Of a stretch of 64,000 nucleotides of DNA, positions 1 to 64,000 are shown in pieces. The stretch comes from Oscillospiraceae bacterium (GTDB lineage Bacteria; Bacillota; Clostridia; Oscillospirales; Oscillospiraceae). The notes under the pieces are model-generated. The model was not told where the DNA came from. It saw only the letters and a list, made by a program, of their open reading frames with translations, and did not search any database. The stretch's first letter is position 1, and the number at the start of each line of letters is the position of its first letter. The stretch lies in assembly GCA_017482385.1 (NCBI GenBank), contig JAFUNI010000012.1:1-64000 (forward strand), in the 5' to 3' direction. The position numbers and the translations under genes were made by a program.

Positions 1-119
1 CAGCTGTTATCATAGTTGATGGTTGCGTCGGGGACTTCTGCCGCATGCACGGCCGGGATGCAGGAGAGCAGCATAGCCAGCGCCATGCAAAGGGTCAAAA
101 TGTTCTTGAACTTTTTCAT
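1..119 (-). CDS. N-terminus of a secreted protein (partial), possibly a SpaA-type pilin subunit
   Basis: Only the first 39 codons are present; the gene runs off the left edge. They encode a classical signal peptide (MKKFKN, a hydrophobic core, then an AVHA-AE cleavage site) followed by VPDATINYDNS. The ribosome site AAAGGAAC lies about eight bases upstream. The mature start resembles that of isopeptide-forming SpaA-type pilins, which often begin this way before a 'SLTIYKYD' motif. The neighbour is a sortase-anchored Cna-B protein, which fits a pilus or adhesin locus. The pilin assignment is inference. Confidence 0.5.
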   Translation of the reverse strand, partial: MKKFKNILTLCMALAMLLSCIPAVHAAEVPDATINYDNS

Positions 120-186
120 TTCAAAGGTTCCTTTCATAATTGAAGATTTTGATGGTTGATATTCGGATGATTGGGGAACAAAAAAT

Positions 187-206
187 GACCAGGGGGATCC
201 CTGGCC
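187..206 (-). terminator. intrinsic terminator downstream of the Cna-B adhesin
   Basis: On the minus strand a GGCCAGGG/CCCTGGTC stem with a short loop is followed by ATTTTTTG. It lies just beyond the adhesin stop codon and before the next secreted-protein gene. Confidence 0.6.
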
Positions 207-230
207 AAAAATGGCAGACGCTTCATGGTG

Positions 231-3200
231 TTATTTCTCCTTCCGCTTGGGTTGGGGCATTAACTGGATGACTGCCAGTGTGCTGACGCACAGGAGGGCA
301 AGTACGATCCAGGGCTGCACGATCAGGGTGTTACCACCGGTTTCGGGCATGGTGAACACTTCTGCATTCACGACCTTGAGGGAAACGACCAGTTCATTTT
401 CCACATTCAGGCCACCTTCGTATGCAGAGGACTGCAGCAGCTGATAACCGTTCTTGGCTTTGGTTTCAGTCAGACGGTACTGCAGCGTGGGATACAGACC
501 TTCGAAGCTCACCAGACCGGTTTCATCGGTGACCAGTTTGCCGCCTTCTAAGAGCCCGGCCGTGGTACATCCGCCGATCTGGGGCACTGTGGAATCAGTA
601 TAGGAGACGCTCTGCCAATTGACGCCGTCTTCACTCCACTCAAGTGTGAATTCGGTGCTGTCCAGAGACTCACCCCGGGTATCGACCTTGTGGATACTGA
701 TCTTGCCGGGCCGCAGTGCATTGGTGAAGGGTACCTCAGTGGTTTGACCGGCCGTAACTGTGATTACCACAGACTGATCTGTAATGCACTCCCACAGGGA
801 ATTCTCTTCGATCAGTTCGGTGATCAGATACTGACCGGGTTCAAGATCGTACTCGATGGTACCATCGGCGCCGGTGGTCACAGTGGTCAGATACACCGCA
901 TCGGTCTCACCAACGATGCGGGAGATGGTAAACTGCCAGCCTTCTACAGTACCGGCTTCCGGATTGGCCAGAGTCTTAATGATCTTGGCCTTACCAACCC
1001 ACTCGTTGAGGAAAGTTACCTCTGCGGTTTCACCCGCCACCACGGTAACGGTCTTCTCGGGCTCCGGATCATTGTGCCAGTAGGGATACTCACCGTCAGT
1101 TTCCTTGACGGTGTAGACGCCGGGCTCCAGATCCACGATGATGATGCCAGTGGAATCGGTTACGTAGTCGCTGATCTTAGTACCGTCTGCAGCAAAGATA
1201 GAGAAATGCCATCCTTCCACACTACCATTATTGGTAGCGGTCTTGATGATCTTCGCCTTGCCGATCCATTCATTCAGGAATGTAACCTTCGCGGTCTGAC
1301 CAGCAACAACGGTCACCTTTTTCTCAGGATTCGGGTCGTTATGCCAGTAAGTGTACTTACCATCCGTTTCAGTAACGGTGTAAGTACCAGGCTCGAGATC
1401 CAGCGTGATGATACCGGTAGAATCAGTTACATAGTCGCCAACCTTATTACCAGCGGAATCCTTCACCGTGAAGTGCCAGCCCTCAACGGAACCACCATTG
1501 GTAGCGGTCTTTACGATCTGCGCCTGACCACGCCACTTGTTCTGGAATGTTACCTTTGCGGTTTGACCCGCAACGACGGTAACAGACTTGGTGGGAGTAG
1601 GATCGTTGACCCAGTACTTGTATTCTCCGTCAGTTTCAGTGACAGAGTAGGTGCCGGGCTCCAAATCCAGGGTAATGATGCCGGTGGAGTCAGTTACATA
1701 GTCGCCAACCTTATTACCAGCAGAATTCTTCACCGTAAAGTGCCAACCCTCGACGCTACCGCCGTTGGTAGCCGTCTTGATGATCTGAGCTTGGCCCCTA
1801 TACTGGTTTTGGAATGTGACCTTGGCAGTCTGGCCCGCGGTAACCGTAACGGTCTTGGTGGGATTGGGATCGTTTACCCAGTACTGATATGCGCCGTCAG
1901 TCTCGGTAACGGTATAGGTACCAGGTTCCAGATCCAAGGTGATCACACCGGAAGAATCAGTTACATAGTCACCGACTTTGTTTTCCGCAGAATCCTTTAC
2001 GGTGAAGTGCCATCCAGCAACGCTACCGCCATTGGTCGCAGTCTTAACAATCTGCGCCTGACCTCTGTATTGGTTGGTAAAGGTAACAGTGGCTGTTTCA
2101 TTGGCCTTGACCGTAACTGTCTTGGTGGGCGTGGGGTCATTTACCCAATACTTATAGGCCCCGTCAGTTTCAGTGACCGAGTAAGTGCCAGGTACCAGAT
2201 CCAGGGCAATTACGCCGGAAGAATCGGTTACATAGTCGCCGACCTTGTTTCCACCTGAGTCTTTAACCGTGAAGTGCCATTCTGCCTTACTGCCACCGTT
2301 TGTGGTGGCTTTGACGATTTTGGCGACACCGGTAATCAGCTTGTTCTCCGCGTCTATGGTGATCGTCATGTTCGGCGTGCTGTCCGTCAATTCCACCTCC
2401 CAAGAGGCTGTGCCACTGGCTTGATAGCCGGAAGGAAACACCGTTTCTTCAACGGTGTATTTGCCTAAAGGCAATGCTGCACTGATGGCATAACCGTTGC
2501 TGTCGGTGGGACCGATCACGAACTGTTCACCCGAAGTCTGATGGGTTGCAACAAAGGTTGCACCGGACAGAGCGTTACCGCTGGGATCCTTCTTGTTCAC
2601 TTCGATATATCCTTCAGACTGGATATCATTGAAGTCCAGGTGGTAGAAACCAACAGGATCGGACGCCTTGCTTCCAGTGGAAGTAGACATCCACTCGATC
2701 ACGGAGATTTCGGGGCCACGAGAGTTACCAACGTGGATCATGAAATGCTTTAAACCGTTGTTATAGCCACCACTGCTGTACATGTAGTACTCACCGGCAT
2801 AAATGGCCACGTGGGTTAAGGTACCGTCGGACTTGCCGAAGATAACCACATCACCAGGGACCAGGTTGTCGTAGGCAGTGTCTTCATCGGTATACTTGGT
2901 AACACCACTGCCAGACTCATTTGCAAGGGCATCCAGCGTTCGCTTCCACAGACCAACAGTCGTCAGATAATAGTAGCTGCCGGAGGCACCCATTTCCTTC
3001 GCCTTGTTGTAAACCACACTGGTATCGATGCCTTCGATATTGGGCAGATAGTTACACAAGTAGTAAGTGGCAAAGGAGGCACACACTAAACCATTAGATT
3101 CGAAATAGCTGATGTTAGGTGCTTTGCCGGTAGGCGTACTGGAATCGGCAACTGTCTCATCACCGTTGGGACAAGAGCCGCTCTCCCAGTAGCTTATGTC

Positions 3201-3593
3201 AGACAGAACATCCGGATCATTGGTCTTCAAACGACTGGCGATATACTCGTAGACATACAGCTGGCCTTTATCTTTCTGCCGCTGAACGTCATATCCCGTA
3301 TATTCCAGTGCCCGAAGGATGGTGTTGTCCCACATTTCGTCAGGAATAGAGCCTTGCGAGGCAAACAGTGCGATTCCACTTTCCAGCATCTCCTGCTCCT
3401 CTTCCGGAATGTATTCCGTCACCGGCAAGCCGTAGGGATACGGGTTATCCGGGTCCAGAGGATCATATCCTTCAATCGGCGCAGGAAGATCAGGGTCTTC
3501 GTATGCGGACGCTTGCGCAACACCCGGGAATAGGCTAAACATTAGGACCATTGCCAGGAGCAGCGTAAGGACACGCATCGCTTTGACTTTCAT
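231..3593 (-). CDS. large surface adhesin: NlpC/P60-like domain plus Cna-B/SpaA repeats and a sortase signal
   Basis: This 1120-residue protein should be exported and anchored to the cell wall. Residues 1-29 are a signal peptide. Residues about 85-320 look like an NlpC/P60- or CHAP-type papain fold, with a candidate catalytic Cys171 (GLVCASF) and His261 (LTHVAIYAG). Residues 328-415 are a SpaA/Cna-B domain. Five 89-residue Cna-B repeats follow (422-866), then a divergent sixth and a final SpaA domain. The C-terminus has a sortase motif MPETG (1082-1086), a hydrophobic stretch and a basic tail. The start is set by GGAAAGGAA ahead of the ATG. Repeat-built, isopeptide-type stalks are typical of adhesins. 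Its place at the end of a conjugative element suggests a role in mating-pair contact or host binding; this is inference. Confidence 0.85.
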   Translation of the reverse strand: MKVKAMRVLTLLLAMVLMFSLFPGVAQASAYEDPDLPAPIEGYDPLDPDNPYPYGLPVTEYIPEEEQEMLESGIALFASQGSIPDEMWDNTILRALEYTGYDVQRQKDKGQLYVYEYIASRLKTNDPDVLSDISYWESGSCPNGDETVADSSTPTGKAPNISYFESNGLVCASFATYYLCNYLPNIEGIDTSVVYNKAKEMGASGSYYYLTTVGLWKRTLDALANESGSGVTKYTDEDTAYDNLVPGDVVIFGKSDGTLTHVAIYAGEYYMYSSGGYNNGLKHFMIHVGNSRGPEISVIEWMSTSTGSKASDPVGFYHLDFNDIQSEGYIEVNKKDPSGNALSGATFVATHQTSGEQFVIGPTDSNGYAISAALPLGKYTVEETVFPSGYQASGTASWEVELTDSTPNMTITIDAENKLITGVAKIVKATTNGGSKAEWHFTVKDSGGNKVGDYVTDSSGVIALDLVPGTYSVTETDGAYKYWVNDPTPTKTVTVKANETATVTFTNQYRGQAQIVKTATNGGSVAGWHFTVKDSAENKVGDYVTDSSGVITLDLEPGTYTVTETDGAYQYWVNDPNPTKTVTVTAGQTAKVTFQNQYRGQAQIIKTATNGGSVEGWHFTVKNSAGNKVGDYVTDSTGIITLDLEPGTYSVTETDGEYKYWVNDPTPTKSVTVVAGQTAKVTFQNKWRGQAQIVKTATNGGSVEGWHFTVKDSAGNKVGDYVTDSTGIITLDLEPGTYTVTETDGKYTYWHNDPNPEKKVTVVAGQTAKVTFLNEWIGKAKIIKTATNNGSVEGWHFSIFAADGTKISDYVTDSTGIIIVDLEPGVYTVKETDGEYPYWHNDPEPEKTVTVVAGETAEVTFLNEWVGKAKIIKTLANPEAGTVEGWQFTISRIVGETDAVYLTTVTTGADGTIEYDLEPGQYLITELIEENSLWECITDQSVVITVTAGQTTEVPFTNALRPGKISIHKVDTRGESLDSTEFTLEWSEDGVNWQSVSYTDSTVPQIGGCTTAGLLEGGKLVTDETGLVSFEGLYPTLQYRLTETKAKNGYQLLQSSAYEGGLNVENELVVSLKVVNAEVFTMPETGGNTLIVQPWIVLALLCVSTLAVIQLMPQPKRKEK
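996..2330 (-). repeat. five in-frame 267-bp tandem repeats encoding Cna-B domains
   Basis: Five consecutive 89-codon units begin with GVAKIVK, GQAQIVK or GKAKIIK and end in QYR or EW. Landmarks such as the WHFTVK coding segment recur every 267 bp (near 1207, 1474, 1741, 2008, 2275). Protein identity between units is very high. The DNA differs at many synonymous positions, so the array is not a very recent amplification. Confidence 0.9.
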
Positions 3594-3621
3594 TGAAAAT
3601 CATTCCTTTCCTCGAAATAGT

Positions 3622-3658
3622 AAACAGGCTTCCGTCCATTTAGGTCAGAAGCCTGTTT
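3622..3658 (-). terminator. hairpin between the CAP lipoprotein and the adhesin gene
   Basis: Perfect 11-bp arms AAACAGGCTTC / GAAGCCTGTTT enclose a 15-nt loop. On the minus strand it follows the CAP stop and precedes the adhesin ribosome site. The T-run is weak, so it may act as a partial terminator or an RNA-processing site. Confidence 0.5.
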
Positions 3659-3681
3659 CTTACATATTCAGTTGTAAGGGA

Positions 3682-4629
3682 TTAACCGTAGTTGGTTCTT
3701 CCCACCATAATGCAGCCATACCACCCGTAGGCTGTCCCTGCGCGGTATTCCACGCCAATACCGATATAGCTGAACTTGCTTGAGCCGACATAGCTCCAGT
3801 GGCTGGAGCTGTTACGGCAGAGGTCAGCGATGTACTTGCCCATCTCCTCTGCGGTCTTGCCTTCAAATCCTGCACAAATCGCCTCGGATGCCTCGGCATC
3901 ATAATAGCTCTTACTGGCGTCTAAGCCGGCAAGCGTTGCATCCACCCATTTACCATACTCATAATACGCAAGTGCTTCACGCTTATCTGCAGTATCATGG
4001 GAATAATTATAGGTCAGCTGGTCAGCTCGATACTCTGCAACCAGTGTCATGCCGGGCAAGATCGTGCACGCGGGCACACCTGCTGCCACGCGATACTGAT
4101 TTATGTATTGTGCAGCGTACTGAGCAACCTGCCTCTTGAACTCGTAAGAATCCTTATCAATCTGCGGTTCAGTTTCCTCTGGTTCTGTTGTAGGTGGCTC
4201 AGTTTCTTCAGGTGTCGTTTCCGGGGGCTGTGTAGGAGCTGTTTCCGAAGGTGTGGTGGGTTTCGGTTTTGTTTCCTCAGGCGGAGTTGTCGGAGTTGTT
4301 GGTTTTTCTGTTGCCTGCGGAGAAGTAGGCTTGGGTTCGGTGGGGGTGGTGCCTTCGTTCGGCCCGGCCGGCTCGATCCCTTCAGTGCTTTCTGTGCTGT
4401 TTTCAGATGGGTCTGGCACAGTTGGACTTGTCGACGTCGTAGCGCTGGGATCCGGGCCCGCATTCTCACCTTCCAGGGGATCGGTGGGATCAGTCTGGGA
4501 GGACTGGCTTTCAGAGGGTGCACTCTGATGGAGATCAGGGCCACTCGAGGCAGCCGGATCTGAGTCTGGGACAGTACAGCCAACCAGCACCAGACTCAGT
4601 GCGAGAATAATAGCGATAAGTTTTTTCAT
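3682..4629 (-). CDS. CAP (SCP/PR1-like) domain lipoprotein with a Pro/Thr-rich stalk
   Basis: The 315-residue product starts MKKLIAI, with a GGGAAGAG ribosome site. It has a lipobox LVGC with the lipidated cysteine at 18. Residues 22-158 form a low-complexity Thr/Pro/Glu stalk. Residues 160-315 are a CAP/SCP domain, with the SHDTAD region and the SSSHWSYVGSSKFSYIGIG segment typical of bacterial CAP proteins. Such proteins are extracytoplasmic and mostly of unknown biochemical activity. The gene lies between the adhesin and the transfer operon, so it is probably surface cargo of the conjugative element. A longer upstream ATG exists but would place cytoplasmic residues before the signal peptide. 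Confidence 0.8.
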   Translation of the reverse strand: MKKLIAIILALSLVLVGCTVPDSDPAASSGPDLHQSAPSESQSSQTDPTDPLEGENAGPDPSATTSTSPTVPDPSENSTESTEGIEPAGPNEGTTPTEPKPTSPQATEKPTTPTTPPEETKPKPTTPSETAPTQPPETTPEETEPPTTEPEETEPQIDKDSYEFKRQVAQYAAQYINQYRVAAGVPACTILPGMTLVAEYRADQLTYNYSHDTADKREALAYYEYGKWVDATLAGLDASKSYYDAEASEAICAGFEGKTAEEMGKYIADLCRNSSSHWSYVGSSKFSYIGIGVEYRAGTAYGWYGCIMVGRTNYG

Positions 4630-4693
4630 GATATCTCTTCCCTTCATAATAGATTTCATTACTATTACACGAATGAGTATCACAAAGTGCAAC

Positions 4694-5104
4694 TCAGCTC
4701 GCTAATTTTCGGTACCCTCGAGATGCCTCGATGACACATCGGTCCAGAATCTCCAGGAAGCGGGGTTGGGTAATTTCGGTATCCAGCCAGTGGGTGGCAC
4801 GGTATTGATAAAGGCCAGTGTACACATTTACGCAGTGGCTACCCAACACGCTGGTGAGATTCAATAAATTTGTTTTTGAGGAGAATGCCCTTTTGTGGTC
4901 ATCAAGGGGTTTTTCTAAACAGAAGACCATCAGCGGGTGAAGTTCTGAAAAGAGGATTTTCAAATCAAATTCCTCATAAACAGCCTTAATTGAGGTCTCA
5001 TCTTGAGACTTTATCTCTAAGCTGCCACAAATCATCTTGCGAGTGTTTCGCAAACGGTTTTTCCTGCGCAGGATCTCCTCACTGCTCAGTTCACATTGCT
5101 CCAT
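4694..5104 (-). CDS. hypothetical protein of the conjugative element
   Basis: I do not recognise this 136-residue protein. It is soluble, has a basic N-terminal segment (RRKNRLRNTRK) and no signal peptide or membrane span. It is preceded by GAAGGAATCTC at a good ribosome-site distance. It lies 22 bp downstream of the S1-domain gene and before the CAP lipoprotein, in the same direction as the transfer genes, so co-transcription is likely. The mixed alpha/beta composition could suit a small chaperone-like fold, but no motif supports a function. Confidence 0.55.
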   Translation of the reverse strand: MEQCELSSEEILRRKNRLRNTRKMICGSLEIKSQDETSIKAVYEEFDLKILFSELHPLMVFCLEKPLDDHKRAFSSKTNLLNLTSVLGSHCVNVYTGLYQYRATHWLDTEITQPRFLEILDRCVIEASRGYRKLAS

Positions 5105-5126
5105 TGAGATTCCTTCTTTCTGGGGA

Positions 5127-6296
5127 TTATTTGGGTATGGTTACATAGGTGATCTTGCCCCAGACCGATTTTGTTTCCATGCTCACACCATCGATGGTGA
5201 CGATCACGCGTGCATCAATGGGAGGTCTTGCACGAAGCGGGAATTTGCAGCGGCATTCTGCTCCCATATCCAGCTGGACAAAGATACCGGATTTATCGAT
5301 CATGGTAACTGTGCCGGCATAGTTGCCGCCTACATCGATCTTCTCCAGTGCTTTCTCTGTGGGATTGGTCGCAACCTGCTTCACGGACGCTGCAACAAAG
5401 ATGTCCTTTGGATCACTGCGGTCGAGCTTTGTGATCTTGACTAGGATTCGGTCGCCGGGTTCAAAGTAACCCATCGCATCCGGAATTCTGGTATGACTCA
5501 GCTCACGCAGGGGGATGTAAACATCAATGCCAAACAGCTCCACAAAGATGCCATCCGGAATGACCGAAGTCACGCGGGCCTCACAAACCAGTCCCTCGTA
5601 GACACGGAATGTGCCCTCCCGGGTCAGGTTCAGGTAGTAATGACGCCGTTTGGTTGCCATTGCTTCCTTTCGGTTGCCTACTGCCAGACCGGTATTCTGA
5701 TCAATGCCCTTGATGACATAGTCGATTTCCGATCCAAGCCGCTTTTGCAGCATGTACAGGTACATTTCGTTGGGCGTTCTGTCCCGAAGATCTCTGGGGA
5801 GATCCACGACCATGGAGGCCATAAGGATCACCTTGTAATCTCCGTGATAGATTACTGCCCGGGGCATACCGCCATCGGAGTGCTTCTCAACACCTTGGAT
5901 CCGGTCAGTAAGATAGCGGCCGGTCTTCAGGGACTCGATCAGGTCCAGGAACTTATCCCGGGCCTTTTCCAGTTCGGTCTGGACACCAAGCTCATCATCA
6001 ATGGCCAAGATCTCCGTGTTAGGCATGGGGACCTCCATCTTGATCCGGGTACGGGGAACAGGTTCTTCAGTTGCTTCCGCTTCCGGAGCTGCTTTGCCAG
6101 CAGACGGCAGAACATCTCGGGCGGATACGCGCTTCCGGGGCTGCACCTTCATAACAGGATCAGTCTGGGAGTCTGGGGTGTTATCTGCAGAAGGTTCTGC
6201 AGATGCGGGGGTAACCTGGGTCTGATCCAGGTCGGTTTGGGGTTCTGGTGCTTTCAGCACGCCATCAGACGGCGGGCCTTTGCCACGCGGGGCCAT
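5127..6296 (-). CDS. S1-domain RNA-binding-type protein of the transfer operon
   Basis: This 389-residue protein starts after AAGGAGG. Residues 1-95 are low-complexity and Pro/Asp/Ala rich. Residues about 100-235 form an unassigned domain (DLIESLKTGRYLTDRIQGVE). Residues about 238-310 are an S1/OB fold (ARVTSVIPDGIFVELFGID...). A second OB-like unit follows at 325-389 (GNYAGTVTMIDKSGIFVQLD). S1 domains bind RNA or single-stranded DNA. The gene sits 16 bp after the VirD4 coupling protein. A role in handling nucleic acid near the coupling protein, or in regulating transfer mRNAs, is inference. Confidence 0.7.
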   Translation of the reverse strand: MAPRGKGPPSDGVLKAPEPQTDLDQTQVTPASAEPSADNTPDSQTDPVMKVQPRKRVSARDVLPSAGKAAPEAEATEEPVPRTRIKMEVPMPNTEILAIDDELGVQTELEKARDKFLDLIESLKTGRYLTDRIQGVEKHSDGGMPRAVIYHGDYKVILMASMVVDLPRDLRDRTPNEMYLYMLQKRLGSEIDYVIKGIDQNTGLAVGNRKEAMATKRRHYYLNLTREGTFRVYEGLVCEARVTSVIPDGIFVELFGIDVYIPLRELSHTRIPDAMGYFEPGDRILVKITKLDRSDPKDIFVAASVKQVATNPTEKALEKIDVGGNYAGTVTMIDKSGIFVQLDMGAECRCKFPLRARPPIDARVIVTIDGVSMETKSVWGKITYVTIPK

Positions 6297-6312
6297 TTCA
6301 CATTCCTCCTTG

Positions 6313-8175
6313 TTAGTTGGTATTCTGAACGACTTGCGTCGGACTCAGTTTTTCACGCTTTTTCTTTTTGGGTGCCTCAGGTTCAGGTGGTGCAGTAAAT
6401 CCAGTCTGGGGCACAGCATATTGTCGACTGGGATTATAGGACTGAATCGTCGTGGGCACCAGTTCCTTGGACATAGGATGCCGGGTGTAGTCAAACTTTT
6501 TAAGCTTCAGCATGTTCTGACCACGGATAATGACCAGCATCTCATCGTGAGGAAGCCGAAGCACCTCATCCGATGTCAGAAGCTTGCGTCTGCCTTGACC
6601 TTGGGTTTCACGGTACTGGGGGATAACCTGCGCCAGCGCTACGGTCTTCTTCACAGTCATCGTGGAATCGACCTGGATACTCATTTCACCGCTGCGGTCC
6701 GAGATGTAGTCTGCAGTAACATCATCGGTACAGCCCAGCATCAGCTGAATGTCACAGTTTCCCACGATTTCAGCCCAGAGGTTATTGGGATACCGGTTTT
6801 GAAGCTGACCCAAGCTCTGCACAGCGAGCATCACGCGGATATCTCGAGAGCGGATAACACTGAGGGATCTGCAGAAATCAGATCCGTCTGGGGCACCACC
6901 GATACGGCCGATGTTATTGAACTCATCCAGGATCATATTGACCGGAACAGGACATTTGCCACCGGGGGAATTATCTGCAAAGCGAGTCAGCTTGATAAAC
7001 AAGAAAGAAAAGAACAGCGAGGATATAAATGCCATCGATGTCTCCTGATCGCTGAGAATGATGTAATAGGCGCATTTGTGTCTGCCTGGTGCGGTGAGGT
7101 CGATATCGGAGCAAGAAACCAATTGCTTGACTGCCTGGTCTTGAAGCACCTGCAAGCGGGTGCCCAGTCCCAGAATAATGCCTTGCCTGACCGTATCACT
7201 GGATTGGGCAAACAAGCTGAAGGATGCTTTCGACGGGTGTTTTCTTGTATCCTTAAGCACACTCTCTATGAAATGCGTCAACAGTGGGTTGGTCAGAATC
7301 TCATATACAGTTGCCAGGTTCTTTTCACTTGCCGGAATATCCGGATTTGTTTGGACATAAAGAACCAAGCCCTTCAACAAATTGGCTTCGCCGTTATCCC
7401 AGAAGTGATCGCCCTTACCGGAGCTGGTGTTGCCAATGATGACATTGGTCAGCATCTGCGCCATCAGGGTGTCTTCTCCCAGATCGGACATACAGTTCCA
7501 GGAGTCACTGTGCAGCGGATCTACCAGGTTCAGGACTTTCACCTCATACCCATTTTTGCGAAACAGCTCAGAGGTCTCATTGTACATCTCAGACTTGGGG
7601 TCCGAAATGAGTATGGACTCACCCCGGCGAATCGCTGAGAATAATGCATTGCGCACGATCGCGCGGGATTTCATGGTGCCGGATGCTCCGAAAACTGCTG
7701 TATGTCGATTGAGTCTGGTGTCTTCAGGCAAGCAGATGAGCTGCCCCTTCCGTTCGCCAAGGATCATACCCGTGGCTTTTTCGGGAGTGCTCACCTCCAA
7801 GACTGATTTCATTTCCTCCTCGGTCATCCAATCGGCCGTTCCATAAGTTCCGTGCTTGTTCTTGGTAAATCCTCGCTCATCGTAGGATGTGCCGGAGAAC
7901 TTATCGTGGACCTTGATGTAAATGAAGATTGCTGCGCCGACACCGACGATAAGAAGCAGTGCTTTGAGACCGTTTCCGGTGAAGGCACTGGCAAAGCAGG
8001 TCAGCGGATTCCAGTCTGGGGATTTCATTTGAACCTGTCCCATCATTCCGCCTGAGGACAGCCAAACATTGTAGTTGGTAAATATCTGGCCCAAAAGGCC
8101 ACCTAAATAAAGCAGAGCGGCACAGCCCAGTATGGCAGCAACTACGATTGCCACCCTGCGGGATTTCTCATTCAT
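6313..8175 (-). CDS. VirD4/TraG-type coupling ATPase of the type IV secretion system
   Basis: A 620-residue hexameric DNA-pump-type ATPase that should link the relaxosome to the secretion channel. Two N-terminal membrane spans (about 4-24 and 66-86) precede the ATPase domain. The Walker A motif is GASGTMKS (163-170) and Walker B is ILDEFNNIG (415-423). LISDPKSEMY and the GNCDIQLMLGCTD segment are typical of TraG/VirD4. The start at 8175 is preferred because GAAGGAT precedes it, and it overlaps the end of the upstream gene by 8 bp, implying coupled translation. It belongs to the transfer operon. Confidence 0.93.
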   Translation of the reverse strand: MNEKSRRVAIVVAAILGCAALLYLGGLLGQIFTNYNVWLSSGGMMGQVQMKSPDWNPLTCFASAFTGNGLKALLLIVGVGAAIFIYIKVHDKFSGTSYDERGFTKNKHGTYGTADWMTEEEMKSVLEVSTPEKATGMILGERKGQLICLPEDTRLNRHTAVFGASGTMKSRAIVRNALFSAIRRGESILISDPKSEMYNETSELFRKNGYEVKVLNLVDPLHSDSWNCMSDLGEDTLMAQMLTNVIIGNTSSGKGDHFWDNGEANLLKGLVLYVQTNPDIPASEKNLATVYEILTNPLLTHFIESVLKDTRKHPSKASFSLFAQSSDTVRQGIILGLGTRLQVLQDQAVKQLVSCSDIDLTAPGRHKCAYYIILSDQETSMAFISSLFFSFLFIKLTRFADNSPGGKCPVPVNMILDEFNNIGRIGGAPDGSDFCRSLSVIRSRDIRVMLAVQSLGQLQNRYPNNLWAEIVGNCDIQLMLGCTDDVTADYISDRSGEMSIQVDSTMTVKKTVALAQVIPQYRETQGQGRRKLLTSDEVLRLPHDEMLVIIRGQNMLKLKKFDYTRHPMSKELVPTTIQSYNPSRQYAVPQTGFTAPPEPEAPKKKKREKLSPTQVVQNTN

Positions 8176-9316
8176 TGGAACCACATCCTTCATAAATAGC
8201 GTTTTCTACGGTTTCCATCGTCACCGTCTGGAGGGAAACCTTGTCTCTTAGGTAGCTTCGCAGAAACGGCACCTGCTCAGGAAAGCAAATGATGGAAGCC
8301 TTGTACTTCTGAACCCGAACGGTATCCCAAAATGCCTTCAAGCGGAAGATATCACCGTCCAGGAAACACAGCACGTATGCTCCATCTCGAGTTGCGTCAT
8401 AGCAAAAGGTTGCTCCCACTCCAGCTCGTTCATCCTCATCAAACAGCAAATCCAGCAGTGTTTCATTCCAGTCTGGGAGAGTCAGTAATTTGATAAGACG
8501 GATACCGAAGGAATCCAACGGAACAAAATGCAGATGATCATAGATCTCGTCAAACCGATCCTCAACACGATTGACCTTTCCAAGGAATGCCAGCGTCGGC
8601 TGCGCGAGACTGTAGTCACCCGCCAGCATAATTGCTGAACTCATTTCTTTCTGACCGGTATTGGTTCGTGCGGCAGATCGCAGGTGGATCAAAACCTTGC
8701 CCTCACCACGCCCGTTCCACTCCATCCTGGAATTACGGCTGTTGTAGATGGCATAGCAACCACCGGAAGAAAACAGCATTCCGGTGATCCGGGAAAACGC
8801 AACCTTATTGATTCCGTCTTCCTCGATATGCTTGAGTTCGTGGCTCGTATAGAATACAGGTTGGTCAGGAGGTGTTGCATCAAAACGAGTCGGCTGCAAT
8901 GGAGGCAACTGAAAGGGTGATGTCTCTATCCCGGCCAACCGGAAAAGGGCCGCCGTTTCTGCCAGACGGTGTGCTCGATCGATCCGTTCTGCTGAACTGG
9001 ATATTTTGGCTTTCCCATAAACGCGGACATAATAGGCAGCGGCATCTGGATTGATCATCCGGAGCACTTCAAGTCCCTTTTGACCCAATCGGATGGTCTT
9101 TTGCTTTTTGCTGCCGGATATGTTCAGCAGCCGTCCAGTGATCTTTTGGGGATGGTCAGGTACGCGATAGGTTTGATCCTGAGCCATCTTGGTTATCGTT
9201 TTGCGATAGGTTTCGTAATTGCCCAAAAGAGCAATAGATGCATAGGGAAATTCGGCAACATAGGAAAGAAAAGTGAGCATTTCGTATGCGATTGAGCCTT
9301 GTCGGATGTGTATCAT
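8168..9316 (-). CDS. winged-helix-like protein of the conjugative element, function unknown
   Basis: 382 residues, no membrane span. The N-terminal 90 residues (YEMLTFLSYVAEFPYASIALLG...) look like a winged helix-turn-helix, similar to replication-relaxation-type proteins of mobile elements. The rest is an alpha/beta domain with no motif I can name. The ATG follows GGGGGCG. It overlaps the VirD4 start by 8 bp. Position directly before the coupling protein suggests a DNA-processing or relaxosome accessory role. This is inference; a simple transcription factor is the alternative. Confidence 0.6.
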   Translation of the reverse strand: MIHIRQGSIAYEMLTFLSYVAEFPYASIALLGNYETYRKTITKMAQDQTYRVPDHPQKITGRLLNISGSKKQKTIRLGQKGLEVLRMINPDAAAYYVRVYGKAKISSSAERIDRAHRLAETAALFRLAGIETSPFQLPPLQPTRFDATPPDQPVFYTSHELKHIEEDGINKVAFSRITGMLFSSGGCYAIYNSRNSRMEWNGRGEGKVLIHLRSAARTNTGQKEMSSAIMLAGDYSLAQPTLAFLGKVNRVEDRFDEIYDHLHFVPLDSFGIRLIKLLTLPDWNETLLDLLFDEDERAGVGATFCYDATRDGAYVLCFLDGDIFRLKAFWDTVRVQKYKASIICFPEQVPFLRSYLRDKVSLQTVTMETVENAIYEGCGSNE

Positions 9317-9457
9317 CTCAACGCCCCCAGAATTGGAGAGTTTACCTCTATGTGCCTGCTCTGTCCACCGAAAGTGGCACGGTTTTGAAACCGGATTTTC
9401 TTAGAGCCACAAGGGTTTTTCCCACTTTGAAAGTGTGCGGAATACCTCCGCGTTATT

Positions 9458-10171
9458 TTAAGGCGATTTTGGTACGGTTTTTTCTCCCAAAAATGACGAT
9501 TGAACACTCAGTTTCACCCCTTCCTCGGGGAAGGTTTTGGATGCCTCATACCATTTGACGAAGTCCTGTTCCGGGACCACATAAACCTCTGTCCGCTCGG
9601 TCGGACCCTCTACACTACAGTGGTGATGCTGGCAGTATTTCGGGGCATCGTCGGTCATGACAAACAGAGCAATGGCATCCGTGATCTCGTTGGTCTCAAT
9701 GTTGTCGTGATCACGTTTCTTACGGTCGGGGTATCCCTGTGCGTATACATGACGGTAGATGATCACGCAGTCATCAAAGCGAACCGGGAATTCATTTTTG
9801 AAGAACCTCTCCAGTGCAGGATACAGTTGACCACGAATGTACTCGACACCGCCTTTTTCCTTTTTGGGCAGCATCCTGGGAAAGCGGACACAAAACCATC
9901 CTTCATCGGTATAACCGATTTCAAACGGCACTTCCTCAGACATGATTCGCTGCACCTCTTTCTTGGCATAAGGCAGACCGGTGTAAGTAGGAATTGCACG
10001 ATAACAAAGGGCAAGTGCCTCAGCATGACGGTAGTTTTCAAAGGCCAACATATTGGCCTCAGAGAGCATCCCGTACTCCTGCGCATATTGCATTTTGATC
10101 GTGCCGGCGTAAAGCTTGGGAAGAATCCGTAGGACTCTTCCTGTAACTTCGGTAAAGCTATTGGAATCCAT
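9458..10171 (-). CDS. DUF6100-like protein with a RusA-like acidic motif
   Basis: A 237-residue soluble protein behind a clear AGGAGG site. It resembles the DUF6100 proteins seen in Clostridia mobile elements. The segment RKKRDHDNIETNEITDAIA followed by a TDD pair resembles the acidic metal-binding pattern of RusA-type Holliday-junction resolvases (RxDxDN...DA). The Asp residues that would bind metal are present. Resolvase function is a hypothesis from this short pattern only. It lies in the transfer operon, 11 bp after the preceding gene. The 141 bases beyond its stop hold no gene I can see. Confidence 0.6.
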   Translation of the reverse strand: MDSNSFTEVTGRVLRILPKLYAGTIKMQYAQEYGMLSEANMLAFENYRHAEALALCYRAIPTYTGLPYAKKEVQRIMSEEVPFEIGYTDEGWFCVRFPRMLPKKEKGGVEYIRGQLYPALERFFKNEFPVRFDDCVIIYRHVYAQGYPDRKKRDHDNIETNEITDAIALFVMTDDAPKYCQHHHCSVEGPTERTEVYVVPEQDFVKWYEASKTFPEEGVKLSVQSSFLGEKTVPKSP

Positions 10172-10182
10172 TGTTGTTCCTC

Positions 10183-10701
10183 CTAAGCAGAATAGAAATT
10201 AACATTTGGAGCCTTTTTACCAGAGGGCTCCAGGGTCACGAATATGCACTTGGCATCCGGAAGCCAAACCGTTTCAGCGAAGTCCATATCCGGGACCACT
10301 ATCAGAAAAACCTTGTTTTTCTCGGGGTGGAGAAGATGTGTCAAATGCGCATCTTCATAGCCCAAGACAATGATCTCGTAAAAAGTTTTCTCCTGGACAA
10401 AGCGAATCTGGGAGGGGCTGTCCGCAATCTGATGGCTTCGGGGATCTATGTTCGCTATAAACTCAAGCAGTACATAAACCGCTTCGTGCATCTTAGGTAC
10501 GATGGTGCAATACCGATCAATGGCATAATATTTATGGTTCTCGATCATCGCGATTTTCCGGTAGCGGACAAGTCCATTCAGAATCCGGGTCACTGTATCA
10601 CTGGGCTTGTAATGCAGAAGCTTTCGGATCATCTCTCTGGACATTGGACCGTATTGGCTCAGCCAGCGGACGATCAGATGCTCTTCTTCTCGTAGTGCCA
10701 T
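10183..10701 (-). CDS. DUF5697-like winged-helix protein
   Basis: 172 residues starting MALREEE, with a weak GGAGAAAC site. Residues 1-65 form a winged helix (LIVRWLSQYGPMSREMIRKLL...VTRILNGLVRYRKIAMI). A beta-rich C-terminal half follows (FLIVVPDMDFAETVW, CIFVTLEP). It matches my recollection of DUF5697 proteins found beside VirB4 in clostridial conjugative elements. It probably binds DNA and may control or assist transfer. The family name is from memory. Confidence 0.6.
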   Translation of the reverse strand: MALREEEHLIVRWLSQYGPMSREMIRKLLHYKPSDTVTRILNGLVRYRKIAMIENHKYYAIDRYCTIVPKMHEAVYVLLEFIANIDPRSHQIADSPSQIRFVQEKTFYEIIVLGYEDAHLTHLLHPEKNKVFLIVVPDMDFAETVWLPDAKCIFVTLEPSGKKAPNVNFYSA

Positions 10702-10770
10702 AGTGTTTCTCCTTGTACTTATAAAGGGCGTTATACTCATAACGGGCTTTATGAGTACAACGCCCAAGGG

Positions 10771-13296
10771 TTAAGTTTGCTCCTTCTGCCGTTTGCGAAG
10801 GATGGCTTCCAGCTCAGCACGGTCAGTGGTAATCATCTCTTTCTCCTGCGCCGATGCCTTGATCACAACAGGAACCTTGTTGTTATTGCTGTGGATCAAT
10901 GCTTCACCTCGTTCGAACTGGGTGATCGACCGTACTTCCGTGTGGGTGAGCTTCAGCACATCTTTGACGTACTGGGCTTCATCCTGCTCCAAATTCAAGA
11001 TGATCTTGTTCTTGGAGTTATTGATGATGGCCCGTCCGTACTTGCCGTCGTCCAAGCTGAAGAAGTCGCTGAGGTCCTGGGTGGCTGCAATCGCTGCGCC
11101 ACCGTAGCCACGAATGACCTTGAAGATTTCCAAGCAGAACTCAGCGGCCATCCTGTTGGAGGAGGCACCAATGAGCTGCCAGATCTCATCGATCATAATG
11201 GCTTTCTTTTTCGTGCGGTCGGCCTTGATATTATCCCAGACATAATCCAGGGCAATCATCATACCGACGGGAAGTAGCTTGCCCTTCAGCTCCGACAGAT
11301 CCAGAACGATGTACTTATTCTTCAAGTCCACATTGGTCTGACGGTTGAAGCTCTGAGCAGAACCGGTAACGAAACGACTGACGATGGCAGCCACACGGGC
11401 CGTCATAGGATTATCCTGCAGGTGCTTATGAAGGTCGCCAAGAATCGGCATCTTCTTAAGCTTGGGAGGATAAACATTGGCATCGACATACAGCGAATTG
11501 TTATCGTGGGTGATACCGAAATCGTTGTAGGTCTTGATGAGGGCTTCATCCAGCATCTGCTCTTCCTCGTTTGTCATATCGGGAATGAGCAGGCTGAAGA
11601 AGATCATCAGCTGCTGGATCTTTCTGGCGAGCATCGAGTCCATATCGTTGTAGTCCACTTCATCGATCAGCTCCATCTCCGGGGAGATGGTGTGCCGGAT
11701 CTCCATCACATTGATGCAGTGCGGAGAGCCGGGGGCGATCTTGATGAACTCACCGCCGATCTTGCTGCAGGCCCGCTTGAACTCATGACCCTTGATGGGG
11801 GCTATGATATAGCATTGGATGCCGCGCATTCGCATTCGGAGCGCCAAAAGCTGGAGGGTGAAGGTCTTACCAGCACCAGAAGTGCCGCACATGGTAAGGT
11901 TTGCATTCTTGTTGATCTTCGTATTGAAGAGGTCAACAATACAGAGGGAGTTGTTATGCCGGTTGACGCCCAGCAATACGCCGGAGTCATCAGACATTTC
12001 AAAGCTTGTGAACATATAGGTAGAAGCCGCACCGCTGGTCAGCACATTGCGCTGGGTCTTTTTCACCAGCTTGGGACTGATCTGCAGGAACGGCATTACC
12101 GAGCGGAGTGCTTCTTCCTGTTGGAAACGGCATTCACTGAGGTACATATCCATCGACTTGAGCATATCGATCATCTGCTGCTTACGCCACAGAAGCTCAT
12201 CGTAGGTTCTGGCCGATACTGTCACGAAAACGGACATATAGAACAGATCCTCGTTGTGGTTAGCGATACCGTTTTTGATGTAGTAGCCGGCTTGGATGGA
12301 GTTGGTAAGCTCTTCGTAGTCAGTACTGGTATCGTGCATACCCTTGAGCTTGGTGCGATTCAAGCGGATGCGCTGTGCCACCTTGTCAATGGTCTTGCTT
12401 CGGTTTTCGCGATGCAGGTGCACATCAATATCAACACCTTCGCCGGCATTGATAAGGCTGGACATCCAGCCGCCCCGGACGCGGTTGGGATAACCGTCGC
12501 CTTTAATATACAGGAAGCAGTAGTACCTGCCGTCCATGATGATGTAATTATGGTGGGTCAGATCCAAGCCTCTGGGGGCAATGAAATGACGAACAGGGAT
12601 CTGCGGGATGGGATCAATACCGATCACCTTACCCTTGGATGCCATCGCATCCACGATCACACGGTTGACCCGGTCCGTAAAAGGCTCATCTACGCAGGAT
12701 CTGCGGTTAAAGAACATATACAGGATCTCAGCAGTTGCTTCGTCTGGGTTCTTAGGCTGCAGGATGTTGTTGCCGCACTGCATGAAGTAGGCCCGGGCAT
12801 TCTGCTCGGCACTGACCAGCATGCTGTAGATTTTGGAATAGTCATCTGACTCGTTCCTGCCGATGGCCTCATACTGGAAAATCAAAAAGAAACGCCGCGT
12901 CAGCGCTTCTCGGGATCCCACATCCTTAATTAGCCGGATGTAATCTTCACTAAGCTCTTTACACTGTTCGTTGTCCTCCTCGGACATCTCCTGACGCAGC
13001 ATTGCAATATGCTTGTCAGAATCAGCCTTGCGGGTAATAGACTTGAACTGCAGGCGCATAGGTGAGATCTTCAGCCAACTGGCGAAGGAGGATAGGATGT
13101 TGTACTGCTCCTCAGAGGATCGGAGCATAAAGTTGATGGGTTCGATTTCAAGGATCTTCACATAACGGCCGTCGGTGGTCTCCACGATGCCGTTTCGGAT
13201 ATCTTTGACCGGGAGGAAAGGCTGGACAAACTCAAGCTTTTCCGGCTTATTTCTTTTTGCCTTTTTTGCCCGGGTTTTTGAGTTGTTTTGGGTCAT
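10771..13296 (-). CDS. VirB4/TraE-type conjugation ATPase
   Basis: An 841-residue cytoplasmic ATPase that energises assembly and operation of the type IV secretion channel. The N-terminal 380 residues form the VirB4 N-domain (FLPVKDIRNGIVETTDGRY near the start). Walker A is GTSGAGKT (471-478) and Walker B is IMIDE (700-704), followed by WQLIG. The ATG at 13296 lies inside the end of prgI, with AGGAGG 13 bases upstream, a rather long spacing. The overlap suggests translational coupling. Length and motifs fit full-length family members. Confidence 0.95.
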   Translation of the reverse strand: MTQNNSKTRAKKAKRNKPEKLEFVQPFLPVKDIRNGIVETTDGRYVKILEIEPINFMLRSSEEQYNILSSFASWLKISPMRLQFKSITRKADSDKHIAMLRQEMSEEDNEQCKELSEDYIRLIKDVGSREALTRRFFLIFQYEAIGRNESDDYSKIYSMLVSAEQNARAYFMQCGNNILQPKNPDEATAEILYMFFNRRSCVDEPFTDRVNRVIVDAMASKGKVIGIDPIPQIPVRHFIAPRGLDLTHHNYIIMDGRYYCFLYIKGDGYPNRVRGGWMSSLINAGEGVDIDVHLHRENRSKTIDKVAQRIRLNRTKLKGMHDTSTDYEELTNSIQAGYYIKNGIANHNEDLFYMSVFVTVSARTYDELLWRKQQMIDMLKSMDMYLSECRFQQEEALRSVMPFLQISPKLVKKTQRNVLTSGAASTYMFTSFEMSDDSGVLLGVNRHNNSLCIVDLFNTKINKNANLTMCGTSGAGKTFTLQLLALRMRMRGIQCYIIAPIKGHEFKRACSKIGGEFIKIAPGSPHCINVMEIRHTISPEMELIDEVDYNDMDSMLARKIQQLMIFFSLLIPDMTNEEEQMLDEALIKTYNDFGITHDNNSLYVDANVYPPKLKKMPILGDLHKHLQDNPMTARVAAIVSRFVTGSAQSFNRQTNVDLKNKYIVLDLSELKGKLLPVGMMIALDYVWDNIKADRTKKKAIMIDEIWQLIGASSNRMAAEFCLEIFKVIRGYGGAAIAATQDLSDFFSLDDGKYGRAIINNSKNKIILNLEQDEAQYVKDVLKLTHTEVRSITQFERGEALIHSNNNKVPVVIKASAQEKEMITTDRAELEAILRKRQKEQT

Positions 13297-13615
13297 ACTT
13301 ATAACCAATCCTCCTGAAGTGTAATTTCCGCCGGCCAAACCAGAAGGAGACGATATGCCCCAGATACTGAAGCAGGGAGTCTCCGTCAATGCCCATAACA
13401 GCAACCACAGCCAACGGAATTAGGGTGACAGTCATCACAACGATGCGGATTGTCGTGGACATTGGAATCCACATCAGCTCCGGATAACCAAGTAGGATCA
13501 CTAAGAAGACAGCCTCGATGGCATTGCGGGTCTCCACCATGCCGCCGAGGAGCTTTCCGGAATCCGTGTAGTTCGCCGGAATGGCATACACATTGCTGAA
13601 TTCCTTTTCTTCCAT
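13247..13615 (-). CDS. PrgI-family membrane protein of the conjugation channel
   Basis: A 122-residue protein with two membrane spans in the middle (AVFLVILLGYPELMWI and IRIVVMTVTLIPLAVVAVMG) and a strongly basic C-terminal tail ending KKGKKK. PrgI proteins are VirB3-like inner-membrane partners always placed just before VirB4, as here. The ATG at 13615 with AGG seven bases upstream is preferred. A TTG at 13621 that overlaps the upstream TGA is possible. Confidence 0.85.
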   Translation of the reverse strand: MEEKEFSNVYAIPANYTDSGKLLGGMVETRNAIEAVFLVILLGYPELMWIPMSTTIRIVVMTVTLIPLAVVAVMGIDGDSLLQYLGHIVSFWFGRRKLHFRRIGYKYDPKQLKNPGKKGKKK

Positions 13616-13617
13616 AC

Positions 13618-13833
13618 TCAACCTACTTCAACAACGGGGGTAGTCTCAATGCTGAGGATCTGCCAACAAGGGATATGCAGCTGAATACCGGAATCGTGGT
13701 TGATAGTCAGCAGATCACCCTGTTTCAGATCCTTCAGCTTTGTAACAACACGGTCCGCTTCTACTTCAAAGAACTCTTCGCCCTTAATGTAGGAGCCACC
13801 GATGAGATTGATTCTGTAGCTGGATCTAAGCAT
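13618..13833 (-). CDS. small transfer-operon protein, paralogue of the next gene
   Basis: A 71-residue soluble protein beginning MLRSSYRINLIGGSYI. The start is supported by GGAAGTG eight bases upstream. Its N-terminus matches the upstream 71-residue protein (YRIHLIGGRTI). Both then carry a predicted beta-strand array ending in a hydrophobic ILSI or ILYI segment. The pair is therefore a tandem duplication. No function is known to me. The location between the wall hydrolase and PrgI is within the secretion operon. Confidence 0.65.
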   Translation of the reverse strand: MLRSSYRINLIGGSYIKGEEFFEVEADRVVTKLKDLKQGDLLTINHDSGIQLHIPCWQILSIETTPVVEVG

Positions 13834-13871
13834 TTTTATCACTTCCTTTATTCGATGGGATGTACCGGAGG

Positions 13872-14087
13872 TCATTCTTCCACTGACTCCCCGGTTGAGA
13901 TGTACAGGATATTGCGTGCAGGGATAAAAGCGCGGCTGGTCTCGGGAGTTCCAACAACCAGAATGTCGTCTGGTTTACAGCGCCAAAAACGGTTGTGAAG
14001 ATACGTGTCCACAGGACCATTGCACTCTTCACGAACAAGGATCGTGCGACCACCAATCAGGTGGATTCGATAGTCTTGGATGTGCAT
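13872..14087 (-). CDS. small transfer-operon protein, paralogue of the previous gene
   Basis: A 71-residue soluble protein beginning MHIQDYRIHLIGGRTI, with GGAAGGTAG just ahead of the ATG. It shares the opening YRI(H/N)LIGG motif and length with its downstream neighbour. The shared core (DDILVV versus GDLLTI, then ILYIST versus ILSIET) suggests a small beta-barrel-like fold. It follows the NlpC-3D hydrolase stop by three bases, so it is certainly in the same operon. Function unknown. Confidence 0.65.
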   Translation of the reverse strand: MHIQDYRIHLIGGRTILVREECNGPVDTYLHNRFWRCKPDDILVVGTPETSRAFIPARNILYISTGESVEE

Positions 14088-14090
14088 ATG

Positions 14091-16124
14091 CTACCTTCCT
14101 ATTCGATAGATGTATGCGGTGGTGTCATAGCGACCCAACCGCAGAGCTTCATTGTGGTCTGGGACGAAGATGTCCACACGACCAATATCGTTTTCGATCC
14201 CGGACCCGCCCCGATCTTCAACAGTATACATGATGCCATTGATCATGATCTGGGTGCCGAAGGGATAATAGCTGGACATGGCAACCATTCCGCGCTGCAC
14301 ATTTTTGCCACTGGCAGTGATGCCTTGGGCATTTTCTCCGCAGCATTTGGTGCACGCACAGTAGTGGGTCACATTCACCTGCAGGGCATACAACGGCTTG
14401 CCGTAAGCAGTGGAGCCTACCGGTTGATCGAAGTCCACATTCTTGGGACGACGTAACCGTAAGGATCCTTCGTAGCTGGGCGAGTTAAATACAACGCCGG
14501 TACCGCCAGCGGAGTGGACCCACATTCGGGTTCCGTCCTCAGCATAGCCTGCAAAGATCAGCACATGGTTCCAACCGGACCCATCGCTTTCCATCAGGAA
14601 GCCTAAATCTCCGGGAAGCAGCTCGTCAGCGGTGATTGCTTCTGAGTTTTCCCATTGGCCGCCGGTACCTGCCTGGAGGCTGATGCCCAGGGCAGTTTTG
14701 TAGGTCCAGTCAGAAAAACCGGAGCAATCCAGGCCAAAGGGCCGAATCGTTCCGGAGGAACTGGAGCCTGCTGCTGTGACCAACTTGGGAGTATTCCACT
14801 CATCATTCCAACCTGCAGCACTCTTGCCACCCCAGAAGTAGGGCACCTTGCCAACCAGCGCAAGGCCGGTGGTGATGATGTGCTTTCGGGTGGCATTACA
14901 ATTCTGCATATTGACAAAGGCAATCAGCTCCGCATCGGTAAGAGGCACTACAGATCCGCTTCCGAGCGTTCCATAGATAGTCATCTTCAGCGAGTTGGAC
15001 ATGTTCTGGGTTACTTCTCCATAGGTGATTGTCGAACCCGGATACTGTGCAGTCATATCGATGCCAAACGCGGCGGCGATCACGCTGTTGTCAAAGGGAT
15101 GAATGGTGCACTCCACATACTTGATAGTCTCAGTGGTGGGCTCTAAGGTTTCTTCGCCATCTGCTTCATAGTAGGTGGCGCTCCTTGTGCCGGAAATTGA
15201 CCCATTAGAATAGGTTGGCACCGTAACCGTCACAGCTTTGTACTTGGGTACAGTAACAGCGGTTTCCGACTCCAGGACCTCATCCGGCAGGTAGTAGGTT
15301 CGCTGTTCTGTGGTGTAGGTATAGCGGGTAACGCCATTGACAATTCCGTTCACCTGCACAGATGTAACCACGGTTACCGTTACCTCTTTATATGTAGAAT
15401 AGGTAACCGGAACGATTTGCTCCATCTCCTTCTCTACAGAGGTCACCGGAAACATCTGCCCGGTAGTGCCGCCCAGCTTGCTGAGCATATCCGAAGAGTT
15501 GGTATTCTGTTGTTGGAGGGATGCGGAGTAAGCCGCCAGAATGTAGCTGACATCATAGCCGGCAGAACTCTGGGCGTAATTGGCCAAGGCTTGCATAGAC
15601 AGATCATAGTCATATCCGCCATCCTGAATAATGGTTTCCACCGAGACCAATGCCTGGTCATAACCGGTATCCACAACAGCGGTAACCTCATCCGTCAGCT
15701 CATCATAGGCTACAACGACCGAGGCATTCTCCGTGGAAAAGGCAGGTTCACTCCCGCCAGTTTTGATATAGTCCCAGATGATACTGGGAAGGGATGCGAT
15801 CATCACGATCAGAAAGAGCAGCACAAGGCATATGCAAATCAGAATCTTAAACAGCGTATGCCGCAGTGCCCAAGCAGCCGAAAGGATCGCACCCCAGGGA
15901 CCGCCGGCTGCGGTACCGGCTGCAATTTCAGCAACCGCTTTTCCGCCTTCCACACCGGCTTGCACCGTTGCGGCAGCTGCGTTGGCAGTTGCTTCCGCGC
16001 CTTTTACTGCGGCTTGCTTGGCGGCCTCTTTTGAGAATTGTTTTGCTGCTTGAGCGGCTTTTCCGGCAGCTTGACCAAAATTATCTTGGCCATCTCCCAT
16101 TTGCTGCTTAGCCGGCTCGGACAT
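14091..16124 (-). CDS. membrane-anchored cell-wall hydrolase with NlpC/P60 and 3D domains
   Basis: 677 residues starting MSEPAKQQ behind AGGAGGTGA. An Ala/Lys-rich cytoplasmic N-terminus leads to one membrane span (91-113). Residues about 120-400 form an extracellular domain of unknown fold. Residues about 415-560 are an NlpC/P60 cysteine peptidase with Cys467 (GLDCSGFSDW) and His520 (WNHVLIFAG). Residues 582-677 are a 3D domain (YCACTKCCG, then DIGRVDIFVPDH), named for its conserved aspartates. Conjugative elements of Gram-positives encode such enzymes (CwlT/TcpG types) to open the peptidoglycan for the secretion channel. NlpC plus 3D is an unusual pairing compared with the common SLT plus NlpC. 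Confidence 0.85.
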   Translation of the reverse strand: MSEPAKQQMGDGQDNFGQAAGKAAQAAKQFSKEAAKQAAVKGAEATANAAAATVQAGVEGGKAVAEIAAGTAAGGPWGAILSAAWALRHTLFKILICICLVLLFLIVMIASLPSIIWDYIKTGGSEPAFSTENASVVVAYDELTDEVTAVVDTGYDQALVSVETIIQDGGYDYDLSMQALANYAQSSAGYDVSYILAAYSASLQQQNTNSSDMLSKLGGTTGQMFPVTSVEKEMEQIVPVTYSTYKEVTVTVVTSVQVNGIVNGVTRYTYTTEQRTYYLPDEVLESETAVTVPKYKAVTVTVPTYSNGSISGTRSATYYEADGEETLEPTTETIKYVECTIHPFDNSVIAAAFGIDMTAQYPGSTITYGEVTQNMSNSLKMTIYGTLGSGSVVPLTDAELIAFVNMQNCNATRKHIITTGLALVGKVPYFWGGKSAAGWNDEWNTPKLVTAAGSSSSGTIRPFGLDCSGFSDWTYKTALGISLQAGTGGQWENSEAITADELLPGDLGFLMESDGSGWNHVLIFAGYAEDGTRMWVHSAGGTGVVFNSPSYEGSLRLRRPKNVDFDQPVGSTAYGKPLYALQVNVTHYCACTKCCGENAQGITASGKNVQRGMVAMSSYYPFGTQIMINGIMYTVEDRGGSGIENDIGRVDIFVPDHNEALRLGRYDTTAYIYRIGR

Positions 16125-16195
16125 TGGAATCACCTCCTGTGAAACCGGGGAAATGGAAAACGGCCATGACTGCAATAACAATCATGGCCGCATCC

Positions 16196-18682
16196 TTATT
16201 GTTTTCTTCTTGGGGGCTTGCGTTCAATGTCGCCACGCTTCTCCGGTTCGGAGTATCTGGCGGGTGTTTGCTTGTAGCGAACTGTTTCCACAGTCTCGGT
16301 ACGAAGCTTGTCACCGTCATAGACCGCGTGCCCTTGCTCGTAGACGGGCCGGCGTTCCACTGCCGCTTCACCACGGATCGCATACCACTGGCTCCCGTGA
16401 GCATCTTCAAAGACTTGATAGTCTCCTCGGGGTGCAGCGAATTGCGCCGTGTCGTAAAAGCGGGTGCCGGAGCCGTCCTCATGTCGAACCTCGAAGTGAC
16501 CGTCCTGGCGATGAGATCCATCCACCTGATAGACCTGCTCACCATAGCCAGGCATGAAGTTCTGGAAGGTCGCCTGGTTGTAGCTTTCAGCGGCATCACC
16601 AGATTCAAACTGAGGCACATCTGCGTGCTGCTGCATAGCGTACCAGTCCACACCGTTAGCAGACTGCATAACCGTATGGGGTGCATCAGGCTCCTGGAAG
16701 TAGGCACTGTTGTACCACAGGGTATTACCACCGTCCGGTGTGCTTGCCTCAATAACACCTTCATCCACTGTACGCAGAGAGGTGCCTTCGGGCGCACTGG
16801 GGAATGTTGCCGCAACCAGAGGCGCTTCGGAATAGAATCCGGAGTATCCACCATCTGCAGAACCATATCCACCGGAGCCATCCATAGGCTCTTCGCCGTG
16901 GTAAGGAACACCACCGACAAAGCCGCCGCTCTGAGATACCTCGGGGAAATCTTCTCCAGCTGCAACACCGGCAACGGCCGCACCGTCAATAACCTCTGTA
17001 CCTCCTGCCACAACCGTCGTTCCGGGAATGAATACATCGCCCGGATCTCCGCTGATCTGAGGTGCTTCAGAGGATACGCTGATAGGAGTGCCGTCCATAC
17101 CACCGGGATCCAGATGTGTGTCTCCACCAACAGGCGTACCGGACATTCCGCCGCCTGCAGGATCGACGGGTACACCGTCTCCTGCAGAAGTTCCCGCACC
17201 TTGCGGTGCATCTGCTGCCATACCGTTGAATACGGGTGCATCGTAGAAAGCACCACGACCTTCACCGCTGGCCATCTGATACCACTGACTTCCATCAGAA
17301 GCAGTAACAACACTGTGAGGTACATCCGGCTTCTCGTACTGAGCCGAGCTGTACATATCCACAGAGGATTGCTTTCCGTCCGGAGAGATCGCCGTAGTAC
17401 TGATGTGTCCACCGGTGATCTGGGTTCCCTGGAGTTGGAAGCCTTGCATCTGGGGCATATAGTTGCTGAGACTGCGATCTGCAATGTCTCCCGCAATCGT
17501 GCCGGATGCATTGGGTGCTCTGGTTGCCACAGAGGAGATGGAATTGCTGTTCAGGGTCGCACCGTTTCTTGCGGCAATGCCACCAAAGGCACGGCCCACA
17601 AAACCGGCACCACCGCTGAAGCCCATTCGCTGACCGCCTTGTACGACAGCATCTCGGACATAAGAGTTGGGGCTGAATCTGTTCGCAAAGCCCTGTGCAA
17701 AGCCAGCTGCAGCGGCACCGGTTCCGGTTGCAACGCTTCCGCCAGCTCTGCCAAACATATTACCGGCACTGCGAGCAGCACCGCCGCCTACACCAGTGAT
17801 CACACGGGCAGCCATTAGCAGTTCCATACCCATGCCGCTTCCGGTCTGGGCCACGTTCAGGCCAATAGCACCCAAGTAACTGTCAAACTTCTGTGCACAC
17901 TTCAGATATGCAATGGCACAGAACAGCCACAGGAAGATGCTGCCTTTACCAGTAGTCAAAGCGCCGCCATTGGCAATGTACTGTCCCACAGAGGAAGAGA
18001 ATCCACGAAGGAACCATACATTCAAAACCAGCAGCAGGAGCTGAGAGCCTACCATACGGCACCAGGACTTGAACACAGGGTTTGTTGCCTTGGAGGCGCC
18101 CATGGAGAACGCCAGAGGAGAGGTGTAGCACAGCACACCCACAACGATGTACCGCTCTACCGTCTCGAGCAGGAGCTTGAAATAGTTCCAGCCCAGGGCG
18201 ATCTCCAAAATGAGGACCAGGATCATGCCCACCACACTGACCACCGCTATGATTGAGGTTAGTCCGTTGGTAAGGGCTTGTTCCACGCCGGCGAAGGTGA
18301 AATCCGAAGCCGTCATGGTAATGTCCATGAGCGCGGTATAGGGTGCTCTGGCTATTGTCAGACACACCGAGAAAATGGGTTTGGCATAGCCGATCAGGAA
18401 CGCAAACAGTGCGCCTCGGACCAATAGGTGCCACGGATTCTCCGCCTCAGTAATTGGGCCTCCGAACGCTCGGAATAGCTGCCAGACGGTGATCAGTATC
18501 AAGATCGCCCAGGCAGTAACCTGCATTACATCGTAGGCCTTCGTTACGAAGGGGAAGTACTCCTCCATAGCTGTCATGTCGGTGCCCAGTGCTTCAAGGA
18601 ACAGGCCGGACACCGCATCCATCAGCTGAGAGACAATACTTGCGATCCAGCCGACAATGCCTTCGAATATCCAGTCAAGCAT
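16196..18682 (-). CDS. TrbL/VirB6-like channel protein with a long repetitive C-terminal tail
   Basis: 828 residues behind GGAGGTGAAAA. The first 290 residues contain about six to eight membrane spans and the TrbL/VirB6-like core (LVRGALFAFLIGYAKPIF, ALGWNYFKLLLETVERYIVVG, WCRMVGSQLLLLVLNVWFLRG). Residues 300-390 are Gly/Ala rich. Residues about 430-790 are hydrophilic and carry repeated modules with a WYxM/I core (DGSQWYQM, NGVDWYAM, HGSQWYAI), each preceded by a YDxAxF-like segment. The channel role is a family-level statement. The tail is not typical of TrbL and could be a cytoplasmic scaffold; that is inference. The gene is second in the transfer operon. Confidence 0.8.
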   Translation of the reverse strand: MLDWIFEGIVGWIASIVSQLMDAVSGLFLEALGTDMTAMEEYFPFVTKAYDVMQVTAWAILILITVWQLFRAFGGPITEAENPWHLLVRGALFAFLIGYAKPIFSVCLTIARAPYTALMDITMTASDFTFAGVEQALTNGLTSIIAVVSVVGMILVLILEIALGWNYFKLLLETVERYIVVGVLCYTSPLAFSMGASKATNPVFKSWCRMVGSQLLLLVLNVWFLRGFSSSVGQYIANGGALTTGKGSIFLWLFCAIAYLKCAQKFDSYLGAIGLNVAQTGSGMGMELLMAARVITGVGGGAARSAGNMFGRAGGSVATGTGAAAAGFAQGFANRFSPNSYVRDAVVQGGQRMGFSGGAGFVGRAFGGIAARNGATLNSNSISSVATRAPNASGTIAGDIADRSLSNYMPQMQGFQLQGTQITGGHISTTAISPDGKQSSVDMYSSAQYEKPDVPHSVVTASDGSQWYQMASGEGRGAFYDAPVFNGMAADAPQGAGTSAGDGVPVDPAGGGMSGTPVGGDTHLDPGGMDGTPISVSSEAPQISGDPGDVFIPGTTVVAGGTEVIDGAAVAGVAAGEDFPEVSQSGGFVGGVPYHGEEPMDGSGGYGSADGGYSGFYSEAPLVAATFPSAPEGTSLRTVDEGVIEASTPDGGNTLWYNSAYFQEPDAPHTVMQSANGVDWYAMQQHADVPQFESGDAAESYNQATFQNFMPGYGEQVYQVDGSHRQDGHFEVRHEDGSGTRFYDTAQFAAPRGDYQVFEDAHGSQWYAIRGEAAVERRPVYEQGHAVYDGDKLRTETVETVRYKQTPARYSEPEKRGDIERKPPRRKQ

Positions 18683-18718
18683 CGGTTTTCACCTCCATCC
18701 TTGCTTGACACGGATCGT

Positions 18719-19108
18719 TTAGACGACAGTAGTACCGCCACCACCGCCGCCGGGGTTGTAGCTGCCGCCGGCAATGAGGGGCTGCAAGTAGGCAACGATG
18801 AAGCCCAGAGAGTTCAGAATGATCCATGTGATCACGATTCTCTTGAGCCACTGAGTTGCTTCCTCAACTGCTCGCTGGTTCCGGGAAATCATCCGGATGA
18901 GCAGTGCAATGGCACCCACAGTTACCGCAACGATGGTGCTAATAGCGACGATCTGACCGTAGATGTCCTGAAGGATCGTAGAGAAACGGTCCCAGATCGT
19001 GGCCGCCATCACTGGCTGCATAGACAGCATTGCGACAGAAGCCATGCCGACAGCAGACCAGTAGGCGTTTGTCAGTCGCTCCTTGCCCTTGGCGAGTTGC
19101 TTAACCAT
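18719..19108 (-). CDS. VirB2/TrbC-like pilin subunit
   Basis: A 129-residue protein with a basic N-terminus, a first hydrophobic segment ending MQPVMAA (a signal-like cleavage site near residue 36) and two further spans (AISTIVAVTVGAIALLI; IVITWIILNSLGFIVAYL). It ends in a glycine-rich tail (GGGGGGTTVV). This two-helix hairpin with a short charged loop (SRNQRA) is the VirB2 pattern. AAGGAGG precedes the ATG. It is the first gene after the leader promoter, hence the head of the transfer operon. Confidence 0.75.
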   Translation of the reverse strand: MVKQLAKGKERLTNAYWSAVGMASVAMLSMQPVMAATIWDRFSTILQDIYGQIVAISTIVAVTVGAIALLIRMISRNQRAVEEATQWLKRIVITWIILNSLGFIVAYLQPLIAGGSYNPGGGGGGTTVV

Positions 19109-19141
19109 ATGACATACCTCCTTTCCTCGAGGATGGAAACG

Positions 19142-19192
19142 AAAAAAGACACCATTTTGAAGGGCTGAAATCAGCTCTCAAAACAGTGTCTT
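19142..19192 (-). terminator. terminator-like attenuator in the leader of the transfer operon
   Basis: On the minus strand a 15-bp stem (AAGACACTGTTTTGA with TCAAAATGGTGTCTT, two G-U pairs) encloses a smaller GCTGA/TCAGC hairpin and runs into TTTTTT. It lies between the promoter at 19221-19249 and the first transfer gene. It should therefore stop most transcripts unless anti-termination occurs. It could also terminate the upstream replication block. Confidence 0.7.
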
Positions 19193-19200
19193 ATCGCTTC

Positions 19201-19214
19201 GTCCAATTTTGGAC
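19201..19214 (-). promoter_or_regulatory. putative operator in the transfer-operon leader
   Basis: Inverted repeat GTCCAA-TT-TTGGAC lying seven bases downstream of the -10 box, over the expected start of transcription. This is a position where a bound repressor would block initiation. The binding protein is unknown. Confidence 0.45.
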
Positions 19215-19220
19215 AATACA

Positions 19221-19249
19221 AGTATAACACGTTTCCATTTGCTTGTCAT
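19221..19249 (-). promoter_or_regulatory. promoter of the type IV secretion operon
   Basis: Minus-strand -35 ATGACA (19244-19249), exactly 17 bp spacer, -10 TATACT (19221-19226). Both boxes are one base from consensus. It points to the pilin gene through the hairpin leader. Confidence 0.7.
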
Positions 19250-19303
19250 TAGCAACAACCTGCCACTTTATTTACGCTTTTGTGCCAAAATGTTTACACC
19301 TAT

Positions 19304-19930
19304 TCAGAAGCCCTCAAGCATAGATAAAACCTCCAGCCAAGCAGCAATTTCCTCGGATGCTACGGACCAAAGGCGCATTGAGATAAGCTTAATTGCAAGC
19401 CTTCGAAGTCTGTAGTATGTGCGCACACTCATCCCCAGTTTGGCGAGAATCTCTTCGTTTTTGCGTTCGATTGGGTCAATATATGTTGTGTAAATTATGG
19501 AATACAGTTCTTCACCATTACCGGGTTTCTTCCTGAGCATAGTAAGAGCTTCCTGAATCCGATCAACCAGATGCCGCGTCTTCATCATCGCATTCACTCT
19601 GCTCTCAATACGCTTGTTTTCCAGGGACATTTGAACATCCAGCTTTTCGGCCAGCCTGTCTATATCCTTCATTGGAACAAGTAATTCAGCGCAAATCTCA
19701 TCGGGAATGCACTCAAGAACCCATACAACCATCCGATACTGGTTAAGCATAACCTCGGTGTTGTGATAATCTCGCCGTGCCTTTTCTTGCTGCGCTTTTC
19801 TGATGTCTGGATCTTGAATTTGAGCATCTTCAATACGTCCGCTCTTCTTCAAATACTCCATAATCGAAACAGATTGAGCATGTATCCTTTGCTCTTCCGC
19901 ATCATACGGGATTATTTTTTTCGATCTCAT
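19304..19930 (-). CDS. small helical regulator-like protein of the replication block
   Basis: 208 residues, highly charged and helical. The C-terminal third (ERKNEEILAKLGMSVRTYYRLRRLAIKLI) has the look of a sigma-70 region 4 or ArpU-type helix-turn-helix used by phage and ICE late-gene activators. No signal peptide. GGAGG precedes the ATG, which lies 29 bp inside the end of the upstream gene. It sits just upstream of the transfer promoter and may control it. The regulator role is inference. Confidence 0.55.
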   Translation of the reverse strand: MRSKKIIPYDAEEQRIHAQSVSIMEYLKKSGRIEDAQIQDPDIRKAQQEKARRDYHNTEVMLNQYRMVVWVLECIPDEICAELLVPMKDIDRLAEKLDVQMSLENKRIESRVNAMMKTRHLVDRIQEALTMLRKKPGNGEELYSIIYTTYIDPIERKNEEILAKLGMSVRTYYRLRRLAIKLISMRLWSVASEEIAAWLEVLSMLEGF

Positions 19931-20993
19931 TGCGTTTCCTCCATTTCGTTGAAAGATTTCCGTCTAAACACGGTCCTCGTATCAACGAACCTTGTGACAA
20001 ATCTGTTGGTTTTACAGTAATCGCACCCGGGCAGGCATACTGACAGTTCCTACAATGCTTACAGTTCCAACCATGAGAAATATACGTGCGTGTTATATGG
20101 TCAAAAGGCGCAACGCGGCATTCTGCCTCCAAAAGGGCAGACTCCTCCTGTCGACCTGCAATGACCTTCGCGCTGTGCCAGGCAACCATATGATTGACCT
20201 TGGTATTCTCGCTGTTTTCGCTGTACTTATAATTGCCGCTTATGAGTATTTCGCTAAGTATACTCATAACTTCATCCTGTGTAGGAAGCTGAATATCTGT
20301 TCCTGTCGGGTAATGCTTATTGAAAATGAGACAGCCATAGGAGCTGGGCAGGCGGTACAGAGAGAAGACATCCCCATGCTTCTTGAAGAATCTCCATACT
20401 TTTGTCTTTTCCCAACCCCAACGCTGTCCCAGGGTTTCCAAAGTTAGAACGGCACCGTATTTTCCGTACTGAACAACTGGGGAGAGATATGAAAAGGCAT
20501 TCCCCCTGTCTTCAAATGTGGTATGGCACCAAAGATCGAGCCAGGCATCGGCCTCCTCGAAAATGTACTTTTGTTCAAAGAGTCGCTCCGTAATGTTTCT
20601 GGGCAAACAGAGAAAGCCGTACCCATCTGTTGCATAGACAGTCCCTGTCATACATTCCGCACCTGAGCATTTCACGACCCAGTCTGTGATTTCATAAGTA
20701 AGTTTCTTAGTTGTGCGGTCTAATGTGTATTTCAAATATCCGTGTGCTGCAAGCTGATCCAGTATCTCTAAGGCCGTAGCACGGCTTCTGACACCCAGAA
20801 TGCTTTTTATACCGACAATACCTCCGGCCCACATTCCTGCTGTTACAGGGTTGATATGGCCGCAGTATGTTGCATTGCCCTTTCGGAAGGCAGCACGAGC
20901 TGCCAGCTTAGCCCAATGGCTCATAAGGCCTTTTCCCATATCCGGATAACTCCGGGGCAGTTTGACCCACTCATACTTGCCCAGGCACTTCAT
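19902..20993 (-). CDS. replisome-organiser-like protein with a C-terminal cysteine cluster
   Basis: 363 residues starting MKCLGKYEWVKLP behind AAGGAGG. The N-terminal 150 residues resemble winged-helix replication-initiation proteins of phages and mobile elements (ARAAFRKGNATYCGHINP, RATALEILDQLAAHGYLKY). A second winged-helix-like segment contains TLETLGQRWGWEKTKVWRFFKKHG. Near the C-terminus CKHCRNCQYACPG gives a C-x2-C-x2-C-x3-C cluster, which could hold zinc or an Fe-S cluster. Initiation of element replication is a reasonable inference. An upstream ATG at 21053 has no ribosome site and would overlap the hairpin at 21026-21051. Confidence 0.6.
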   Translation of the reverse strand: MKCLGKYEWVKLPRSYPDMGKGLMSHWAKLAARAAFRKGNATYCGHINPVTAGMWAGGIVGIKSILGVRSRATALEILDQLAAHGYLKYTLDRTTKKLTYEITDWVVKCSGAECMTGTVYATDGYGFLCLPRNITERLFEQKYIFEEADAWLDLWCHTTFEDRGNAFSYLSPVVQYGKYGAVLTLETLGQRWGWEKTKVWRFFKKHGDVFSLYRLPSSYGCLIFNKHYPTGTDIQLPTQDEVMSILSEILISGNYKYSENSENTKVNHMVAWHSAKVIAGRQEESALLEAECRVAPFDHITRTYISHGWNCKHCRNCQYACPGAITVKPTDLSQGSLIRGPCLDGNLSTKWRKRNEIEKNNPV

Positions 20994-21025
20994 ACCGCCA
21001 TCCTCCTTGTCCTTGAAATAGAAAA

Positions 21026-21051
21026 GGCCAGCAAGATTTCTCCTGCTGGCC
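21026..21051 (-). terminator. terminator-like hairpin ahead of the replication gene
   Basis: Perfect 8-bp stem GGCCAGCA/TGCTGGCC followed on the minus strand by TTTTCTATTT. It lies between the DUF5348 gene and the replisome-organiser start, so it could attenuate read-through into the replication gene. Confidence 0.6.
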
Positions 21052-21063
21052 AAAGGGAAACTA

Positions 21064-21276
21064 TTAAATTCGGACGATCAGTCCAATCAGATCGTCTACA
21101 TCGATACCTACAAGATACCAATCCTTTCCCATCTCTATTCGGGTAGGGACCCACTTACCACTGATCTTCACATCAAAGGTTTCTCCGCAATGAAGACCTC
21201 CGTGATAGTCATAGAGAGAAAAACGGATATCCATCCGGTCTGAGCCGTGTCTTTTTACCAATGTTCCAACATTCAT
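21064..21276 (-). CDS. DUF5348-type small protein
   Basis: A 70-residue soluble protein (MNVGTLVKRHGSDRMDIRF, ending VDDLIGLIVRI) matching the DUF5348 type found in clostridial conjugative elements. It has a perfect GAGGAGG site six bases before the ATG. It is the first gene of the replication block. Function unknown. Its compact beta-rich composition suggests an SH3-like or OB-like fold. The family name is from memory. Confidence 0.65.
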   Translation of the reverse strand: MNVGTLVKRHGSDRMDIRFSLYDYHGGLHCGETFDVKISGKWVPTRIEMGKDWYLVGIDVDDLIGLIVRI

Positions 21277-21293
21277 ATATATCCTCCTCGTAT

Positions 21294-21328
21294 ATTGTAA
21301 GGCGAATGCCTAACTGATTGTAAGGCGA
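21294..21328. repeat. two 12-bp direct repeats upstream of the replication block
   Basis: ATTGTAAGGCGA occurs at 21294 and again at 21317, a 23-bp period or about two helical turns. This suits a protein-binding iteron pair upstream of the DUF5348/replication genes. No function is shown. Confidence 0.45.
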
Positions 21329-21345
21329 GTGACTTGATAAAAGGA

Positions 21346-21382
21346 AAGCGCCAAACGGTGTGACAGAAGCCGTTTGGCGCTT
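21346..21382. other. perfect 13-bp hairpin in the replication leader
   Basis: AAGCGCCAAACGG and CCGTTTGGCGCTT flank an 11-nt loop. On the minus strand it is followed by TCCTTTTATC, a weak terminator tail. It may be an origin, regulatory or termination structure. The rest of the 21277-21507 region shows no gene. Confidence 0.55.
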
Positions 21383-21507
21383 GTAACCTGTGTGGCAGGT
21401 CGGATAAGTTGCTTGATATTCAATTTGCCCTCCAAACGAAGGGGAAGTATGTCGATTCCTCTGTCGACCTCCTTGATTCAGATTAACAGAAAAACCGGCA
21501 CGAACTT

Positions 21508-21722
21508 TCAAGACTGAAAAGTGGACAAAATCAGCGAAAACTCCGGCTTTTGCCAAACTTTTTCTGTTTGGCATATTATAACACATTCCTCCACCCGACG
21601 GACGATACCAGTAGCTTTCATATATATCTATCTCCTTATTTTACAAATTACGATGCTATTATTTGTAAAAGGGGAAGATTTATACTGCGCGAATTTACTT
21701 TTTAGGTTGAGTGTGTTATAAT
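21508..21722. repeat. leader repeat copy A (SpoVT-like micro-ORF plus promoter)
   Basis: First of four related leaders. On the minus strand it holds AGGAGATAG and a micro-ORF (21621 down to 21508) that begins MKATGIVRRVEECVII, matching the N-terminus of SpoVT/AbrB regulators. An extended -10 TGTTATAAT lies within it. Rightwards come a perfect inverted repeat TTTTACAAAT-N12-ATTTGTAAAA (21639-21670), GATTTATACTG, and the promoter for the next gene. Confidence 0.75.
21694..21722 (+). promoter_or_regulatory. promoter of the DUF4279 gene
   Basis: -35 TTTACT, 17-bp spacer, -10 TATAAT. The same boxes and spacing precede the next genes, at 22427, 23280, 24331 and 25486. Confidence 0.7.
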
Positions 21723-21751
21723 AATATAAAATATTTTGAGGTGAATATATA

Positions 21752-22168
21752 ATGTTCTTTTTCAAGAAAAAAGAAGATAATCGCTGTTTTACATACTTTC
21801 GCATTGCCGGTGATTTTAATCCTGATGACATTACTGAAAAATTAGGACTAAAACCATATGAATCTTGGCGAATCGGCGACAAAAGAAAGAACGGTTCTTT
21901 ATTTGATTTTGCTGCGTGGCATTTCGGAAAATGTGATATTTACAATGTTGATATAACTGAGCAGATGCAAGAAACAATAAAACCACTTCTCGACAAAATC
22001 GATATTTTAAATCAAATACGAGAAGAAAACGATGTGAGTTTCTACCTTGAGATTGTGCCATATTTATATCCAAACAATGATACACCATGTCTTGCTCCGT
22101 CATTAGAGATTATGGATTTTTGCACAGCAACCAGAACAGAAATAGACATTGATTTATACATTGATTAA
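21752..22168 (+). CDS. DUF4279-type protein
   Basis: A 138-residue cytoplasmic protein whose start (CFTYFRIAGDFNPDDITEKLGLKPYESWRIGDK) carries the DUF4279 hallmark of a strand, a D-P-D-x-I-T helix and the W-x-x-G-D turn. DUF4279 proteins are often encoded near toxin or immunity genes, but no partner is visible here. GAGGTGAA precedes the ATG. It is a single-gene unit bounded by a promoter and a terminator. Base composition is more AT-rich than the conjugation genes to its left, which fits separate acquisition. Confidence 0.75.
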   Translation: MFFFKKKEDNRCFTYFRIAGDFNPDDITEKLGLKPYESWRIGDKRKNGSLFDFAAWHFGKCDIYNVDITEQMQETIKPLLDKIDILNQIREENDVSFYLEIVPYLYPNNDTPCLAPSLEIMDFCTATRTEIDIDLYID

Positions 22169-22172
22169 CCGT

Positions 22173-22201
22173 AAAAGCGGAGTGAATTTCACTCCGCTTT
22201 T
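22173..22201 (+). terminator. terminator of the DUF4279 gene
   Basis: AAAAGCGGAGTG / CACTCCGCTTTT stem with a 5-nt loop. The same stem core recurs after the genes ending at 23038 and 25158. Confidence 0.75.
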
Positions 22202-22211
22202 GCTATGTATA

Positions 22212-22455
22212 GGTCAAAATATGCTGTTTTTTGTCAAAAAATTTTCTCCAAAAACTGCTCGAAACCCCAGTGTTTATGCGGCTTTAAGCGACTTTTGTGT
22301 TATTATAACACGAGCCTCCACCCGACGGACGATACCAGTAGCTTTCATATATATATATATCTATCTCCTTTAATTTACAAATTACGATGCTATTATTTGT
22401 AAAAGGGGAAGATTTATACTGACTGATTTACTTTTCATACTGTTCGTGTTATATT
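22212..22455. repeat. leader repeat copy B
   Basis: Contains the minus-strand micro-ORF 22348-22274 (MKATGIVRRVEARVIITQ, then KSLKAA and stop), the inverted repeat TTTACAAAT/ATTTGTAAA (22374-22403), GATTTATACTG and the TTTACT/TATATT promoter. It is near-identical to copy A over about 110 bp and to copy D over its left half. Confidence 0.75.
22427..22455 (+). promoter_or_regulatory. promoter of the DMP19-like gene
   Basis: -35 TTTACT (22427-22432), 17-bp spacer, -10 TATATT (22450-22455). Confidence 0.65.
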
Positions 22456-22474
22456 ATTTAAGAGGTGGTATCTT

Positions 22475-23038
22475 ATGAAAAAATTCTTTTCAAATATCAA
22501 GTCTGTTTTTATGATAATCGGCGGATTATTTCTAATATTACTTAGTGCCTGTGGAATTTTTTCAAAAAAGCACTTACACGGAGAAGATTTACTAAAGCTT
22601 TCTGATGACAAGCTTTTTGAAACAGTATATCTACAGACTCTTGATTTGGTGGAATCCTTTGCAGATGAAGAATCCGCGCTTGCACAAATCAGTCCTGTAC
22701 AACGAACAGTATACATATTGAGCATTTATGATATGGAAATTCAGAACGGGGGTTTGTGTCAATTCTTTGTAAATTCTTCCCGTTCGTTGGCTCCGTATGT
22801 AAACCCATGCCTGAAAACAGTGGAAGCAGAAGCGCACAACCAATTATTTGCTGCGTTTGTTGCCAACAACCAGCTTGACCTGCACAACCTCGATTCCTTT
22901 GAAATTACCGATGTAGAAGAATATACTGCACAAACGGAACGATATGATTTCGATACCTTTGACAACGCCTATTGCGAACTAACTCCACTTCAAGATTATA
23001 TTGTAGCGTATATTAAAGCCAACATCTCGGAATTTTGA
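22475..23038 (+). CDS. DMP19/DUF4375-like lipoprotein
   Basis: 187 residues. The N-terminus MKKFFSNIKSVFMIIGG...LLSAC is a lipoprotein signal with the cysteine at 26. The body contains the DMP19 (DUF4375) pattern: YDMEIQNGGLCQFFVNSS, then the helical region around AEAHNQLFAAF. DMP19 proteins of Neisseria were described as DNA mimics that titrate a repressor. An exported version cannot do that, so the function here is unclear. Single-gene unit with its own promoter and terminator and an AGAGGTGG site. Confidence 0.7.
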   Translation: MKKFFSNIKSVFMIIGGLFLILLSACGIFSKKHLHGEDLLKLSDDKLFETVYLQTLDLVESFADEESALAQISPVQRTVYILSIYDMEIQNGGLCQFFVNSSRSLAPYVNPCLKTVEAEAHNQLFAAFVANNQLDLHNLDSFEITDVEEYTAQTERYDFDTFDNAYCELTPLQDYIVAYIKANISEF

Positions 23039-23041
23039 TAT

Positions 23042-23072
23042 AACAGCGGAGTGAATTTTCACTCCGCTGTTT
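23042..23072 (+). terminator. terminator of the DMP19-like gene
   Basis: AACAGCGGAGTGA / TCACTCCGCTGTT stem followed by TTGC. It shares its stem core with the terminators at 22173 and 25161. Confidence 0.7.
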
Positions 23073-23133
23073 GCTATGTAATATTATATTTTGTGCAAAT
23101 TGAGTTGGACAAGAATCAGCGAAAATCTAGTAT

Positions 23134-23308
23134 TTATGCGGGTTTAGACAACTTTTGTCCTATTATAACACATTCCTCCACCCGACGGACGATACCAGTT
23201 GCTTTCATATATAAATTCTCCTTTAATTTCAAATCGTGTTACTATTATTTGTAACTCGTGGGAATTTATACTGCCGTAATTTACTTTTTGGGTTAATTGT
23301 GATATAAT
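23134..23308. repeat. leader repeat copy C
   Basis: Contains the minus-strand micro-ORF 23208-23134 (MKATGIVRRVEECVIIGQ, then KLSKPA and stop), a degenerate TTTCAAAT...ATTTGTAA inverted repeat, GAATTTATACTG and the TTTACT/TATAAT promoter. Confidence 0.7.
23280..23308 (+). promoter_or_regulatory. promoter of the small membrane-protein gene
   Basis: -35 TTTACT (23280-23285), 17-bp spacer, -10 TATAAT (23303-23308). Confidence 0.7.
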
Positions 23309-23328
23309 GACTATCTTGAGGTGATATC

Positions 23329-23814
23329 ATGGAGAAGAAATCAAAACCTATCAATAAGTTTATATATTGTTTTTCTCTACTGACTTGGATTATAAATATC
23401 TGTTTTATTTTTATACCGTTTTTCTTTGAAATTTCTGGAATTTGGGTTGTAGGTATTTTTGTTTCTATCTTAATTCAAGGGATTGTTTCGGGTGCTTTTT
23501 TTGATGAAACACTCGTTCCAAAAATAAAACAAAAACGCAATATAATAGACTATTGCCTTATTACCTCTAAATACGTTTCTATCAGTTTAGCCGCTGTTGG
23601 CTTTTCCTCACTTTTAATAGGTGGAGGTGGACCTGAAATCATTGATGAAGCATATTGTTTGGTTAATCATGGCGATATAGTACGAAAAATTTCAGAAGGT
23701 TGGTTTATATATTTTACCATTTGTGAAATGCTTTTGTTCACATGTGGGATACTATATTTTTCAACATTTATGACTCTGCGTATTCGGGCATTATATTTAA
23801 TCCAAAAACAATAA
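23329..23814 (+). CDS. four-span membrane protein, function unknown
   Basis: 161 residues with four hydrophobic segments: FSLLTWIINICFIFIPFFF, IWVVGIFVSILIQGIVSGAFF, a segment around ISLAAVGFSSLLIGG, and FTICEMLLFTCGILYFSTFMT. No charged catalytic motif is visible and I do not recognise the family. The start follows GAGGTGAT, the same ribosome site used by the neighbouring single-gene units. Strongly AT-rich. Its promoter and terminator are its own. Confidence 0.6.
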   Translation: MEKKSKPINKFIYCFSLLTWIINICFIFIPFFFEISGIWVVGIFVSILIQGIVSGAFFDETLVPKIKQKRNIIDYCLITSKYVSISLAAVGFSSLLIGGGGPEIIDEAYCLVNHGDIVRKISEGWFIYFTICEMLLFTCGILYFSTFMTLRIRALYLIQKQ

Positions 23815-23821
23815 CATATAC

Positions 23822-23864
23822 AAAAAGGGCTGTCTCAAAATGATCGTTTGAGACAGCCCTTTTT
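23822..23864 (+). terminator. strong bidirectional terminator
   Basis: Perfect 18-bp arms AAAAAGGGCTGTCTCAAA / TTTGAGACAGCCCTTTTT with a 7-nt loop. A-tract and T-tract flanks allow function on both strands. Confidence 0.8.
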
Positions 23865-24054
23865 GATATGTACAGTCAAAATATGCTGTTTTTTGTCAAA
23901 AATCTTTCTTTAAAAATCGCCCGAAAACCCAGTATTTATAAGGCTTTAAGCGACTTTTGTGTTATTATAACACGAGCCTCCACTCTTCTGACAATGCCAG
24001 TTGCACCCCAAGGGCACTTCCTTCGGGCGCTTTCATATATCTTTCTCCTTTTCC

Positions 24055-24271
24055 GTAGGGGGCGATGCCCACATCGACCCGCGAGCGGTCATCGCCCTGT
24101 TGCGGTGCCCTGTGTGCGCCTTGGCGACGGTGCGCCTGCGTTGCACACAGACCGCGGCCACCGCGACGCGCTAAGCGCCGACTTCGTCGGTTGCGCTCTG
24201 CACGCGGCCTGCGGGCCGTGTCGCTCAGGTCGCTCCTCCCGCCACCGGCGGCGCTCCCATCGCTCCCCTAC
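24055..24271. mobile_element. 217-bp GC-rich MITE-like element
   Basis: Starts GTAGGGGGCGATG and ends CATCGCTCCCCTAC, giving imperfect terminal inverted repeats of about 14 bp. The interior is GC-rich with many short palindromes and no credible gene. It splits the leader repeat at a point that is uninterrupted in copies A to C. No clear target duplication is visible. Confidence 0.6.
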
Positions 24272-24330
24272 AATAATTTTACAAATTACGCTGTTAGTAT
24301 CTGTAAACGGGAGAAGATTATACTGACGGA

Positions 24331-24359
24331 TTTACTTTTTTAGTCCGTTGTGGTATAAT
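24331..24359 (+). promoter_or_regulatory. promoter of the TauE/SafE gene
   Basis: -35 TTTACT (24331-24336), 17-bp spacer, -10 TATAAT (24354-24359). An ATG at 24358 overlaps the -10 box and so cannot be the start codon. Confidence 0.7.
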
Positions 24360-24378
24360 GCTCCTTCGAGGTGATTTT

Positions 24379-25158
24379 TTGAATATTTGGATCGTTTTGC
24401 TCGTAACCTTTTTTGCAGGTATGGGTGCCGGTCTGGGGACCGGTTTTGCGGGTATGAGCGCCGCCGCTGTCATAAGCCCCATGCTGATTACTTTCCTTGG
24501 GATTGAACCCTACACCGCGGTGGGTATTGCCCTTGCCTCCGATGTGCTGGCAAGCGCGGTGTCAGCCTTCACCTATGGAAAAAACAAAAATCTGGACATT
24601 AAAAATGGTCTGCTTATGATGGCTATGGTCTTGCTGTTCACAGTTGTGGGAAGCTATGTTTCCAGCGTTGTCCCGGCACAAACTATGGGCAGCTTCAGCA
24701 CCTTTATGACGCTGATTTTAGGCATCAAGTTCATTTTGAAACCGGTTATGACCACCAAACAGGAAATGGAGGCCGTCAGCAGAAAAAGGAAGCTCGCAGG
24801 TTCGATTCTTTGCGGTATTTTCATTGGCTTCATTTGCGGCTTTGTAGGTGCCGGCGGGGGTATGATGATGCTCCTCATTCTCACATCCGTGTTGGGATAT
24901 GAGCTAAAGACTGCCGTAGGCACCAGTGTATTTATTATGACCTTTACCGCGCTGACCGGTTCAATTTCCCACTTTTCCTTCGGCGACAGCCCAAATCTTT
25001 TGATTATGGTGCTGTGCGTTCTGTTTACCTTTATGTGGGCACGGATCGCGGCAGTATTTGCAAACAAAGCAAAGCCCGAAACATTGAACAGAGCCGTTGG
25101 TGCTGTATTGGTGCTGTTGGGTGTTCTTATATTGGGATTTGAGTATTTGGTAAAATAA
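24379..25158 (+). CDS. TauE/SafE (DUF81) family anion permease
   Basis: 259 residues starting at a TTG four bases after GAGGTGA (24368-24374). Eight or so membrane spans. The TauE/SafE repeat signature appears twice: FFAGMGAGLGTGFAGMSAAA near residue 10 and FIGFICGFVGAGGGMMMLLIL near residue 155. The family exports or imports sulfonates, sulfite or related organic anions; the substrate cannot be read from the sequence. It stands alone with its own promoter and terminator. Confidence 0.85.
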   Translation: MNIWIVLLVTFFAGMGAGLGTGFAGMSAAAVISPMLITFLGIEPYTAVGIALASDVLASAVSAFTYGKNKNLDIKNGLLMMAMVLLFTVVGSYVSSVVPAQTMGSFSTFMTLILGIKFILKPVMTTKQEMEAVSRKRKLAGSILCGIFIGFICGFVGAGGGMMMLLILTSVLGYELKTAVGTSVFIMTFTALTGSISHFSFGDSPNLLIMVLCVLFTFMWARIAAVFANKAKPETLNRAVGAVLVLLGVLILGFEYLVK

Positions 25159-25160
25159 AG

Positions 25161-25195
25161 AGTAACAGCGGAGTGAAATTCACTCCGCTGTTACT
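25161..25195 (+). terminator. terminator of the TauE/SafE gene
   Basis: Arms AGTAACAGCGGAGTGAA / TTCACTCCGCTGTTACT, 17 bp with a one-base loop region. The stem core GCGGAGTGAA is shared with the terminators at 22173 and 23042. Confidence 0.75.
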
Positions 25196-25206
25196 TTGTA
25201 CCGTCT

Positions 25207-25285
25207 GTAGGGGGCAGCGCCTCGACGCCCCGCAAGGATATCTTCCGTAACCGTGCAACGGACTGTCGTGGGCGCCAGCCCCTAC
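25207..25285. mobile_element. 79-bp short GTAGGGG-bounded element
   Basis: Begins GTAGGGGGCAGCGCC and ends GGCGCCAGCCCCTAC. Like the element at 24055-24271 it is followed directly by AATAATTTTACAAATTACG. It is probably an internally deleted relative. The rest of 25286-25485 holds a fragment of the TTTACA...TGTAAA leader repeat and no gene. Confidence 0.5.
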
Positions 25286-25485
25286 AATAATTTTACAAAT
25301 TACGCTGCGAGGCTGTAAACTCACGGAGATTATACCGCAGGATTTACATTTTGAAATTGCAACGTAAAAATCCGTCGATTCATACGCCGGTGGTCGGATT
25401 CCCTTCATTTTTGGAGGCAGAATGCTAACAATTCCCCCTGTTTTCCCAAGGAATTTGGTGCGGTTGCCGAAAAACAGCAAATCGG

Positions 25486-25514
25486 TTTACTTTCAGGTGT
25501 CCTTATGGTATGAT
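25486..25514 (+). promoter_or_regulatory. promoter of the GGEEF cyclase gene
   Basis: -35 TTTACT (25486-25491), 17-bp spacer, -10 TATGAT (25509-25514). This is the same -35 box and spacing as the four upstream units. Confidence 0.6.
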
Positions 25515-25546
25515 AGCACCATTCATCAACAACAGGTGTATTCAAA

Positions 25547-26644
25547 ATGGACAACAAGACTTTACATGACGGATTCCGTCGACAATTTACACACTTACAC
25601 GCGCTCACAGTATTGATCATTTCTTTGCTTGAGATCATCGGTTATATCGTTTTGGTCGTTTCGCAGATTGAGCAGTTCTCTTTTGCAAATGCATACCTCT
25701 GGTATGGGGTGGTTATCCCCATTGTCATCAATACTATCACGCATTTTGTCGCAAGAGGTATCATCAACAACTCCTCTGTGGGTCGGGAACAGAAAAACCG
25801 GTGCATCGTCACCGCGGCGCTGGTCACCTCGTTTGTGGTAGCGATCCTCCACAGAGAGTATATCGTAACCAGCTGCGCCTTCATTTTCCCCATGGTGCTT
25901 TCTGCCGCATTTAATGACCGCAAATTGCTGAACACAAGCTTTGGAGCGTCGCTGGTTATTTTGCTGTGCGTAGGTGGCGCTTTTGAACTGGACGGCGCGA
26001 TCACCCTCACCACAATTCTGAATCTGGTGATTTTATTTGGCCTTGCTGTGGTTTCCTACCTGTGCGGTATCGTTTCCATCAATTTTTCAAAGCAGAATTA
26101 TGCTACCATCGAATCGCAGGCCCAGCAGAATGACCGCCTCCGGGAGAGAGTGCGCAGAGATCAAATGACAGGTCTTTATAACCACAATACATTTTTTGAT
26201 CATTTGGATAATAAAATTGCCACCCACACCTCCGATAAGCAGCTTTGCCTGGCAATGTTGGATGTGGATGATTTCAAAACCATCAACGACACCTTTGGGC
26301 ACGATTGCGGCGATACCATTTTGATCTGTCTTGCCCGGATTCTGCAAAAGCATTGTGGCATGGAGCATACCGCTTATCGCTATGGCGGCGAAGAATTCGC
26401 GGTTGTTTTTAACGGAAAAAGCCAAGCTGATGTCTGCTCCATTACAGAGAATGTGCTGGATGAGTTCAGCAGCTACAACTTCCCGTTTACGGACGCTTCT
26501 GTCACCTTCTCCGGCGGAATCGCCTGCTTTGAGCCGGGCATGACAAGAGATAAATTCTTTGAGGCTGCCGACCAAACACTCTATCGCGCCAAGCGGGAAG
26601 GAAAGAACCGCATTTTAACAGCAAATGAATCCATTCGGGTATAA
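25547..26644 (+). CDS. membrane diguanylate cyclase (GGEEF)
   Basis: 365 residues. The N-terminal half has about six membrane spans (20-40, 52-70, 88-102, 105-121, 132-146, 155-178) forming a MASE-like sensor without a recognised ligand site. After a short helix (190-203) comes a GGDEF domain, residues 205-360, with YRYGGEEF (active site 280-284), DVDDFKTIND and FGHDCGD. All catalytic features are present, so c-di-GMP synthesis is expected. The allosteric RxxD I-site is absent. It converges on the pel-type operon and shares a bidirectional terminator with it. Confidence 0.9.
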   Translation: MDNKTLHDGFRRQFTHLHALTVLIISLLEIIGYIVLVVSQIEQFSFANAYLWYGVVIPIVINTITHFVARGIINNSSVGREQKNRCIVTAALVTSFVVAILHREYIVTSCAFIFPMVLSAAFNDRKLLNTSFGASLVILLCVGGAFELDGAITLTTILNLVILFGLAVVSYLCGIVSINFSKQNYATIESQAQQNDRLRERVRRDQMTGLYNHNTFFDHLDNKIATHTSDKQLCLAMLDVDDFKTINDTFGHDCGDTILICLARILQKHCGMEHTAYRYGGEEFAVVFNGKSQADVCSITENVLDEFSSYNFPFTDASVTFSGGIACFEPGMTRDKFFEAADQTLYRAKREGKNRILTANESIRV

Positions 26645-26649
26645 AAAGA

Positions 26650-26673
26650 AAAACAGCGGAAATCCGCTGTTTT
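26650..26673. terminator. bidirectional terminator between the cyclase and the pel-type operon
   Basis: AAAACAGCGGA / TCCGCTGTTTT stem with a 2-nt loop and T-runs on both sides (TTTTTCTTTTTT rightwards, TTTTTCTTTTTAT leftwards). It ends both convergent transcripts. Confidence 0.8.
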
Positions 26674-26679
26674 TCTTTT

Positions 26680-28242
26680 TTATGATACTGTCACGCTCTT
26701 GCTTTGTTCTTTGTGCAAATACATGGCATGGTCTGCCTTTGCAAACACATCCTTATACACCTGGTCGATGGCAGGATCAAAGACAGAAACACCTCTTGCC
26801 AGCGCCACGGGAATTCTGTTTTCGCACACGGTAACATAGTCCTTTGCGCAAGCTTCATCCAAGCGCACCAACAAGGTCCGGTAATTATCGTAGTCCTTGC
26901 CGGCAAGGATCACAGCAAATTCATCGCCGCCGATGCGGAATATAGAACTGGTCTTGAAAATATCTGTCAGAATCTTAGCGGTATGTACGATCAGCTCATC
27001 ACCGATATCATGACCGAACCGGTCATTGGTCTGCTTCAGATTGTTGATATCCGCCACCAGCACGCCGAACTGGGGATTGCCGCAATTGATCTCCTGGGAG
27101 AGCTTTGCGGTAGCTTCTGTGTAGGCGGTGCTGTTTTTGATGCCGGTGAGGGAATCTCTATAGGCCAAAGCATTGATATAAGATGTGTACTCCTGCATTT
27201 TTTCGTAGGTATCGCTGAGAACTTTGTACAACGTTCCGATTTCATCCTTGGAAGTTACCTCAATGCGGTTGGTCTCCAACTCTTCGCCTGCGGAAATCTT
27301 CTGTGCAGCCGCCATAAGAAGCTTCAAGGGCTTGGTGATTCTGTTGGTCATGAACACCGTATACACGATGGCACAGGCCAGCACCACAAGGAATGCCAGC
27401 ACGATATTGCTCATCATGGGCCGAATGTTCCGCTGGATATCCTTATACTCTGCCCGCAACTCCAGGAACATTCCGTTTTGCAGCTCAGCGTCAGCCTTGG
27501 TATGGGGCTCGGTGCTGTCCTCTTTATCCTGGTTGTTGTATCTGGTTTTGCCGTCGCTTCCCAGCAAAACAGCATAGCCGTTCTCGTACACGGAGATGCT
27601 GTTGATCCGCTCCACCAACTGCTCAAAATCCATATCAAAGCCGATGACACCCAGCAGCTCAGACTCCACATACATAGGCATAGCATAAGAAATCATCTGT
27701 TTTGTATATCCGGGGAAATAATAGGGCTTCAGCCAGGAGGCCTTTCCCTCCTTAATGGGAGTATAGTACCAACCTGCATTCCGCTCATCGTCCTCGGCAT
27801 ACTTGGAAAGGTCTGTCACCTGCATTTCCTTGACGGTATTGTTTTTTTCGACCAAATTGTAATAGCCGGTCGTACCGTCGGTGAATTCGGGATTCAGTCG
27901 CAGGTAGAAGCCCTCGATACCTTTGGTGTTCAAGGCGATCTCCGTAAACATCCGCTTAGTCTTCTGCAGATAATTGCTGCGGAATGTAAGGTCTGCCAGC
28001 TGGTCAATGCTCTCGATCTCACCAAGGGCATAGTGCTCCATAATGGCAGCGGATTTGCTGATATCACCCAAAGCATCGTTGATATAGGCCGCTTCCTTTT
28101 GGGTCACATTACTCAGAATTCTGTCTGCATCCTTGTGCATAATTTCGTGGGTCGTAGTGACCGCCACAGCGGACACCACGGCAGTTATCACCAAAAGTCC
28201 GGCAATGACAACTGTCAAAATTTTTCCTTTGATCGTTTTCAT
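26680..28242 (-). CDS. dCache-HAMP-GGDEF diguanylate cyclase, last gene of the pel-type operon
   Basis: 520 residues. Membrane spans at 8-28 and 279-298 bracket an extracellular dCache sensor (about 35-270; GWYYTPIKEGKASWLKPYYFPG is typical). HAMP follows at 300-355, then GGDEF with RIGGDEF (438-442), DINNLKQTND and FGHDIGDE. Residues for catalysis are intact. No I-site RxxD precedes the active loop, so product inhibition may be absent. It starts 15 bp after the EAL gene. It probably converts an extracellular small-molecule signal into c-di-GMP that activates PelD. The signal is unknown. Confidence 0.92.
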   Translation of the reverse strand: MKTIKGKILTVVIAGLLVITAVVSAVAVTTTHEIMHKDADRILSNVTQKEAAYINDALGDISKSAAIMEHYALGEIESIDQLADLTFRSNYLQKTKRMFTEIALNTKGIEGFYLRLNPEFTDGTTGYYNLVEKNNTVKEMQVTDLSKYAEDDERNAGWYYTPIKEGKASWLKPYYFPGYTKQMISYAMPMYVESELLGVIGFDMDFEQLVERINSISVYENGYAVLLGSDGKTRYNNQDKEDSTEPHTKADAELQNGMFLELRAEYKDIQRNIRPMMSNIVLAFLVVLACAIVYTVFMTNRITKPLKLLMAAAQKISAGEELETNRIEVTSKDEIGTLYKVLSDTYEKMQEYTSYINALAYRDSLTGIKNSTAYTEATAKLSQEINCGNPQFGVLVADINNLKQTNDRFGHDIGDELIVHTAKILTDIFKTSSIFRIGGDEFAVILAGKDYDNYRTLLVRLDEACAKDYVTVCENRIPVALARGVSVFDPAIDQVYKDVFAKADHAMYLHKEQSKSVTVS

Positions 28243-28257
28243 TCTTTTCTTCTCCCT

Positions 28258-30348
28258 TTATGCACCGACTATATCGGTGATGCTGCGGTAATAACCCTCC
28301 AAGACGACCATACCGTCTGCGTTATCCACACGCTTTCCGCTCATGCGGACCATAATCTCCCCAAACTGGGGATGACACCAGGGGAATTCCATCTGCACAG
28401 CTTTTTCTCCGCAGATCATCTCGGTAAGATTTTCTTTCACATAGGCCCGGTAATCCGGGTGTATGTTAGACTCCCAATAGCCAAAACACGCCTTGGGGGA
28501 GCAATTCGTTTCCACCGCCAAAAGTTGTTTCATAATTTCATCGGTGTGAAGCTCATGATCGCTTTGGGATCCCTTGATGCGCATAGCCCAAAGGCCTATG
28601 CCGTTTGCCTGGAGAATGCCCTTGGGGTCAAAACGCAAAATGCCCATTTGCTCCTTGTATGCATGGATTTTCTGCAGGAACGCAAGGCGGTTCTGATATT
28701 CCGGCGCAGCGGGATCCAGGTAGGCCTTTTCAATCCTTTGGGCAGTGTCGGGCTTGTCAAATAGATAACCTTGCAGCACATCCGGCTGCAGCAGCTCCAA
28801 TATAGCCAGCTCCCGGGTGGTTTCCACACCCTCGCAGCAGGTACGGATATCATTACCCTTGGCAAATTCGATAACATTGCTGATAAGCTTGTAATTGTAG
28901 GTGTCCTGCTCGATATCGGTGACGAACACCCGGTCAATCTTGATCTTGTCCACATTCAGCTGCTTTAAATAGCCCAGATTGGAATAGCCCGTGCCGAAAT
29001 CGTCGATGGCGAAACGAATGTCAAAGGCCCGGAGCTGTTTTATGATATTCTCCATCTGCTCGCTGCTGTGAAGCTCTATGGACTCGGTGATCTCCACGGT
29101 CAGCGCAGCGCCCTCCAGACCTATATCCTTTAGAATCTCAATGATTTTTTCGCCAAGATAGATGTCCTCAAACTGCAGCGCAGACACATTCACGCTGACC
29201 CGCAGGTCCGGAATCGTCTCCCGCCATTTTTTGCACTGAGCAGCAGCTTGGCGCAACACCCACAGGCCCACTTCTTTAATGAGCCGTGACTGCTCCAGCA
29301 CCGGGATAAATTCATCGGGGAACACCATCCCCCGGGTCTTGGAATTGTACCGCAAAAGCGCCTCAACGCCGTAGAGGGTATAATCTCCTGCACGAACCTG
29401 GGGCTGATAATAGACCGCAAACCCTTCGCAGCCGTTTTCCACACTCTGCTTCAGCTCTTCCAGCAAAGCGAGGGTGGTTATTTTTTTGCTTAAATCCTCC
29501 CGGGAGAAGAACTCAATCCGGTTATCCGAAATGGCCTTGGCCTTCTTCATGGTCATATTGATGGAATCCAGCAGCTGGGTCTCATCATAGAACAGTTCCT
29601 TGTCAATGGGTACAGCACTGGCCGTGAAGGTGCATTTTTCCTGCATTGCCTGCTTGACGGCGTCATAGAAGTCACGGACCTGCTTTTCCGTCTCGACCTT
29701 CAAAATGAGGGCAAAATAGTTGTGGTCAATGTGGTAAGCGGTCTTGACCTGCTTATGATTTTCGCACAGCTCGGCTACTTCTTTCAAGAGGCTGTCGCCG
29801 TACGGCCTGCCGTGGGAGAGGTTGATTGCAGCCAGGCTGTCAATATCCAGAAACATCAAATAGCCTTTGCTCCGCTTCACCGCTTCTTTCAAGTCGCTTC
29901 TGAGCTTGTTCTTATTCCAAAGACCGGTTAGCGGATTGTATAGATGCCGCAGGTTTTCCTCGGACACTCTGCCGATCATCAAATGGGGCTTATTTTCGTT
30001 ATCCCGAATCACCGTGCCGTGGCAGTTGATCCACACCTTTTGACCGCTGCGATTGATCCAGCGGTAGTCCATATTGTGGATATCCTTTTTGCCCTCGGCG
30101 ATCTCCTGCAGACTTGCCCGGACAGCTTTTCGGTCCGCCGGGTGAATGATCTTCATCATTTCCGGGGTGCTGTTGGTGTCGCTGCCGTTTTTTCGGATAT
30201 GGTAATACTTGTCGATATCGCCGAAGAACCATCTTCTGTCGGCCTCGATATCCCAAATGAACAAATAGTCATCGGTGGACCGGTTGATGGTTTCGATCAG
30301 CTTGCAGGTGGTTTCAAAGCCTGCATTTGTCTTTAAGAAATTATCCAT
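28258..30348 (-). CDS. PAS-(degenerate GGDEF)-EAL c-di-GMP phosphodiesterase
   Basis: 696 residues, soluble. Residues 20-130 are a PAS domain (FIWDIEADRRWFFGD, then YRWINRSGQKVWI). Residues 135-285 are a GGDEF fold in which the active loop is replaced (HIDHNYF at 206-212), so it is not a cyclase and may bind GTP as a regulator. Residues 300-545 are an EAL domain with E329-A-L, N387, E419, D449-D450, K470 and E507, all as in active phosphodiesterases, plus the DDFGTGYSNL loop. Residues 560-690 look like a second PAS. It overlaps the DUF4956 gene by 8 bp. It should remove c-di-GMP and so switch off polysaccharide synthesis. Confidence 0.9.
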   Translation of the reverse strand: MDNFLKTNAGFETTCKLIETINRSTDDYLFIWDIEADRRWFFGDIDKYYHIRKNGSDTNSTPEMMKIIHPADRKAVRASLQEIAEGKKDIHNMDYRWINRSGQKVWINCHGTVIRDNENKPHLMIGRVSEENLRHLYNPLTGLWNKNKLRSDLKEAVKRSKGYLMFLDIDSLAAINLSHGRPYGDSLLKEVAELCENHKQVKTAYHIDHNYFALILKVETEKQVRDFYDAVKQAMQEKCTFTASAVPIDKELFYDETQLLDSINMTMKKAKAISDNRIEFFSREDLSKKITTLALLEELKQSVENGCEGFAVYYQPQVRAGDYTLYGVEALLRYNSKTRGMVFPDEFIPVLEQSRLIKEVGLWVLRQAAAQCKKWRETIPDLRVSVNVSALQFEDIYLGEKIIEILKDIGLEGAALTVEITESIELHSSEQMENIIKQLRAFDIRFAIDDFGTGYSNLGYLKQLNVDKIKIDRVFVTDIEQDTYNYKLISNVIEFAKGNDIRTCCEGVETTRELAILELLQPDVLQGYLFDKPDTAQRIEKAYLDPAAPEYQNRLAFLQKIHAYKEQMGILRFDPKGILQANGIGLWAMRIKGSQSDHELHTDEIMKQLLAVETNCSPKACFGYWESNIHPDYRAYVKENLTEMICGEKAVQMEFPWCHPQFGEIMVRMSGKRVDNADGMVVLEGYYRSITDIVGA

Positions 30349-31012
30349 GATATTCTCCGTTATATTGGATTAAAGTGGCATCCTCGACGCCTTCCAGGTC
30401 ACGAATCTTATCTAAGAAGAACATATCATTGTCTTTGCAGTATACTTCCACCGCCATCTCGGTTTTGCCCTTGCGGACGGTTTTGGACTTGACAAAATAC
30501 TTCATTTTGCCGAAGGCGCGGATCACATTGTCACCGGCTTCATCACCCAGGTAATGGATCACCGCAATGTAAATGCGGCCCTTTTGCTGCTTGTGGTAAA
30601 AAAGAACGATCATGGCGATCATCACAACCGCTGCCACCAAGACCAGCAGGTACATACCTGCGCCGGCGGTAATGCCGGTGGTAATGGCCCAGAACAGGTA
30701 CAGAAGATCCAGGGGATCTTTCACCGCCGTACGGAAACGGACGATAGACAGCGCACCCACCATACCAAGGGAGATGACGATATTGGTACTGATGGCCAGG
30801 GTGACCATTGCCGTGAGCACCGTCATGCCCACCAAGGTAATGGCAAAGCTCCGGGAGTAGATCACGCCCACATAAAACTTGCTGTACACAAAGTAGATGA
30901 CTGCGCCCATCAGCACTGCGGTGATTAGGCCCAGCGCGATATTCGTCAGGCTTGCGCCGTCAAAGGCGCCGGATTCTAAGATTGATTTTTTGATAAAGTC
31001 CTGAACACTCAT
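30341..31012 (-). CDS. DUF4956 membrane protein
   Basis: 223 residues. Four membrane spans (about 22-45, 55-75, 78-95, 112-140) include the DUF4956 signature SLGMVGALSIVRFRTAVKDP between spans. A cytoplasmic C-terminal ferredoxin-like domain occupies 145-223. DUF4956 proteins have no established activity but recur next to VTC-domain and CotH genes in Firmicutes and Actinobacteria, exactly the order seen here. The conserved Arg/Lys/Asp loop suggests an anion or nucleotide site; this is inference. It sits 15 bp after the VTC gene. Confidence 0.88.
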   Translation of the reverse strand: MSVQDFIKKSILESGAFDGASLTNIALGLITAVLMGAVIYFVYSKFYVGVIYSRSFAITLVGMTVLTAMVTLAISTNIVISLGMVGALSIVRFRTAVKDPLDLLYLFWAITTGITAGAGMYLLVLVAAVVMIAMIVLFYHKQQKGRIYIAVIHYLGDEAGDNVIRAFGKMKYFVKSKTVRKGKTEMAVEVYCKDNDMFFLDKIRDLEGVEDATLIQYNGEYHG

Positions 31013-31027
31013 AATAATTCCCCCCGA

Positions 31028-31750
31028 TTAGTTCTCATACCAGTATTTAAAACTGTTCATATACTCGGTTTTCTCATAGCAAAGGACATATTTGGATACC
31101 GCCGTGAATTCCGACGACCTGTCGGGAAGCAGCTCCCGGACAAACTGGGGCAGAAATTCCGTGAATTTCACTTCCATCACGCATTTGCCCGGCTCCAGCA
31201 CCGACAAGGTGGGCAGGGTGGGATCGAAAATATCGTAGCTGCCCACAGCCGCCCGCACATCCATATCAAAGGTGATCCGCACAGTGCCTTCATCCAGCAC
31301 CCAGGGCTCCCGGTCATAGTCCACAATGGTCCGGGGCCGCATCACATTGCTGACGCACTCCACATAGAACTCCCGGCAAAGGGATTGGTCGCTGTGGAGC
31401 AGAAATTCATAATCCCCGTCCAAAATCTTGTAGACCTCATCCCGGGTCAGAGATGCCGCCTCCTTGAAGATGTACGCGCCGTATTTCTTCTTCCGCTCCA
31501 GCTTGATGCTTTTATCGGAACAGTCATAGATACGGATGCGGTACTTCTTCCGTTTTAGAACACCTGCATCCTTTTCCTCGTAAGCCGATTGATAGTAATC
31601 GTCAAAATAGAGGCTGCGGAGCATATAACCGCCGTTTAAGGCGTGCTTGTCCAGCTTCAGCATGGGATCCAGGCGCTTGCAGATCAGTTCCTTTTGGGCG
31701 GTGTCTATGAGATATTTCCACTCATTTCTGTACCGCTCATTCGTCGACAT
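31028..31750 (-). CDS. VTC-domain (polyphosphate polymerase-like) protein
   Basis: 240 residues, cytoplasmic, starting MSTNERYRNEWKYLI behind GGAGGATATTT. It covers one VTC tunnel-fold domain. Basic and acidic residues that line the tunnel are recognisable: the N-terminal EWKY, the RIRIYD strand, the LERKKKY strand (E-x-K), RITFDMDVR, VMEVKFTE (E-x-K) and SKYVLCYE. Yeast VTC4 uses this fold to polymerise ATP phosphate into polyphosphate. Here no SPX or membrane domain is attached, so the DUF4956 neighbour could supply membrane tethering (inference). It overlaps the CotH gene by 14 bp. Confidence 0.85.
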   Translation of the reverse strand: MSTNERYRNEWKYLIDTAQKELICKRLDPMLKLDKHALNGGYMLRSLYFDDYYQSAYEEKDAGVLKRKKYRIRIYDCSDKSIKLERKKKYGAYIFKEAASLTRDEVYKILDGDYEFLLHSDQSLCREFYVECVSNVMRPRTIVDYDREPWVLDEGTVRITFDMDVRAAVGSYDIFDPTLPTLSVLEPGKCVMEVKFTEFLPQFVRELLPDRSSEFTAVSKYVLCYEKTEYMNSFKYWYEN

Positions 31751-33497
31751 AAATATCCTCCACGATCTGACCCTTTTCGTCCACATAGAAGCACTTCGTG
31801 CCGTAGATCTTGCCCCGTTCCAAAACATAGCAGTCAAAGGCATATTGGGTCTGGCCGCTTTCGTTGGTGGCCATCACCCGCATAAAATACTGACCCCGGG
31901 GCAGCTTATCGAACTTGGCCATGGGAATGGCAAGGCCTGTCTGCTTTACAATGGGATTTTTGAAATAATAGTCCTTTGCCAGCTCAAAGGTGTATGTAAT
32001 ATCCTCCCCCTCAAAGTCGAAAGAGGCATCCCATTGCACGGTATAGCCGCCATCTTTTTCCTGGGGTACACCGATAAAGAAGGGCATGGGCTTTTTGAGA
32101 GATTCCAAATAGCGGTTGTAGTTATCATCGATTTCTGCATTGATGCCCGAAACCACCGCGTCGTACTTAGCCGGTGTGAGGGGCGCGTAACGCAGATCCC
32201 GTCCGGAGAACACATAGGGCTTTAACAACTTGCTGTAAGCATCTACATAGGAATTGACAAGGTCTTCTGTCAGCACTGATTGCAGATCTTGCATAGCATC
32301 GTCCAGGGCCTTGCGGAAGGTTTCCGACTTCAGACATCTCTGGAACAGCACATTGCCCCAGTAGTTACTGATACCGCTTTCCCAGTGCTCGTAGTCGGTT
32401 CTGCCTACCAACGCATACTCCGTGCGGCGAAGCGCACCATCAATATCCCAGGGCAGAATGTACCATCTGTCCACATTCTGGGGGCTGTAGAGATAGAAGT
32501 TTCGGCTTTGGGTATCCACATTGCCCAGCATCAGATTGAATGCCATCCAGTAGGCGATATTTTCCAAGTCGAAGTTTTCTTCCAAAATCTCCTCGATGGG
32601 AATGGAGAAGTCGTTGACCTTCTGAAGCATTTCAATGAGCTTGGTGTGGTCATCGTCGCCCTTGATCTCCAAAATCTCCTCGAACTTCTTCACATCGTAG
32701 CGGGGATCGTCCTTCTTTACGATAATATCCTCGTAGCGGTAGAACTCACAGTAGTTGACCTTATACAGGTGGCCACGGTTATCCAGGCCGTGGGCTTTCA
32801 GTGCGGTTTTGTTCAGCTGTTCCACCTGGGTATAAATGCCGTAGTCCTGGAATTTTGCATTGGCGCCGGCTGTGGTGTCCTTCACATACAGCCGCACAAA
32901 GGTGGTTCGCAGACCCATCAGCTCATCGATATGGCTGATCAGGTCAAAGGCCAGCTTGTTGCGGAAACGCAGGCCGTCACCCTGGTGCTTGTTCAGGGCA
33001 ATGGTGGTCTGCCCCCGCCAATCGCCTTTATTGTCTTTGATGGCGATCTTGTAGTTTTTCTGGGGGTTGCGGCTGGAGGACTGACCTCTTATCTGCACCG
33101 TGCAGTTGGGCGCTACCTGGCCATAGCCAAATTCGCCAGGGACCAAACCGTCCTCATTGCCCACCTGCAAAAGTCCTGCCACCTTGTAACGGTCCACACC
33201 CATTTCCTCATAGTCATAGGCGGAGTAGGTGTTGACTTCCTCCCAGGTGTGGTTGGTTCCCTCAGCGTCATTGCCCTTGGACACGGTCAGGTACATGGTT
33301 ACGATCTCAGTATTGTCATGCTGGGTGTATAAAAGATTTTTGTCCCGGAGATGAATATCCGTTTCCGTCTGGATCTCCTGCTTGTCGATCTGGGTTCCCA
33401 ACTGGGTATCCACAGCCTCCTCAAACTGGCCGCAGCCGCAGAGGGACATCAGCAAAGATGCCGTCAAAAAGCCCGATAATATGCGTTTGACTGCCAT
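31737..33497 (-). CDS. CotH kinase-like lipoprotein
   Basis: 586 residues. A lipoprotein signal (LLMSLCGCG, lipidated Cys about 20 or 22) predicts surface attachment. The CotH fold spans roughly 60-440, with IRGQSSSRNPQKNYKI, the catalytic-loop-like GNVDTQSRNFYLY and the metal-loop-like LPWDIDGA. Residues about 470-580 form a fibronectin-like beta domain. CotH proteins are atypical kinases that phosphorylate spore-coat proteins. An extracellular version beside a polysaccharide machine might modify the polymer or a surface protein. That target is speculation. It lies 2 bp after pelG. Confidence 0.88.
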   Translation of the reverse strand: MAVKRILSGFLTASLLMSLCGCGQFEEAVDTQLGTQIDKQEIQTETDIHLRDKNLLYTQHDNTEIVTMYLTVSKGNDAEGTNHTWEEVNTYSAYDYEEMGVDRYKVAGLLQVGNEDGLVPGEFGYGQVAPNCTVQIRGQSSSRNPQKNYKIAIKDNKGDWRGQTTIALNKHQGDGLRFRNKLAFDLISHIDELMGLRTTFVRLYVKDTTAGANAKFQDYGIYTQVEQLNKTALKAHGLDNRGHLYKVNYCEFYRYEDIIVKKDDPRYDVKKFEEILEIKGDDDHTKLIEMLQKVNDFSIPIEEILEENFDLENIAYWMAFNLMLGNVDTQSRNFYLYSPQNVDRWYILPWDIDGALRRTEYALVGRTDYEHWESGISNYWGNVLFQRCLKSETFRKALDDAMQDLQSVLTEDLVNSYVDAYSKLLKPYVFSGRDLRYAPLTPAKYDAVVSGINAEIDDNYNRYLESLKKPMPFFIGVPQEKDGGYTVQWDASFDFEGEDITYTFELAKDYYFKNPIVKQTGLAIPMAKFDKLPRGQYFMRVMATNESGQTQYAFDCYVLERGKIYGTKCFYVDEKGQIVEDIYVDE

Positions 33498-33499
33498 AT

Positions 33500-34951
33500 T
33501 TATCTCCTTTCAAACTTTTCTTCCAGATATACACCCAACCGGGCAAAGAACCCGGAGCGGTCTTCCGCCACCAGGGGCTGCACGGACAGGATATAATAGG
33601 GTAATCTCTTGGTGAAGTAATCCAATCGCAGGGCGGTGGCTACCGTAAAGACCAGCGTTGCCAGCAGGAAACCGAAGCCGTAATACACATTGGGGAAAAA
33701 CAGGGATATGACCGTAAACACCACCGTACAGGCCGCAAACAAGGCGGTAGTGACGCAAGCGCCCTTATAGTCGGTAAAATACAGCAGTATCAGCATCAGC
33801 ATATTGCCGATGGCATAAAGGCCGTAGGCCACGCAAAGGGTGCGGAAATATCCCCGCATAATCTCATTAAAGCCCAGGGGCAGCAGGTCCAAAATATAGC
33901 CGCCCAGGGCGATGCAGGCCGCCGAGAACAAAAGCTGCTTCAAGGCGGTATAGAACACCTCTGTTTTCAACGTGTCCAGCATTTCCTTTTCCGACTGCAA
34001 AATATCGCCGATGGTGCCTTTGTCATTGTAAAGGCTGTAGTGGTTGCGGTACTTGGGGTAGAAATTCACCTCCACGGAAACCACAAAATTCACCGTGGTC
34101 ATCAGCGCGGTCATAAAGGCCAGCAGCGCAGGCACATCGTGCCAGGGCGCGCCGTAGAACAGGCCGTGGACATGGACTTGAATATCCGAGCACCACATGA
34201 TCACCAAATGGGAGAACATACCGATGTTCATAAACAGGCCGGACAAGGCCAGGGGCAAAAAGGCATCGATCCACTTAAAAAAGGTGAATGCACCCAGTTC
34301 GGTATGGGGGAAATACCGGTGGAGCAGAATCATATTCCAAATGAGCATCACGCCGTAGCCCACGGACACGGAAAACAGCAGCGCCTCCACCGGGGGACAT
34401 TTCAGACTCAACAGCAGCGCGCCCAAGCCGATAGACACCGCCACCGAAGTGAGAAAGGACAGGAAGATGCCCTTATAATCCTTGATGGCAGTCAGAAAGC
34501 TCATGGCGTTCCATACAACGATCAGCTCATTGAACAGGACAAAGCACAAAATGCCCTGCAGCAGGGTTGCCCCGGAAATGCACAGAAAAATGCCATAGAT
34601 CACACTGCCCACTGCCATCATAATCACCGTTGAGCCCCAAAAGCAAGGCAGTACCGCGGTGTTTTTCTCCTCGAAGAGCATATCGGCCACATACCGGGTC
34701 ACCACCATAGAGAAAAAGGAAGTGACCGTCACCGATGCCAACAGGGTATAGGTAATCATGCAAATCAGCAGTTCCCGGTGGAAGCCACCCACCTTAAAGA
34801 TATTGCAAAGGAACATAATACCCAAAAGCAACAAAACGCCCAGCAGCATAGGGCCTGCGCAGATCACCGATGCATAGCCGTATGCTTTGGCGGTGTTCAG
34901 CACGCCCTTTTTCTGGAACAGTTTTTTCAGTTCAAAGCCTATGCCTGCCAC
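33500..34951 (-). CDS. pelG: PelG-like polysaccharide transporter
   Basis: 483 residues from a GTG start at 34951 (AGAGGTGGAG upstream), giving the family's usual start MAGIGFELKKL. About twelve membrane spans fill the protein, in the MATE/Wzx-like arrangement of PelG. It overlaps the end of pelF by 13 bp, as in other pel operons. PelG moves the growing Pel polymer across the membrane in complex with PelD, PelE and the glycosyltransferase PelF. The longer upstream ATG would add 41 residues encoded inside pelF and has no ribosome site. Confidence 0.92.
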   Translation of the reverse strand: MAGIGFELKKLFQKKGVLNTAKAYGYASVICAGPMLLGVLLLLGIMFLCNIFKVGGFHRELLICMITYTLLASVTVTSFFSMVVTRYVADMLFEEKNTAVLPCFWGSTVIMMAVGSVIYGIFLCISGATLLQGILCFVLFNELIVVWNAMSFLTAIKDYKGIFLSFLTSVAVSIGLGALLLSLKCPPVEALLFSVSVGYGVMLIWNMILLHRYFPHTELGAFTFFKWIDAFLPLALSGLFMNIGMFSHLVIMWCSDIQVHVHGLFYGAPWHDVPALLAFMTALMTTVNFVVSVEVNFYPKYRNHYSLYNDKGTIGDILQSEKEMLDTLKTEVFYTALKQLLFSAACIALGGYILDLLPLGFNEIMRGYFRTLCVAYGLYAIGNMLMLILLYFTDYKGACVTTALFAACTVVFTVISLFFPNVYYGFGFLLATLVFTVATALRLDYFTKRLPYYILSVQPLVAEDRSGFFARLGVYLEEKFERR

Positions 34952-36357
34952 TGGGTCTCCACCTCTTTGTACAAATCTCTGTATTTTGTCAGCATAATGT
35001 TGTAGCGATAATATGTATATGCCCGTTTTTGGCCAATCTCGCCCATTTTCAGCCGCAGCTGGCGGGATTCGCAAAGCATTTCCATGGCATCTGCCAGTTT
35101 TTCCCGCTGCATGGGCGGCACATAAAAGCCCGCCTTGCCCAGGGTATCTCCGGGAGAGCCGTCCAAAAGCTCATTGCAGCAGCCCACATCGGTGGTCACC
35201 GCCGGCCGCTTGGCGGCAAAGGACTCCAGCACTGACAAAGGCTGGCCCTCGGAAATACTGGTAAGCAAAGTAAAATCCAGCTTTTCAAAGTACTCAATGA
35301 TATTCACACGGCCTGTAAAGATGATCTTGTCCTCCAAATTCAGCTGCTTGACCAGCGCATAGCACTCATCGGCATACTCCTGGTCGTCCACGCCGCCCAT
35401 AATATGCAGCCGCACATTGTCCTTACGGCAGGAAAGCTCAAAGAAGGCATAGATCATGGTTTTGATATCTTTTATGGGGGCAAGGCGCACCACCGCGCCA
35501 ATGTCCACCATGCCGTCATCTTCTTTTAAGGGGATATTGCAAAGCCGTTCGTAGCTGATGCCGTTTTCCACCACCCGGCACTTCTCAGGGGCGCAGCCCA
35601 TATCGATTTGGGTTTGCATAGCCCTTGTAAAAAGCGCCGACACCCGGAACGCCCGGGAGTAGATCATATCCGACAGCATATAGAAAAAGTCGATCCAATG
35701 GGGCTTAAATGCCCGGGCCACCCATTTGGCCCGAATGATCTCCTCTTCCCGCTCCCGGGTATAGATGCCATGTTCGGTGAGCATCAGAGGCTTGTGGTTA
35801 ATGTATGCGCCCATGGTTGCCAAAAGGCCGCCATAGCCTGTGCAAATGGCGTGATAGCAGTCAGCCTCTGGAATTTCCGTACCCATCAGATACAGCACCG
35901 GCAAAAGCCGGGACCGGACAGAATGGAAGGCATCGGAAAAGGCGATAAAGGGAAACTCCGTCTGGCAGGTTTCCGTAAGGGTCTGCAAAAAGCTCTGGCT
36001 TTTCAAGTAGGCCATGGGATTGATCTTTTTCACCTGATACAGGTCGAAAAGCAGCTCCCAATCGGGCTTATCGGAAGATACCAGCTTTTTGTGGGCCTCT
36101 TTCTCCGCCTCCGTGAATTTATGATCAAAGAAGCCTGTATCCTTCACCCGCAGAGCATCATCTAAGAACACCTGCTGGACACCCACCACATTGGGTGGCA
36201 GGGTATACACAAATTTATCTCTGTCTTCTGCTTTCGCACCAATAACCCAAAGCACAAATTCGTGTTCGGGCATTTCGGTGATATATTGGTGCATCCAGGT
36301 TGAAACACCGCCGTTGATAAAGGGGTAACAACCTTCCAGAATCAGACAAATTTTCAC
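34939..36357 (-). CDS. pelF: PelF-like GT4 glycosyltransferase
   Basis: 472 residues, cytoplasmic, GT-B fold. The N-terminus MKICLILEGCYPFINGGVSTW is the PelF family signature. The donor domain carries the retaining EX7E motif E370...E378 (SEGQPLSVLESF). HGIYTRERE and GRVNIIEYF are also typical. PelF uses UDP-linked amino sugars to polymerise Pel. It follows the DUF2194 gene by 9 bp. Family identity is clear; the actual sugar used by this organism is not shown by sequence. Confidence 0.94.
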   Translation of the reverse strand: MKICLILEGCYPFINGGVSTWMHQYITEMPEHEFVLWVIGAKAEDRDKFVYTLPPNVVGVQQVFLDDALRVKDTGFFDHKFTEAEKEAHKKLVSSDKPDWELLFDLYQVKKINPMAYLKSQSFLQTLTETCQTEFPFIAFSDAFHSVRSRLLPVLYLMGTEIPEADCYHAICTGYGGLLATMGAYINHKPLMLTEHGIYTREREEEIIRAKWVARAFKPHWIDFFYMLSDMIYSRAFRVSALFTRAMQTQIDMGCAPEKCRVVENGISYERLCNIPLKEDDGMVDIGAVVRLAPIKDIKTMIYAFFELSCRKDNVRLHIMGGVDDQEYADECYALVKQLNLEDKIIFTGRVNIIEYFEKLDFTLLTSISEGQPLSVLESFAAKRPAVTTDVGCCNELLDGSPGDTLGKAGFYVPPMQREKLADAMEMLCESRQLRLKMGEIGQKRAYTYYRYNIMLTKYRDLYKEVETQWQA

Positions 36358-36366
36358 TTTTTTCTC

Positions 36367-38214
36367 CTATTTCAGCCGTACAGTAACTGTATCCCGGTCA
36401 GCCTCCAGCAAATACAGGTCACCGGTAAGCCGGGTCAGCTTGCCGCCTGTTACTGTGCCGGGTTCTTTCTCATTGAATCTGACAAGGAATTGCGCGTCAT
36501 CATAAAAATTATCGATACGCAGAACCATCTCGTGGTCCTGCACCTGCATCTCCGGTGTAACCGCCGCAAAGCGCTGCACCGCCGCAGAAAATTCCGTGCC
36601 TGTAAAGTTCCGCAGGTTGGGAGCAGAAGTGTAAAGCCAGCTCAGATAGCTGTCAAAGCGGTTCTTCAGTTCCTTCCAACCCAGCTCTGCACCACGCTCC
36701 GGGTCCAATGAATCGTCCGGGTGGGTGAAGTGGTTGTTCACATAGTGCATATTCAGCTCGGAAAATGCGCCCATGGTCATAAAATCGTCAATGTCACAGC
36801 CGGAAATAATACGGGGCTGATCCACCACGCCGTTTTCGTCCACTTCATACTCCTGCAGGAGGGCAAAATCCAGCGCATCATCGGGCAGATAAATGCCGGA
36901 CAGGGTGGTCACCTGGGGGAATTCCTGCAAAAGCATCTGTCTGCCTTCCTCGGCCAACAGGTTAGACGGCGGCACATACACCGCCATCTTCACATCGGGG
37001 AACAGCTCGTCGCAAAAATCCACCAAGTGCTGAAAAGCCTTCTCCATGGCGGCCATATTCTGCCAGGTCTTATAATCGTAGATATCCTTGTAGTCCTTAT
37101 TGCCCAAAGCAAGGGGCTGATGGTTATAGCCGTGATAGCCCAGCTCGCCGCCCTTGCGCAGGAGCATATTGCCAAAGTTTAAGAATGTACCCGTATCGGG
37201 CTGGGCATCGGTGGTGCCGTCAACGGCATCGTCGTAGCATTCAATGGCAAGGCCGGTGTATTTAAGGCCGTATTTATCGGAGAGGTTCATCATGTCCGGC
37301 CACCAGATATTGATGTAAAAGTCCCGGATGGTAGTGCCGAAATCCCGGGTGATGTATGTGCTGTTGCCGCTGGGGATCTGGGAGGGGAAATCGTCTAAGT
37401 AGAAGGTAGATCCGTTAATGACCGGGTAAAGAGAAACCTCCCCAAACAGGCTTAAAGATGCGGCAAAGAATCCTCTGTAGGCCTTGTCGCACATACCGAA
37501 ATTGTTCACCACAAATTTGCCCTTGCCGTAGGAGGCCTCCCAAATAAGGGGCACACCCTGTTCGTCGCCCTCCCGGGCATAAACCTTTGTGGTCTTGGGG
37601 CTGAGCTGAATGGTTCTTGCGGATTCGTAGGCATCGGGCACGGCAAAGGCCTTGCCGCCACCCACCATAAAATCGCCGTCCACATAAATGTGGTCCACCA
37701 GAGTATACTCGTAGGAAGCCTCAATGCCCAGCTTATTCTCAATGGCAGAGGAGTAGGCATTTTGGTCGATGGTCAAGGGGAAGTACACATTGCCGCCCTC
37801 CTGGACCCACCGGCAAATATCAATAATCCGGTCGCCCACATAGGAAAGGTCTGAAAACAAAATGATGACCACCTTGTAGTTTGCAAGACTGGGAATGGCC
37901 GTCTTTGCCAAATTCACAGCCTTTGTGCCCCATTTCATATCGGAAAGAATGACTTCAAACTGCCCATAAGCATCGCTGGAGGCCTTGTCCGCGGTGCTGT
38001 ACAGCAACAGCGTTTCCTGCTTCAGTGCATTGTAGGCTGCCGTTTTGGTGACCACCTGCTCTTTAGGGAGCAGGTCCAGCTGCTTTTGGGTAAAGTTTAC
38101 CTGCACGCCGCTCAATTCCACAAACAGAATGGCCGCGATCAAAGCAAAAACCAGGGCAATCATCAGGGTGCCCTTAAAGCGGAAATTTTCAATTTTTGCT
38201 TTCAGCTTTCCCAA
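36367..38214 (-). CDS. DUF2194/PelA-like membrane-anchored polysaccharide deacetylase
   Basis: 615 residues. One N-terminal membrane anchor (15-35) and an extracellular body. Residues 60-260 form a Rossmann-like/GATase-like domain. From 268 a (beta/alpha)7 carbohydrate-esterase-type domain carries FYLDDFPS (Asp274-Asp275) and YHGYNHQ (His361-x3-His365), matching the metal-binding D and HxxxH motifs of CE4 enzymes. VNNHFTHPDD (His495, His498) follows. The last 80 residues are a small beta domain. In Pel systems PelA or PelADA deacetylates the polymer and makes it cationic. No hydrolase domain is fused here. Confidence 0.85.
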   Translation of the reverse strand: MGKLKAKIENFRFKGTLMIALVFALIAAILFVELSGVQVNFTQKQLDLLPKEQVVTKTAAYNALKQETLLLYSTADKASSDAYGQFEVILSDMKWGTKAVNLAKTAIPSLANYKVVIILFSDLSYVGDRIIDICRWVQEGGNVYFPLTIDQNAYSSAIENKLGIEASYEYTLVDHIYVDGDFMVGGGKAFAVPDAYESARTIQLSPKTTKVYAREGDEQGVPLIWEASYGKGKFVVNNFGMCDKAYRGFFAASLSLFGEVSLYPVINGSTFYLDDFPSQIPSGNSTYITRDFGTTIRDFYINIWWPDMMNLSDKYGLKYTGLAIECYDDAVDGTTDAQPDTGTFLNFGNMLLRKGGELGYHGYNHQPLALGNKDYKDIYDYKTWQNMAAMEKAFQHLVDFCDELFPDVKMAVYVPPSNLLAEEGRQMLLQEFPQVTTLSGIYLPDDALDFALLQEYEVDENGVVDQPRIISGCDIDDFMTMGAFSELNMHYVNNHFTHPDDSLDPERGAELGWKELKNRFDSYLSWLYTSAPNLRNFTGTEFSAAVQRFAAVTPEMQVQDHEMVLRIDNFYDDAQFLVRFNEKEPGTVTGGKLTRLTGDLYLLEADRDTVTVRLK

Positions 38215-39089
38215 AATGCCAAAACCTCCTTTGTGGCAGAAGACAGGTAAATATGTTTCTTTTGAATTTCTTTCAGCAAAGTCTTGATTTCCTCGCCCTT
38301 GCCCAAGGACGCCAAATAGTTCAGCCGGCTCAGATAATATTCCTCACTGTTCGGATACAGGGTCTGCATCTGCACCAGCAAGGCAGATGCCTGGGTATAG
38401 TTTTTGCGGCGCAATTCATTTTCCACCGCCCACTGAAAATCGGTGATGCTGCCTGCAGTCAAGGCCAGTTTTTTCTCCATAAGGGAGGAAAACAGCTCCC
38501 GGTTCAGCACTTCCACCTGGCCCTGCATCAGATTCTGGGAAAGGCAGCTCCACAGGAAATCCGTGTAGCCGGTGAGCACTTCCACATTCTCCGGGTCCTT
38601 GGCATGCTGCCGTTCAAAATCCTGGAGCTTGTAGTCGTTTTCCTTGGAAATCTCCACCATGGCCGTAACCGCATAGTGGACCACTTCCGTGTCCTCGTTG
38701 TTGCCGGCTTTCTGCAAAAACTCTATGTACTCCTTGGGGTTGTCGTTGAGCACGTCCATAATGATGGTCCGCCGCTCCTTGGCCGAGTTCACCAACAGCG
38801 CCTCCTCAATGGGCACCGTGTTGGCCGCCACCTTTTTTTCGTCCACGGTGACGCTTCTGTAAAGCTCCGACTCTAACTTCAGCTTTTCCACACCCACATC
38901 GATACCGTCATCGGCATGGAAGAAAATCTGAAAATGCAGAATGAGAACTGTCAGCACACCCCAAAAGGGCATAAACAGCGCCACGAAGAACATATACTTG
39001 TGGACTTTCAGAATATCAAATTGAATACCCAAAAACACCAGCGCACTGATGATCAGGTGCAAGATCAGTAGGATGATATAAATCCACAT
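38202..39089 (-). CDS. PelE-like membrane TPR protein
   Basis: 295 residues. Two adjacent N-terminal spans (about 1-22 and 31-54) are followed by a cytoplasmic helical domain. The C-terminal half (DPENVEVLTGYTDFLWSCL, NYTQASALLVQMQTLYPNSEEYYLSRL) has TPR periodicity. Two spans plus TPRs, placed between pelD and the deacetylase gene, is the PelE arrangement. PelE bridges PelD and the synthase complex. Sequence alone is weakly diagnostic, so the call rests on topology plus synteny. It overlaps the DUF2194 gene by 13 bp. Confidence 0.8.
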   Translation of the reverse strand: MWIYIILLILHLIISALVFLGIQFDILKVHKYMFFVALFMPFWGVLTVLILHFQIFFHADDGIDVGVEKLKLESELYRSVTVDEKKVAANTVPIEEALLVNSAKERRTIIMDVLNDNPKEYIEFLQKAGNNEDTEVVHYAVTAMVEISKENDYKLQDFERQHAKDPENVEVLTGYTDFLWSCLSQNLMQGQVEVLNRELFSSLMEKKLALTAGSITDFQWAVENELRRKNYTQASALLVQMQTLYPNSEEYYLSRLNYLASLGKGEEIKTLLKEIQKKHIYLSSATKEVLAFWES

Positions 39090-39103
39090 TCTGCAATCTT
39101 TCC

Positions 39104-41875
39104 TTACTTTACTTCTACTTGGAATCCCTCAAAACGGGGCAGTATATACGGCAGGTCCTTTTCCGTGGCCTGCGCAAGCAGCAGCTGCAGCTTGCCCTCC
39201 TCGGTGACGCCCATAATATCGTTGGCCCGGACCTTGCCCCGGAGCAGACTGTTCATTTCTGTGCAGGTGCGGCCCTGCATATCTACCTCCAGCAAAATAT
39301 AGGTAGACACCTTCTTTTCGGAGAGGGCATCATAGTTTGCCAGCACTTCCCCGAAGGCCTCTGCATTCATAATATGGGTGCCTGCAATGTACTGCTTTTC
39401 ATAAACGGCCTGGTTATAGTCATAGGCCCGCAGCAGGGACATCTGCACCAAGTCCCGCAGGATTTTAAACAGGTTAACATAATACAGAGATCTCTGCTCC
39501 ACCTCTGCCCGCCACAGGAAGATCAGCAACTGGAGTTCTTCTCCTCTGTAAACACCTGCGGCATACATGGGATAATCCGGCTTCAGATCGGTATTGCGCC
39601 AGATCTCACCGCCGGCAATCTTCTCAATGACCGGAGCATAGGTCTCGGTGGAGATAGAGCGGGAGACCGTCTGCATAATATCCCGGGAGGCTACCTCCAG
39701 TCTGCCAAAGGTGCTTTGGCTGTTCACAGAGTACACGGTAATAGTCTTATTTTCCAGGACCTCTTCAAAGGTCTCCATGATCCGCAGATACAGCTGCTGG
39801 GGCGCTACCGTATCCAGCTTGCGGGTGATGTCAAAAATCTTGCCGAAGCTGTCCTTGGAGCCGATGATCTGCTTTTTCAGATCCCGCTTCTCCTTATAGG
39901 TGTCCTCATAGATCTCCCGGGTAAAGACCAGCTTATCCTCCAGGAGCTTATTCTCATCGCTGACAAAGCGAATGGTATCGTCCTTGCGGAGCTTAACATA
40001 GCCGCACAGAGAACCCACTAAGAAGAAAAACACAAAGGCCAGCCAGTTCGTGGGCTCATAGAAGATGGTGAGCACATTGGTGCCGGACGCCACCTTGGCC
40101 ACAAGCCAGGATACACTGCTTAAAAAAGATGCTGCCAGGCCAAAATACAGGCCGTGGACCGTGGCCATCACCACAATGAATGCCATACGGAAATCCACAA
40201 TGGAGAAGATCACCGCAGAGTCGGTAAGATACAGCAAAAGCTCCGTGATCACAAACAGCAGAATCAGCTCTGCGATCTTTACAAACAGACTATGCTCTTC
40301 TAACCATTTTTTGATTTTTTGCCAAAGGGTCAGGGTCTTTTCCTGCTTGATGAGCAGGTATTTTTCGTATTCCTCTGCCAGATCCTCCAGCAGAGAAATT
40401 CTGGCAAACCAGCCATACGCGTTGCGAATGCCCTTGTTGTTCACTTCCAGCTTTCCGTTGTCACCGGTCGCGGTAAAGTCAAACTGTGCCTTTTCACACA
40501 GCTGCGTCGTCTTTTCGGCCAGGTCTTGAAAGGTGATGGAAAAATCATCGCCCACGGACAAAATGCCGCTTTGACTCTTCCAGTTGTCGATCATGCGGGC
40601 AATCAGCCGGGCCAGGTCGGAAAGGGCGATAAAATGCGCTTGGGTTTCCGGCAAGGCTTCCAGGGACACAGGCTTGTGCTTGTAGATTTGCTCGAACATC
40701 TTGTAGAGGAAATCCTTGCTGTAGCTGCCGGAATACAGATAGGGAACCTGCACCACTTTGATATCCAGTGTGGAATCTTTTGCATAGAACTGACAAAGCT
40801 TTTCCTTTGCCTCAGACAAAATGGCTCTGTCGGTTTTTCCTTTGAACGCCGAATCCAAAGAGGACAGGAACAGAATCTTGATGTCCTTGCCGGTGGCTTT
40901 GGCGGATTCCAAAACCTCTCTGAGCTCCTCGGCATCGTTTTTCTCGGTGGTCTGATAGGTAAGGTCGCCGGAAAAATACACCACCGCATCAAAATCGTAG
41001 GTTTCAAAAATCGCCTTGATAGAGGGCTTCTTGATGCGGAACAGCTTGATCTTATCCGCAGAGCCCAAAACCGTATTGCCCACCACGGTGACCTTACTGC
41101 CGGGGAAGGCTTCCTCTATAAAGCTTTCCGTCAAATACTCCGTATTGCCAATGCACAGCACCCGCTCCGGCACAAAACCTGCGTGTCCCGATACCACAGA
41201 TCTGTTTTGATACAGCGTTTCACGCAAGGAAACCAGAGAGCTGTGGTTCACCACCTTCATCAGGCAATCGATCAGCACTTCATTGAACACGCCGCACATA
41301 CCGCTGGAGATCATCTGAATGGCAACATCCTGAGAAAATGCATCCTTGTAGCTGCGGTTACTGGTAAGGGCATCATAGGCATCCGCCAAAGAAACGACCT
41401 GGGCAGACAGGGGAATATCCTCACCTTTCAGTCCTTCCGGATAACCGGTGCCGTCATACCGCTCATGGTGATAAAGGGCAATTTCCTTTGCATACTTTTT
41501 GATCTCGGCGGAAACAGCATCTACGCTGCACCCGTCTATGATCTCTGCACCGAAGGTGGTATGCTTTTTGACAATGTCATATTCCAAAGGAGAAAGCTTT
41601 CCGGGAAAATCGAGAATGCTCTTGGGAATTCTGGACTTGCCAATGTCGTGCAAGGAGGATGCCACGGCAATTGCCTTGATTTGCTCCTCGGTCAGGGAAA
41701 CCGTTTCCTTCAGTTGATCCAATATCAGTTCCGTGAGCATACGCACATGGTAAATATGGAAGCCACTTTCGCCGTTCAGCTCTTTGGGAATGGTCTTTTC
41801 ATCAAAGGTGCGTATCTGTAAGGCATTGTCTGCGCCATTGTTTTGGAAAACCAATACGCTGTTGCTGTTTGTCAC
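39104..41875 (-). CDS. pelD: HD-GYP / degenerate SDR / PelD fusion: c-di-GMP receptor with an attached phosphodiesterase
   Basis: 923 residues from a GTG at 41875 (AAAGGAGAGGGG upstream); an ATG at 41968 lies upstream of the promoter and cannot be used. Residues 40-220 are an HD-GYP domain with the expected metal ligands (His43, His76-Asp77, His105, His136-His137, Asp165) and the GYPEGL loop. Residues 238-490 are an extended SDR fold that has lost its glycine motif (GNTEYL) and the catalytic Tyr (LSEAK in place of YxxxK). Residues 530-630 hold four membrane spans, 670-815 a GAF domain, and 825-923 a GGDEF fold without the active site (TEEGKL). The last keeps the c-di-GMP-binding RxxD (Arg883-Ala-Asn-Asp886), as in PelD. 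First gene of the operon. Confidence 0.92.
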   Translation of the reverse strand: MTNSNSVLVFQNNGADNALQIRTFDEKTIPKELNGESGFHIYHVRMLTELILDQLKETVSLTEEQIKAIAVASSLHDIGKSRIPKSILDFPGKLSPLEYDIVKKHTTFGAEIIDGCSVDAVSAEIKKYAKEIALYHHERYDGTGYPEGLKGEDIPLSAQVVSLADAYDALTSNRSYKDAFSQDVAIQMISSGMCGVFNEVLIDCLMKVVNHSSLVSLRETLYQNRSVVSGHAGFVPERVLCIGNTEYLTESFIEEAFPGSKVTVVGNTVLGSADKIKLFRIKKPSIKAIFETYDFDAVVYFSGDLTYQTTEKNDAEELREVLESAKATGKDIKILFLSSLDSAFKGKTDRAILSEAKEKLCQFYAKDSTLDIKVVQVPYLYSGSYSKDFLYKMFEQIYKHKPVSLEALPETQAHFIALSDLARLIARMIDNWKSQSGILSVGDDFSITFQDLAEKTTQLCEKAQFDFTATGDNGKLEVNNKGIRNAYGWFARISLLEDLAEEYEKYLLIKQEKTLTLWQKIKKWLEEHSLFVKIAELILLFVITELLLYLTDSAVIFSIVDFRMAFIVVMATVHGLYFGLAASFLSSVSWLVAKVASGTNVLTIFYEPTNWLAFVFFFLVGSLCGYVKLRKDDTIRFVSDENKLLEDKLVFTREIYEDTYKEKRDLKKQIIGSKDSFGKIFDITRKLDTVAPQQLYLRIMETFEEVLENKTITVYSVNSQSTFGRLEVASRDIMQTVSRSISTETYAPVIEKIAGGEIWRNTDLKPDYPMYAAGVYRGEELQLLIFLWRAEVEQRSLYYVNLFKILRDLVQMSLLRAYDYNQAVYEKQYIAGTHIMNAEAFGEVLANYDALSEKKVSTYILLEVDMQGRTCTEMNSLLRGKVRANDIMGVTEEGKLQLLLAQATEKDLPYILPRFEGFQVEVK

Positions 41876-41923
41876 AAAACCCCTCTCCTTTCCCCCAAAA
41901 ATAGTATAGTTTTCTAATTTATT

Positions 41924-41952
41924 ATTATAGTATTTTATGCATTTATTGTCAA
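41924..41952 (-). promoter_or_regulatory. perfect consensus promoter of the pel-type operon
   Basis: Minus-strand -35 TTGACA (41947-41952), 17-bp spacer, -10 TATAAT (41924-41929). Transcription should begin about 40 nt before the GTG of pelD. All ten downstream genes are packed with gaps of at most 15 bp, so one promoter could serve them. The match is to the sigma-A consensus, which suggests control is mainly post-transcriptional through c-di-GMP. Confidence 0.85.
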
Positions 41953-42010
41953 TGAAAAGCCGCGGCAAATCCTGTTATACTGCCAAAAAATAATCCCACT
42001 GCGCTAAAAC

Positions 42011-42054
42011 AAAAAAGAACCTGTCTTTTTTCTCAAAAGTCAGGTTCTTTTTTG
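42011..42054 (-). terminator. terminator of the epimerase operon
   Basis: AAAAAAGAACCTG / CAGGTTCTTTTTT arms around a 17-nt loop. It insulates the upstream sugar operon from the pel-type promoter. Flanking A and T tracts allow action on both strands. Confidence 0.8.
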
Positions 42055-42061
42055 TTCTGTT

Positions 42062-43249
42062 TTACGCTTTTGGGCAGTCCTCTAACAGCTGCATACATTT
42101 GGCCAGCATGCGCATCACGTGGAAGGGGCCTTTATAGGTGTGGCCCTTGCAGGCGGGCTCTGTGGGCAAGCCGTCCCGGCGCAGGTAGCCGAACCATTCG
42201 CCGTATTCTCTGTCCGAGAAATGGGCAAAGGCATACTCGCTGACCTGATTGAAAATATCCCAATACTTTTTATCGTTCGTAATGCGATAGAGCATCAAGG
42301 AAGCAATCATAGCCTCGTTGTGGGGCCACCATAGCTTCATATCGTGCTCATAGGCCTCAACAGGCAGGCCCAAAATATCCTTAAAGTACAAGATACCGCC
42401 GTATTCCTTGTCCCAGCCCAGAGCAAAGGCATCATCAAACACCTGTGCGGCAAATTTTATAAGGGCAGCATCCTGTCTGCGTTCCGCCTCTTCCAGCAAA
42501 AACCAGGCGCACTCAATATCGTGCCCGGGATTGATCACTCTGCAGGTGGCTGTGTTCAAAATCACGCTGTTATCCTCCGCGTTGATGTTTTCAAACATGG
42601 CCTTGTATTCCGGCTTATAAAAGCACTGAATGTCCTTGATCAAATCTGTGATAATCCCATCATAATAGGAAAACCGCTCCTGATCCGCATCCCGCATAAT
42701 GGATGCCACATTCATGAGGATCATAGGATTGGCAAGGGTTTTGGTGTTGCGGGTTTCTGCGTAGCTTTTGGGTGTGATCTTATAGGGATCTGTCTGCGGG
42801 TCTTTGTACATCCCATACACAAAGTCAAAATACTTTTGGGCAGTTTTCAGATAGGCGCTGTCCTTGGTTGCCATATAGTATTCCGCATTTGCCATGATGT
42901 AAAAGGTTTCAGAGAACCAATAGCGGCGTTTCCGCAAGGGGCGGCCATCCCGGGTGACCGTAAAGAACATACGGCCATCGCTGTCTATACAATGCTCTGC
43001 AGCAAAATCGATGCAGCTTTTGGCAAAGTTCAGATATTCTTCTTTTTGATCGATGTGATTGTAGATATAAGAGAACATCCAGCCTGCACGGCCCTGCATC
43101 CAGACACTTTTATCCTCGGAATAGACCTTTCCTTCCCGGTCAAGGCAGTTGATAATGCCGCCGTGTTCCCGGTCCTGGGCATTTGTAAGCCAAAAGGGGA
43201 TGCAGGAGTCCATCAGTTCGCTTTTCAGTTTGTTATATAACTCTTTCAT
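42062..43249 (-). CDS. AGE-family sugar epimerase/isomerase
   Basis: 395 residues forming an (alpha/alpha)6 barrel of the N-acylglucosamine 2-epimerase family. Family segments are DREHGGIINCLDREGKVY, KSVWMQGRAGWMFSYIYN, RYWFSETFYIMANAEYY, NPGHDIECAWFLLEEA, WDKEYGGILYF, KLWWPHNEAMIASLM and DREYGEWFGYL. The paired His residues used for proton transfer (in NPGHDIE and WWPHNE) are present. Possible substrates include N-acetylglucosamine/N-acetylmannosamine, mannose or cellobiose; sequence does not decide. Last gene of a three-gene operon with a glycosidase. Confidence 0.9.
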   Translation of the reverse strand: MKELYNKLKSELMDSCIPFWLTNAQDREHGGIINCLDREGKVYSEDKSVWMQGRAGWMFSYIYNHIDQKEEYLNFAKSCIDFAAEHCIDSDGRMFFTVTRDGRPLRKRRYWFSETFYIMANAEYYMATKDSAYLKTAQKYFDFVYGMYKDPQTDPYKITPKSYAETRNTKTLANPMILMNVASIMRDADQERFSYYDGIITDLIKDIQCFYKPEYKAMFENINAEDNSVILNTATCRVINPGHDIECAWFLLEEAERRQDAALIKFAAQVFDDAFALGWDKEYGGILYFKDILGLPVEAYEHDMKLWWPHNEAMIASLMLYRITNDKKYWDIFNQVSEYAFAHFSDREYGEWFGYLRRDGLPTEPACKGHTYKGPFHVMRMLAKCMQLLEDCPKA

Positions 43250-43258
43250 AGCGGCACC

Positions 43259-44713
43259 TCACAGATTGGCAAAATTCACGCAAGGATATTGCGCTACCTG
43301 CTCTACCATTTCCATTGCATCACGATTGGGCGTCCAAAGCATTTCCGCGTACAGCGCCACCGGGAATGTGATTTGATTGCCCAGCATAGCATCTTCAACC
43401 AGCGCCTCCACAATGGTATCTTCCTTACCAAAACGGGCAACCGTGGCAATGATTTGGCGGACATAGTCTGCATTTTTTAACCAACTTGCCTGCTGGAGCT
43501 TCCAGGCCCTGTCCTTTTTCATCTGCCGCCGCTTGATATAGTTGCCGGTTCTTTCACCCAGGATATAGGGCGCAGTAAAATGTTCAAAGGTTCCCCAGTC
43601 TAAGTTCAGCATACCCTTTAAGACCGCGCCCCATTTTTCCTCATCACCCCGCAGCTTTAGCGTCTGCTCGGTAATAGCGAGGGTTTCGGCAAAGCCCTCC
43701 ACATGGTCGGCAAGATAATTATAGGGGAAGCTGCCGCAATCCTCCCAAACAATATGGATCCGCTTGTCCACCTTCTTTAAGTGCTCCAATTTTTCCCGCA
43801 CAGAGGTCGCGTGCAGGCCAAATTGAATTTGCAGATCGGGATACTTCTCAAAAAGGCTTGCCGAAATATCGTTTACCAGCTCCGTGACGATCTGGGCAAC
43901 GGGTTTTCCGCCAATTTCCGACACGCTGTGCTCGGTAAAGGTCTGGAAATAGATGCCGTCCGCGCCGGTGTGGCTATACTCTTTTTCGTAGGTCTTCAAG
44001 ACCCGCTCTTTGATTTCCGCGATCAATTGGTCACCAAAGCGGTCCAGAACATTTTTACAATTGGAGGTATCCCAGCCCCAGGCAAAGCCCCAGATCACCT
44101 TAATATTCAGGCTGTGGGCATAGTCCACCACATCCTTTGCATTCAGCGGCGCCACATCATTCCAGATGATGATCTCGTTCAGCCGCAGCTTTGCCATATT
44201 CTCAAAGAACTTCCGGTAATCGTAAATAACATGACCCCAAGTCCAGATAGCCCGGCGCTTAATGGCAGGGGCAGCGGTGATTTTCCAGGGGTTCAGCTCT
44301 TTTTCAAAGGGCATATCAAAGATGCTTTCGCCCCAAATGTTCTTATCCACATAGACCGGGCCACCAAGGTATTTATTGCAGAAATCCATGCAGCCGTACA
44401 AAACACCTGCTGCATCATAACCGACGATCACCAGCATTTGGTTTTCTTCCCCAAATGCGCTGTTGCCCACATAAATGGAGTAGCCCTCTTTTTCTGCCGG
44501 CATATCGGTCTTGCATTTGGTAAGGAACGGGGCAGTGGCCTTTCCCACAAAAATGATATTGTTGTTTTCCAGTTCTTCTTTGGTTACTTCCTCAGCAGAT
44601 TTTATGGGCAGAACATAGGAAACACCGCCGGCGATCACAGCATACAACTGATTGACCGCTGTCTTTTCCAGCCCCTCGTAGGAATCCGTTAAAAACATCC
44701 ATCGTTTTGCCAT
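43259..44713 (-). CDS. putative glycoside hydrolase (GH67N/GH20b-like domain plus TIM barrel)
   Basis: 484 residues, no signal peptide. Residues about 50-120 (IIFVGKATAPFL ... LVIVGYDAAGVLYGCMDFCNKYLGG) match the small alpha/beta domain that precedes the barrel in GH67, GH20 and GH84 enzymes. From about 145 a TIM barrel follows (IKRRAIWTWGHVIYDYRKFFENMAKLRLNEIIIWN, IKVIWGFAWGWD, DGIYFQTFTEHS, HIVWEDCGSFPYNY). Acidic residues in FTEHS and WEDCG are candidates for catalysis. Being cytoplasmic it should cleave imported glycosides, with the epimerase acting on the released sugar. The exact GH family is not certain. Confidence 0.65.
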   Translation of the reverse strand: MAKRWMFLTDSYEGLEKTAVNQLYAVIAGGVSYVLPIKSAEEVTKEELENNNIIFVGKATAPFLTKCKTDMPAEKEGYSIYVGNSAFGEENQMLVIVGYDAAGVLYGCMDFCNKYLGGPVYVDKNIWGESIFDMPFEKELNPWKITAAPAIKRRAIWTWGHVIYDYRKFFENMAKLRLNEIIIWNDVAPLNAKDVVDYAHSLNIKVIWGFAWGWDTSNCKNVLDRFGDQLIAEIKERVLKTYEKEYSHTGADGIYFQTFTEHSVSEIGGKPVAQIVTELVNDISASLFEKYPDLQIQFGLHATSVREKLEHLKKVDKRIHIVWEDCGSFPYNYLADHVEGFAETLAITEQTLKLRGDEEKWGAVLKGMLNLDWGTFEHFTAPYILGERTGNYIKRRQMKKDRAWKLQQASWLKNADYVRQIIATVARFGKEDTIVEALVEDAMLGNQITFPVALYAEMLWTPNRDAMEMVEQVAQYPCVNFANL

Positions 44714-44728
44714 TTTATTGTCCCCCTA

Positions 44729-45559
44729 TTATATCTCGATTTCTATACCGTCGTAGGCAACCTCAATTCCGGTACCGGCAAAGATTTCTTCCACTTTTTC
44801 GTGGTATTCGGATTTGTTGTGGGTTATGTGGGTTACCACAAAGCGGGTACGGGCATCCGCAATACCAAGCTGCTGCAATTCCGTTTTGAGGAGTTTGTTT
44901 TCCTCGTAACCCATGTGATAGATATACGTTTTCGCCGGAGCATAACCAAAGGTACCGTCCATGACAACAAGGTCAAAGATTTTCCCCAGGCTTTGCAGAT
45001 AGGTAAGCATCTCCTCAGTAGGATAGCCGCTGTCCACAAGATAAAGAATGCGCTTATCCCCTTGTTCGATGATATAATTCAAGCTTCCCAGCTCCGGGGA
45101 ATGCAAAGCTTTGAGGGGCGTAACTGCATATTCGCCGATGCTGACTGTTTTCTGCGGCGCAAGGGCAACAAACTGAATATGTTCCCGGATGGGTTCCGGA
45201 ATGTTTACGGCATCACAAATTCGCTCCAGGTTAGCCGGCCCGTAAAAATAAACATCCTGATATTTCAAGTTGTGGGCGGCAAAGCCACCGCGATCAGACA
45301 GCAGCTGCGGCACATAATGGTCTCTGTGGGAATGGGTGATCAGGACATTTTGCAATTGCCCCAGATTCACGCCGAAACGCAAACAATGAGCATTTGTGTC
45401 AGCAGGAAAATCGATCAGCAAATCGTCATTTATGATGGATTGCGAAAGGGATCTTAAGCTTTTTCCGCCCATTTTCCGGGCTGTTTCACAATGCTCACAG
45501 GAGCAAAAGGGGGCAGGAAATCCCTCGCCACCGCCACTGCCTAAAATTCTGATTTTCAT
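44729..45559 (-). CDS. metallo-beta-lactamase-fold hydrolase, PhnP-like
   Basis: 276 residues. N-terminal MKIRILGSGGGEGFPAPFCSCEHCETARK has the PhnP-type cysteine-bearing loop. The metal site is THSHRDH, with further ligands in LHSPELG, LVDSG and THITHNKSEYHEK. PhnP enzymes are phosphodiesterases acting on cyclic sugar phosphates. Here no phosphonate genes are nearby. First gene of the operon opposite an AraC regulator, so it likely processes an intermediate of the same sugar pathway. Substrate unknown. Confidence 0.82.
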   Translation of the reverse strand: MKIRILGSGGGEGFPAPFCSCEHCETARKMGGKSLRSLSQSIINDDLLIDFPADTNAHCLRFGVNLGQLQNVLITHSHRDHYVPQLLSDRGGFAAHNLKYQDVYFYGPANLERICDAVNIPEPIREHIQFVALAPQKTVSIGEYAVTPLKALHSPELGSLNYIIEQGDKRILYLVDSGYPTEEMLTYLQSLGKIFDLVVMDGTFGYAPAKTYIYHMGYEENKLLKTELQQLGIADARTRFVVTHITHNKSEYHEKVEEIFAGTGIEVAYDGIEIEI

Positions 45560-45674
45560 AAGAACACCTCCGGCAAAATAATGGTCTCTTCCAATTATTA
45601 GAATACACCTTTTATATCCATAATACCATATCCGAATATCTTAGAAATTATATCATTTTTTGTCTTTTCAAATG

Positions 45675-45702
45675 TTGACATCTTCGCCCGTTGTGATAGA
45701 AT
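45675..45702 (+). promoter_or_regulatory. promoter of the AraC gene, implying a leaderless mRNA
   Basis: -35 TTGACA (45675-45680), 16-bp spacer, -10 TAGAAT (45697-45702). The start codon begins only six bases after the -10 box, where transcription itself should begin, and no Shine-Dalgarno sequence is present. Confidence 0.6.
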
Positions 45703-45708
45703 GTAACT

Positions 45709-46587
45709 ATGAAATACATAATTCAAAACAACGATCAGCGCATTTTTCAAAACAGGTTCTACGACTTTGAAACCAAAGCGTTGCTTTCCCCCATTGAAAC
45801 GCAAAACTATACCATCATTCAAGTTGCGGAATCCTATTATACCCACGACTTTTTCATTGACAATCACCAACAGTTCTGTGATTTGGAGCTGACCTTTTCC
45901 CATATAAACGGCCTGCTGTGCGCGGCAAATGAGGTATGGGAAACCGTCGATAAGCACGGACTCCATCTTGCCTTTCACGGTGAAATCCACGCACTGAAAA
46001 GTCGCAGAAGCGCACGGTTTCAAACCCTTGCCATCAATTTCAAAGACGGGCCTTGTATGCCCCTGCTCCGGGCCATACAGGCAAAGGGTCAACGCACCTT
46101 TTGTATGCCGGAAATTTTCGGATACCTGACCGACATCATATCCGAATTTATGCGGTCGGATGGGCCATTTCTGGAAAACAACTTAGACTGCCTGATCACC
46201 GCGGTTTTGGTGAAGATTGCCCGGTGGGGAACGGACGAGCCCCTTGCCGAGATCTCGTCATACGACGATAAGGTATCCGCCATGAAGCAGTATATCGACA
46301 CACGCTTTCTGCAGCTTTGCTCTTTGGAGGAAATGGCGTATTCTTTTGGGTATACCTATAGCCATATCTCCAAGGTTTTCAAAAAAGCATACGGGGTAAC
46401 CCCCAGCGACTATCTGCAGAAAAAGAAAGCAGAGTATGCCTGCAGCCTGCTGAAAGAAGGGGCAAAGCTGGAAGAAATTGCGGTGGTTTTAGGCTATTCC
46501 ACAACATTCAACTTCAGCAGAGCCTTCAAAAACCAGCTTGGCCTTTCCCCCAGCGCCTATCGAAAACAAAACAAACAAGCGAGGTGA
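45709..46587 (+). CDS. AraC-family transcriptional regulator
   Basis: 292 residues. An N-terminal cupin-like sensor (about 20-150) is followed by two helix-turn-helix motifs (LQLCSLEEMAYSFGYTYSHISKVFKKAYG and LEEIAVVLGYSTTFNFSRAFKNQLG, ending LSPSAYRK). Divergent from the metallohydrolase-glycosidase-epimerase operon, which it probably activates in response to a sugar. Its stop codon lies inside the terminator stem. The mRNA appears leaderless. Confidence 0.9.
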   Translation: MKYIIQNNDQRIFQNRFYDFETKALLSPIETQNYTIIQVAESYYTHDFFIDNHQQFCDLELTFSHINGLLCAANEVWETVDKHGLHLAFHGEIHALKSRRSARFQTLAINFKDGPCMPLLRAIQAKGQRTFCMPEIFGYLTDIISEFMRSDGPFLENNLDCLITAVLVKIARWGTDEPLAEISSYDDKVSAMKQYIDTRFLQLCSLEEMAYSFGYTYSHISKVFKKAYGVTPSDYLQKKKAEYACSLLKEGAKLEEIAVVLGYSTTFNFSRAFKNQLGLSPSAYRKQNKQAR

Positions 46588-46603
46588 AATTCACCTCGCT
46601 TTT
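46577..46603 (+). terminator. terminator of the AraC gene
   Basis: AAGCGAGGTGAA / TTCACCTCGCTT stem, followed by TTGC. The same stem recurs after the GDPD gene (49074). A fragment of the TTACGCTGTGAGTCTGTAAAC leader repeat follows at 46614-46651. Confidence 0.75.
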
Positions 46604-46657
46604 GCTTTCCTATTACGCTGTGAGTCTGTAAACAGGAGAAATTTATACTTCTTCTGT

Positions 46658-47410
46658 TTACAACAATTTTACCCTGTCGCTGTATGCAGCAAAATACTGT
46701 GCCTGGTCGTTCTCGCTGATCAAGATGTCTACATCCTCCAGTTTACACTGCTTGAAAGGCGCCTTGCCGCCAAACTTAGCGCTATCACAAAGCAGCACTT
46801 TTTTCGCTGCGTTTTTTAGCATGGCATTCCTTACCACCACTTCCTCCGGCGAACAATCGGTAACCGCTCCATTCTCTGACACAGTCTTCACCGAAAAAAA
46901 CGCAACATCTGCATAGATATTTTGAAATGTCCTCTGTGCATCACCACCGATCAGACAGTTTCGGTTTTCGTCACTCAAAAAGCCGCCAGAGGAGATGAGC
47001 CTGATTTTAGAGTTAGACAACAGCATCATAATTTCGATATTGTTTGTCACCACTGTGAGCGAACTGCGGTCTATGAGCTCTCCGGCAAGATAAAAGGCAG
47101 TAGAGGATTGGTCAAGAAAAATAATATCGCCGTCCTTTATCAATGCGGCGGCCTTTTGGGCAATTTCCCGTTTGGCGTTTACATTTTGTCTGGTGCGGTG
47201 ATTAAAGGTAACGATGTTTGAATAATTGTTCTCAAGCACTGCACCTCCGTAGCTTCGTTTCACAAGCCCCTGCTGCTCCAGGGCCTTCAGATCTCTGCGA
47301 ATGCTTGATTCGCTGGCAAACAAAGTGTCGCAAAGTTGTTTGACTGACACAAAACCATTCGCAGCTTTCAGTATGCTCATTATTTCCTGTTCGCGTTCTT
47401 TATGAAACAT
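46658..47410 (-). CDS. DeoR-family transcriptional regulator
   Basis: 250 residues starting MFHKEREQEI behind AGAGGGG. N-terminal DeoR helix-turn-helix (VKQLCDTLFASESSIRRDLKALEQQGLVKRSYGGAVL). The C-terminal sugar-phosphate sensor domain contains FLDQSSTAFYLAGEL, NNIEIMMLL, SSGG and CDSAKFGG, all typical. Divergent from the HAD-GDPD pair and so the likely repressor of it, with a phosphorylated sugar as effector. Repeated TGACCG motifs lie just upstream of its start. An upstream in-frame ATG at 47464 lacks a ribosome site. Confidence 0.9.
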   Translation of the reverse strand: MFHKEREQEIMSILKAANGFVSVKQLCDTLFASESSIRRDLKALEQQGLVKRSYGGAVLENNYSNIVTFNHRTRQNVNAKREIAQKAAALIKDGDIIFLDQSSTAFYLAGELIDRSSLTVVTNNIEIMMLLSNSKIRLISSGGFLSDENRNCLIGGDAQRTFQNIYADVAFFSVKTVSENGAVTDCSPEEVVVRNAMLKNAAKKVLLCDSAKFGGKAPFKQCKLEDVDILISENDQAQYFAAYSDRVKLL

Positions 47411-47497
47411 TTTTACCCCTCTTTCTGACCGTTCTTGACCGATTTCCAAATACAAACCGAACACTTTTCATTGTATGTGCATTTTTCGCGTTAATTA

Positions 47498-47526
47498 TTG
47501 ATTTATTTTGACTGAAATATTATAAC
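47498..47526 (+). promoter_or_regulatory. promoter of the HAD-GDPD operon
   Basis: -35 TTGATT (47498-47503), 17-bp spacer, -10 TATAAC (47521-47526), followed by AAAGGAGG ahead of the ATG at 47561. Confidence 0.6.
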
Positions 47527-47560
47527 TTGATTGTGCACGATTGTAAAGGAGGAAATCAAA

Positions 47561-48280
47561 ATGTACGATTATATAAAGGTTATTGCAATGGATTTGGACG
47601 GCACGTTAACCCAGCACAAAACACCTTTAAGCGCTGAACACAGAAAGATTCTCACAAAACTTTCAAAAAAGTACAAGCTTCTTATGGTGGGTGCCGGTCA
47701 GGTGATGCGTATATTCAATCAACTTGAAGGCTTTCCTATTGATATTATAGGCAACTATGGTTTGCAATACGGTGTTTATAATTCCCAAACCAAAACAATG
47801 GATATTATAAAAGATGTAACCGTAGAATGTGATAAAGAAATTGTAACAGACAGGATAAATACATTAAGAGAAAGATACGGATACACCGAATATGCAGGAG
47901 AAACAGTGGAGTTTCATCCGTCGGGGTGTGTCACATTTCCGATTCTCGGAACAAAAGCAAAACAAGAGGACAAGCTTTCATTTGATCCGGATAGACGCAA
48001 AAGGCGTAAGATTTATGATGAAGTCGTAAACACCTTTTGCGATTACTGTGTATTTGTTGGCGGGTCTTCTTCCTTCGATATGGCACCGAAGCCCTATGAT
48101 AAATACTACGCCCTTGACCTTTATTGCAAAGAAAACGGTCTTTCCCATAACGAGGTCGTATACATCGGTGACGATTACGGCCTGGGTGGCAATGATGAAT
48201 CGGTTTATAAATCAGATTTCAACTACATAACCATTGATAACTATTTGGATTTTCCAACAGTTGTTAAACCGCTACTCTAA
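47561..48280 (+). CDS. phosphomannomutase-like HAD-family phosphatase
   Basis: 239 residues starting MYDYIKV after AAAGGAGG. HAD motif I is MDLDGTLT. The cap and C-terminal part follow the eukaryotic-type phosphomannomutase (PMM) pattern rather than plain Cof phosphatases: VEFHPSGCVTFPILG, GGSSSFDMAPKPYDKYYALD and YIGDDYGLGGNDESVY correspond to PMM segments EFRNG.., GG.ISFD and FGD...GGND. The motif I second Asp is kept. It could be a mutase or a sugar-phosphate phosphatase. It shares an operon with a glycerophosphodiesterase and is probably controlled by the divergent DeoR regulator. Confidence 0.78.
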   Translation: MYDYIKVIAMDLDGTLTQHKTPLSAEHRKILTKLSKKYKLLMVGAGQVMRIFNQLEGFPIDIIGNYGLQYGVYNSQTKTMDIIKDVTVECDKEIVTDRINTLRERYGYTEYAGETVEFHPSGCVTFPILGTKAKQEDKLSFDPDRRKRRKIYDEVVNTFCDYCVFVGGSSSFDMAPKPYDKYYALDLYCKENGLSHNEVVYIGDDYGLGGNDESVYKSDFNYITIDNYLDFPTVVKPLL

Positions 48281-48292
48281 AAGGTATATAAT

Positions 48293-49069
48293 ATGAATTA
48301 TTGGACACAAAGTGAAAAAAATATTTTTGTAGCAGCGCACAGGGGCTGGTGCAGCAAATATCCCGAAAACACTATGCTCGCCTTTCAAAAAGCCCTTGAA
48401 TTAGGTGTGGACCAAATTGAAACAGACATTAGAATTACGAAAGATAACGAGTTGGTTTTAATTCACGATGCCACTTTGGAGCGCACGACCAACGGTACGG
48501 GTAAGGTGTGCGACCATACCTTGGCCGAGTTAAAGCAGTTAGATGCGGGAAAAGGCGAACAAATACCTACGCTCAGGGAACTTTTAGAACTCGTAAAAGA
48601 CCATCCGACCATAACACTTGACCTTGAGTTTAAGGAATACCCCGTTGATGGATGGGAGGAGAAAGCCTACTATACCTGCGACAAGATTTTAGAAACAGTA
48701 GAGGAATATCAATTCGCCGAACGCTGTGTTATAAACAGTTTCAATCAAAAACTGAACGAATATGTCTTTACAAAGTACAATGGAAAATACAAGCAACATT
48801 TATTTTTTCCCGAAAGATATATGCAAATGGAAGGAAGCCAGTTGCCGTTATACAGTTTTGGCTACTGCGCTTGTGTTTTTGGAAAAGAACTGCCGATAGA
48901 AGAAATAAAACGGTTTCATACAAACACCGGTATTCGCATTTGGGGACCTGCCTCACTTAAAAATGAAAATAGCATCGATCAGGCTATAAACTTTGGCGTA
49001 GAACTTATCACCTGCAACAATCCCGACGAGGTGCTTGCAATATTGAGAAAGAAAAATCTACACAAATAA
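48293..49069 (+). CDS. glycerophosphodiester phosphodiesterase (GDPD/UgpQ-like)
   Basis: 258 residues, cytoplasmic, no signal peptide. The GDPD motifs are in order: AAHRGWCSKYPENT, ETDIRITKDNELVLIHD and LERTTNGTGKV, then LDLEFKEYP and the C-terminal ITCNNPDEVL. It hydrolyses glycerophosphodiesters to glycerol-3-phosphate plus an alcohol, needing a divalent metal bound by Glu and Asp of ETD and the HRG/HD histidines. It starts 12 bp after the HAD gene. Together they may process a phosphorylated glycoside or teichoic-acid fragment (inference). Confidence 0.88.
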   Translation: MNYWTQSEKNIFVAAHRGWCSKYPENTMLAFQKALELGVDQIETDIRITKDNELVLIHDATLERTTNGTGKVCDHTLAELKQLDAGKGEQIPTLRELLELVKDHPTITLDLEFKEYPVDGWEEKAYYTCDKILETVEEYQFAERCVINSFNQKLNEYVFTKYNGKYKQHLFFPERYMQMEGSQLPLYSFGYCACVFGKELPIEEIKRFHTNTGIRIWGPASLKNENSIDQAINFGVELITCNNPDEVLAILRKKNLHK

Positions 49070-49073
49070 CAAC

Positions 49074-49101
49074 AAGCGAGGTGAAGTTCACCTCGCTTTT
49101 T
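49074..49101 (+). terminator. terminator of the HAD-GDPD operon
   Basis: AAGCGAGGTGAA-G-TTCACCTCGCTT with a TTTTTC tail. Essentially the same stem as at 46577. A GGAAGATTTATACTG fragment of the leader repeat follows at 49121-49136. Confidence 0.8.
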
Positions 49102-49144
49102 CATATTTTTCTCTAAACAAGGAAGATTTATACTGCGCAAAAGA

Positions 49145-49175
49145 AAAACTCCTCTGCTTGATGCAGAGGAGTTTT
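49145..49175 (-). terminator. terminator of the zinc-ribbon protein gene
   Basis: AAAACTCCTCTGC / GCAGAGGAGTTTT stem; on the minus strand it ends in TTTTTCTTTT. It sits two bases beyond the stop codon at 49178. Confidence 0.8.
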
Positions 49176-49177
49176 CG

Positions 49178-49522
49178 TTATTGTTTGCCACAATGTTCAC
49201 AGGGTGTCTGCGATCTCATTTTTCCGCAGCCATCACATCTCCAGATATGGGTGGCGTGAGAATCTGCCGGAACAACAGGCGCCGTGGGGGCAAGCACAAT
49301 CTTCTTATTGTTTTCCTGCTCTTTTGCCGTAGCTTTTTTCCTTGTATAAACATCCGGCAACGCAACAACCATCAACATACCAACAACGCCAAAAACAAAG
49401 GTATACCAAAAGTATTCTGTACCCTCGTGTCCTTTTTCTTCCGCTATTTCAGAAAATTTCTTTGCTATCATATAGTCTATAATCAACCCTATAACCAAAC
49501 CCATGATATAGAAAAACCACAT
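49178..49522 (-). CDS. small membrane protein with a C-terminal zinc ribbon
   Basis: 114 residues after GAGAGGG. Two membrane spans (about 3-20 and 39-57) and a linker rich in Lys and Ala precede a rubredoxin-like zinc ribbon WRCDGCGKMRSQTPCEHCGKQ, with four cysteines as two C-x2-C knuckles. Such proteins are common in Firmicutes and have no assigned role. Single gene with a terminator. Confidence 0.65.
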   Translation of the reverse strand: MWFFYIMGLVIGLIIDYMIAKKFSEIAEEKGHEGTEYFWYTFVFGVVGMLMVVALPDVYTRKKATAKEQENNKKIVLAPTAPVVPADSHATHIWRCDGCGKMRSQTPCEHCGKQ

Positions 49523-49611
49523 GACAAATCCCTCTCTTTTTGTTGTTATATTTTTATAATATCACATACAGCATCTATTTTCAACTCATACACGAACCCC
49601 GTCTCCTACAA

Positions 49612-50361
49612 TTATTTGCCGTAGGATTTTAGTTCCCGGGGGGTGCAAAGCAGGTGCTTTTTTACCACACGGGCGAAATATTTGGGGTCATTAAACCCGC
49701 TTCTCTCCGCCGCCTGCTCAATGGGCACGCCCCGGGAGATCAGCGAACGCGCATACTCCAGCCGCAGCTGGGTGATATACTCTGTGGGGGTCTTCTGATA
49801 GTATTTCTGAAACAGCGCACGCAGGACGGTTGCGCTGATGCCGGCATTTTTGCAGATGCTGTCCGCCGAGAGGGTGCTGCTTCTGTAATTTGCATTGATG
49901 TAGGAGATGGCATTTATAAAATGCTCCGGCATTTTCCCCGTGATGGCATTGTTGCAGAGCTTGCCAAAAATGGAATACAGCTGGGCCAGCACATTGGCCT
50001 CATACCCCGGCTCTTTCTGCTTCCAAAAATCAACCGCCCGCAAAAAGGCCCGGTAAACCTCCTCGCTGTTGGCAAGGGTGTAAACCTCAGCCGCCCGGTC
50101 GCTCTCCCGGGTCTTAAAATGGATGGCTAAGATCTCATTATCGTCATATTCGGCGGTGTAGGCAACGCCCTGGGGCAGGTACAAAACCTCATTTGCACCC
50201 ACCGAATAAGTCTTATTGTCCACTTTGATCTTCGCCGTGCCCTTGATCCGAAAGGTCAGCGCCGCATAGTCCCGGGGAGCAATTTCAAAGAAATCGGCTT
50301 TCCACCCCACCTGCACCACATCAACAATTTGGAGAATCGGATTTTTGCAGTTACAAATCAT
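49612..50361 (-). CDS. AraC-family transcriptional regulator
   Basis: 249 residues. N-terminal cupin sensor (about 15-95; FRIKGTAKIKVDNKTYSVGANEVLYLPQG). C-terminal double helix-turn-helix (LSADSICKNAGISATVLRALFQKYYQ and PIEQAAERSGFNDPKYFARVVKKHL). Divergent from the two Fe-S protein genes, so the likely activator of them. A minus-strand promoter lies at 50379-50407. Confidence 0.9.
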   Translation of the reverse strand: MICNCKNPILQIVDVVQVGWKADFFEIAPRDYAALTFRIKGTAKIKVDNKTYSVGANEVLYLPQGVAYTAEYDDNEILAIHFKTRESDRAAEVYTLANSEEVYRAFLRAVDFWKQKEPGYEANVLAQLYSIFGKLCNNAITGKMPEHFINAISYINANYRSSTLSADSICKNAGISATVLRALFQKYYQKTPTEYITQLRLEYARSLISRGVPIEQAAERSGFNDPKYFARVVKKHLLCTPRELKSYGK

Positions 50362-50378
50362 CGAACCACCTCACTTGC

Positions 50379-50407
50379 ATTATAGCACCGGTTTTCCCAA
50401 GTTGCAA
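50379..50407 (-). promoter_or_regulatory. promoter of the AraC gene
   Basis: Minus-strand -35 TTGCAA (50402-50407), 17-bp spacer, -10 TATAAT (50379-50384). Confidence 0.65.
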
Positions 50408-50443
50408 CCGTTGAAAAGTCCACCTTTTTTGATAAAATGTGGG

Positions 50444-50472
50444 TTTAAGTCACAAATCCGCCACGCTATAAT
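50444..50472 (+). promoter_or_regulatory. promoter of the Fe-S protein operon
   Basis: Perfect -10 TATAAT (50467-50472) with a poor -35 TTTAAG (50444-50449) at 17 bp. This is the pattern expected of a promoter that needs an AraC-type activator. Confidence 0.55.
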
Positions 50473-50501
50473 GAAAGAAAAAAACACCGGAGGTCATTCA
50501 A

Positions 50502-51419
50502 ATGGAAACTCTGAAACAAAAAATCATTGATTTTGCCAAGAAAGACGGGATCGATCTGATCGGCTTTGCCGCAAAATCCCGTTTTGACGGCCTGGACGAG
50601 CGGCTGAACCCCTTCTCCATCTTCCCCGAGGCCAAGACCGTGATCCTCATCGGCAAGCGGATCTGCAGAGGCGCTTTGCGGGGTGTGGAAGAGGGTACTA
50701 ACTTTGGCGACTACGCGCTCTTCGGCAAGAACTGGCTGGAGGACGAGTTCCTGGCCCTTTCCTGCTACAATCTGACCAACTTCATTGAGAGCAACAACTA
50801 CGAGGCCGTGCCCATTTTCCCCAATCCCAGCGACCTGGAGCCCTCCGGCATTCCCGTTGCTCCCGGCAGACCCGCTCCCAATGTATATCCCGATTTCGAT
50901 TACGCGGCTGTTGCCTGCGGTCTTTGCACCCTTTCCTACAACCGCATCGTCTTCTCCAAGGAGTTCGGCTCCCGTCAGCGTTTCCATATGATCCTCACCG
51001 ACGCAGAGCTGGAAAGCTCCCCTCTGCTGGAGGAAAATGTCTGCGACGGCTGTGGCAAATGCGCCGCTGCCTGTCCTCTGGGCGCTATCAGCCAGACAGA
51101 AACCGAAACCATTGAGATCTGCGGCAAGAAGTTCACCGTGGGCAAGATCGACTACAGCAAGTGCAAGGTTTGTGAAAACGGCGCTGTTGCCAACCGTTTC
51201 TCTCCCAACTCCGCCCCCGACCGGATCGCCGCTCTGTGCAACCGCACCTGTATGTGCCACTTAGAGGAAGACGGCCGCCTGGCCAACAAGTTCGCCAATC
51301 CCTTCCGCACCGGCGAAACCTGGCAGATCGGCTCTGCAACCACCACCATCGACCGCTCCGACGAGCAGGCAAATGTCCTGGGCGGCGCATTTTCCAAAAC
51401 CGGAAAGCGGGGTCACTGA
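50502..51419 (+). CDS. QueG-like 4Fe-4S reductase-type protein, first of a tandem pair
   Basis: 305 residues behind CCGGAGG. It belongs to the epoxyqueuosine-reductase-like Fe-S family: an N-terminal cobalamin-reductase-like fold (DLIGFAAKSRFDGL ... FPEAKTVILIGKRI), then one ferredoxin motif CDGCGKCAAACPLGAI. Additional cysteines (CKVCENG and CNRTCMCH) near the C-terminus could bind a second cluster. True QueG has two full CxxCxxCxxxCP motifs and HEAT repeats, so I do not call it QueG. Such proteins occur in anaerobes near corrinoid and radical enzymes. Substrate unknown. Confidence 0.7.
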   Translation: METLKQKIIDFAKKDGIDLIGFAAKSRFDGLDERLNPFSIFPEAKTVILIGKRICRGALRGVEEGTNFGDYALFGKNWLEDEFLALSCYNLTNFIESNNYEAVPIFPNPSDLEPSGIPVAPGRPAPNVYPDFDYAAVACGLCTLSYNRIVFSKEFGSRQRFHMILTDAELESSPLLEENVCDGCGKCAAACPLGAISQTETETIEICGKKFTVGKIDYSKCKVCENGAVANRFSPNSAPDRIAALCNRTCMCHLEEDGRLANKFANPFRTGETWQIGSATTTIDRSDEQANVLGGAFSKTGKRGH

Positions 51420-51420
51420 T

Positions 51421-52548
51421 ATGAAGCTGACATCCGAAATTCTGAAAGCCAAAGCCAAGGAATTGGGTATCGACTGCATCGCCATCGGCAATATTGAGCG
51501 TTTCAAAAACGCCCCCACGCTGATGAGCCCCATCACCTATTTCCCCAAGGCCAAATCGGTGATCGCCATTGCCATGCCCATCCCCCGGGGCGCAAACCGC
51601 GGCATTGAGGAAGGCACCCACTGGCACAACTATACTTTTTATACTTACAACAAGCTGAACGCATTCTTCCGTCCCATCAAGACCTATCAGCTCAGCTGCT
51701 TTATCGAGGATTGCGGCTACGAGGCGGTGGCCCACTATCCCGCCGTGCCCGAGGGCAACGGCACCACCCGCAAGCCCGTGGCCGAGGGCAAAGTACCCCC
51801 CGATGTGGTGTGCAGCATCCGTGTAATCGCCGCCGGCTGCGGCCTGGGTGAGATCGGCTGGTCCAAGGTGTTCCTCACCAAGAAATACGGCCCCCGTGTC
51901 CGTTTAGGTCTGATCTTCACCGACGCGGAGTTAGAGCCCGATCCCATCCTCGACACCGGCACACTGTGCCTGCACTGCGGCGCCTGCACCAAGAACTGCC
52001 CCGGCGGCGCCATTCCCCATCCCCGGGAAACCGACAAGCGGATTTATGTGGACTTCGGCGAAAAGCAGATTTATTTCGGCGATGTGCAAATGGGCCGCTG
52101 CACCCTTTCCCACCACGGCATGAACAAGGAGTGTTCTCCCTTCCTGTCCAAGGAGTTCCCCAATATGGCCTTTGATGTGCGCAACTCCCAGATGACCGAG
52201 GAAGAGGCCTATATCCTCACCTACGCCTTAGCCGGTGCAAAATGGGGTCGTAAGCCCGGCAGCCACGCGGTGATTGATTACTACAATCAGATCATCGAGC
52301 ATACGGGCTATTTCTCTATCTGCGGCGCAAAGGGCTGTATCCGGGCCTGCAACGCGATTATGGAAAAATCCGGACGGGTGGAGCAGACCTTCCAAAATCC
52401 CTACTACAAGAAGGAATCCTGGGCGCTGCCCGTTCAGCCGGAAACCAAGCCCCAGGGCGTCAACCCCTACCGGGAGGAATATCTGGACGAACACTACCCC
52501 GGCATTCGTGAAAACGAATATGTGTCCACAGACAGCAAAAAGAAATAA
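51421..52548 (+). CDS. QueG-like 4Fe-4S reductase-type protein, second of a tandem pair
   Basis: 375 residues, starting one base after the previous stop. It shares the fold and landmarks with its neighbour (FPKAKSVIAIAMPIPRGANRGIEEGTH versus FPEAKTVILIG...RGVEEGTN). It has one clear ferredoxin motif, CLHCGACTKNCPGG. A C-terminal Cys set CGAKGCIRACNAI follows and a tail of about 50 residues is extra. The pair may form a heterodimeric reductase; this is inference. A longer in-frame start at 51373 would lie inside the first gene. Confidence 0.7.
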   Translation: MKLTSEILKAKAKELGIDCIAIGNIERFKNAPTLMSPITYFPKAKSVIAIAMPIPRGANRGIEEGTHWHNYTFYTYNKLNAFFRPIKTYQLSCFIEDCGYEAVAHYPAVPEGNGTTRKPVAEGKVPPDVVCSIRVIAAGCGLGEIGWSKVFLTKKYGPRVRLGLIFTDAELEPDPILDTGTLCLHCGACTKNCPGGAIPHPRETDKRIYVDFGEKQIYFGDVQMGRCTLSHHGMNKECSPFLSKEFPNMAFDVRNSQMTEEEAYILTYALAGAKWGRKPGSHAVIDYYNQIIEHTGYFSICGAKGCIRACNAIMEKSGRVEQTFQNPYYKKESWALPVQPETKPQGVNPYREEYLDEHYPGIRENEYVSTDSKKK

Positions 52549-52550
52549 AG

Positions 52551-52582
52551 AAAACCTCCTCTGCGGTGCAGAGGAGGTTTTT
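52551..52582. terminator. bidirectional terminator between the Fe-S pair and the carrier gene
   Basis: AAAACCTCCTCTGC / GCAGAGGAGGTTTT stem with a 3-nt loop, A-tract on the left and T-run on the right. The two convergent genes stop on either side. Confidence 0.8.
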
Positions 52583-52592
52583 CATACATTTT

Positions 52593-53552
52593 TCAGATAA
52601 ACAAATTCACGACCCAGTAAAGGGTGGGAATGGTGATGACGGACAGCACGGTAGTGCCCAAAGTGAAGATCACCGCGTTTTGGGTATCGCCGCCGAACTC
52701 GTCGGCAAAGGTGGCAGCCAGGCCTGCCGTAGGCATGGAGAATGCCACAAACACGCCCAAAATGATTTCCTTTACAGGAATGTTCAAGCTTACATTCTGA
52801 AGGGCCAGCATTGCCGCCGTAATCACCACCGGGAACAGCACCAGCTTCAGGAAAGAAACATAGTAGAGCTTTCCGGAGCTGAACAGCGTCTTAAAGGAAA
52901 TTGCACCCAGCTTCATACCGATAATGGTCATGGATATGGGGGTGACGATATTGCCGAAATGGTCGGAGAATTTCCCCACCTCGGGAACAGACTTGGCAAC
53001 GCCCAGCAGGTTGCAGATGCAGCCCAGCAGGAAAGCCGCCAGCACCGGATTGAGGAAAGCTTTCTTCACGCTGATATTCTTCTTATCGCCGGTAGCTAAG
53101 TAAGCGCCCAAGGTGTACATCAGCACATTGTTGATAATATTCAGCACGATCAGCACAGTGAACACCGGAGAATCGCCGCCGAACACCGCAACCGCCAGAG
53201 GAATGCCCAAGAAGCCGTTGTTGGCAAACACGGCGCAAAAGCGCATCATGCCTTTGGTCTTTTGGTTTTTCTCCATTGCCACCAGGGGCGTGGAAACAAA
53301 GAACATACCCAAAACCACCACGATACCGATGAGGGCAACCACACCCAGCATCAGCAGAGAATCCCCGTCAAAGGTCAGATTCTTTACCACACCGGAAAAA
53401 ATCATAAAGGGCAGCGCTAAGTACATAAGAAGCTTCGACAGCACACCGGACTGCTCGGGCTTTAACAGCTTGGTCTTTACCAAAATAAATCCGGGAATCG
53501 CCAGCGCAACAAACATCAGCACATTCCGCAGCATAATCATAAATTCTTCCAT
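52593..53552 (-). CDS. auxin efflux carrier (AEC) family transporter
   Basis: 319 residues starting MEEFMIMLRN after TTGGAGG. Ten membrane spans in two five-helix bundles, as in the AEC/bile-acid-type fold. PGFILVKTKLLKPEQSGVLSKLLMYLALPFMIF and NNGFLGIPLAVAVFG (with the broken-helix glycine/proline) are family features. Bacterial AEC proteins move malate, malonate or other organic anions. It converges on the Fe-S pair, so a shared substrate is possible but not shown. Confidence 0.88.
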   Translation of the reverse strand: MEEFMIMLRNVLMFVALAIPGFILVKTKLLKPEQSGVLSKLLMYLALPFMIFSGVVKNLTFDGDSLLMLGVVALIGIVVVLGMFFVSTPLVAMEKNQKTKGMMRFCAVFANNGFLGIPLAVAVFGGDSPVFTVLIVLNIINNVLMYTLGAYLATGDKKNISVKKAFLNPVLAAFLLGCICNLLGVAKSVPEVGKFSDHFGNIVTPISMTIIGMKLGAISFKTLFSSGKLYYVSFLKLVLFPVVITAAMLALQNVSLNIPVKEIILGVFVAFSMPTAGLAATFADEFGGDTQNAVIFTLGTTVLSVITIPTLYWVVNLFI

Positions 53553-53615
53553 TATTTGCCTCCAAAATTGGTTTTGCTTATTATATAACAATTTGTGCAG
53601 GATAGCAAGTAAAAC

Positions 53616-53648
53616 AACAAAGGATGCCCCATTGGGACATCCTTTGTT
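53616..53648 (-). terminator. terminator of the TKATK-repeat lipoprotein gene
   Basis: AACAAAGGATG / CATCCTTTGTT stem with an inner CCC/GGG pair. On the minus strand it is followed by GTTTTAC. Confidence 0.65.
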
Positions 53649-53660
53649 CCTTATTTGTTA

Positions 53661-55010
53661 TTACTTGCCAAACACGGCATACATATCAAAATAATCGTGT
53701 TTATCCAAAAGCTTGGCGCAATTCAGATAAACTGTGCAGAACCGTGTGCCGCCACTGGAGTAAAAGGATTCCAGTCTTTCCTGCATTGTTATCTTGTCAC
53801 CGTAATGGGAATTCTTTATGTTTAAGAACTCCTCTTGTGTTCCCTCATAATAATATACAACATCTTTACCGGCGCTGTTTGTCCGCGCGAATTTTTCTAT
53901 ATATTTCAGGCTTCTGGGCAGGTAGACCCGGGTCACATTATCCCGGAAGATATCGCCTTCCACGCGTTCCACGCCATTACCCAGGATAAGCTTGTTCATC
54001 TTCTTCAAGTAGATGGCATTTTTCCGGATGATCTTAACCGAATCCGCCATTTCAATGGTAATCTCGTGCCGTGAATCTGGAGCATAGAAGGAATAACTGC
54101 CGATCTCGGTAACGCCTTCTTCGATGGTTATTCTTGTGGTGCGCAACTCAAGATCATCATACCAAGTGGGGAGTTCAGCATTCGGACCCTCATAGCTCCG
54201 CATAGCACCTTCGCCATAGATCACAAGGTGATATTTGTCTTCTTGATCTCCAGGATATTCCGTGACACCGTCATAGGTAATATAAAATTTTACAGGACTG
54301 GAAAACACATCGCCTTTCGCACCACAGCCTCCGTGGTTAAAAACCTCTAACTTACATTTTTTGCACTGAATCGTAGGATAAGCACCGCCATTGCTTTTTT
54401 GTATCATCGTACTGGCAAATTCGTGGTCATTGGTTTTCTTTGTATAGGTATCTACATAACGGTCACCGCAGGCGCAGATATGCTCAGTATATCCATCCAA
54501 CAGGCAAGTAGCCTCCACAATTTTAGCTGTGTAGCTATGGATATGTTTTGTACCTTCTGGTTCTGTAGCAACAGTCTGCGCACTGGTAGCTTTTGTTTCT
54601 TTGGTAGCTTTTGTTACTTTGGTAGCTTTGGTTGCTTTGGTAGTGGGCGCCGCAGTAGTCTGAACGGTGGGAATCTCAGTAGGCGCAACCGTCGGTATCA
54701 CAATTGCTTCTGTAACAGGAGCTTCGGTAGGCTCGCAGACAGGCGCACTTGTCGCAGACACTGCGCTGGTGGCTTTCGTAGCTTTGGTGCTCTTCGTTGC
54801 CTTTGTCTTTTTCGTCGCCTTTGTGGCTTTCGTTGTGGGGGATGCATCTAAGCCACCGTTACTCATTGTCTCTGTCTGACTTGTCGGGTCGGTTTCATTT
54901 GTTACCAATCCGCTGGTAGGCTGCAGGTCAGAACCAACCTTAACGCTCCTACAAGCAGAAAAGCTGAACAGAAGTGCGGTTGCAAGCAAGAAACACAGTA
55001 CTCTTTTCAT
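53661..55010 (-). CDS. lipoprotein with a TKATK-repeat stalk and a BspA-like leucine-rich region
   Basis: 449 residues. Lipobox FSAC (Cys20). Residues about 58-90 and 122-145 are Thr-Lys-Ala repeats (TKATKATK and variants). From 155 a cysteine-bearing domain follows (ATCLLDGYTEHICACGDRYVDTYTKKTNDHEF), like the repeats seen in clostridial cell-surface proteins. Residues 270-400 have BspA-type leucine-rich periodicity (ITIEEGVTEIGSYSF, VKIIRKNAIYLKKMNKLILGNGVERVEGDIF). Surface binding is a reasonable guess. Its promoter faces an XRE-family gene. Confidence 0.75.
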   Translation of the reverse strand: MKRVLCFLLATALLFSFSACRSVKVGSDLQPTSGLVTNETDPTSQTETMSNGGLDASPTTKATKATKKTKATKSTKATKATSAVSATSAPVCEPTEAPVTEAIVIPTVAPTEIPTVQTTAAPTTKATKATKVTKATKETKATSAQTVATEPEGTKHIHSYTAKIVEATCLLDGYTEHICACGDRYVDTYTKKTNDHEFASTMIQKSNGGAYPTIQCKKCKLEVFNHGGCGAKGDVFSSPVKFYITYDGVTEYPGDQEDKYHLVIYGEGAMRSYEGPNAELPTWYDDLELRTTRITIEEGVTEIGSYSFYAPDSRHEITIEMADSVKIIRKNAIYLKKMNKLILGNGVERVEGDIFRDNVTRVYLPRSLKYIEKFARTNSAGKDVVYYYEGTQEEFLNIKNSHYGDKITMQERLESFYSSGGTRFCTVYLNCAKLLDKHDYFDMYAVFGK

Positions 55011-55029
55011 AAAATCACCCCTTAATTTT

Positions 55030-55058
55030 ATTGTAACAAAAATTCATCCCGGAAGCAA
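55030..55058 (-). promoter_or_regulatory. promoter of the TKATK lipoprotein gene
   Basis: Minus-strand -35 TTGCTT (55053-55058), 17-bp spacer, -10 TACAAT (55030-55035). AAGGGGTGA precedes the ATG. Confidence 0.55.
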
Positions 55059-55106
55059 GGGGATACCTTGGTTCCATATTGCAACATTCTCTTCTTTCTT
55101 GTGATA

Positions 55107-55147
55107 TGTAACAGAATGTTACATAAAGAGTGTAACACAATGTTACA
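55107..55147. promoter_or_regulatory. tandem operators of the XRE-family repressor
   Basis: Two perfect 17-bp palindromes, TGTAACA-GAA-TGTTACA (55107-55123) and TGTAACA-CAA-TGTTACA (55131-55147). Their centres are 24 bp apart, placed just upstream of the XRE gene and between it and the divergent lipoprotein. A cooperative pair of dimer sites is implied. Confidence 0.75.
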
Positions 55148-55168
55148 ATAAATGCAAGAGGTGATCGC

Positions 55169-55372
55169 ATGATCGGGCTAAAAAGTATTCGCAAAAAACG
55201 CAATCTCAATCAACAGAAGGTTGCAATGGATCTGAATATTTCCCGAGAGGCACTGTCCTACTACGAAAACGGCAAGCGGGAGCCATCCCTTGCGTTGCTT
55301 GTTGCTATGTCTAAATACTTCAATGTTTCGATAAATTATCTTATCACCGGTGAGGAATTTGAAAAAAGATGA
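55169..55372 (+). CDS. XRE-family helix-turn-helix regulator
   Basis: 67 residues, essentially one HTH domain (MIGLKSIRKKRNLNQQKVAM, then SREALSYYENGKREPSLALL and INYLITGEEF). Start codon after AAGAGGTGAT. The tandem TGTAACA palindromes directly upstream suggest autoregulation and possibly control of the divergent lipoprotein. No toxin partner is next to it. Confidence 0.85.
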   Translation: MIGLKSIRKKRNLNQQKVAMDLNISREALSYYENGKREPSLALLVAMSKYFNVSINYLITGEEFEKR

Positions 55373-55405
55373 ACCTGCCTTTTGCAAAAGGCAGGTTTGT
55401 TTTTT
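55372..55405 (+). terminator. terminator of the XRE gene
   Basis: Perfect 13-bp palindromic stem AACCTGCCTTTTG / CAAAAGGCAGGTT followed by TGTTTTTT. Confidence 0.8.
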
Positions 55406-55409
55406 GTGC

Positions 55410-55540
55410 CGCTGTCCTGTTGCGATGCTCGGTGCTCTCGTCGGCGACGGCGCGCCTTCCTCGCTCACCGATCGCGGCCACTCGCTCGCCTCCTTCCTCC
55501 CGCCACCGGCGGCAGTCGGCTCGCTCCCCGGAATCTCACC
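55410..55540. repeat. GC-rich dispersed repeat, copy 1
   Basis: Contains CCTGTTGCGATGC, CGCGGCCACTCGCTCG, CCGCCACCGGCGGC and CTCGCTCCCC in this order. The same modules recur at 55705-55828 and inside the element at 24055-24271. No credible gene. Directly to its right lies a tRNA T-arm-like GGTTCGATTCC. Confidence 0.55.
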
Positions 55541-55570
55541 TGCGGTTCGATTCCGACCACAGCATATAAT

Positions 55571-55601
55571 AACCGGGATACCCCGCTGGGGTATCCCGGT
55601 T
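55571..55601 (-). terminator. terminator downstream of tRNA-Leu
   Basis: AACCGGGATACCCC / GGGGTATCCCGGTT, 14-bp stem with a 3-nt loop, starting three bases after the tRNA CCA end. Confidence 0.7.
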
Positions 55602-55603
55602 AT

Positions 55604-55691
55604 TGGTGCCGCTGACCGGAATCGAACCGGTACGCCGTGTTAGGGCGAGGGATTTTAAGTCCCTTGTGTCTACCTATTCCACCACAGCGGC
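55604..55691 (-). tRNA. tRNA-Leu (anticodon UAA)
   Basis: 88 nt including an encoded CCA. The acceptor stem GCCGCTG/CAGCGGC is perfect. The anticodon stem AGGGA/TCCCT encloses CTTAAAA, giving anticodon TAA. A long class II variable arm (CGCCCTAACACGGCG) and the T-arm CCGGTTCGATTCCGG are as expected for Leu. Confidence 0.95.
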
Positions 55692-55704
55692 ATATTTAAT
55701 TAGA

Positions 55705-55828
55705 TTGTGCGTTGTTCGTCCTGTTGCGGTGCCCCAAATTTCCTGTTCGCTTTTCGCTCACGAAATTTTGACCGCTGCCACTCGCTCGGCTCCCTTGACT
55801 CCGCCCCCGGCGGCGGTCGCCTCGCTCC
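55705..55828. repeat. GC-rich dispersed repeat, copy 2
   Basis: Starts near TCCTGTTGCGGTGCCCC, has a central hairpin (AAATTTC...GAAATTT), then GCCACTCGCTCGGCTCC, CCCCCGGCGGCGG and CTCGCTCCCC. Organisation matches the copy at 55410. It lies between the two copies of a 36-bp tRNA-derived sequence. Confidence 0.55.
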
Positions 55829-55864
55829 CCCTTGTGTCTACCTATTCCACCACAGCGGCATATT
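55829..55864 (-). repeat. duplicated 5' fragment of tRNA-Leu
   Basis: A 36-bp exact copy of 55661-55696, covering the first about 31 nt of the tRNA and five bases upstream of it. The remainder of the tRNA is absent, so this is not a functional gene. It may be the product of repeat insertion or of an excised element. Confidence 0.8.
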
Positions 55865-55873
55865 AAAATCTTC

Positions 55874-55946
55874 GTAGGGGAGGGATATTATCCCTCCCGT
55901 AAATTTAAAACCATCAATAGCGGGAGGCATACTATGCCTCCCCTAC
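55874..55946. mobile_element. 73-bp double-hairpin element with GTAGGGG ends
   Basis: Outer arms GTAGGGGAGG / CCTCCCCTAC and inner arms CCTCCCG / CGGGAGG make two hairpins around an AT-rich centre. The ends match those of the elements at 24055 and 25207. The rest up to 56130 holds no gene; possible gpmI -35/-10 boxes are TTGACT and TATAGC at 17 bp near 56060-56090. Confidence 0.5.
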
Positions 55947-56130
55947 ACAGGGGGGCACCTTCTCCCGGAGGAAGGCTTTTGAAAGCCTCGTTATAGTAGC
56001 ATATTTTTGGGGCACAGTCAAGTTTTCCGGTAAATTTTCAAAAAACAGTTGTAACTTTGACTAAAATGATGTAAAATAATATAGCTGAAAAAATGCAAAC
56101 TTATACCCATCGATTTTGGAGGACATAGAA

Positions 56131-57693
56131 ATGGAAAAGAAACCCATTGTTTTGGTTATTATGGACGGCGTCGGCAAGGGCGACGGCGGCAGCGGCGATG
56201 CCGTAGCTGTAGCCAAGACCCCCACCCTGGACAATTTGTTTGCCACCTGCCCCTACACCTGGCTGAAGGCCCACGGCACTGCCGTCGGCCTGCCCTCTGA
56301 CGAGGATATGGGCAACTCCGAGGTTGGCCACAACGCCCTCGGCTGCGGTCAGGTCTACTCCCAGGGCGCAAAGCTGGTTGGCGAGTCTATTGAAAACGGC
56401 GCACTGTTCGCTTCCGCCACCTGGAAAGAACTGGTTGCCAACGCAGAAGGTAAGGCTCTGCATTTCCTGGGTCTGCTGTCTGACGGCAATGTGCACTCTA
56501 ACATCCATCACCTGATCGCTCTGCTGAAGCAGGCAAAGGCCGAGGGTGTGAAGAAGGCTTACTGCCACATTCTCTTAGACGGCCGTGATGTGCCCGCCAC
56601 CTCCGCGCTGGAATATGTGGGCATGCTGGAGGACACCTTAAAGGAACTGAACACCGAGGGCTGTGACTACGCCATCGCTTCCGGCGGCGGCCGTATGCAG
56701 GTCACCATGGACCGGTACGAGGCCAACTGGGGTATGGTTGAGAAGGGCTGGAGAACCCATGTACAGGGCGAGGGCCGTCAGTTCGCATCTGCCGCTGAGG
56801 CTATCGAGACCTACCGGGCTGAGACCGGCTGCATCGACCAGGACCTGCCCGCCTTCGTGGTAGCAAGAAACGGTGAGCCCGTTGCCAAGATTGCCAACGG
56901 CGACAGCGTCATTCTGTTTAACTTCCGCGGCGACCGGGCACAGGAGATCTCCCTGGCCTTCGACCGCAAGGACTTTGATAAGTTCGACCGTCCCGGCTAC
57001 ACCGGTGTGAAATTTGCCGGTATGCTCCAGTACGATGCCGACCTGAACATTCCCGAAAATTACCTGCTGCAGCCCCCTGTGATCAAGAACACCCTCACCG
57101 AGGTGCTGTGTGAGGCCGGCATTACCGAGTATGCTGTATCCGAGACCCAGAAGTACGGCCATGTGACCTATTTCTGGAACGGCAACCGCTCCGGCAAGGT
57201 AAGCGAGGAGCTGGAGACCTACGAGGAGATCCCCTCCGACGTGATCCCCTTCGAGCAGGCTCCTGCCATGAAGTCCAAGGAGATCACCGAGAAGATGGTG
57301 GCTGCCATCGCATCCGGCAAGTACCAGTTCATCCGCTGCAACTTCCCCAATGGCGATATGGTGGGTCACACCGGCGTGATGGAAGCTGTTGTCACCGCTA
57401 TGGAGTGTGTGGACAGCGGCCTGAAAGCAATCCTGGAGGCTGCTGACAAGCACGGCTACACCGTTTTGATCACCGCCGACCACGGCAATGCCGACCAGAT
57501 GACCGAAACCAAGAAGGGCAAGACTTCCGTCCGTACCGCCCACTCTCTGAATCCCGTTCCCTTCATCATCTACGACAAGGACAACACCTACACCATAAAG
57601 GAAGGCAACTTTGGTCTTGCCAATGTAGCCCCCACCGTAGTCAAGATGCTGGGACTCACCGCACCTTCCTGCTGGGAAGAAAGTGTTATCTGA
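56131..57693 (+). CDS. gpmI: 2,3-bisphosphoglycerate-independent phosphoglycerate mutase
   Basis: 520 residues starting MEKKPIVLVIMDG behind GGAGG. Glycolytic interconversion of 3- and 2-phosphoglycerate, with Mn(II). The catalytic serine is Ser63 in GNSEVGHNALG. The metal-binding Asp12, DGRDVP, the GGRMQVTMDRY segment and ITADHGNADQM are all present. Full family length. An upstream in-frame ATG at 56116 overlaps the ribosome site. Codon use here is strongly biased, as expected for a highly expressed gene. Confidence 0.97.
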   Translation: MEKKPIVLVIMDGVGKGDGGSGDAVAVAKTPTLDNLFATCPYTWLKAHGTAVGLPSDEDMGNSEVGHNALGCGQVYSQGAKLVGESIENGALFASATWKELVANAEGKALHFLGLLSDGNVHSNIHHLIALLKQAKAEGVKKAYCHILLDGRDVPATSALEYVGMLEDTLKELNTEGCDYAIASGGGRMQVTMDRYEANWGMVEKGWRTHVQGEGRQFASAAEAIETYRAETGCIDQDLPAFVVARNGEPVAKIANGDSVILFNFRGDRAQEISLAFDRKDFDKFDRPGYTGVKFAGMLQYDADLNIPENYLLQPPVIKNTLTEVLCEAGITEYAVSETQKYGHVTYFWNGNRSGKVSEELETYEEIPSDVIPFEQAPAMKSKEITEKMVAAIASGKYQFIRCNFPNGDMVGHTGVMEAVVTAMECVDSGLKAILEAADKHGYTVLITADHGNADQMTETKKGKTSVRTAHSLNPVPFIIYDKDNTYTIKEGNFGLANVAPTVVKMLGLTAPSCWEESVI

Positions 57694-57720
57694 AAACCGC
57701 TTATATAGGAGGTAAATATT

Positions 57721-58083
57721 ATGATCCATCACAGCAACGAAAACGGTTCTGTTATTGTCAGCGCTGGCGTATATACAGATATTGCAGGCACTGCCGCTGT
57801 CAACTGTATGAGCGTCAAGGGCATGGTGGCCCGGTCTGTTTCCGACGGCCTGTATCACCTGCTGCGCCGGGAATCCATGGGCAAGGGCGTCAAGGTGGAA
57901 TTCCACAAGGACGGCACCATCTCCATCGACCTGCACATCATGGTAGGTGACGGTGTGAACCTGTCCGCTGTGGGCAAGGCCATCATCGACGAGGTCCGCT
58001 ATATGGTCTCCAATACCACCGGCACTGAGGTCCGGGGTGTGAATGTGTATATCGACGCCATCAAGCTGGAAAAGCACAAATAA
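57721..58083 (+). CDS. Asp23/Gls24-family envelope stress protein
   Basis: 120 residues after AGGAGG. The Asp23 domain fills the protein (GSVIVSAGVYTDIAGTAAVNC, VKVEFHKDGTISIDLHIMVGDGVNLSAVGKAIIDEV, GVNVYIDAIKL). In Firmicutes this type (YloU in Bacillus) is always next to the DAK2-domain protein, as here. The role is in the envelope or in fatty-acid kinase control. 36 bp separate it from the kinase gene. Confidence 0.93.
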   Translation: MIHHSNENGSVIVSAGVYTDIAGTAAVNCMSVKGMVARSVSDGLYHLLRRESMGKGVKVEFHKDGTISIDLHIMVGDGVNLSAVGKAIIDEVRYMVSNTTGTEVRGVNVYIDAIKLEKHK

Positions 58084-58119
58084 AATAGAAAGAATATCCC
58101 CATCAGGAGGTAATCAACA

Positions 58120-59757
58120 TTGATGCAGACAATGAACGGCGCCGATTTTTCCCGGCTGATGCTCAGCGCCGCCGCCGCTATTGAAATTAACAAACAGAGA
58201 TTAAACGAACTGAATGTGTTCCCTGTGCCCGACGGTGACACAGGCACCAATATGTCCATGACCATAGGCGCTGCCGCTGCAGATTTGCGGAAGCTGCAGG
58301 ATCCCAGCCTGGAAAAGGCTTCTGCCGCCGCCGCCTCTGCCATGCTCCGGGGTGCCCGGGGTAACTCCGGTGTTATCCTGTCCCTGCTGATGCGGGGCAT
58401 GTCCCGGAAACTGAAGGGCGAAGAGCTCTGTGACGGCAGCCTGTGGGCCAAGGCTCTGCAGGAGGGCGTGGACGCAGCCTACAAGGCTGTTATGAAGCCC
58501 GCAGAGGGCACGATTCTCACCGTGGCAAGACTGGCTGCCGCCAAGGCAACCTCTGTTGCCAAGAAGAACAAAAATTTGGAATTTGTCCACAAGGCCGCTT
58601 TGGAAGAGGCTAAGGTCGCCCTTGCCAACACCACCGAGCAGAACCCGGTGCTGAAGAAGGCCGGCGTGGTGGACGCAGGCGGACAGGGTTGGGTGTTCGC
58701 ATTGGAGGGAATGCTCTGCGCTATGCAGGGTAAGGATATTCAGCCCCCCACCGGCGCTGAAACCGTAACCGCCACCGAGGCCACTTTCTCCGATTTCAAT
58801 ACCGAAGACATCACCTTCACCTACTGCACCGAGTTCATCATTTCCCGGGAGAATAACTTAGACCCCGAGAAGCTCCGTGATTTCCTCAGCAGCCTGGGCG
58901 ACTCTTTGGTGCTGGTGGACGACGACGAGATCATCAAGGTCCATGTCCACACCAACGACCCCGGCAAGGCTCTCCACGAGGCTATGGACTACGGCTCTTT
59001 CGTTACCGTAAAGATCGAAAATATGCGCCTGCAGCACACCGAAAAAGTGCTCAATGAACAGGCTGCTGTCCCGGCAGAACCTGCCATCGCTGCCCCGGAA
59101 AAGCCCTTGGGTGTAGTTTCCGTGTGCGCCGGTGAGGGTTTGGCAAATGTGTTCCGTGATTTGGGCGTGGATGGCATCATCTCCGGCGGTCAGACCATGA
59201 ACCCCAGCACCCAGGATATCCTGGAAGCTGTGAACAAAGTCCCCGCTGAGACCGTTTTCGTGCTGCCCAACAACAAGAACATCATTATGGCTGCCGAGCA
59301 GGTGAATGAGCTGACCGAGAAGAACGTGATCGTGATCCCCAGCAAGACCGTTCCCCAGGGCATCACCGCAATGCTCAGCTTCAATCCCGAGGGCACTGCG
59401 GAGGAGAACACCGAAGCCCTGACCGAGGCGCTGCCCATGGTTGACACCATGCAGATCACCTACGCCGCCCGGAACTCCGATTTCGACGGCTATGATATCC
59501 ACGAGGGTGACTATCTGGCCATCTATGGCTCTGCGCTGTTTGGCACTGACACGGATGTGACCGTTCTGCTCCGCTCCTTAGCTGAAAAGGTCAAGGAAGA
59601 GGGCAAGGAATATATCACCATCTACTACGGCGAGGACATCACCGAGGAACAGGCCCAGGTGGCCGCAGATATCTTTACGGAAATCTGCTCCGACGCGGAT
59701 GTGAATCTCCTCTCCGGCGGTCAGCCTGTATATTATTATCTGATTTCCGCAGAATAA
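58120..59757 (+). CDS. fakA: DAK2-domain fatty acid kinase subunit (FakA/YloV-like)
   Basis: 545 residues. The N-terminal DAK2 ATP-binding domain (NVFPVPDGDTGTNMSMT, GARGNSGVILSLLMRGMSR, GVVDAGGQGWV) is followed by a middle domain (TYCTEFII...DSLVLVDDDEIIKVHVHTNDPG) and a DegV-like C-terminal part (GGQTMNPSTQDILEAVN). FakA phosphorylates fatty acids bound by FakB. A TTG at 58120, nine bases after AGGAGG, is directly followed by an ATG at 58123; either could be used. Confidence 0.93.
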   Translation: MMQTMNGADFSRLMLSAAAAIEINKQRLNELNVFPVPDGDTGTNMSMTIGAAAADLRKLQDPSLEKASAAAASAMLRGARGNSGVILSLLMRGMSRKLKGEELCDGSLWAKALQEGVDAAYKAVMKPAEGTILTVARLAAAKATSVAKKNKNLEFVHKAALEEAKVALANTTEQNPVLKKAGVVDAGGQGWVFALEGMLCAMQGKDIQPPTGAETVTATEATFSDFNTEDITFTYCTEFIISRENNLDPEKLRDFLSSLGDSLVLVDDDEIIKVHVHTNDPGKALHEAMDYGSFVTVKIENMRLQHTEKVLNEQAAVPAEPAIAAPEKPLGVVSVCAGEGLANVFRDLGVDGIISGGQTMNPSTQDILEAVNKVPAETVFVLPNNKNIIMAAEQVNELTEKNVIVIPSKTVPQGITAMLSFNPEGTAEENTEALTEALPMVDTMQITYAARNSDFDGYDIHEGDYLAIYGSALFGTDTDVTVLLRSLAEKVKEEGKEYITIYYGEDITEEQAQVAADIFTEICSDADVNLLSGGQPVYYYLISAE

Positions 59758-59762
59758 CAAGG

Positions 59763-59798
59763 AAGGCTCACTGCAAAAACGTAGTGGGCCTTTCTTTT
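59763..59798 (+). terminator. terminator of the Asp23-fakA operon
   Basis: AAGGCTCACT / AGTGGGCCTT stem (one G-U type pair) followed by TCTTTT. Confidence 0.7.
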
Positions 59799-59799
59799 C

Positions 59800-59917
59800 A
59801 ATGCAAAATGTTAAATGCAAAGAGCAAAATTGAGGTGTCGCTTCGCGACTTATTAAAATCATTGCCGCAGGCAATACCTTCATTTTGCATTCTGCATTTT
59901 GAATTTTGCATTTTGCC
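59800..59917. repeat. imperfect palindromic intergenic repeat
   Basis: About 118 bp with AATGCAAAATG...GCAAAATT ends that are imperfect inverted copies of each other. Two internal hairpins (GTCGCTTCGCGAC and ATTGCCGCAGGCAAT) are present. MITE-like organisation, no gene. Confidence 0.6.
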
Positions 59918-59931
59918 AATGGGGGTGCTCT

Positions 59932-60792
59932 ATGAAAAATTTTTTTAACAACTTCATAGGCAAGTTCATTCGTTTGGCGAGGCATTTGTCCCGGCAGAAC
60001 ATCCGCTCCCACGCCGCTGCTGCAGGATACTTCATCGTGCTGTCGGTGTTTCCCCTGCTGGTGATGATTTTGGCGCTGCTGCGCTACACCGGCCTGGAAG
60101 TGGAGACCCTTTCGGATTTTGTGGGCAATTTTCTGCCGGATGCGCTGGCTCCCTACATCAAACGGCTGATCGAAGGCGCTTATCGGAACACCTCCGGCAC
60201 TGTGGTCTCCGTGTCTGCCGTTACCGGTCTTTGGTCGGCCAGCCAGGGCGTCCACTGCCTGCTAAACGGCCTCAACGCCATCTACAAAGCACCGGAGACC
60301 CGGAGCTATATCCGCACCCGTCTGCTCAGCATTTTCTACACCATCCTGTTTATCATTTTGCTGTTTGCCACCTTGGTGCTGAACGTGTTCGGCGCAACGC
60401 TCCTGCGGAATTTGCATTTTGAGAACATAACGCTGCTGCAATTTTTGTGGGACTTGGTGCACCAGCGGTTCATTCTGATGATGCTGCTGCAAACCGGTCT
60501 GTTTTCCGCCATGTATATGGCCCTGCCCAACCGGCGCATCTCTTTCCGGGCGGCACTGCCCGGGGCGCTGCTGTCCTCTGCAGGCTGGCTGATCTTTTCC
60601 AGCCTGTACTCCATCTACGTGCGGCATTTTGCCGCCTATGCCAATATTTACGGCTCGGTGTATATGGTGGCACTTAGTATGCTGTGGCTGTATTTCTGCC
60701 TTTCCATTGTTTTCTGCGGCGGCGCTTTGAACCACTATTTGGCCACAGAAACCAATTACACAAAAGGAGCAAACTATGGGAATGAAAAGTAA
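59932..60792 (+). CDS. YihY/virulence-factor BrkB family membrane protein
   Basis: 286 residues starting MKNFFNN after GGGGGTG. Six membrane spans. Family features: the N-terminal RQNIRSHAAAAGYFIVLSVFPLLVMIL, then SAVTGLWSASQGVHCLLNGLNAIY and YGSVYMVALSMLWLYFCLSIVFCGGALNHYL. Function unresolved in bacteria, possibly transport; older 'ribonuclease BN' labels are wrong. It overlaps the next gene by 17 bp. Confidence 0.92.
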   Translation: MKNFFNNFIGKFIRLARHLSRQNIRSHAAAAGYFIVLSVFPLLVMILALLRYTGLEVETLSDFVGNFLPDALAPYIKRLIEGAYRNTSGTVVSVSAVTGLWSASQGVHCLLNGLNAIYKAPETRSYIRTRLLSIFYTILFIILLFATLVLNVFGATLLRNLHFENITLLQFLWDLVHQRFILMMLLQTGLFSAMYMALPNRRISFRAALPGALLSSAGWLIFSSLYSIYVRHFAAYANIYGSVYMVALSMLWLYFCLSIVFCGGALNHYLATETNYTKGANYGNEK

Positions 60793-61306
60793 AATCCGCG
60801 GCATTCTCTACCGCAAGCAGGGCAAAGCCTACTTTTGGAAGTTGCGGGAAACCGGCAAAACCAGCCGTTTCCCCTTGACCCGGTGGTACTGCCGCCACCA
60901 ATATCAAAAGCTGATGAGCAAAAATGGGGCGGATATTTCTTTTGGCTGCCAAATGGACAGTGTTCCCACTTTTCCCCACGGTTTTTCCGGTATTTTCGTG
61001 TCTGAGGGGGCAAAAATCGGCAAAAATTGCGTGATTTTTCATCAGGTGACCATCGGCTCCAATACCATCCCCGGCTCCTCCGGGCAGGGCTTTCCCACCC
61101 TGGGGGACAATGTGTATATCGGCTGCGGGGCGAAAATTATCGGCAATGTAAAAATCGGTAACAATGTGCGCATCGGCGCAAACTGCGTGGTGACCCGGGA
61201 TGTGCCGGATAATGCCACGGTGGTTTTGGAAAAGCCCCGGGTGATCATCCGGGAAGCGCCCCAGGAAAACCGCTTTGTCAGTTTTGAAGAAATGACCGGA
61301 AAATAA
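60776..61306 (+). CDS. hexapeptide-repeat O-acyltransferase (serine acetyltransferase-like)
   Basis: 176 residues. A short helical N-terminus is followed by a left-handed beta-helix (ISEGAKIGKNCVIFHQVTIGS type repeats, GDNVYIGCGAKIIGNVKIGNNVRIGANCVVTRDVPDNATV). The catalytic His is in FHQVTIGS. It lacks the full helical domain of CysE, so the acceptor may be a sugar or cell-envelope component rather than serine. Translationally coupled to the YihY gene. Confidence 0.85.
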   Translation: MGMKSKIRGILYRKQGKAYFWKLRETGKTSRFPLTRWYCRHQYQKLMSKNGADISFGCQMDSVPTFPHGFSGIFVSEGAKIGKNCVIFHQVTIGSNTIPGSSGQGFPTLGDNVYIGCGAKIIGNVKIGNNVRIGANCVVTRDVPDNATVVLEKPRVIIREAPQENRFVSFEEMTGK

Positions 61307-61322
61307 AACAGGAGGTGTAGCG

Positions 61323-62126
61323 GTGTTTGGTTTGGTCGGCGTCAATATCAAAGAATTGAGCAAAGAAGAAAAAGGCCGCTACAACGCCGTCTACTGCGGC
61401 ATTTGCCGGGGCATTCGGCAGGAATGCTCCCAGTTTGCCCGGCTGGGCCTGAGCTACGATATGGTCTTTTTGGCGCTGCTGCTCATGAGCCTGTATGAGC
61501 CCGCGGAAACAAAAGGCGACCGGGCCTGCAGCCTCCATCCCATAAGGCCCAAGCCCTGGGTGGATAACGAAATTATCCGCTACTGTGCCTGTATGAATGT
61601 GGCTTTGGGCTACTACAAGGCCCTGGATGATACCCAGGACGAGGGCGGTGTTTCCGGCAAGGTAATGCTGAATATCTTCAGCAAAGAAATAGACAAAATC
61701 CGGGAAAAATACCCCCGCCAATGCAATGCCATGGCTGAAAATCTTGCTCAGCTGCGGCAATTGGAGAAAGAAAATTGCCACAACCCCGACCTGCCCGCCG
61801 GCTGCTTCGGCGCGCTGCTGGGGGAAGTGTTTGTATATGAGGAAGATTTGTGGGCCAAGTACCTGCGTCAGATCGGCAACGCCTTGGGCCGCTACATATA
61901 TTTGGCCGATGCCGCTATGGACTACCGACAGGACAAGAGAAAGGGCCAGTATAACCCCTTTCTTGCCAAGGAAACCGAAAAAGAAGACCGGGAGCAGTAC
62001 CTGCTGCTGGCAATGGGCCGCTGCACAGAGTATTATGAGAGCCTGCCTCTGGTGCAGGACAAGTCCATTTTGGACAATATCCTCTACAGCGGCGTATGGG
62101 TAAAACTAAGGAGCAAGCAACAATGA
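61323..62126 (+). CDS. DUF5685-type protein
   Basis: 267 residues. Near the N-terminus YNAVYCGICRGIRQE and later CSLHPIRPKPW and RYCACMN provide conserved cysteines that may bind a metal. The rest is helical and resembles terpenoid-synthase-like helical bundles (LDDTQDEGG, LADAAMDYRQD with acidic DDxxD-like motifs). The name DUF5685 is from memory. It shares an ATGA overlap with the J-domain gene, so the two act in one unit. Function unknown. Confidence 0.75.
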   Translation: MFGLVGVNIKELSKEEKGRYNAVYCGICRGIRQECSQFARLGLSYDMVFLALLLMSLYEPAETKGDRACSLHPIRPKPWVDNEIIRYCACMNVALGYYKALDDTQDEGGVSGKVMLNIFSKEIDKIREKYPRQCNAMAENLAQLRQLEKENCHNPDLPAGCFGALLGEVFVYEEDLWAKYLRQIGNALGRYIYLADAAMDYRQDKRKGQYNPFLAKETEKEDREQYLLLAMGRCTEYYESLPLVQDKSILDNILYSGVWVKLRSKQQ

Positions 62127-62719
62127 TGGAAGATCCCTATAAGATTTTAGGCGTCAGCCCCAATGCCTCCGATGAGGAGATCAAACGGGCATACCGCCGT
62201 TTGGCAAAGGAGTATCACCCGGACCGGAATCCGGGAGATCCGGAGGCCGCCCGGAAAATGCAGGAAGTCAACGCCGCCTATGAGCAGATCAAGAATCCGG
62301 ACAAGACCCAACCCGGCTACGGCGGCTACAGCCAGTACGGCAGCTACGATACCGGCGACCGGTATGTGACAGCGGCTTACCGCTATATCCGCTTCGGTCG
62401 GTATCAGGAGGCTATCAACGCCCTCAATGCCGCCACCGAACGGAACGCCCGGTGGTACTATCTGTCTGCGGTGGCGCATTCCGGCCTTGGCAACCAGGTC
62501 ACGGCTTTGGAGCATATTCGCCGGGCCGTTTCCATGGAGCCGGATAATCCCGAATACCTGCAGGCTCTGAACATCATCGAAAACGGTGGGCAGGTCTACC
62601 GGCGCAATGCGGGCAATTACCGGGGCTTTACCATGGGTGGCTCTTCCTGCGCGCCTTTGTGCTTGTGCTGGTTGGTGAATTTCTTTTGCTGCGGCGGAAG
62701 ATTTTACTTCTGCTGTTAA
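62123..62719 (+). CDS. J-domain protein with TPR-like segment and Cys-rich C-terminus
   Basis: 198 residues starting MMEDPYKILGV after AAGGAG. Residues 5-60 are a J-domain with the HPD motif at 32-34 (EYHPDRNPGD), so it should stimulate a DnaK-type chaperone. Residues 88-155 look like two TPR units (AYRYIRFGRYQEAINALNAA, YYLSAVAHSGLGNQVTALEHI). The last 20 residues are hydrophobic and hold seven cysteines (CAPLCLCW ... FFCCGGRFYFCC), possibly a membrane or metal-binding tail. Coupled to the DUF5685 gene. Confidence 0.88.
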   Translation: MMEDPYKILGVSPNASDEEIKRAYRRLAKEYHPDRNPGDPEAARKMQEVNAAYEQIKNPDKTQPGYGGYSQYGSYDTGDRYVTAAYRYIRFGRYQEAINALNAATERNARWYYLSAVAHSGLGNQVTALEHIRRAVSMEPDNPEYLQALNIIENGGQVYRRNAGNYRGFTMGGSSCAPLCLCWLVNFFCCGGRFYFCC

Positions 62720-62731
62720 AGGAGGATATAG

Positions 62732-64000
62732 ATGAAAAGAATCATATGCTTTGTTTTGGTGCTTTCGTGCCTGCTGTTCTTGGCTCTCACCGGCTGCAGC
62801 CGTGACCCCGACTCTGCGCCCATGGTCTCTTCCAAGCAGGCCAAGAACCTGGTTGTGGAAAAGACCGCCTCCGCCGGCGGCGCCATCACTGCCCATCCCG
62901 GCGGCAGAATTACATACACCATTTCTATCACCAACAACAACAAAAAGGCCGTTGCCGTAAAAGTCACCGACACCCTGCCGGAAAACACGGTCTTCGTGTC
63001 CGGCTGTGATAATGTCAGTGGAAAATCCCTTTCCTGGAAAGTGAAGAATATTGCGCCCGGTCAGACCGAAAAGGTCACCTATACCGTCAAGCCTGAATAT
63101 ACCCTCCAGCAGGTTCGGGAATCCAAGGAGCCTATCATTCTGAAGAACACCTCCGCCAAGGTGGCAAAGATCAAAGTTCCCGCCCCCGCTAAGGACATTT
63201 ATGTGCTGGAGACCTTCAACAAAGAGGATATCCGCAAGCTTTCCATGGCCATTGATGCTATGGTCACCGCCAATCTCACCGCCAAAAACTCCAGCAACAA
63301 GCCCCTAAACGAAGTGAGCCTGCTGTCTATGATCTACACGGTGGCTTTCTCCAGCTCCACCAATTTCGGCTCTACTGACACCGCAGAGATCCTGGATATG
63401 GTCTTTACCAATGCGGGCAGCGGCGCCGCAGAAAACAACGGCGGCGTAGAAGATGTGGTGGAAACAGCCACCAATCTGCTGAACCGGGTGGCGCCCACCC
63501 TCTACGGCGGCACAAAAGTTCCCGCCGAAAAGGACAAGCTGTTCCGTGGTGAGCGGGCTAAGGAAGTGACCATCGCTGACCTGGTCACCGGCGATGCCAT
63601 CTTCGCGGAAACCGCCGGTGAAATCAAGCTCTATGTGGTGGACGGCCAGCATCTGGTTCATCTGGGCAAGACCGAAGTCACCCGGAAAATCGACCCCGCC
63701 ACCGTTCTGCCCGGTCTTCCCAAATCCGACCGGTATGTGGTCATCCGCCCCTCCATTGACCTGAATATCACCTTCTCTTTGCAGGAGGGTGAATACTACA
63801 ACGAGGCCGACAAGGAAGGCTACACCGATGTGGAAAAAGCCCTCATCGCCACCGCAGAAAGCTATCTGCTCCGGGGCGACCGGTTCCAATACACCGACGA
63901 CAACACCAGCAAAGGTACCTTCCGCTGGGAATCCGCTGTCCGTCAGCCCGAGGATTGCACCGTCGACCAGTACGGCTATAGTAACTGCGCCGCCTTTGTT
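62732..64000 (+). CDS. lipoprotein with a DUF11-like domain and a probable NlpC/CHAP-like end (partial)
   Basis: 423 codons to the window edge; the gene continues beyond it. Lipobox LALTGC (Cys22), start after AAAGGAGG. Residues 40-125 form a DUF11-type immunoglobulin-like repeat (VVEKTASAGGAITAHPGG, ITYTISITNNN, VTDTLPENTVFVSG). Residues 150-360 are an unassigned domain. The last visible part (YGYSNCAAFV) resembles the cysteine-helix start of an NlpC/P60 or CHAP domain. Surface role likely; enzymatic role cannot be judged without the rest. Confidence 0.7.
   Translation, partial: MKRIICFVLVLSCLLFLALTGCSRDPDSAPMVSSKQAKNLVVEKTASAGGAITAHPGGRITYTISITNNNKKAVAVKVTDTLPENTVFVSGCDNVSGKSLSWKVKNIAPGQTEKVTYTVKPEYTLQQVRESKEPIILKNTSAKVAKIKVPAPAKDIYVLETFNKEDIRKLSMAIDAMVTANLTAKNSSNKPLNEVSLLSMIYTVAFSSSTNFGSTDTAEILDMVFTNAGSGAAENNGGVEDVVETATNLLNRVAPTLYGGTKVPAEKDKLFRGERAKEVTIADLVTGDAIFAETAGEIKLYVVDGQHLVHLGKTEVTRKIDPATVLPGLPKSDRYVVIRPSIDLNITFSLQEGEYYNEADKEGYTDVEKALIATAESYLLRGDRFQYTDDNTSKGTFRWESAVRQPEDCTVDQYGYSNCAAFV

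Follow-up and report, generated by a model that had tools for sequence, protein, structure and literature searches.

Whether a PelD receptor can carry its own eraser of c-di-GMP is the question raised by the locus described here. The window, the whole stretch of 64,000 nucleotides that was analyzed, contains a long reading frame in which an HD-GYP domain precedes an SDR-like domain and a PelD part.

The fusion is encoded by one open frame

The pelD frame runs on the minus strand from a GTG at window position 41875 to position 39104, and encodes 923 aa with 0 internal stops. The frame and the signals that precede it are:

39104..41875, minus strand: pelD fusion (HD-GYP, degenerate SDR, membrane part, GAF-like part and degenerate GGDEF), an open frame found in 19 genomes
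41885..41890, minus strand: Shine-Dalgarno AAGGAG preceding the pelD GTG, read from the sequence and a Shine-Dalgarno scan
41924..41952, minus strand: sigma-70-type promoter match TTGACA-N17-TATAAT, 12/12 letters, a consensus match only

Sigma-70-type sites numbered 31 in the stretch vs 18.6 expected, and the pelD site alone scored 12/12. A TTG start at 41968 (954 aa) was rejected because of its position upstream of the -35 hexamer. The fused protein was found in 19 distinct genomes of one clade, comprising the window, 17 full-length orthologues and G773, and no internal stop was present in the 17 orthologue frames checked. Residue counts refer to an alignment of 18 sequences (the window and the 17 orthologues), 16 of which begin the aligned region with ATG or GTG; for L032, L033 and L043, the GTG was picked after inspection of the frame.

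An artefact of assembly or annotation is very improbable, as is separate production of the domains. SD-like letters before the Met188 codon in 13 of the 18 sequences (AGGATG in 8, AGGACG in 5) make an internal start conceivable, but these letters are explained by the conserved codons of the stretch SQDVAIQM, and a start at Met188 was therefore rejected. An artefact or a split protein was likewise rejected in view of the recurrence of the full-length frame and of the promoter match and Shine-Dalgarno that stand ahead of the HD-GYP start. The original prediction of one polypeptide with HD-GYP, SDR-like and PelD parts is thus borne out by an open frame seen in 19 distinct genomes.

The C-terminal part has the features of PelD

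The PelD part was divided as follows:

39956..40348, minus strand: membrane part, residues 510-640, from hydropathy and weak DUF4118 matches
39407..39955, minus strand: GAF-like part, residues 641-823 (limits chosen by us), from a PelD profile match
39107..39406, minus strand: degenerate GGDEF, residues 824-923 (limits chosen by us)
39218..39229, minus strand: putative c-di-GMP I-site R883-A-N-D886, aligned with R367/D370 of the PelD type
39134..39136, minus strand: R914, counterpart of P. aeruginosa PelD R402 and B. cereus R395

The profile-profile comparison matched this part to annotated PelDs (95%, E=3.7e-8, 387 columns), and one aligned annotated PelD in turn matches the solved PelDs. Three broad hydropathy peaks were seen (530-556, 555-582 and 609-629) where four transmembrane segments are expected. 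DUF4118 matches were weak and occurred in 12/18 sequences (best E=1.3e-4), and GAF matches from Pfam were obtained only in the distant relatives L125, L128 and L129. The RxxD I-site was present in 15/15 diverse PelDs, and R883, D886 and R914 are invariant in all 18 fused sequences. The predicted c-di-GMP-binding R883-x-x-D886 thus agrees with the original prediction, to which R914 should be added.

The Pfam model PelD_GGDEF (PF16963) gave no match in the genome of the window and none in 14 control genomes. For the B. cereus PelD, the available part of the source states that sequence methods fail to see the GGDEF (PMC7112168). On both grounds, the silence of PF16963 is a property of the model and not of the PelD family. 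A PDB search with the PelD part returned no match, as was also the case with a relative; a plasmid search with the PelD part returned 3 distant matches, and an NCBIfam scan of relatives gave nothing for L086, L128 and L129.

The PelDs of P. aeruginosa and B. cereus ATCC 10987 share with the window protein a membrane part, a GAF, a degenerate GGDEF with RxxD and a third Arg, and a place beside pelE, pelF and pelG. By these features, the C-terminal part is predicted to be a PelD. In contrast to the window protein, the available descriptions of the P. aeruginosa and B. cereus proteins (PMC12345266, PMC7112168) give four transmembrane segments, GAF and GGDEF only, with no HD-GYP and no SDR.

The SDR domain has lost its catalytic residues

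40364..41170, minus strand: degenerate SDR (NDP-sugar-epimerase-like), residues 236-504, from profile matches

The SDR assignment is weak but real. Pfam Epimerase matched 8 of the 18 members with E up to 0.1, the window's own protein being without a match, and a profile of the 18 sequences matched 3m2p (E=1.1e-4). Within the GxxGxxG motif, the first Gly is kept in 18/18, the second in 7/18, and the third is replaced by Thr in 18/18. At the YxxxK positions, taken from the 3m2p-profile alignment, the catalytic Tyr and the Lys are each found in 0/18. The aligned residues therefore depart from an active SDR or UDP-sugar epimerase in both GxxGxxG and YxxxK. The domain had been proposed to be dead, and the loss of Tyr (and of Lys) in every sequence agrees with this; the accompanying claim that the glycine motif is lacking was too strong, the loss being partial.

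The HD-GYP domain is conserved with its catalytic residues

41201..41791, minus strand: HD-GYP domain, residues 29-225, from Pfam and PDB matches and alignment

The HD-GYP domain was matched by Pfam HD_5 (E=1.8e-26) and by PDB 4mcw (E=5.7e-31), and the best of its five PDB matches was the c-di-GMP-hydrolysing PmGH. All eight metal-ligand positions of crystallised PmGH (E185, H189, H221, D222, H250, H276, H277, D305) are occupied by the same residues in the window protein (E36, H40, H76, D77, H105, H136, H137, D165). Seven are invariant in 18/18 sequences and D165 is kept in 17/18, being Y in the orthologue L036. The His76-Asp77, His105, His136-His137 and Asp165 ligands had been named correctly, while the first-helix ligand is His40 (with Glu36) and not His43, which is H in only 15/18 sequences. 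The motif G144-Y145-P146 is also invariant. Further catalytic or substrate positions are K80, R174 and K177, the last two corresponding to the guanine contacts R314/K317 of PmGH and kept in 18/18. Overall, 10/11 catalytic or substrate positions are invariant vs 57/197 positions of the domain (hypergeometric p=1.9e-5). The SDR domain, having lost Tyr and Lys in the same chains, provides a built-in picture of a dead domain with which this conservation contrasts.

It is improbable that the HD-GYP domain is catalytically dead and only shapes an oligomer or a complex with PelE, PelF or PelG. The adjoining SDR domain has already gone that way, and D165 has been lost in L036. However, ligand conservation is joined by a low dN/dS (0.04-0.14 in the 5 pairs, out of 6, that had a finite dS, one of these 5 being near saturation with dS 3.2), and the catalytic positions are unchanged relative to sister enzymes: comparison of the 19 fused rows with eight sister HD-GYPs gave 7 fused-specific positions, none of them catalytic. 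The alignment thus describes an intact-looking HD-GYP domain.

Three observations count against an active eraser. These are the D165Y of L036, which still keeps the EAL/cyclase pair (L146); Asn34, in 18/18 sequences, at the position of PmGH Asp183, a putative catalytic residue; and the very slow turnover (about 1e-4 to 1e-3 per s) given for two P. aeruginosa HD-GYP enzymes in the part of that report available. Among 49 other HD-GYPs, the Asp183 column is a gap in 29 and D in 7, S in 6, N in 5 and G in 2 of the remaining 20, so by this alignment Asp183 is not a defining feature of HD-GYP c-di-GMP phosphodiesterases.

Distribution and ancestry of the fusion

PelD homologues were surveyed in order, class and phylum draws of 394, 391 and 398 genomes, which overlap and were sampled by species, so that fractions are rough. 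Fusion was first called from frame length and then verified by domain matches. Wide flanks were examined for 20 PelD loci, a set without G437, G790 and the six PelD genomes that the phylum draw alone contributed. N-terminal HD-GYP domains occur on PelD in the 19 genomes of the one clade. Of the 32 PelD-bearing genomes in the three draws, 27 are without the fusion, which is therefore not needed for PelD in general. This dispensability also counts against the active-eraser reading.

In a second group, made up of 5 SDR-PelD loci of one clade, the gene immediately upstream of pelD encodes a membrane HD-GYP. These neighbor-gene HD-GYPs have GY[FLI] instead of GYP, and the HD-GYP tree places them apart from the fused ones. 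Inheritance of the fused domain from the neighbor-gene type was rejected on this separation, for which the AU test is moderate (p=0.0176). Because the two HD-GYP ancestries apparently differ, the HD-GYP/pelD pairing seems to have arisen twice. In the tree, the fused domain falls within a set of apparent REC-HD-GYP proteins, some of them with PAS and several ending in a GGDEF; the REC and PAS names for L002-L005 and L022 were read by eye.

The pel operon and its c-di-GMP genes

The genes around pelD are:

38202..39089, minus strand: pelE-like, by position and size; kept beside pelD in relatives, no Pfam match
36367..38214, minus strand: DUF2194, probable PelA-type deacetylase (PF09960, E=1.5e-150), the deacetylase reading being from its place in the operon
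34939..36357, minus strand: pelF (NF038011 PelF, 313 bits vs a cut-off of 100)
33500..35074, minus strand: pelG (PF16933, E=2.2e-132), true start probably downstream of the TTG
31737..33497, minus strand: CotH-like kinase (PF08757, E=9.3e-73)
31028..31843, minus strand: VTC, polyphosphate polymerase-like (PF09359)
30341..31012, minus strand: DUF4956 protein (PF16316)
28258..30348, minus strand: PAS, degenerate GGDEF and intact-looking EAL, the sole EAL match in the genome
26680..28242, minus strand: dCache-HAMP-GGDEF diguanylate cyclase with its GGDEF motif intact and without an RxxD I-site motif
25547..26644, plus strand: convergent multi-TM diguanylate cyclase with GGEEF and without an RxxD I-site motif

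PelD thus stands beside pelE, pelF, pelG and a PelA-type deacetylase, with pelE and the PelA role assigned by position only. The last of the ten genes of the pel operon, which we infer to form a single transcript, are the EAL protein and then the sensor cyclase without an I-site motif. On the pel contig of 8 genomes, the gene for an EAL protein precedes one for a GGDEF protein of 520-547 aa, and RxxD was found in 0/14 pel-linked intact GGDEF domains. Since the operon already holds an EAL eraser, a second eraser needs explaining, and this counts against the active-eraser reading.

The source is a gut bacterium, and its genome (an assembly of 95% completeness) gave 3 GGDEF, 1 EAL and 1 HD-GYP matches, all of them at the pel locus. 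PilZ, the sole other receptor type sought at genome scale, had 0 matches. Several orthologue genomes carry additional GGDEFs away from pel, a further point against the active-eraser reading.

A riboswitch in the window was rejected, as the only Rfam match at gathering score was a tRNA, and so was a base-composition island (GC 0.503 at the pel locus vs 0.497 in the rest of the window). A PHROGs scan of low-GC ORFs gave nothing useful, and the first repeat pattern tried had 0 matches.

The cyclase of the operon bears on a different role, in which the HD-GYP domain is mainly a dock that holds this cyclase, with its intact GGDEF, beside the receptor and checks it in the manner of RpfG, hydrolysis being secondary. 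In Lysobacter, according to the available part of the report, RpfG binds the GGDEF cyclase WspR via its HD-GYP and inhibits it independently of phosphodiesterase activity (PMC9758175). The RpfG-like layout of the tree relatives (domains by eye) and the linkage of an intact GGDEF gene to fused pelD in 10 genomes (the window, L031-L034, L036, L038 and L042-L044) are consistent with this role. However, a pure dock would not need all metal ligands, the linked cyclase differs among genomes (520-547 aa in most, a 794-aa frame in L042, 567 and 368 aa in L044), and the neighbor HD-GYPs have replaced GYP. We regard the dock as unlikely, although it is the least improbable of the alternatives.

An EAL phosphodiesterase is expected to yield pGpG. 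Its presence in the operon would provide a source of pGpG for an HD-GYP acting on another nucleotide, as would be the case if the substrate were pGpG or 3'3'-cGAMP; one of the five PDB matches, 5z7c, is an HD-GYP specific for cGAMP. Against this stand the better match to PmGH and the conserved guanine contacts, and such a substrate appears slightly less probable than even a dead domain.

A proposed c-di-GMP circuit at one locus

The fusion probably couples a PelD receptor of c-di-GMP to a working c-di-GMP phosphodiesterase, and acts in a circuit whose genes lie at one locus. In favor of this reading are the invariant catalytic positions and low dN/dS of the HD-GYP, the second HD-GYP/pelD pairing, the confinement of the GGDEF, EAL and HD-GYP matches to the pel locus, and the recurrent EAL/cyclase pair with no RxxD in the pel-linked intact GGDEFs. 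In this model, the sensor cyclase of the operon and the convergent membrane cyclase would make c-di-GMP, which would bind R883/D886/R914 of the degenerate GGDEF and thereby activate PelF/PelG. Hydrolysis of the pool by the fused HD-GYP and by the EAL protein would then confine Pel synthesis to periods of cyclase stimulation. As neither cyclase has the I-site motif through which product inhibition acts, capping the pool would fall to the erasers. With receptor, eraser and one cyclase in one operon, changes in expression level should have little effect on their ratio and hence on how much of the receptor is occupied. The HD-GYP may in addition be under allosteric control by receptor occupancy, in the manner of a "trigger phosphodiesterase".

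The best reading is that the eraser limits the whole c-di-GMP pool rather than a local one. A local threshold set by the tethered enzyme, as had been suggested, is physically unlikely, and local depletion was rejected on a diffusion estimate with assumed constants (kcat 1 per s, D 100 um2/s): depletion 5 nm from the enzyme would be ~0.26 nM, vs a Kd of 103 nM reported for B. cereus PelD in the part of the source available.

A broader reading is that the pel locus forms a closed circuit, with a writer (the sensor cyclase) without an I-site motif, two erasers and a reader carrying one of them. In that case c-di-GMP would serve one polymer privately instead of acting as a global messenger, and the reader would be a trigger enzyme of the HD-GYP type that erases its own signal. 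We hold this only tentatively, as somewhat short of an even prospect.

Comparison with known systems and significance

SDR-PelDs of Gram-positive pel clusters (clostridia, streptococci, actinobacteria) share the degenerate epimerase-like domain before the membrane part, and their clusters share the accessory CotH, polyphosphate-polymerase and DUF4956 genes. The available text on these clusters does not mention HD-GYP, and it divides PelDs into four classes by GGDEF and SDR only. Bifidobacterial pel clusters also hold a c-di-GMP enzyme, a dual cyclase/phosphodiesterase gene, but going by the available part of the source (PMC7112168) this enzyme is separate from PelD, unlike in the window protein. 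The window HD-GYP has the eight ligand positions and the two guanine contacts of PmGH, and its nearest tree relatives are, by eye, of REC-HD-GYP layout, but unlike RpfG-type HD-GYPs it is without REC and is fused instead to a polysaccharide receptor. The literature search, in the portions of the sources available, found SDR-PelD but not HD-GYP-PelD described, which is in keeping with the earlier suggestion that a PelD with its own eraser was not previously known.

The E. coli trigger phosphodiesterases PdeR and PdeL are, in the available descriptions, effectors that also degrade their ligand, and the likeness here is of layout only. They are EAL proteins that act on transcription, whereas the window protein would sense and erase through separate domains, with a polysaccharide synthase as its putative target. 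HD-GYP proteins have been suggested, in the available part of one source, to be able to play such a trigger role (PMC5052742).

How c-di-GMP circuits that share one diffusible pool achieve specificity is an open question, for which the pel locus offers a natural, near-minimal case, with one known output, one locus, and reader and eraser in one chain. The architecture adds to the PelD classes published so far, for which the text available uses GGDEF and SDR alone. As the named strain Angelakisella massiliensis Marseille-P3217T (L044) carries it, the protein is amenable to study, and the "trigger phosphodiesterase" idea would become testable in a system that pairs an HD-GYP enzyme with a polysaccharide synthase.

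The fused pelD gene and its operon

The window encodes the HD-GYP, SDR and PelD domains in a single open frame, as the original prediction held for one polypeptide, and start signals precede it:

41952-41924, sigma-70-type promoter match (12/12) ahead of the fused pelD
41890-41885, AAGGAG before the GTG of the fused pelD
41875-39104, minus strand, fused pelD, 923 aa, GTG start

Ten consecutive genes run from the fused pelD to 26680 with intergenic gaps of -136 to +15 bp, in the order pelD, pelE-like, DUF2194, pelF, pelG, CotH, VTC, DUF4956, PAS-GGDEF-EAL and dCache-HAMP-GGDEF. The DUF2194 protein is probably a PelA-type deacetylase. CotH, a polyphosphate polymerase and DUF4956 belong to the accessory set reported for streptococcal and clostridial pel clusters (PMC7112168), and the operon resembles those clusters in carrying all three.

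Elsewhere in the window, a low-GC patch at 21600-25360 (GC 0.39 at 20001-24000) holds small unassigned ORFs between four to five copies of an AT-rich module of 92-130 nt whose end resembles a -10 box. The module-end pattern gave 4 matches versus 0 in 100 shuffles. No Pfam match was found for the three ORFs scanned and no PHROGs match for six. The repeats are as follows:

21631, 22365, 23217 and 24269, AT-rich module copies; core also at 25313
22164-22209 and 25155-25200, two copies of a near-perfect hairpin that are 83% alike and resemble repeated terminators; the second has a T-rich tail

Conservation of the HD-GYP, SDR and PelD domains

The HD-GYP domain matches Pfam HD_5 (E=1.8e-26), and its closest solved relative is PmGH (4mcw, E=5.7e-31). 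Transferring the PmGH ligands named in PMC4159591 through the 4mcw alignment gave E36, H40, H76, D77, H105, H136, H137 and D165 as metal-ligand positions. This recovers the predicted His76-Asp77, His105, His136-His137 and Asp165; His43, also proposed as a ligand, is not among the mapped positions and is His in only 15 of the 18 aligned sequences (the window and 17 full-length orthologues). When these eight ligands were examined together with K80, R174 and K177, 10 of the 11 positions were invariant in the 18 sequences, versus 57 of the 197 positions of the whole domain (p=1.9e-5). The sole exception is D165Y in the orthologue at locus L036. E36 and D165 correspond to PmGH E185 and D305, and alanine mutants at either retained some activity (PMC4159591). 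The PmGH Asp183 position is Asn34 here, a residue that varies among related enzymes. Of six pairs compared over the HD-GYP, five gave dN/dS values from 0.037 to 0.141 (one close to saturation), and dS was saturated in the other. Comparison with eight sister sequences picks out seven positions as particular to the fused form, and none of these is catalytic. The fused HD-GYP would thus be expected to hydrolyse c-di-GMP. The main rival explanation, by analogy with RpfG (after PMC9758175), is that the domain may instead act as a dock for the operon's cyclase.

The SDR domain lacks the catalytic Tyr, as had been predicted. In an alignment to 3m2p, a UDP-GlcNAc 4-epimerase matched by the 18-sequence SDR profile (E=1.1e-4), the Tyr and Lys positions hold R350 and S354; Tyr and Lys each occur in 0/18 sequences, and the third Gly of the glycine motif is Thr in 18/18. 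Single-sequence searches gave Epimerase matches for 8/18 fused proteins and none for the window's own SDR domain.

The PelD part matched neither Pfam PelD_GGDEF nor any PDB sequence. A profile of 15 such sequences aligns over 387 columns with three annotated Gram-negative PelDs (95% probability, E=3.7e-8), one of which matches solved PelD structures (best 4etx, E=4.4e-23). Through these alignments R883, D886 and R914 correspond to c-di-GMP-contact residues of B. cereus PelD at which alanine substitution abolished both detectable binding and biofilm (PMC7112168), in agreement with the predicted Arg883-x-x-Asp886 site.

Distribution and novelty of the fusion

One scan of genome contigs gave 32 loci, 17 of which encode the whole fused protein at 48-98% identity; the remaining 15 match solely in the HD-GYP part. 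Carriers include Angelakisella massiliensis and a Fournierella assembly, in both of which (L044 and L047) a Pro/Ala/Lys-rich C-terminal tail of about 85-105 residues follows the degenerate GGDEF. With the window and genome G773 there are 19 distinct copies, identical contigs, recognised by their length, being counted once (G242 = L038, G691 = L041, G705 = L042), and all 19 form one clade in the PelD-part tree (support 100/100).

PelD homologues were surveyed in three overlapping draws, each counting the window's genome. The fused form was found in 2/12 PelD-bearing genomes of the order draw (394 genomes), 4/15 of the class draw (391) and 1/8 of the phylum draw (398). Pooled without repeats, 5 of 32 PelD-bearing genomes carry it, so that the fusion is a minority form among those surveyed. 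It is rare within the window's genus, where 0/36 same-genus genomes matched beyond the HD-GYP part.

SDR-PelD, given as known in the original prediction, is indeed published; the four PelD groups that have been defined differ in their GGDEF and SDR domains (PMC7112168, PMC12345266), and the architecture given for PelD in a 2023 review is 3xTM-GAF-dGGDEF (PMC10333796). In PMC7112168, "HD-GYP" occurs twice, in one passage about c-di-GMP enzymes generally. The original prediction named no PelD with its own eraser, and no description of an HD-GYP-PelD was found in the part of the literature on PelD with HD-GYP and related terms that was covered; the fusion is likely new in print.

A second pairing of HD-GYP with pelD

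Five other loci (genomes G330, G304, G210, G213, G151) have a stand-alone HD-GYP gene immediately upstream of an SDR-pelD. It is complete in four, where the 587-651-aa product has a long hydrophobic stretch and ends in the HD-GYP; the G210 contig starts inside the gene. The PelDs of these loci form their own clade (support 100/98). In the HD-GYP tree their HD-GYPs do not group with the fused ones, which nest among same-order REC-HD-GYP proteins with or without PAS and GGDEF (domains read by eye). A constraint uniting the two sets was rejected (AU p=0.0176), which gives moderate support to their separate placement.

No HD-GYP was present in the fetched stretch at 14 other PelD loci (G264, G368, G374, G373, G307, G641, G559, G533, G447, G709, G604, G621, G748, G480), a wide-flank check that left out eight further PelD genomes and is limited for G368 by a contig that stops 257 bases past the PelD gene. 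Some of these loci have other peculiarities. In G480 (L111:7432-9655) pelD is split or frameshifted, with two frames of 543 and 174 aa; G368 (L096:1-3199) has two tandem DUF2194 (PelA-type) frames after pelD, the second cut by the contig end; and in G559 (L104:10443-11495) another pel-linked c-di-GMP gene, a divergent frame coding for a GGDEF and the end of an EAL domain, lies upstream of SDR-pelD.

c-di-GMP genes linked to pel

A whole-assembly search of the window's genome (2.39 Mb, 95.1% complete) found three GGDEF, one EAL and one HD_5 matches, all within 25547-41875 of the window, and no PilZ; 21 of the 22 other genomes searched likewise lacked PilZ. The GGDEF in the EAL protein is degenerate, and the EAL motifs looked for are present. 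Neither intact GGDEF protein of the window has the RxxD I-site motif, which occurred in 0/14 pel-linked intact GGDEF domains from 10 genomes and in one GGDEF on another contig (L145).

In eight genomes (the window's and those of L031, L032, L033, L034, L036, L038 and L043) the pel contig carries a gene pair coding for an EAL protein and then a GGDEF protein of 520-547 aa. Adjacency of the pair to DUF4956 was observed only in the window and L038's genome, and dCache-HAMP was established only for the window's GGDEF protein. Past DUF4956, the roughly 1.1 and 0.7 kb visible in G691 and G773 do not contain the pair, and neither do the 16 kb of L044's genome that start near pelF. That Angelakisella genome has, a few kb past pelF (L143:8266-13053), a GGDEF frame of 368 aa and, in addition to the fused HD-GYP, an HD-GYP frame on its own. 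In L034, L042 and L044, pelD has a GGDEF gene upstream of it.

The 18 other carriers of the fused protein have 0 to 7 GGDEFs each. In at least four (L032, L034, L038, L043; L038 partly inferred) all of them are on the pel contig, and several of the remainder have some on other contigs. Any GGDEF occurs in 31/101 genomes of the window's genus, which indicates that c-di-GMP genes come and go. Judging from gene content, the window's pel locus may form a private c-di-GMP circuit.

Proposed function of the fused eraser

In B. cereus, c-di-GMP binding by PelD activates Pel synthesis (PMC7112168), and by analogy c-di-GMP at R883/D886/R914 would switch on Pel synthesis here. A local threshold set by the tethered HD-GYP, offered in the original prediction as a possibility, is physically unlikely: the estimated depletion at 5 nm (assumed kcat 1 per s, D 100 um2/s) is 0.26 nM, far under the 103 nM Kd of B. 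cereus PelD for c-di-GMP (PMC7112168), and the idea that tethering alone creates a local c-di-GMP hole was rejected. Because there is one eraser per receptor, the cyclases lack the I-site motif, and neither a further c-di-GMP enzyme nor a PilZ receptor turned up, the fused eraser would instead act on the whole c-di-GMP pool. The Pel response would then persist only during cyclase stimulation, the behaviour of trigger phosphodiesterases, for which a similar role of HD-GYP proteins has been called possible (PMC5052742). Two P. aeruginosa HD-GYP enzymes turn over more slowly than 1 per s (PMC3774798), and if turnover of the fused HD-GYP is as slow, Pel shut-off would need many minutes.
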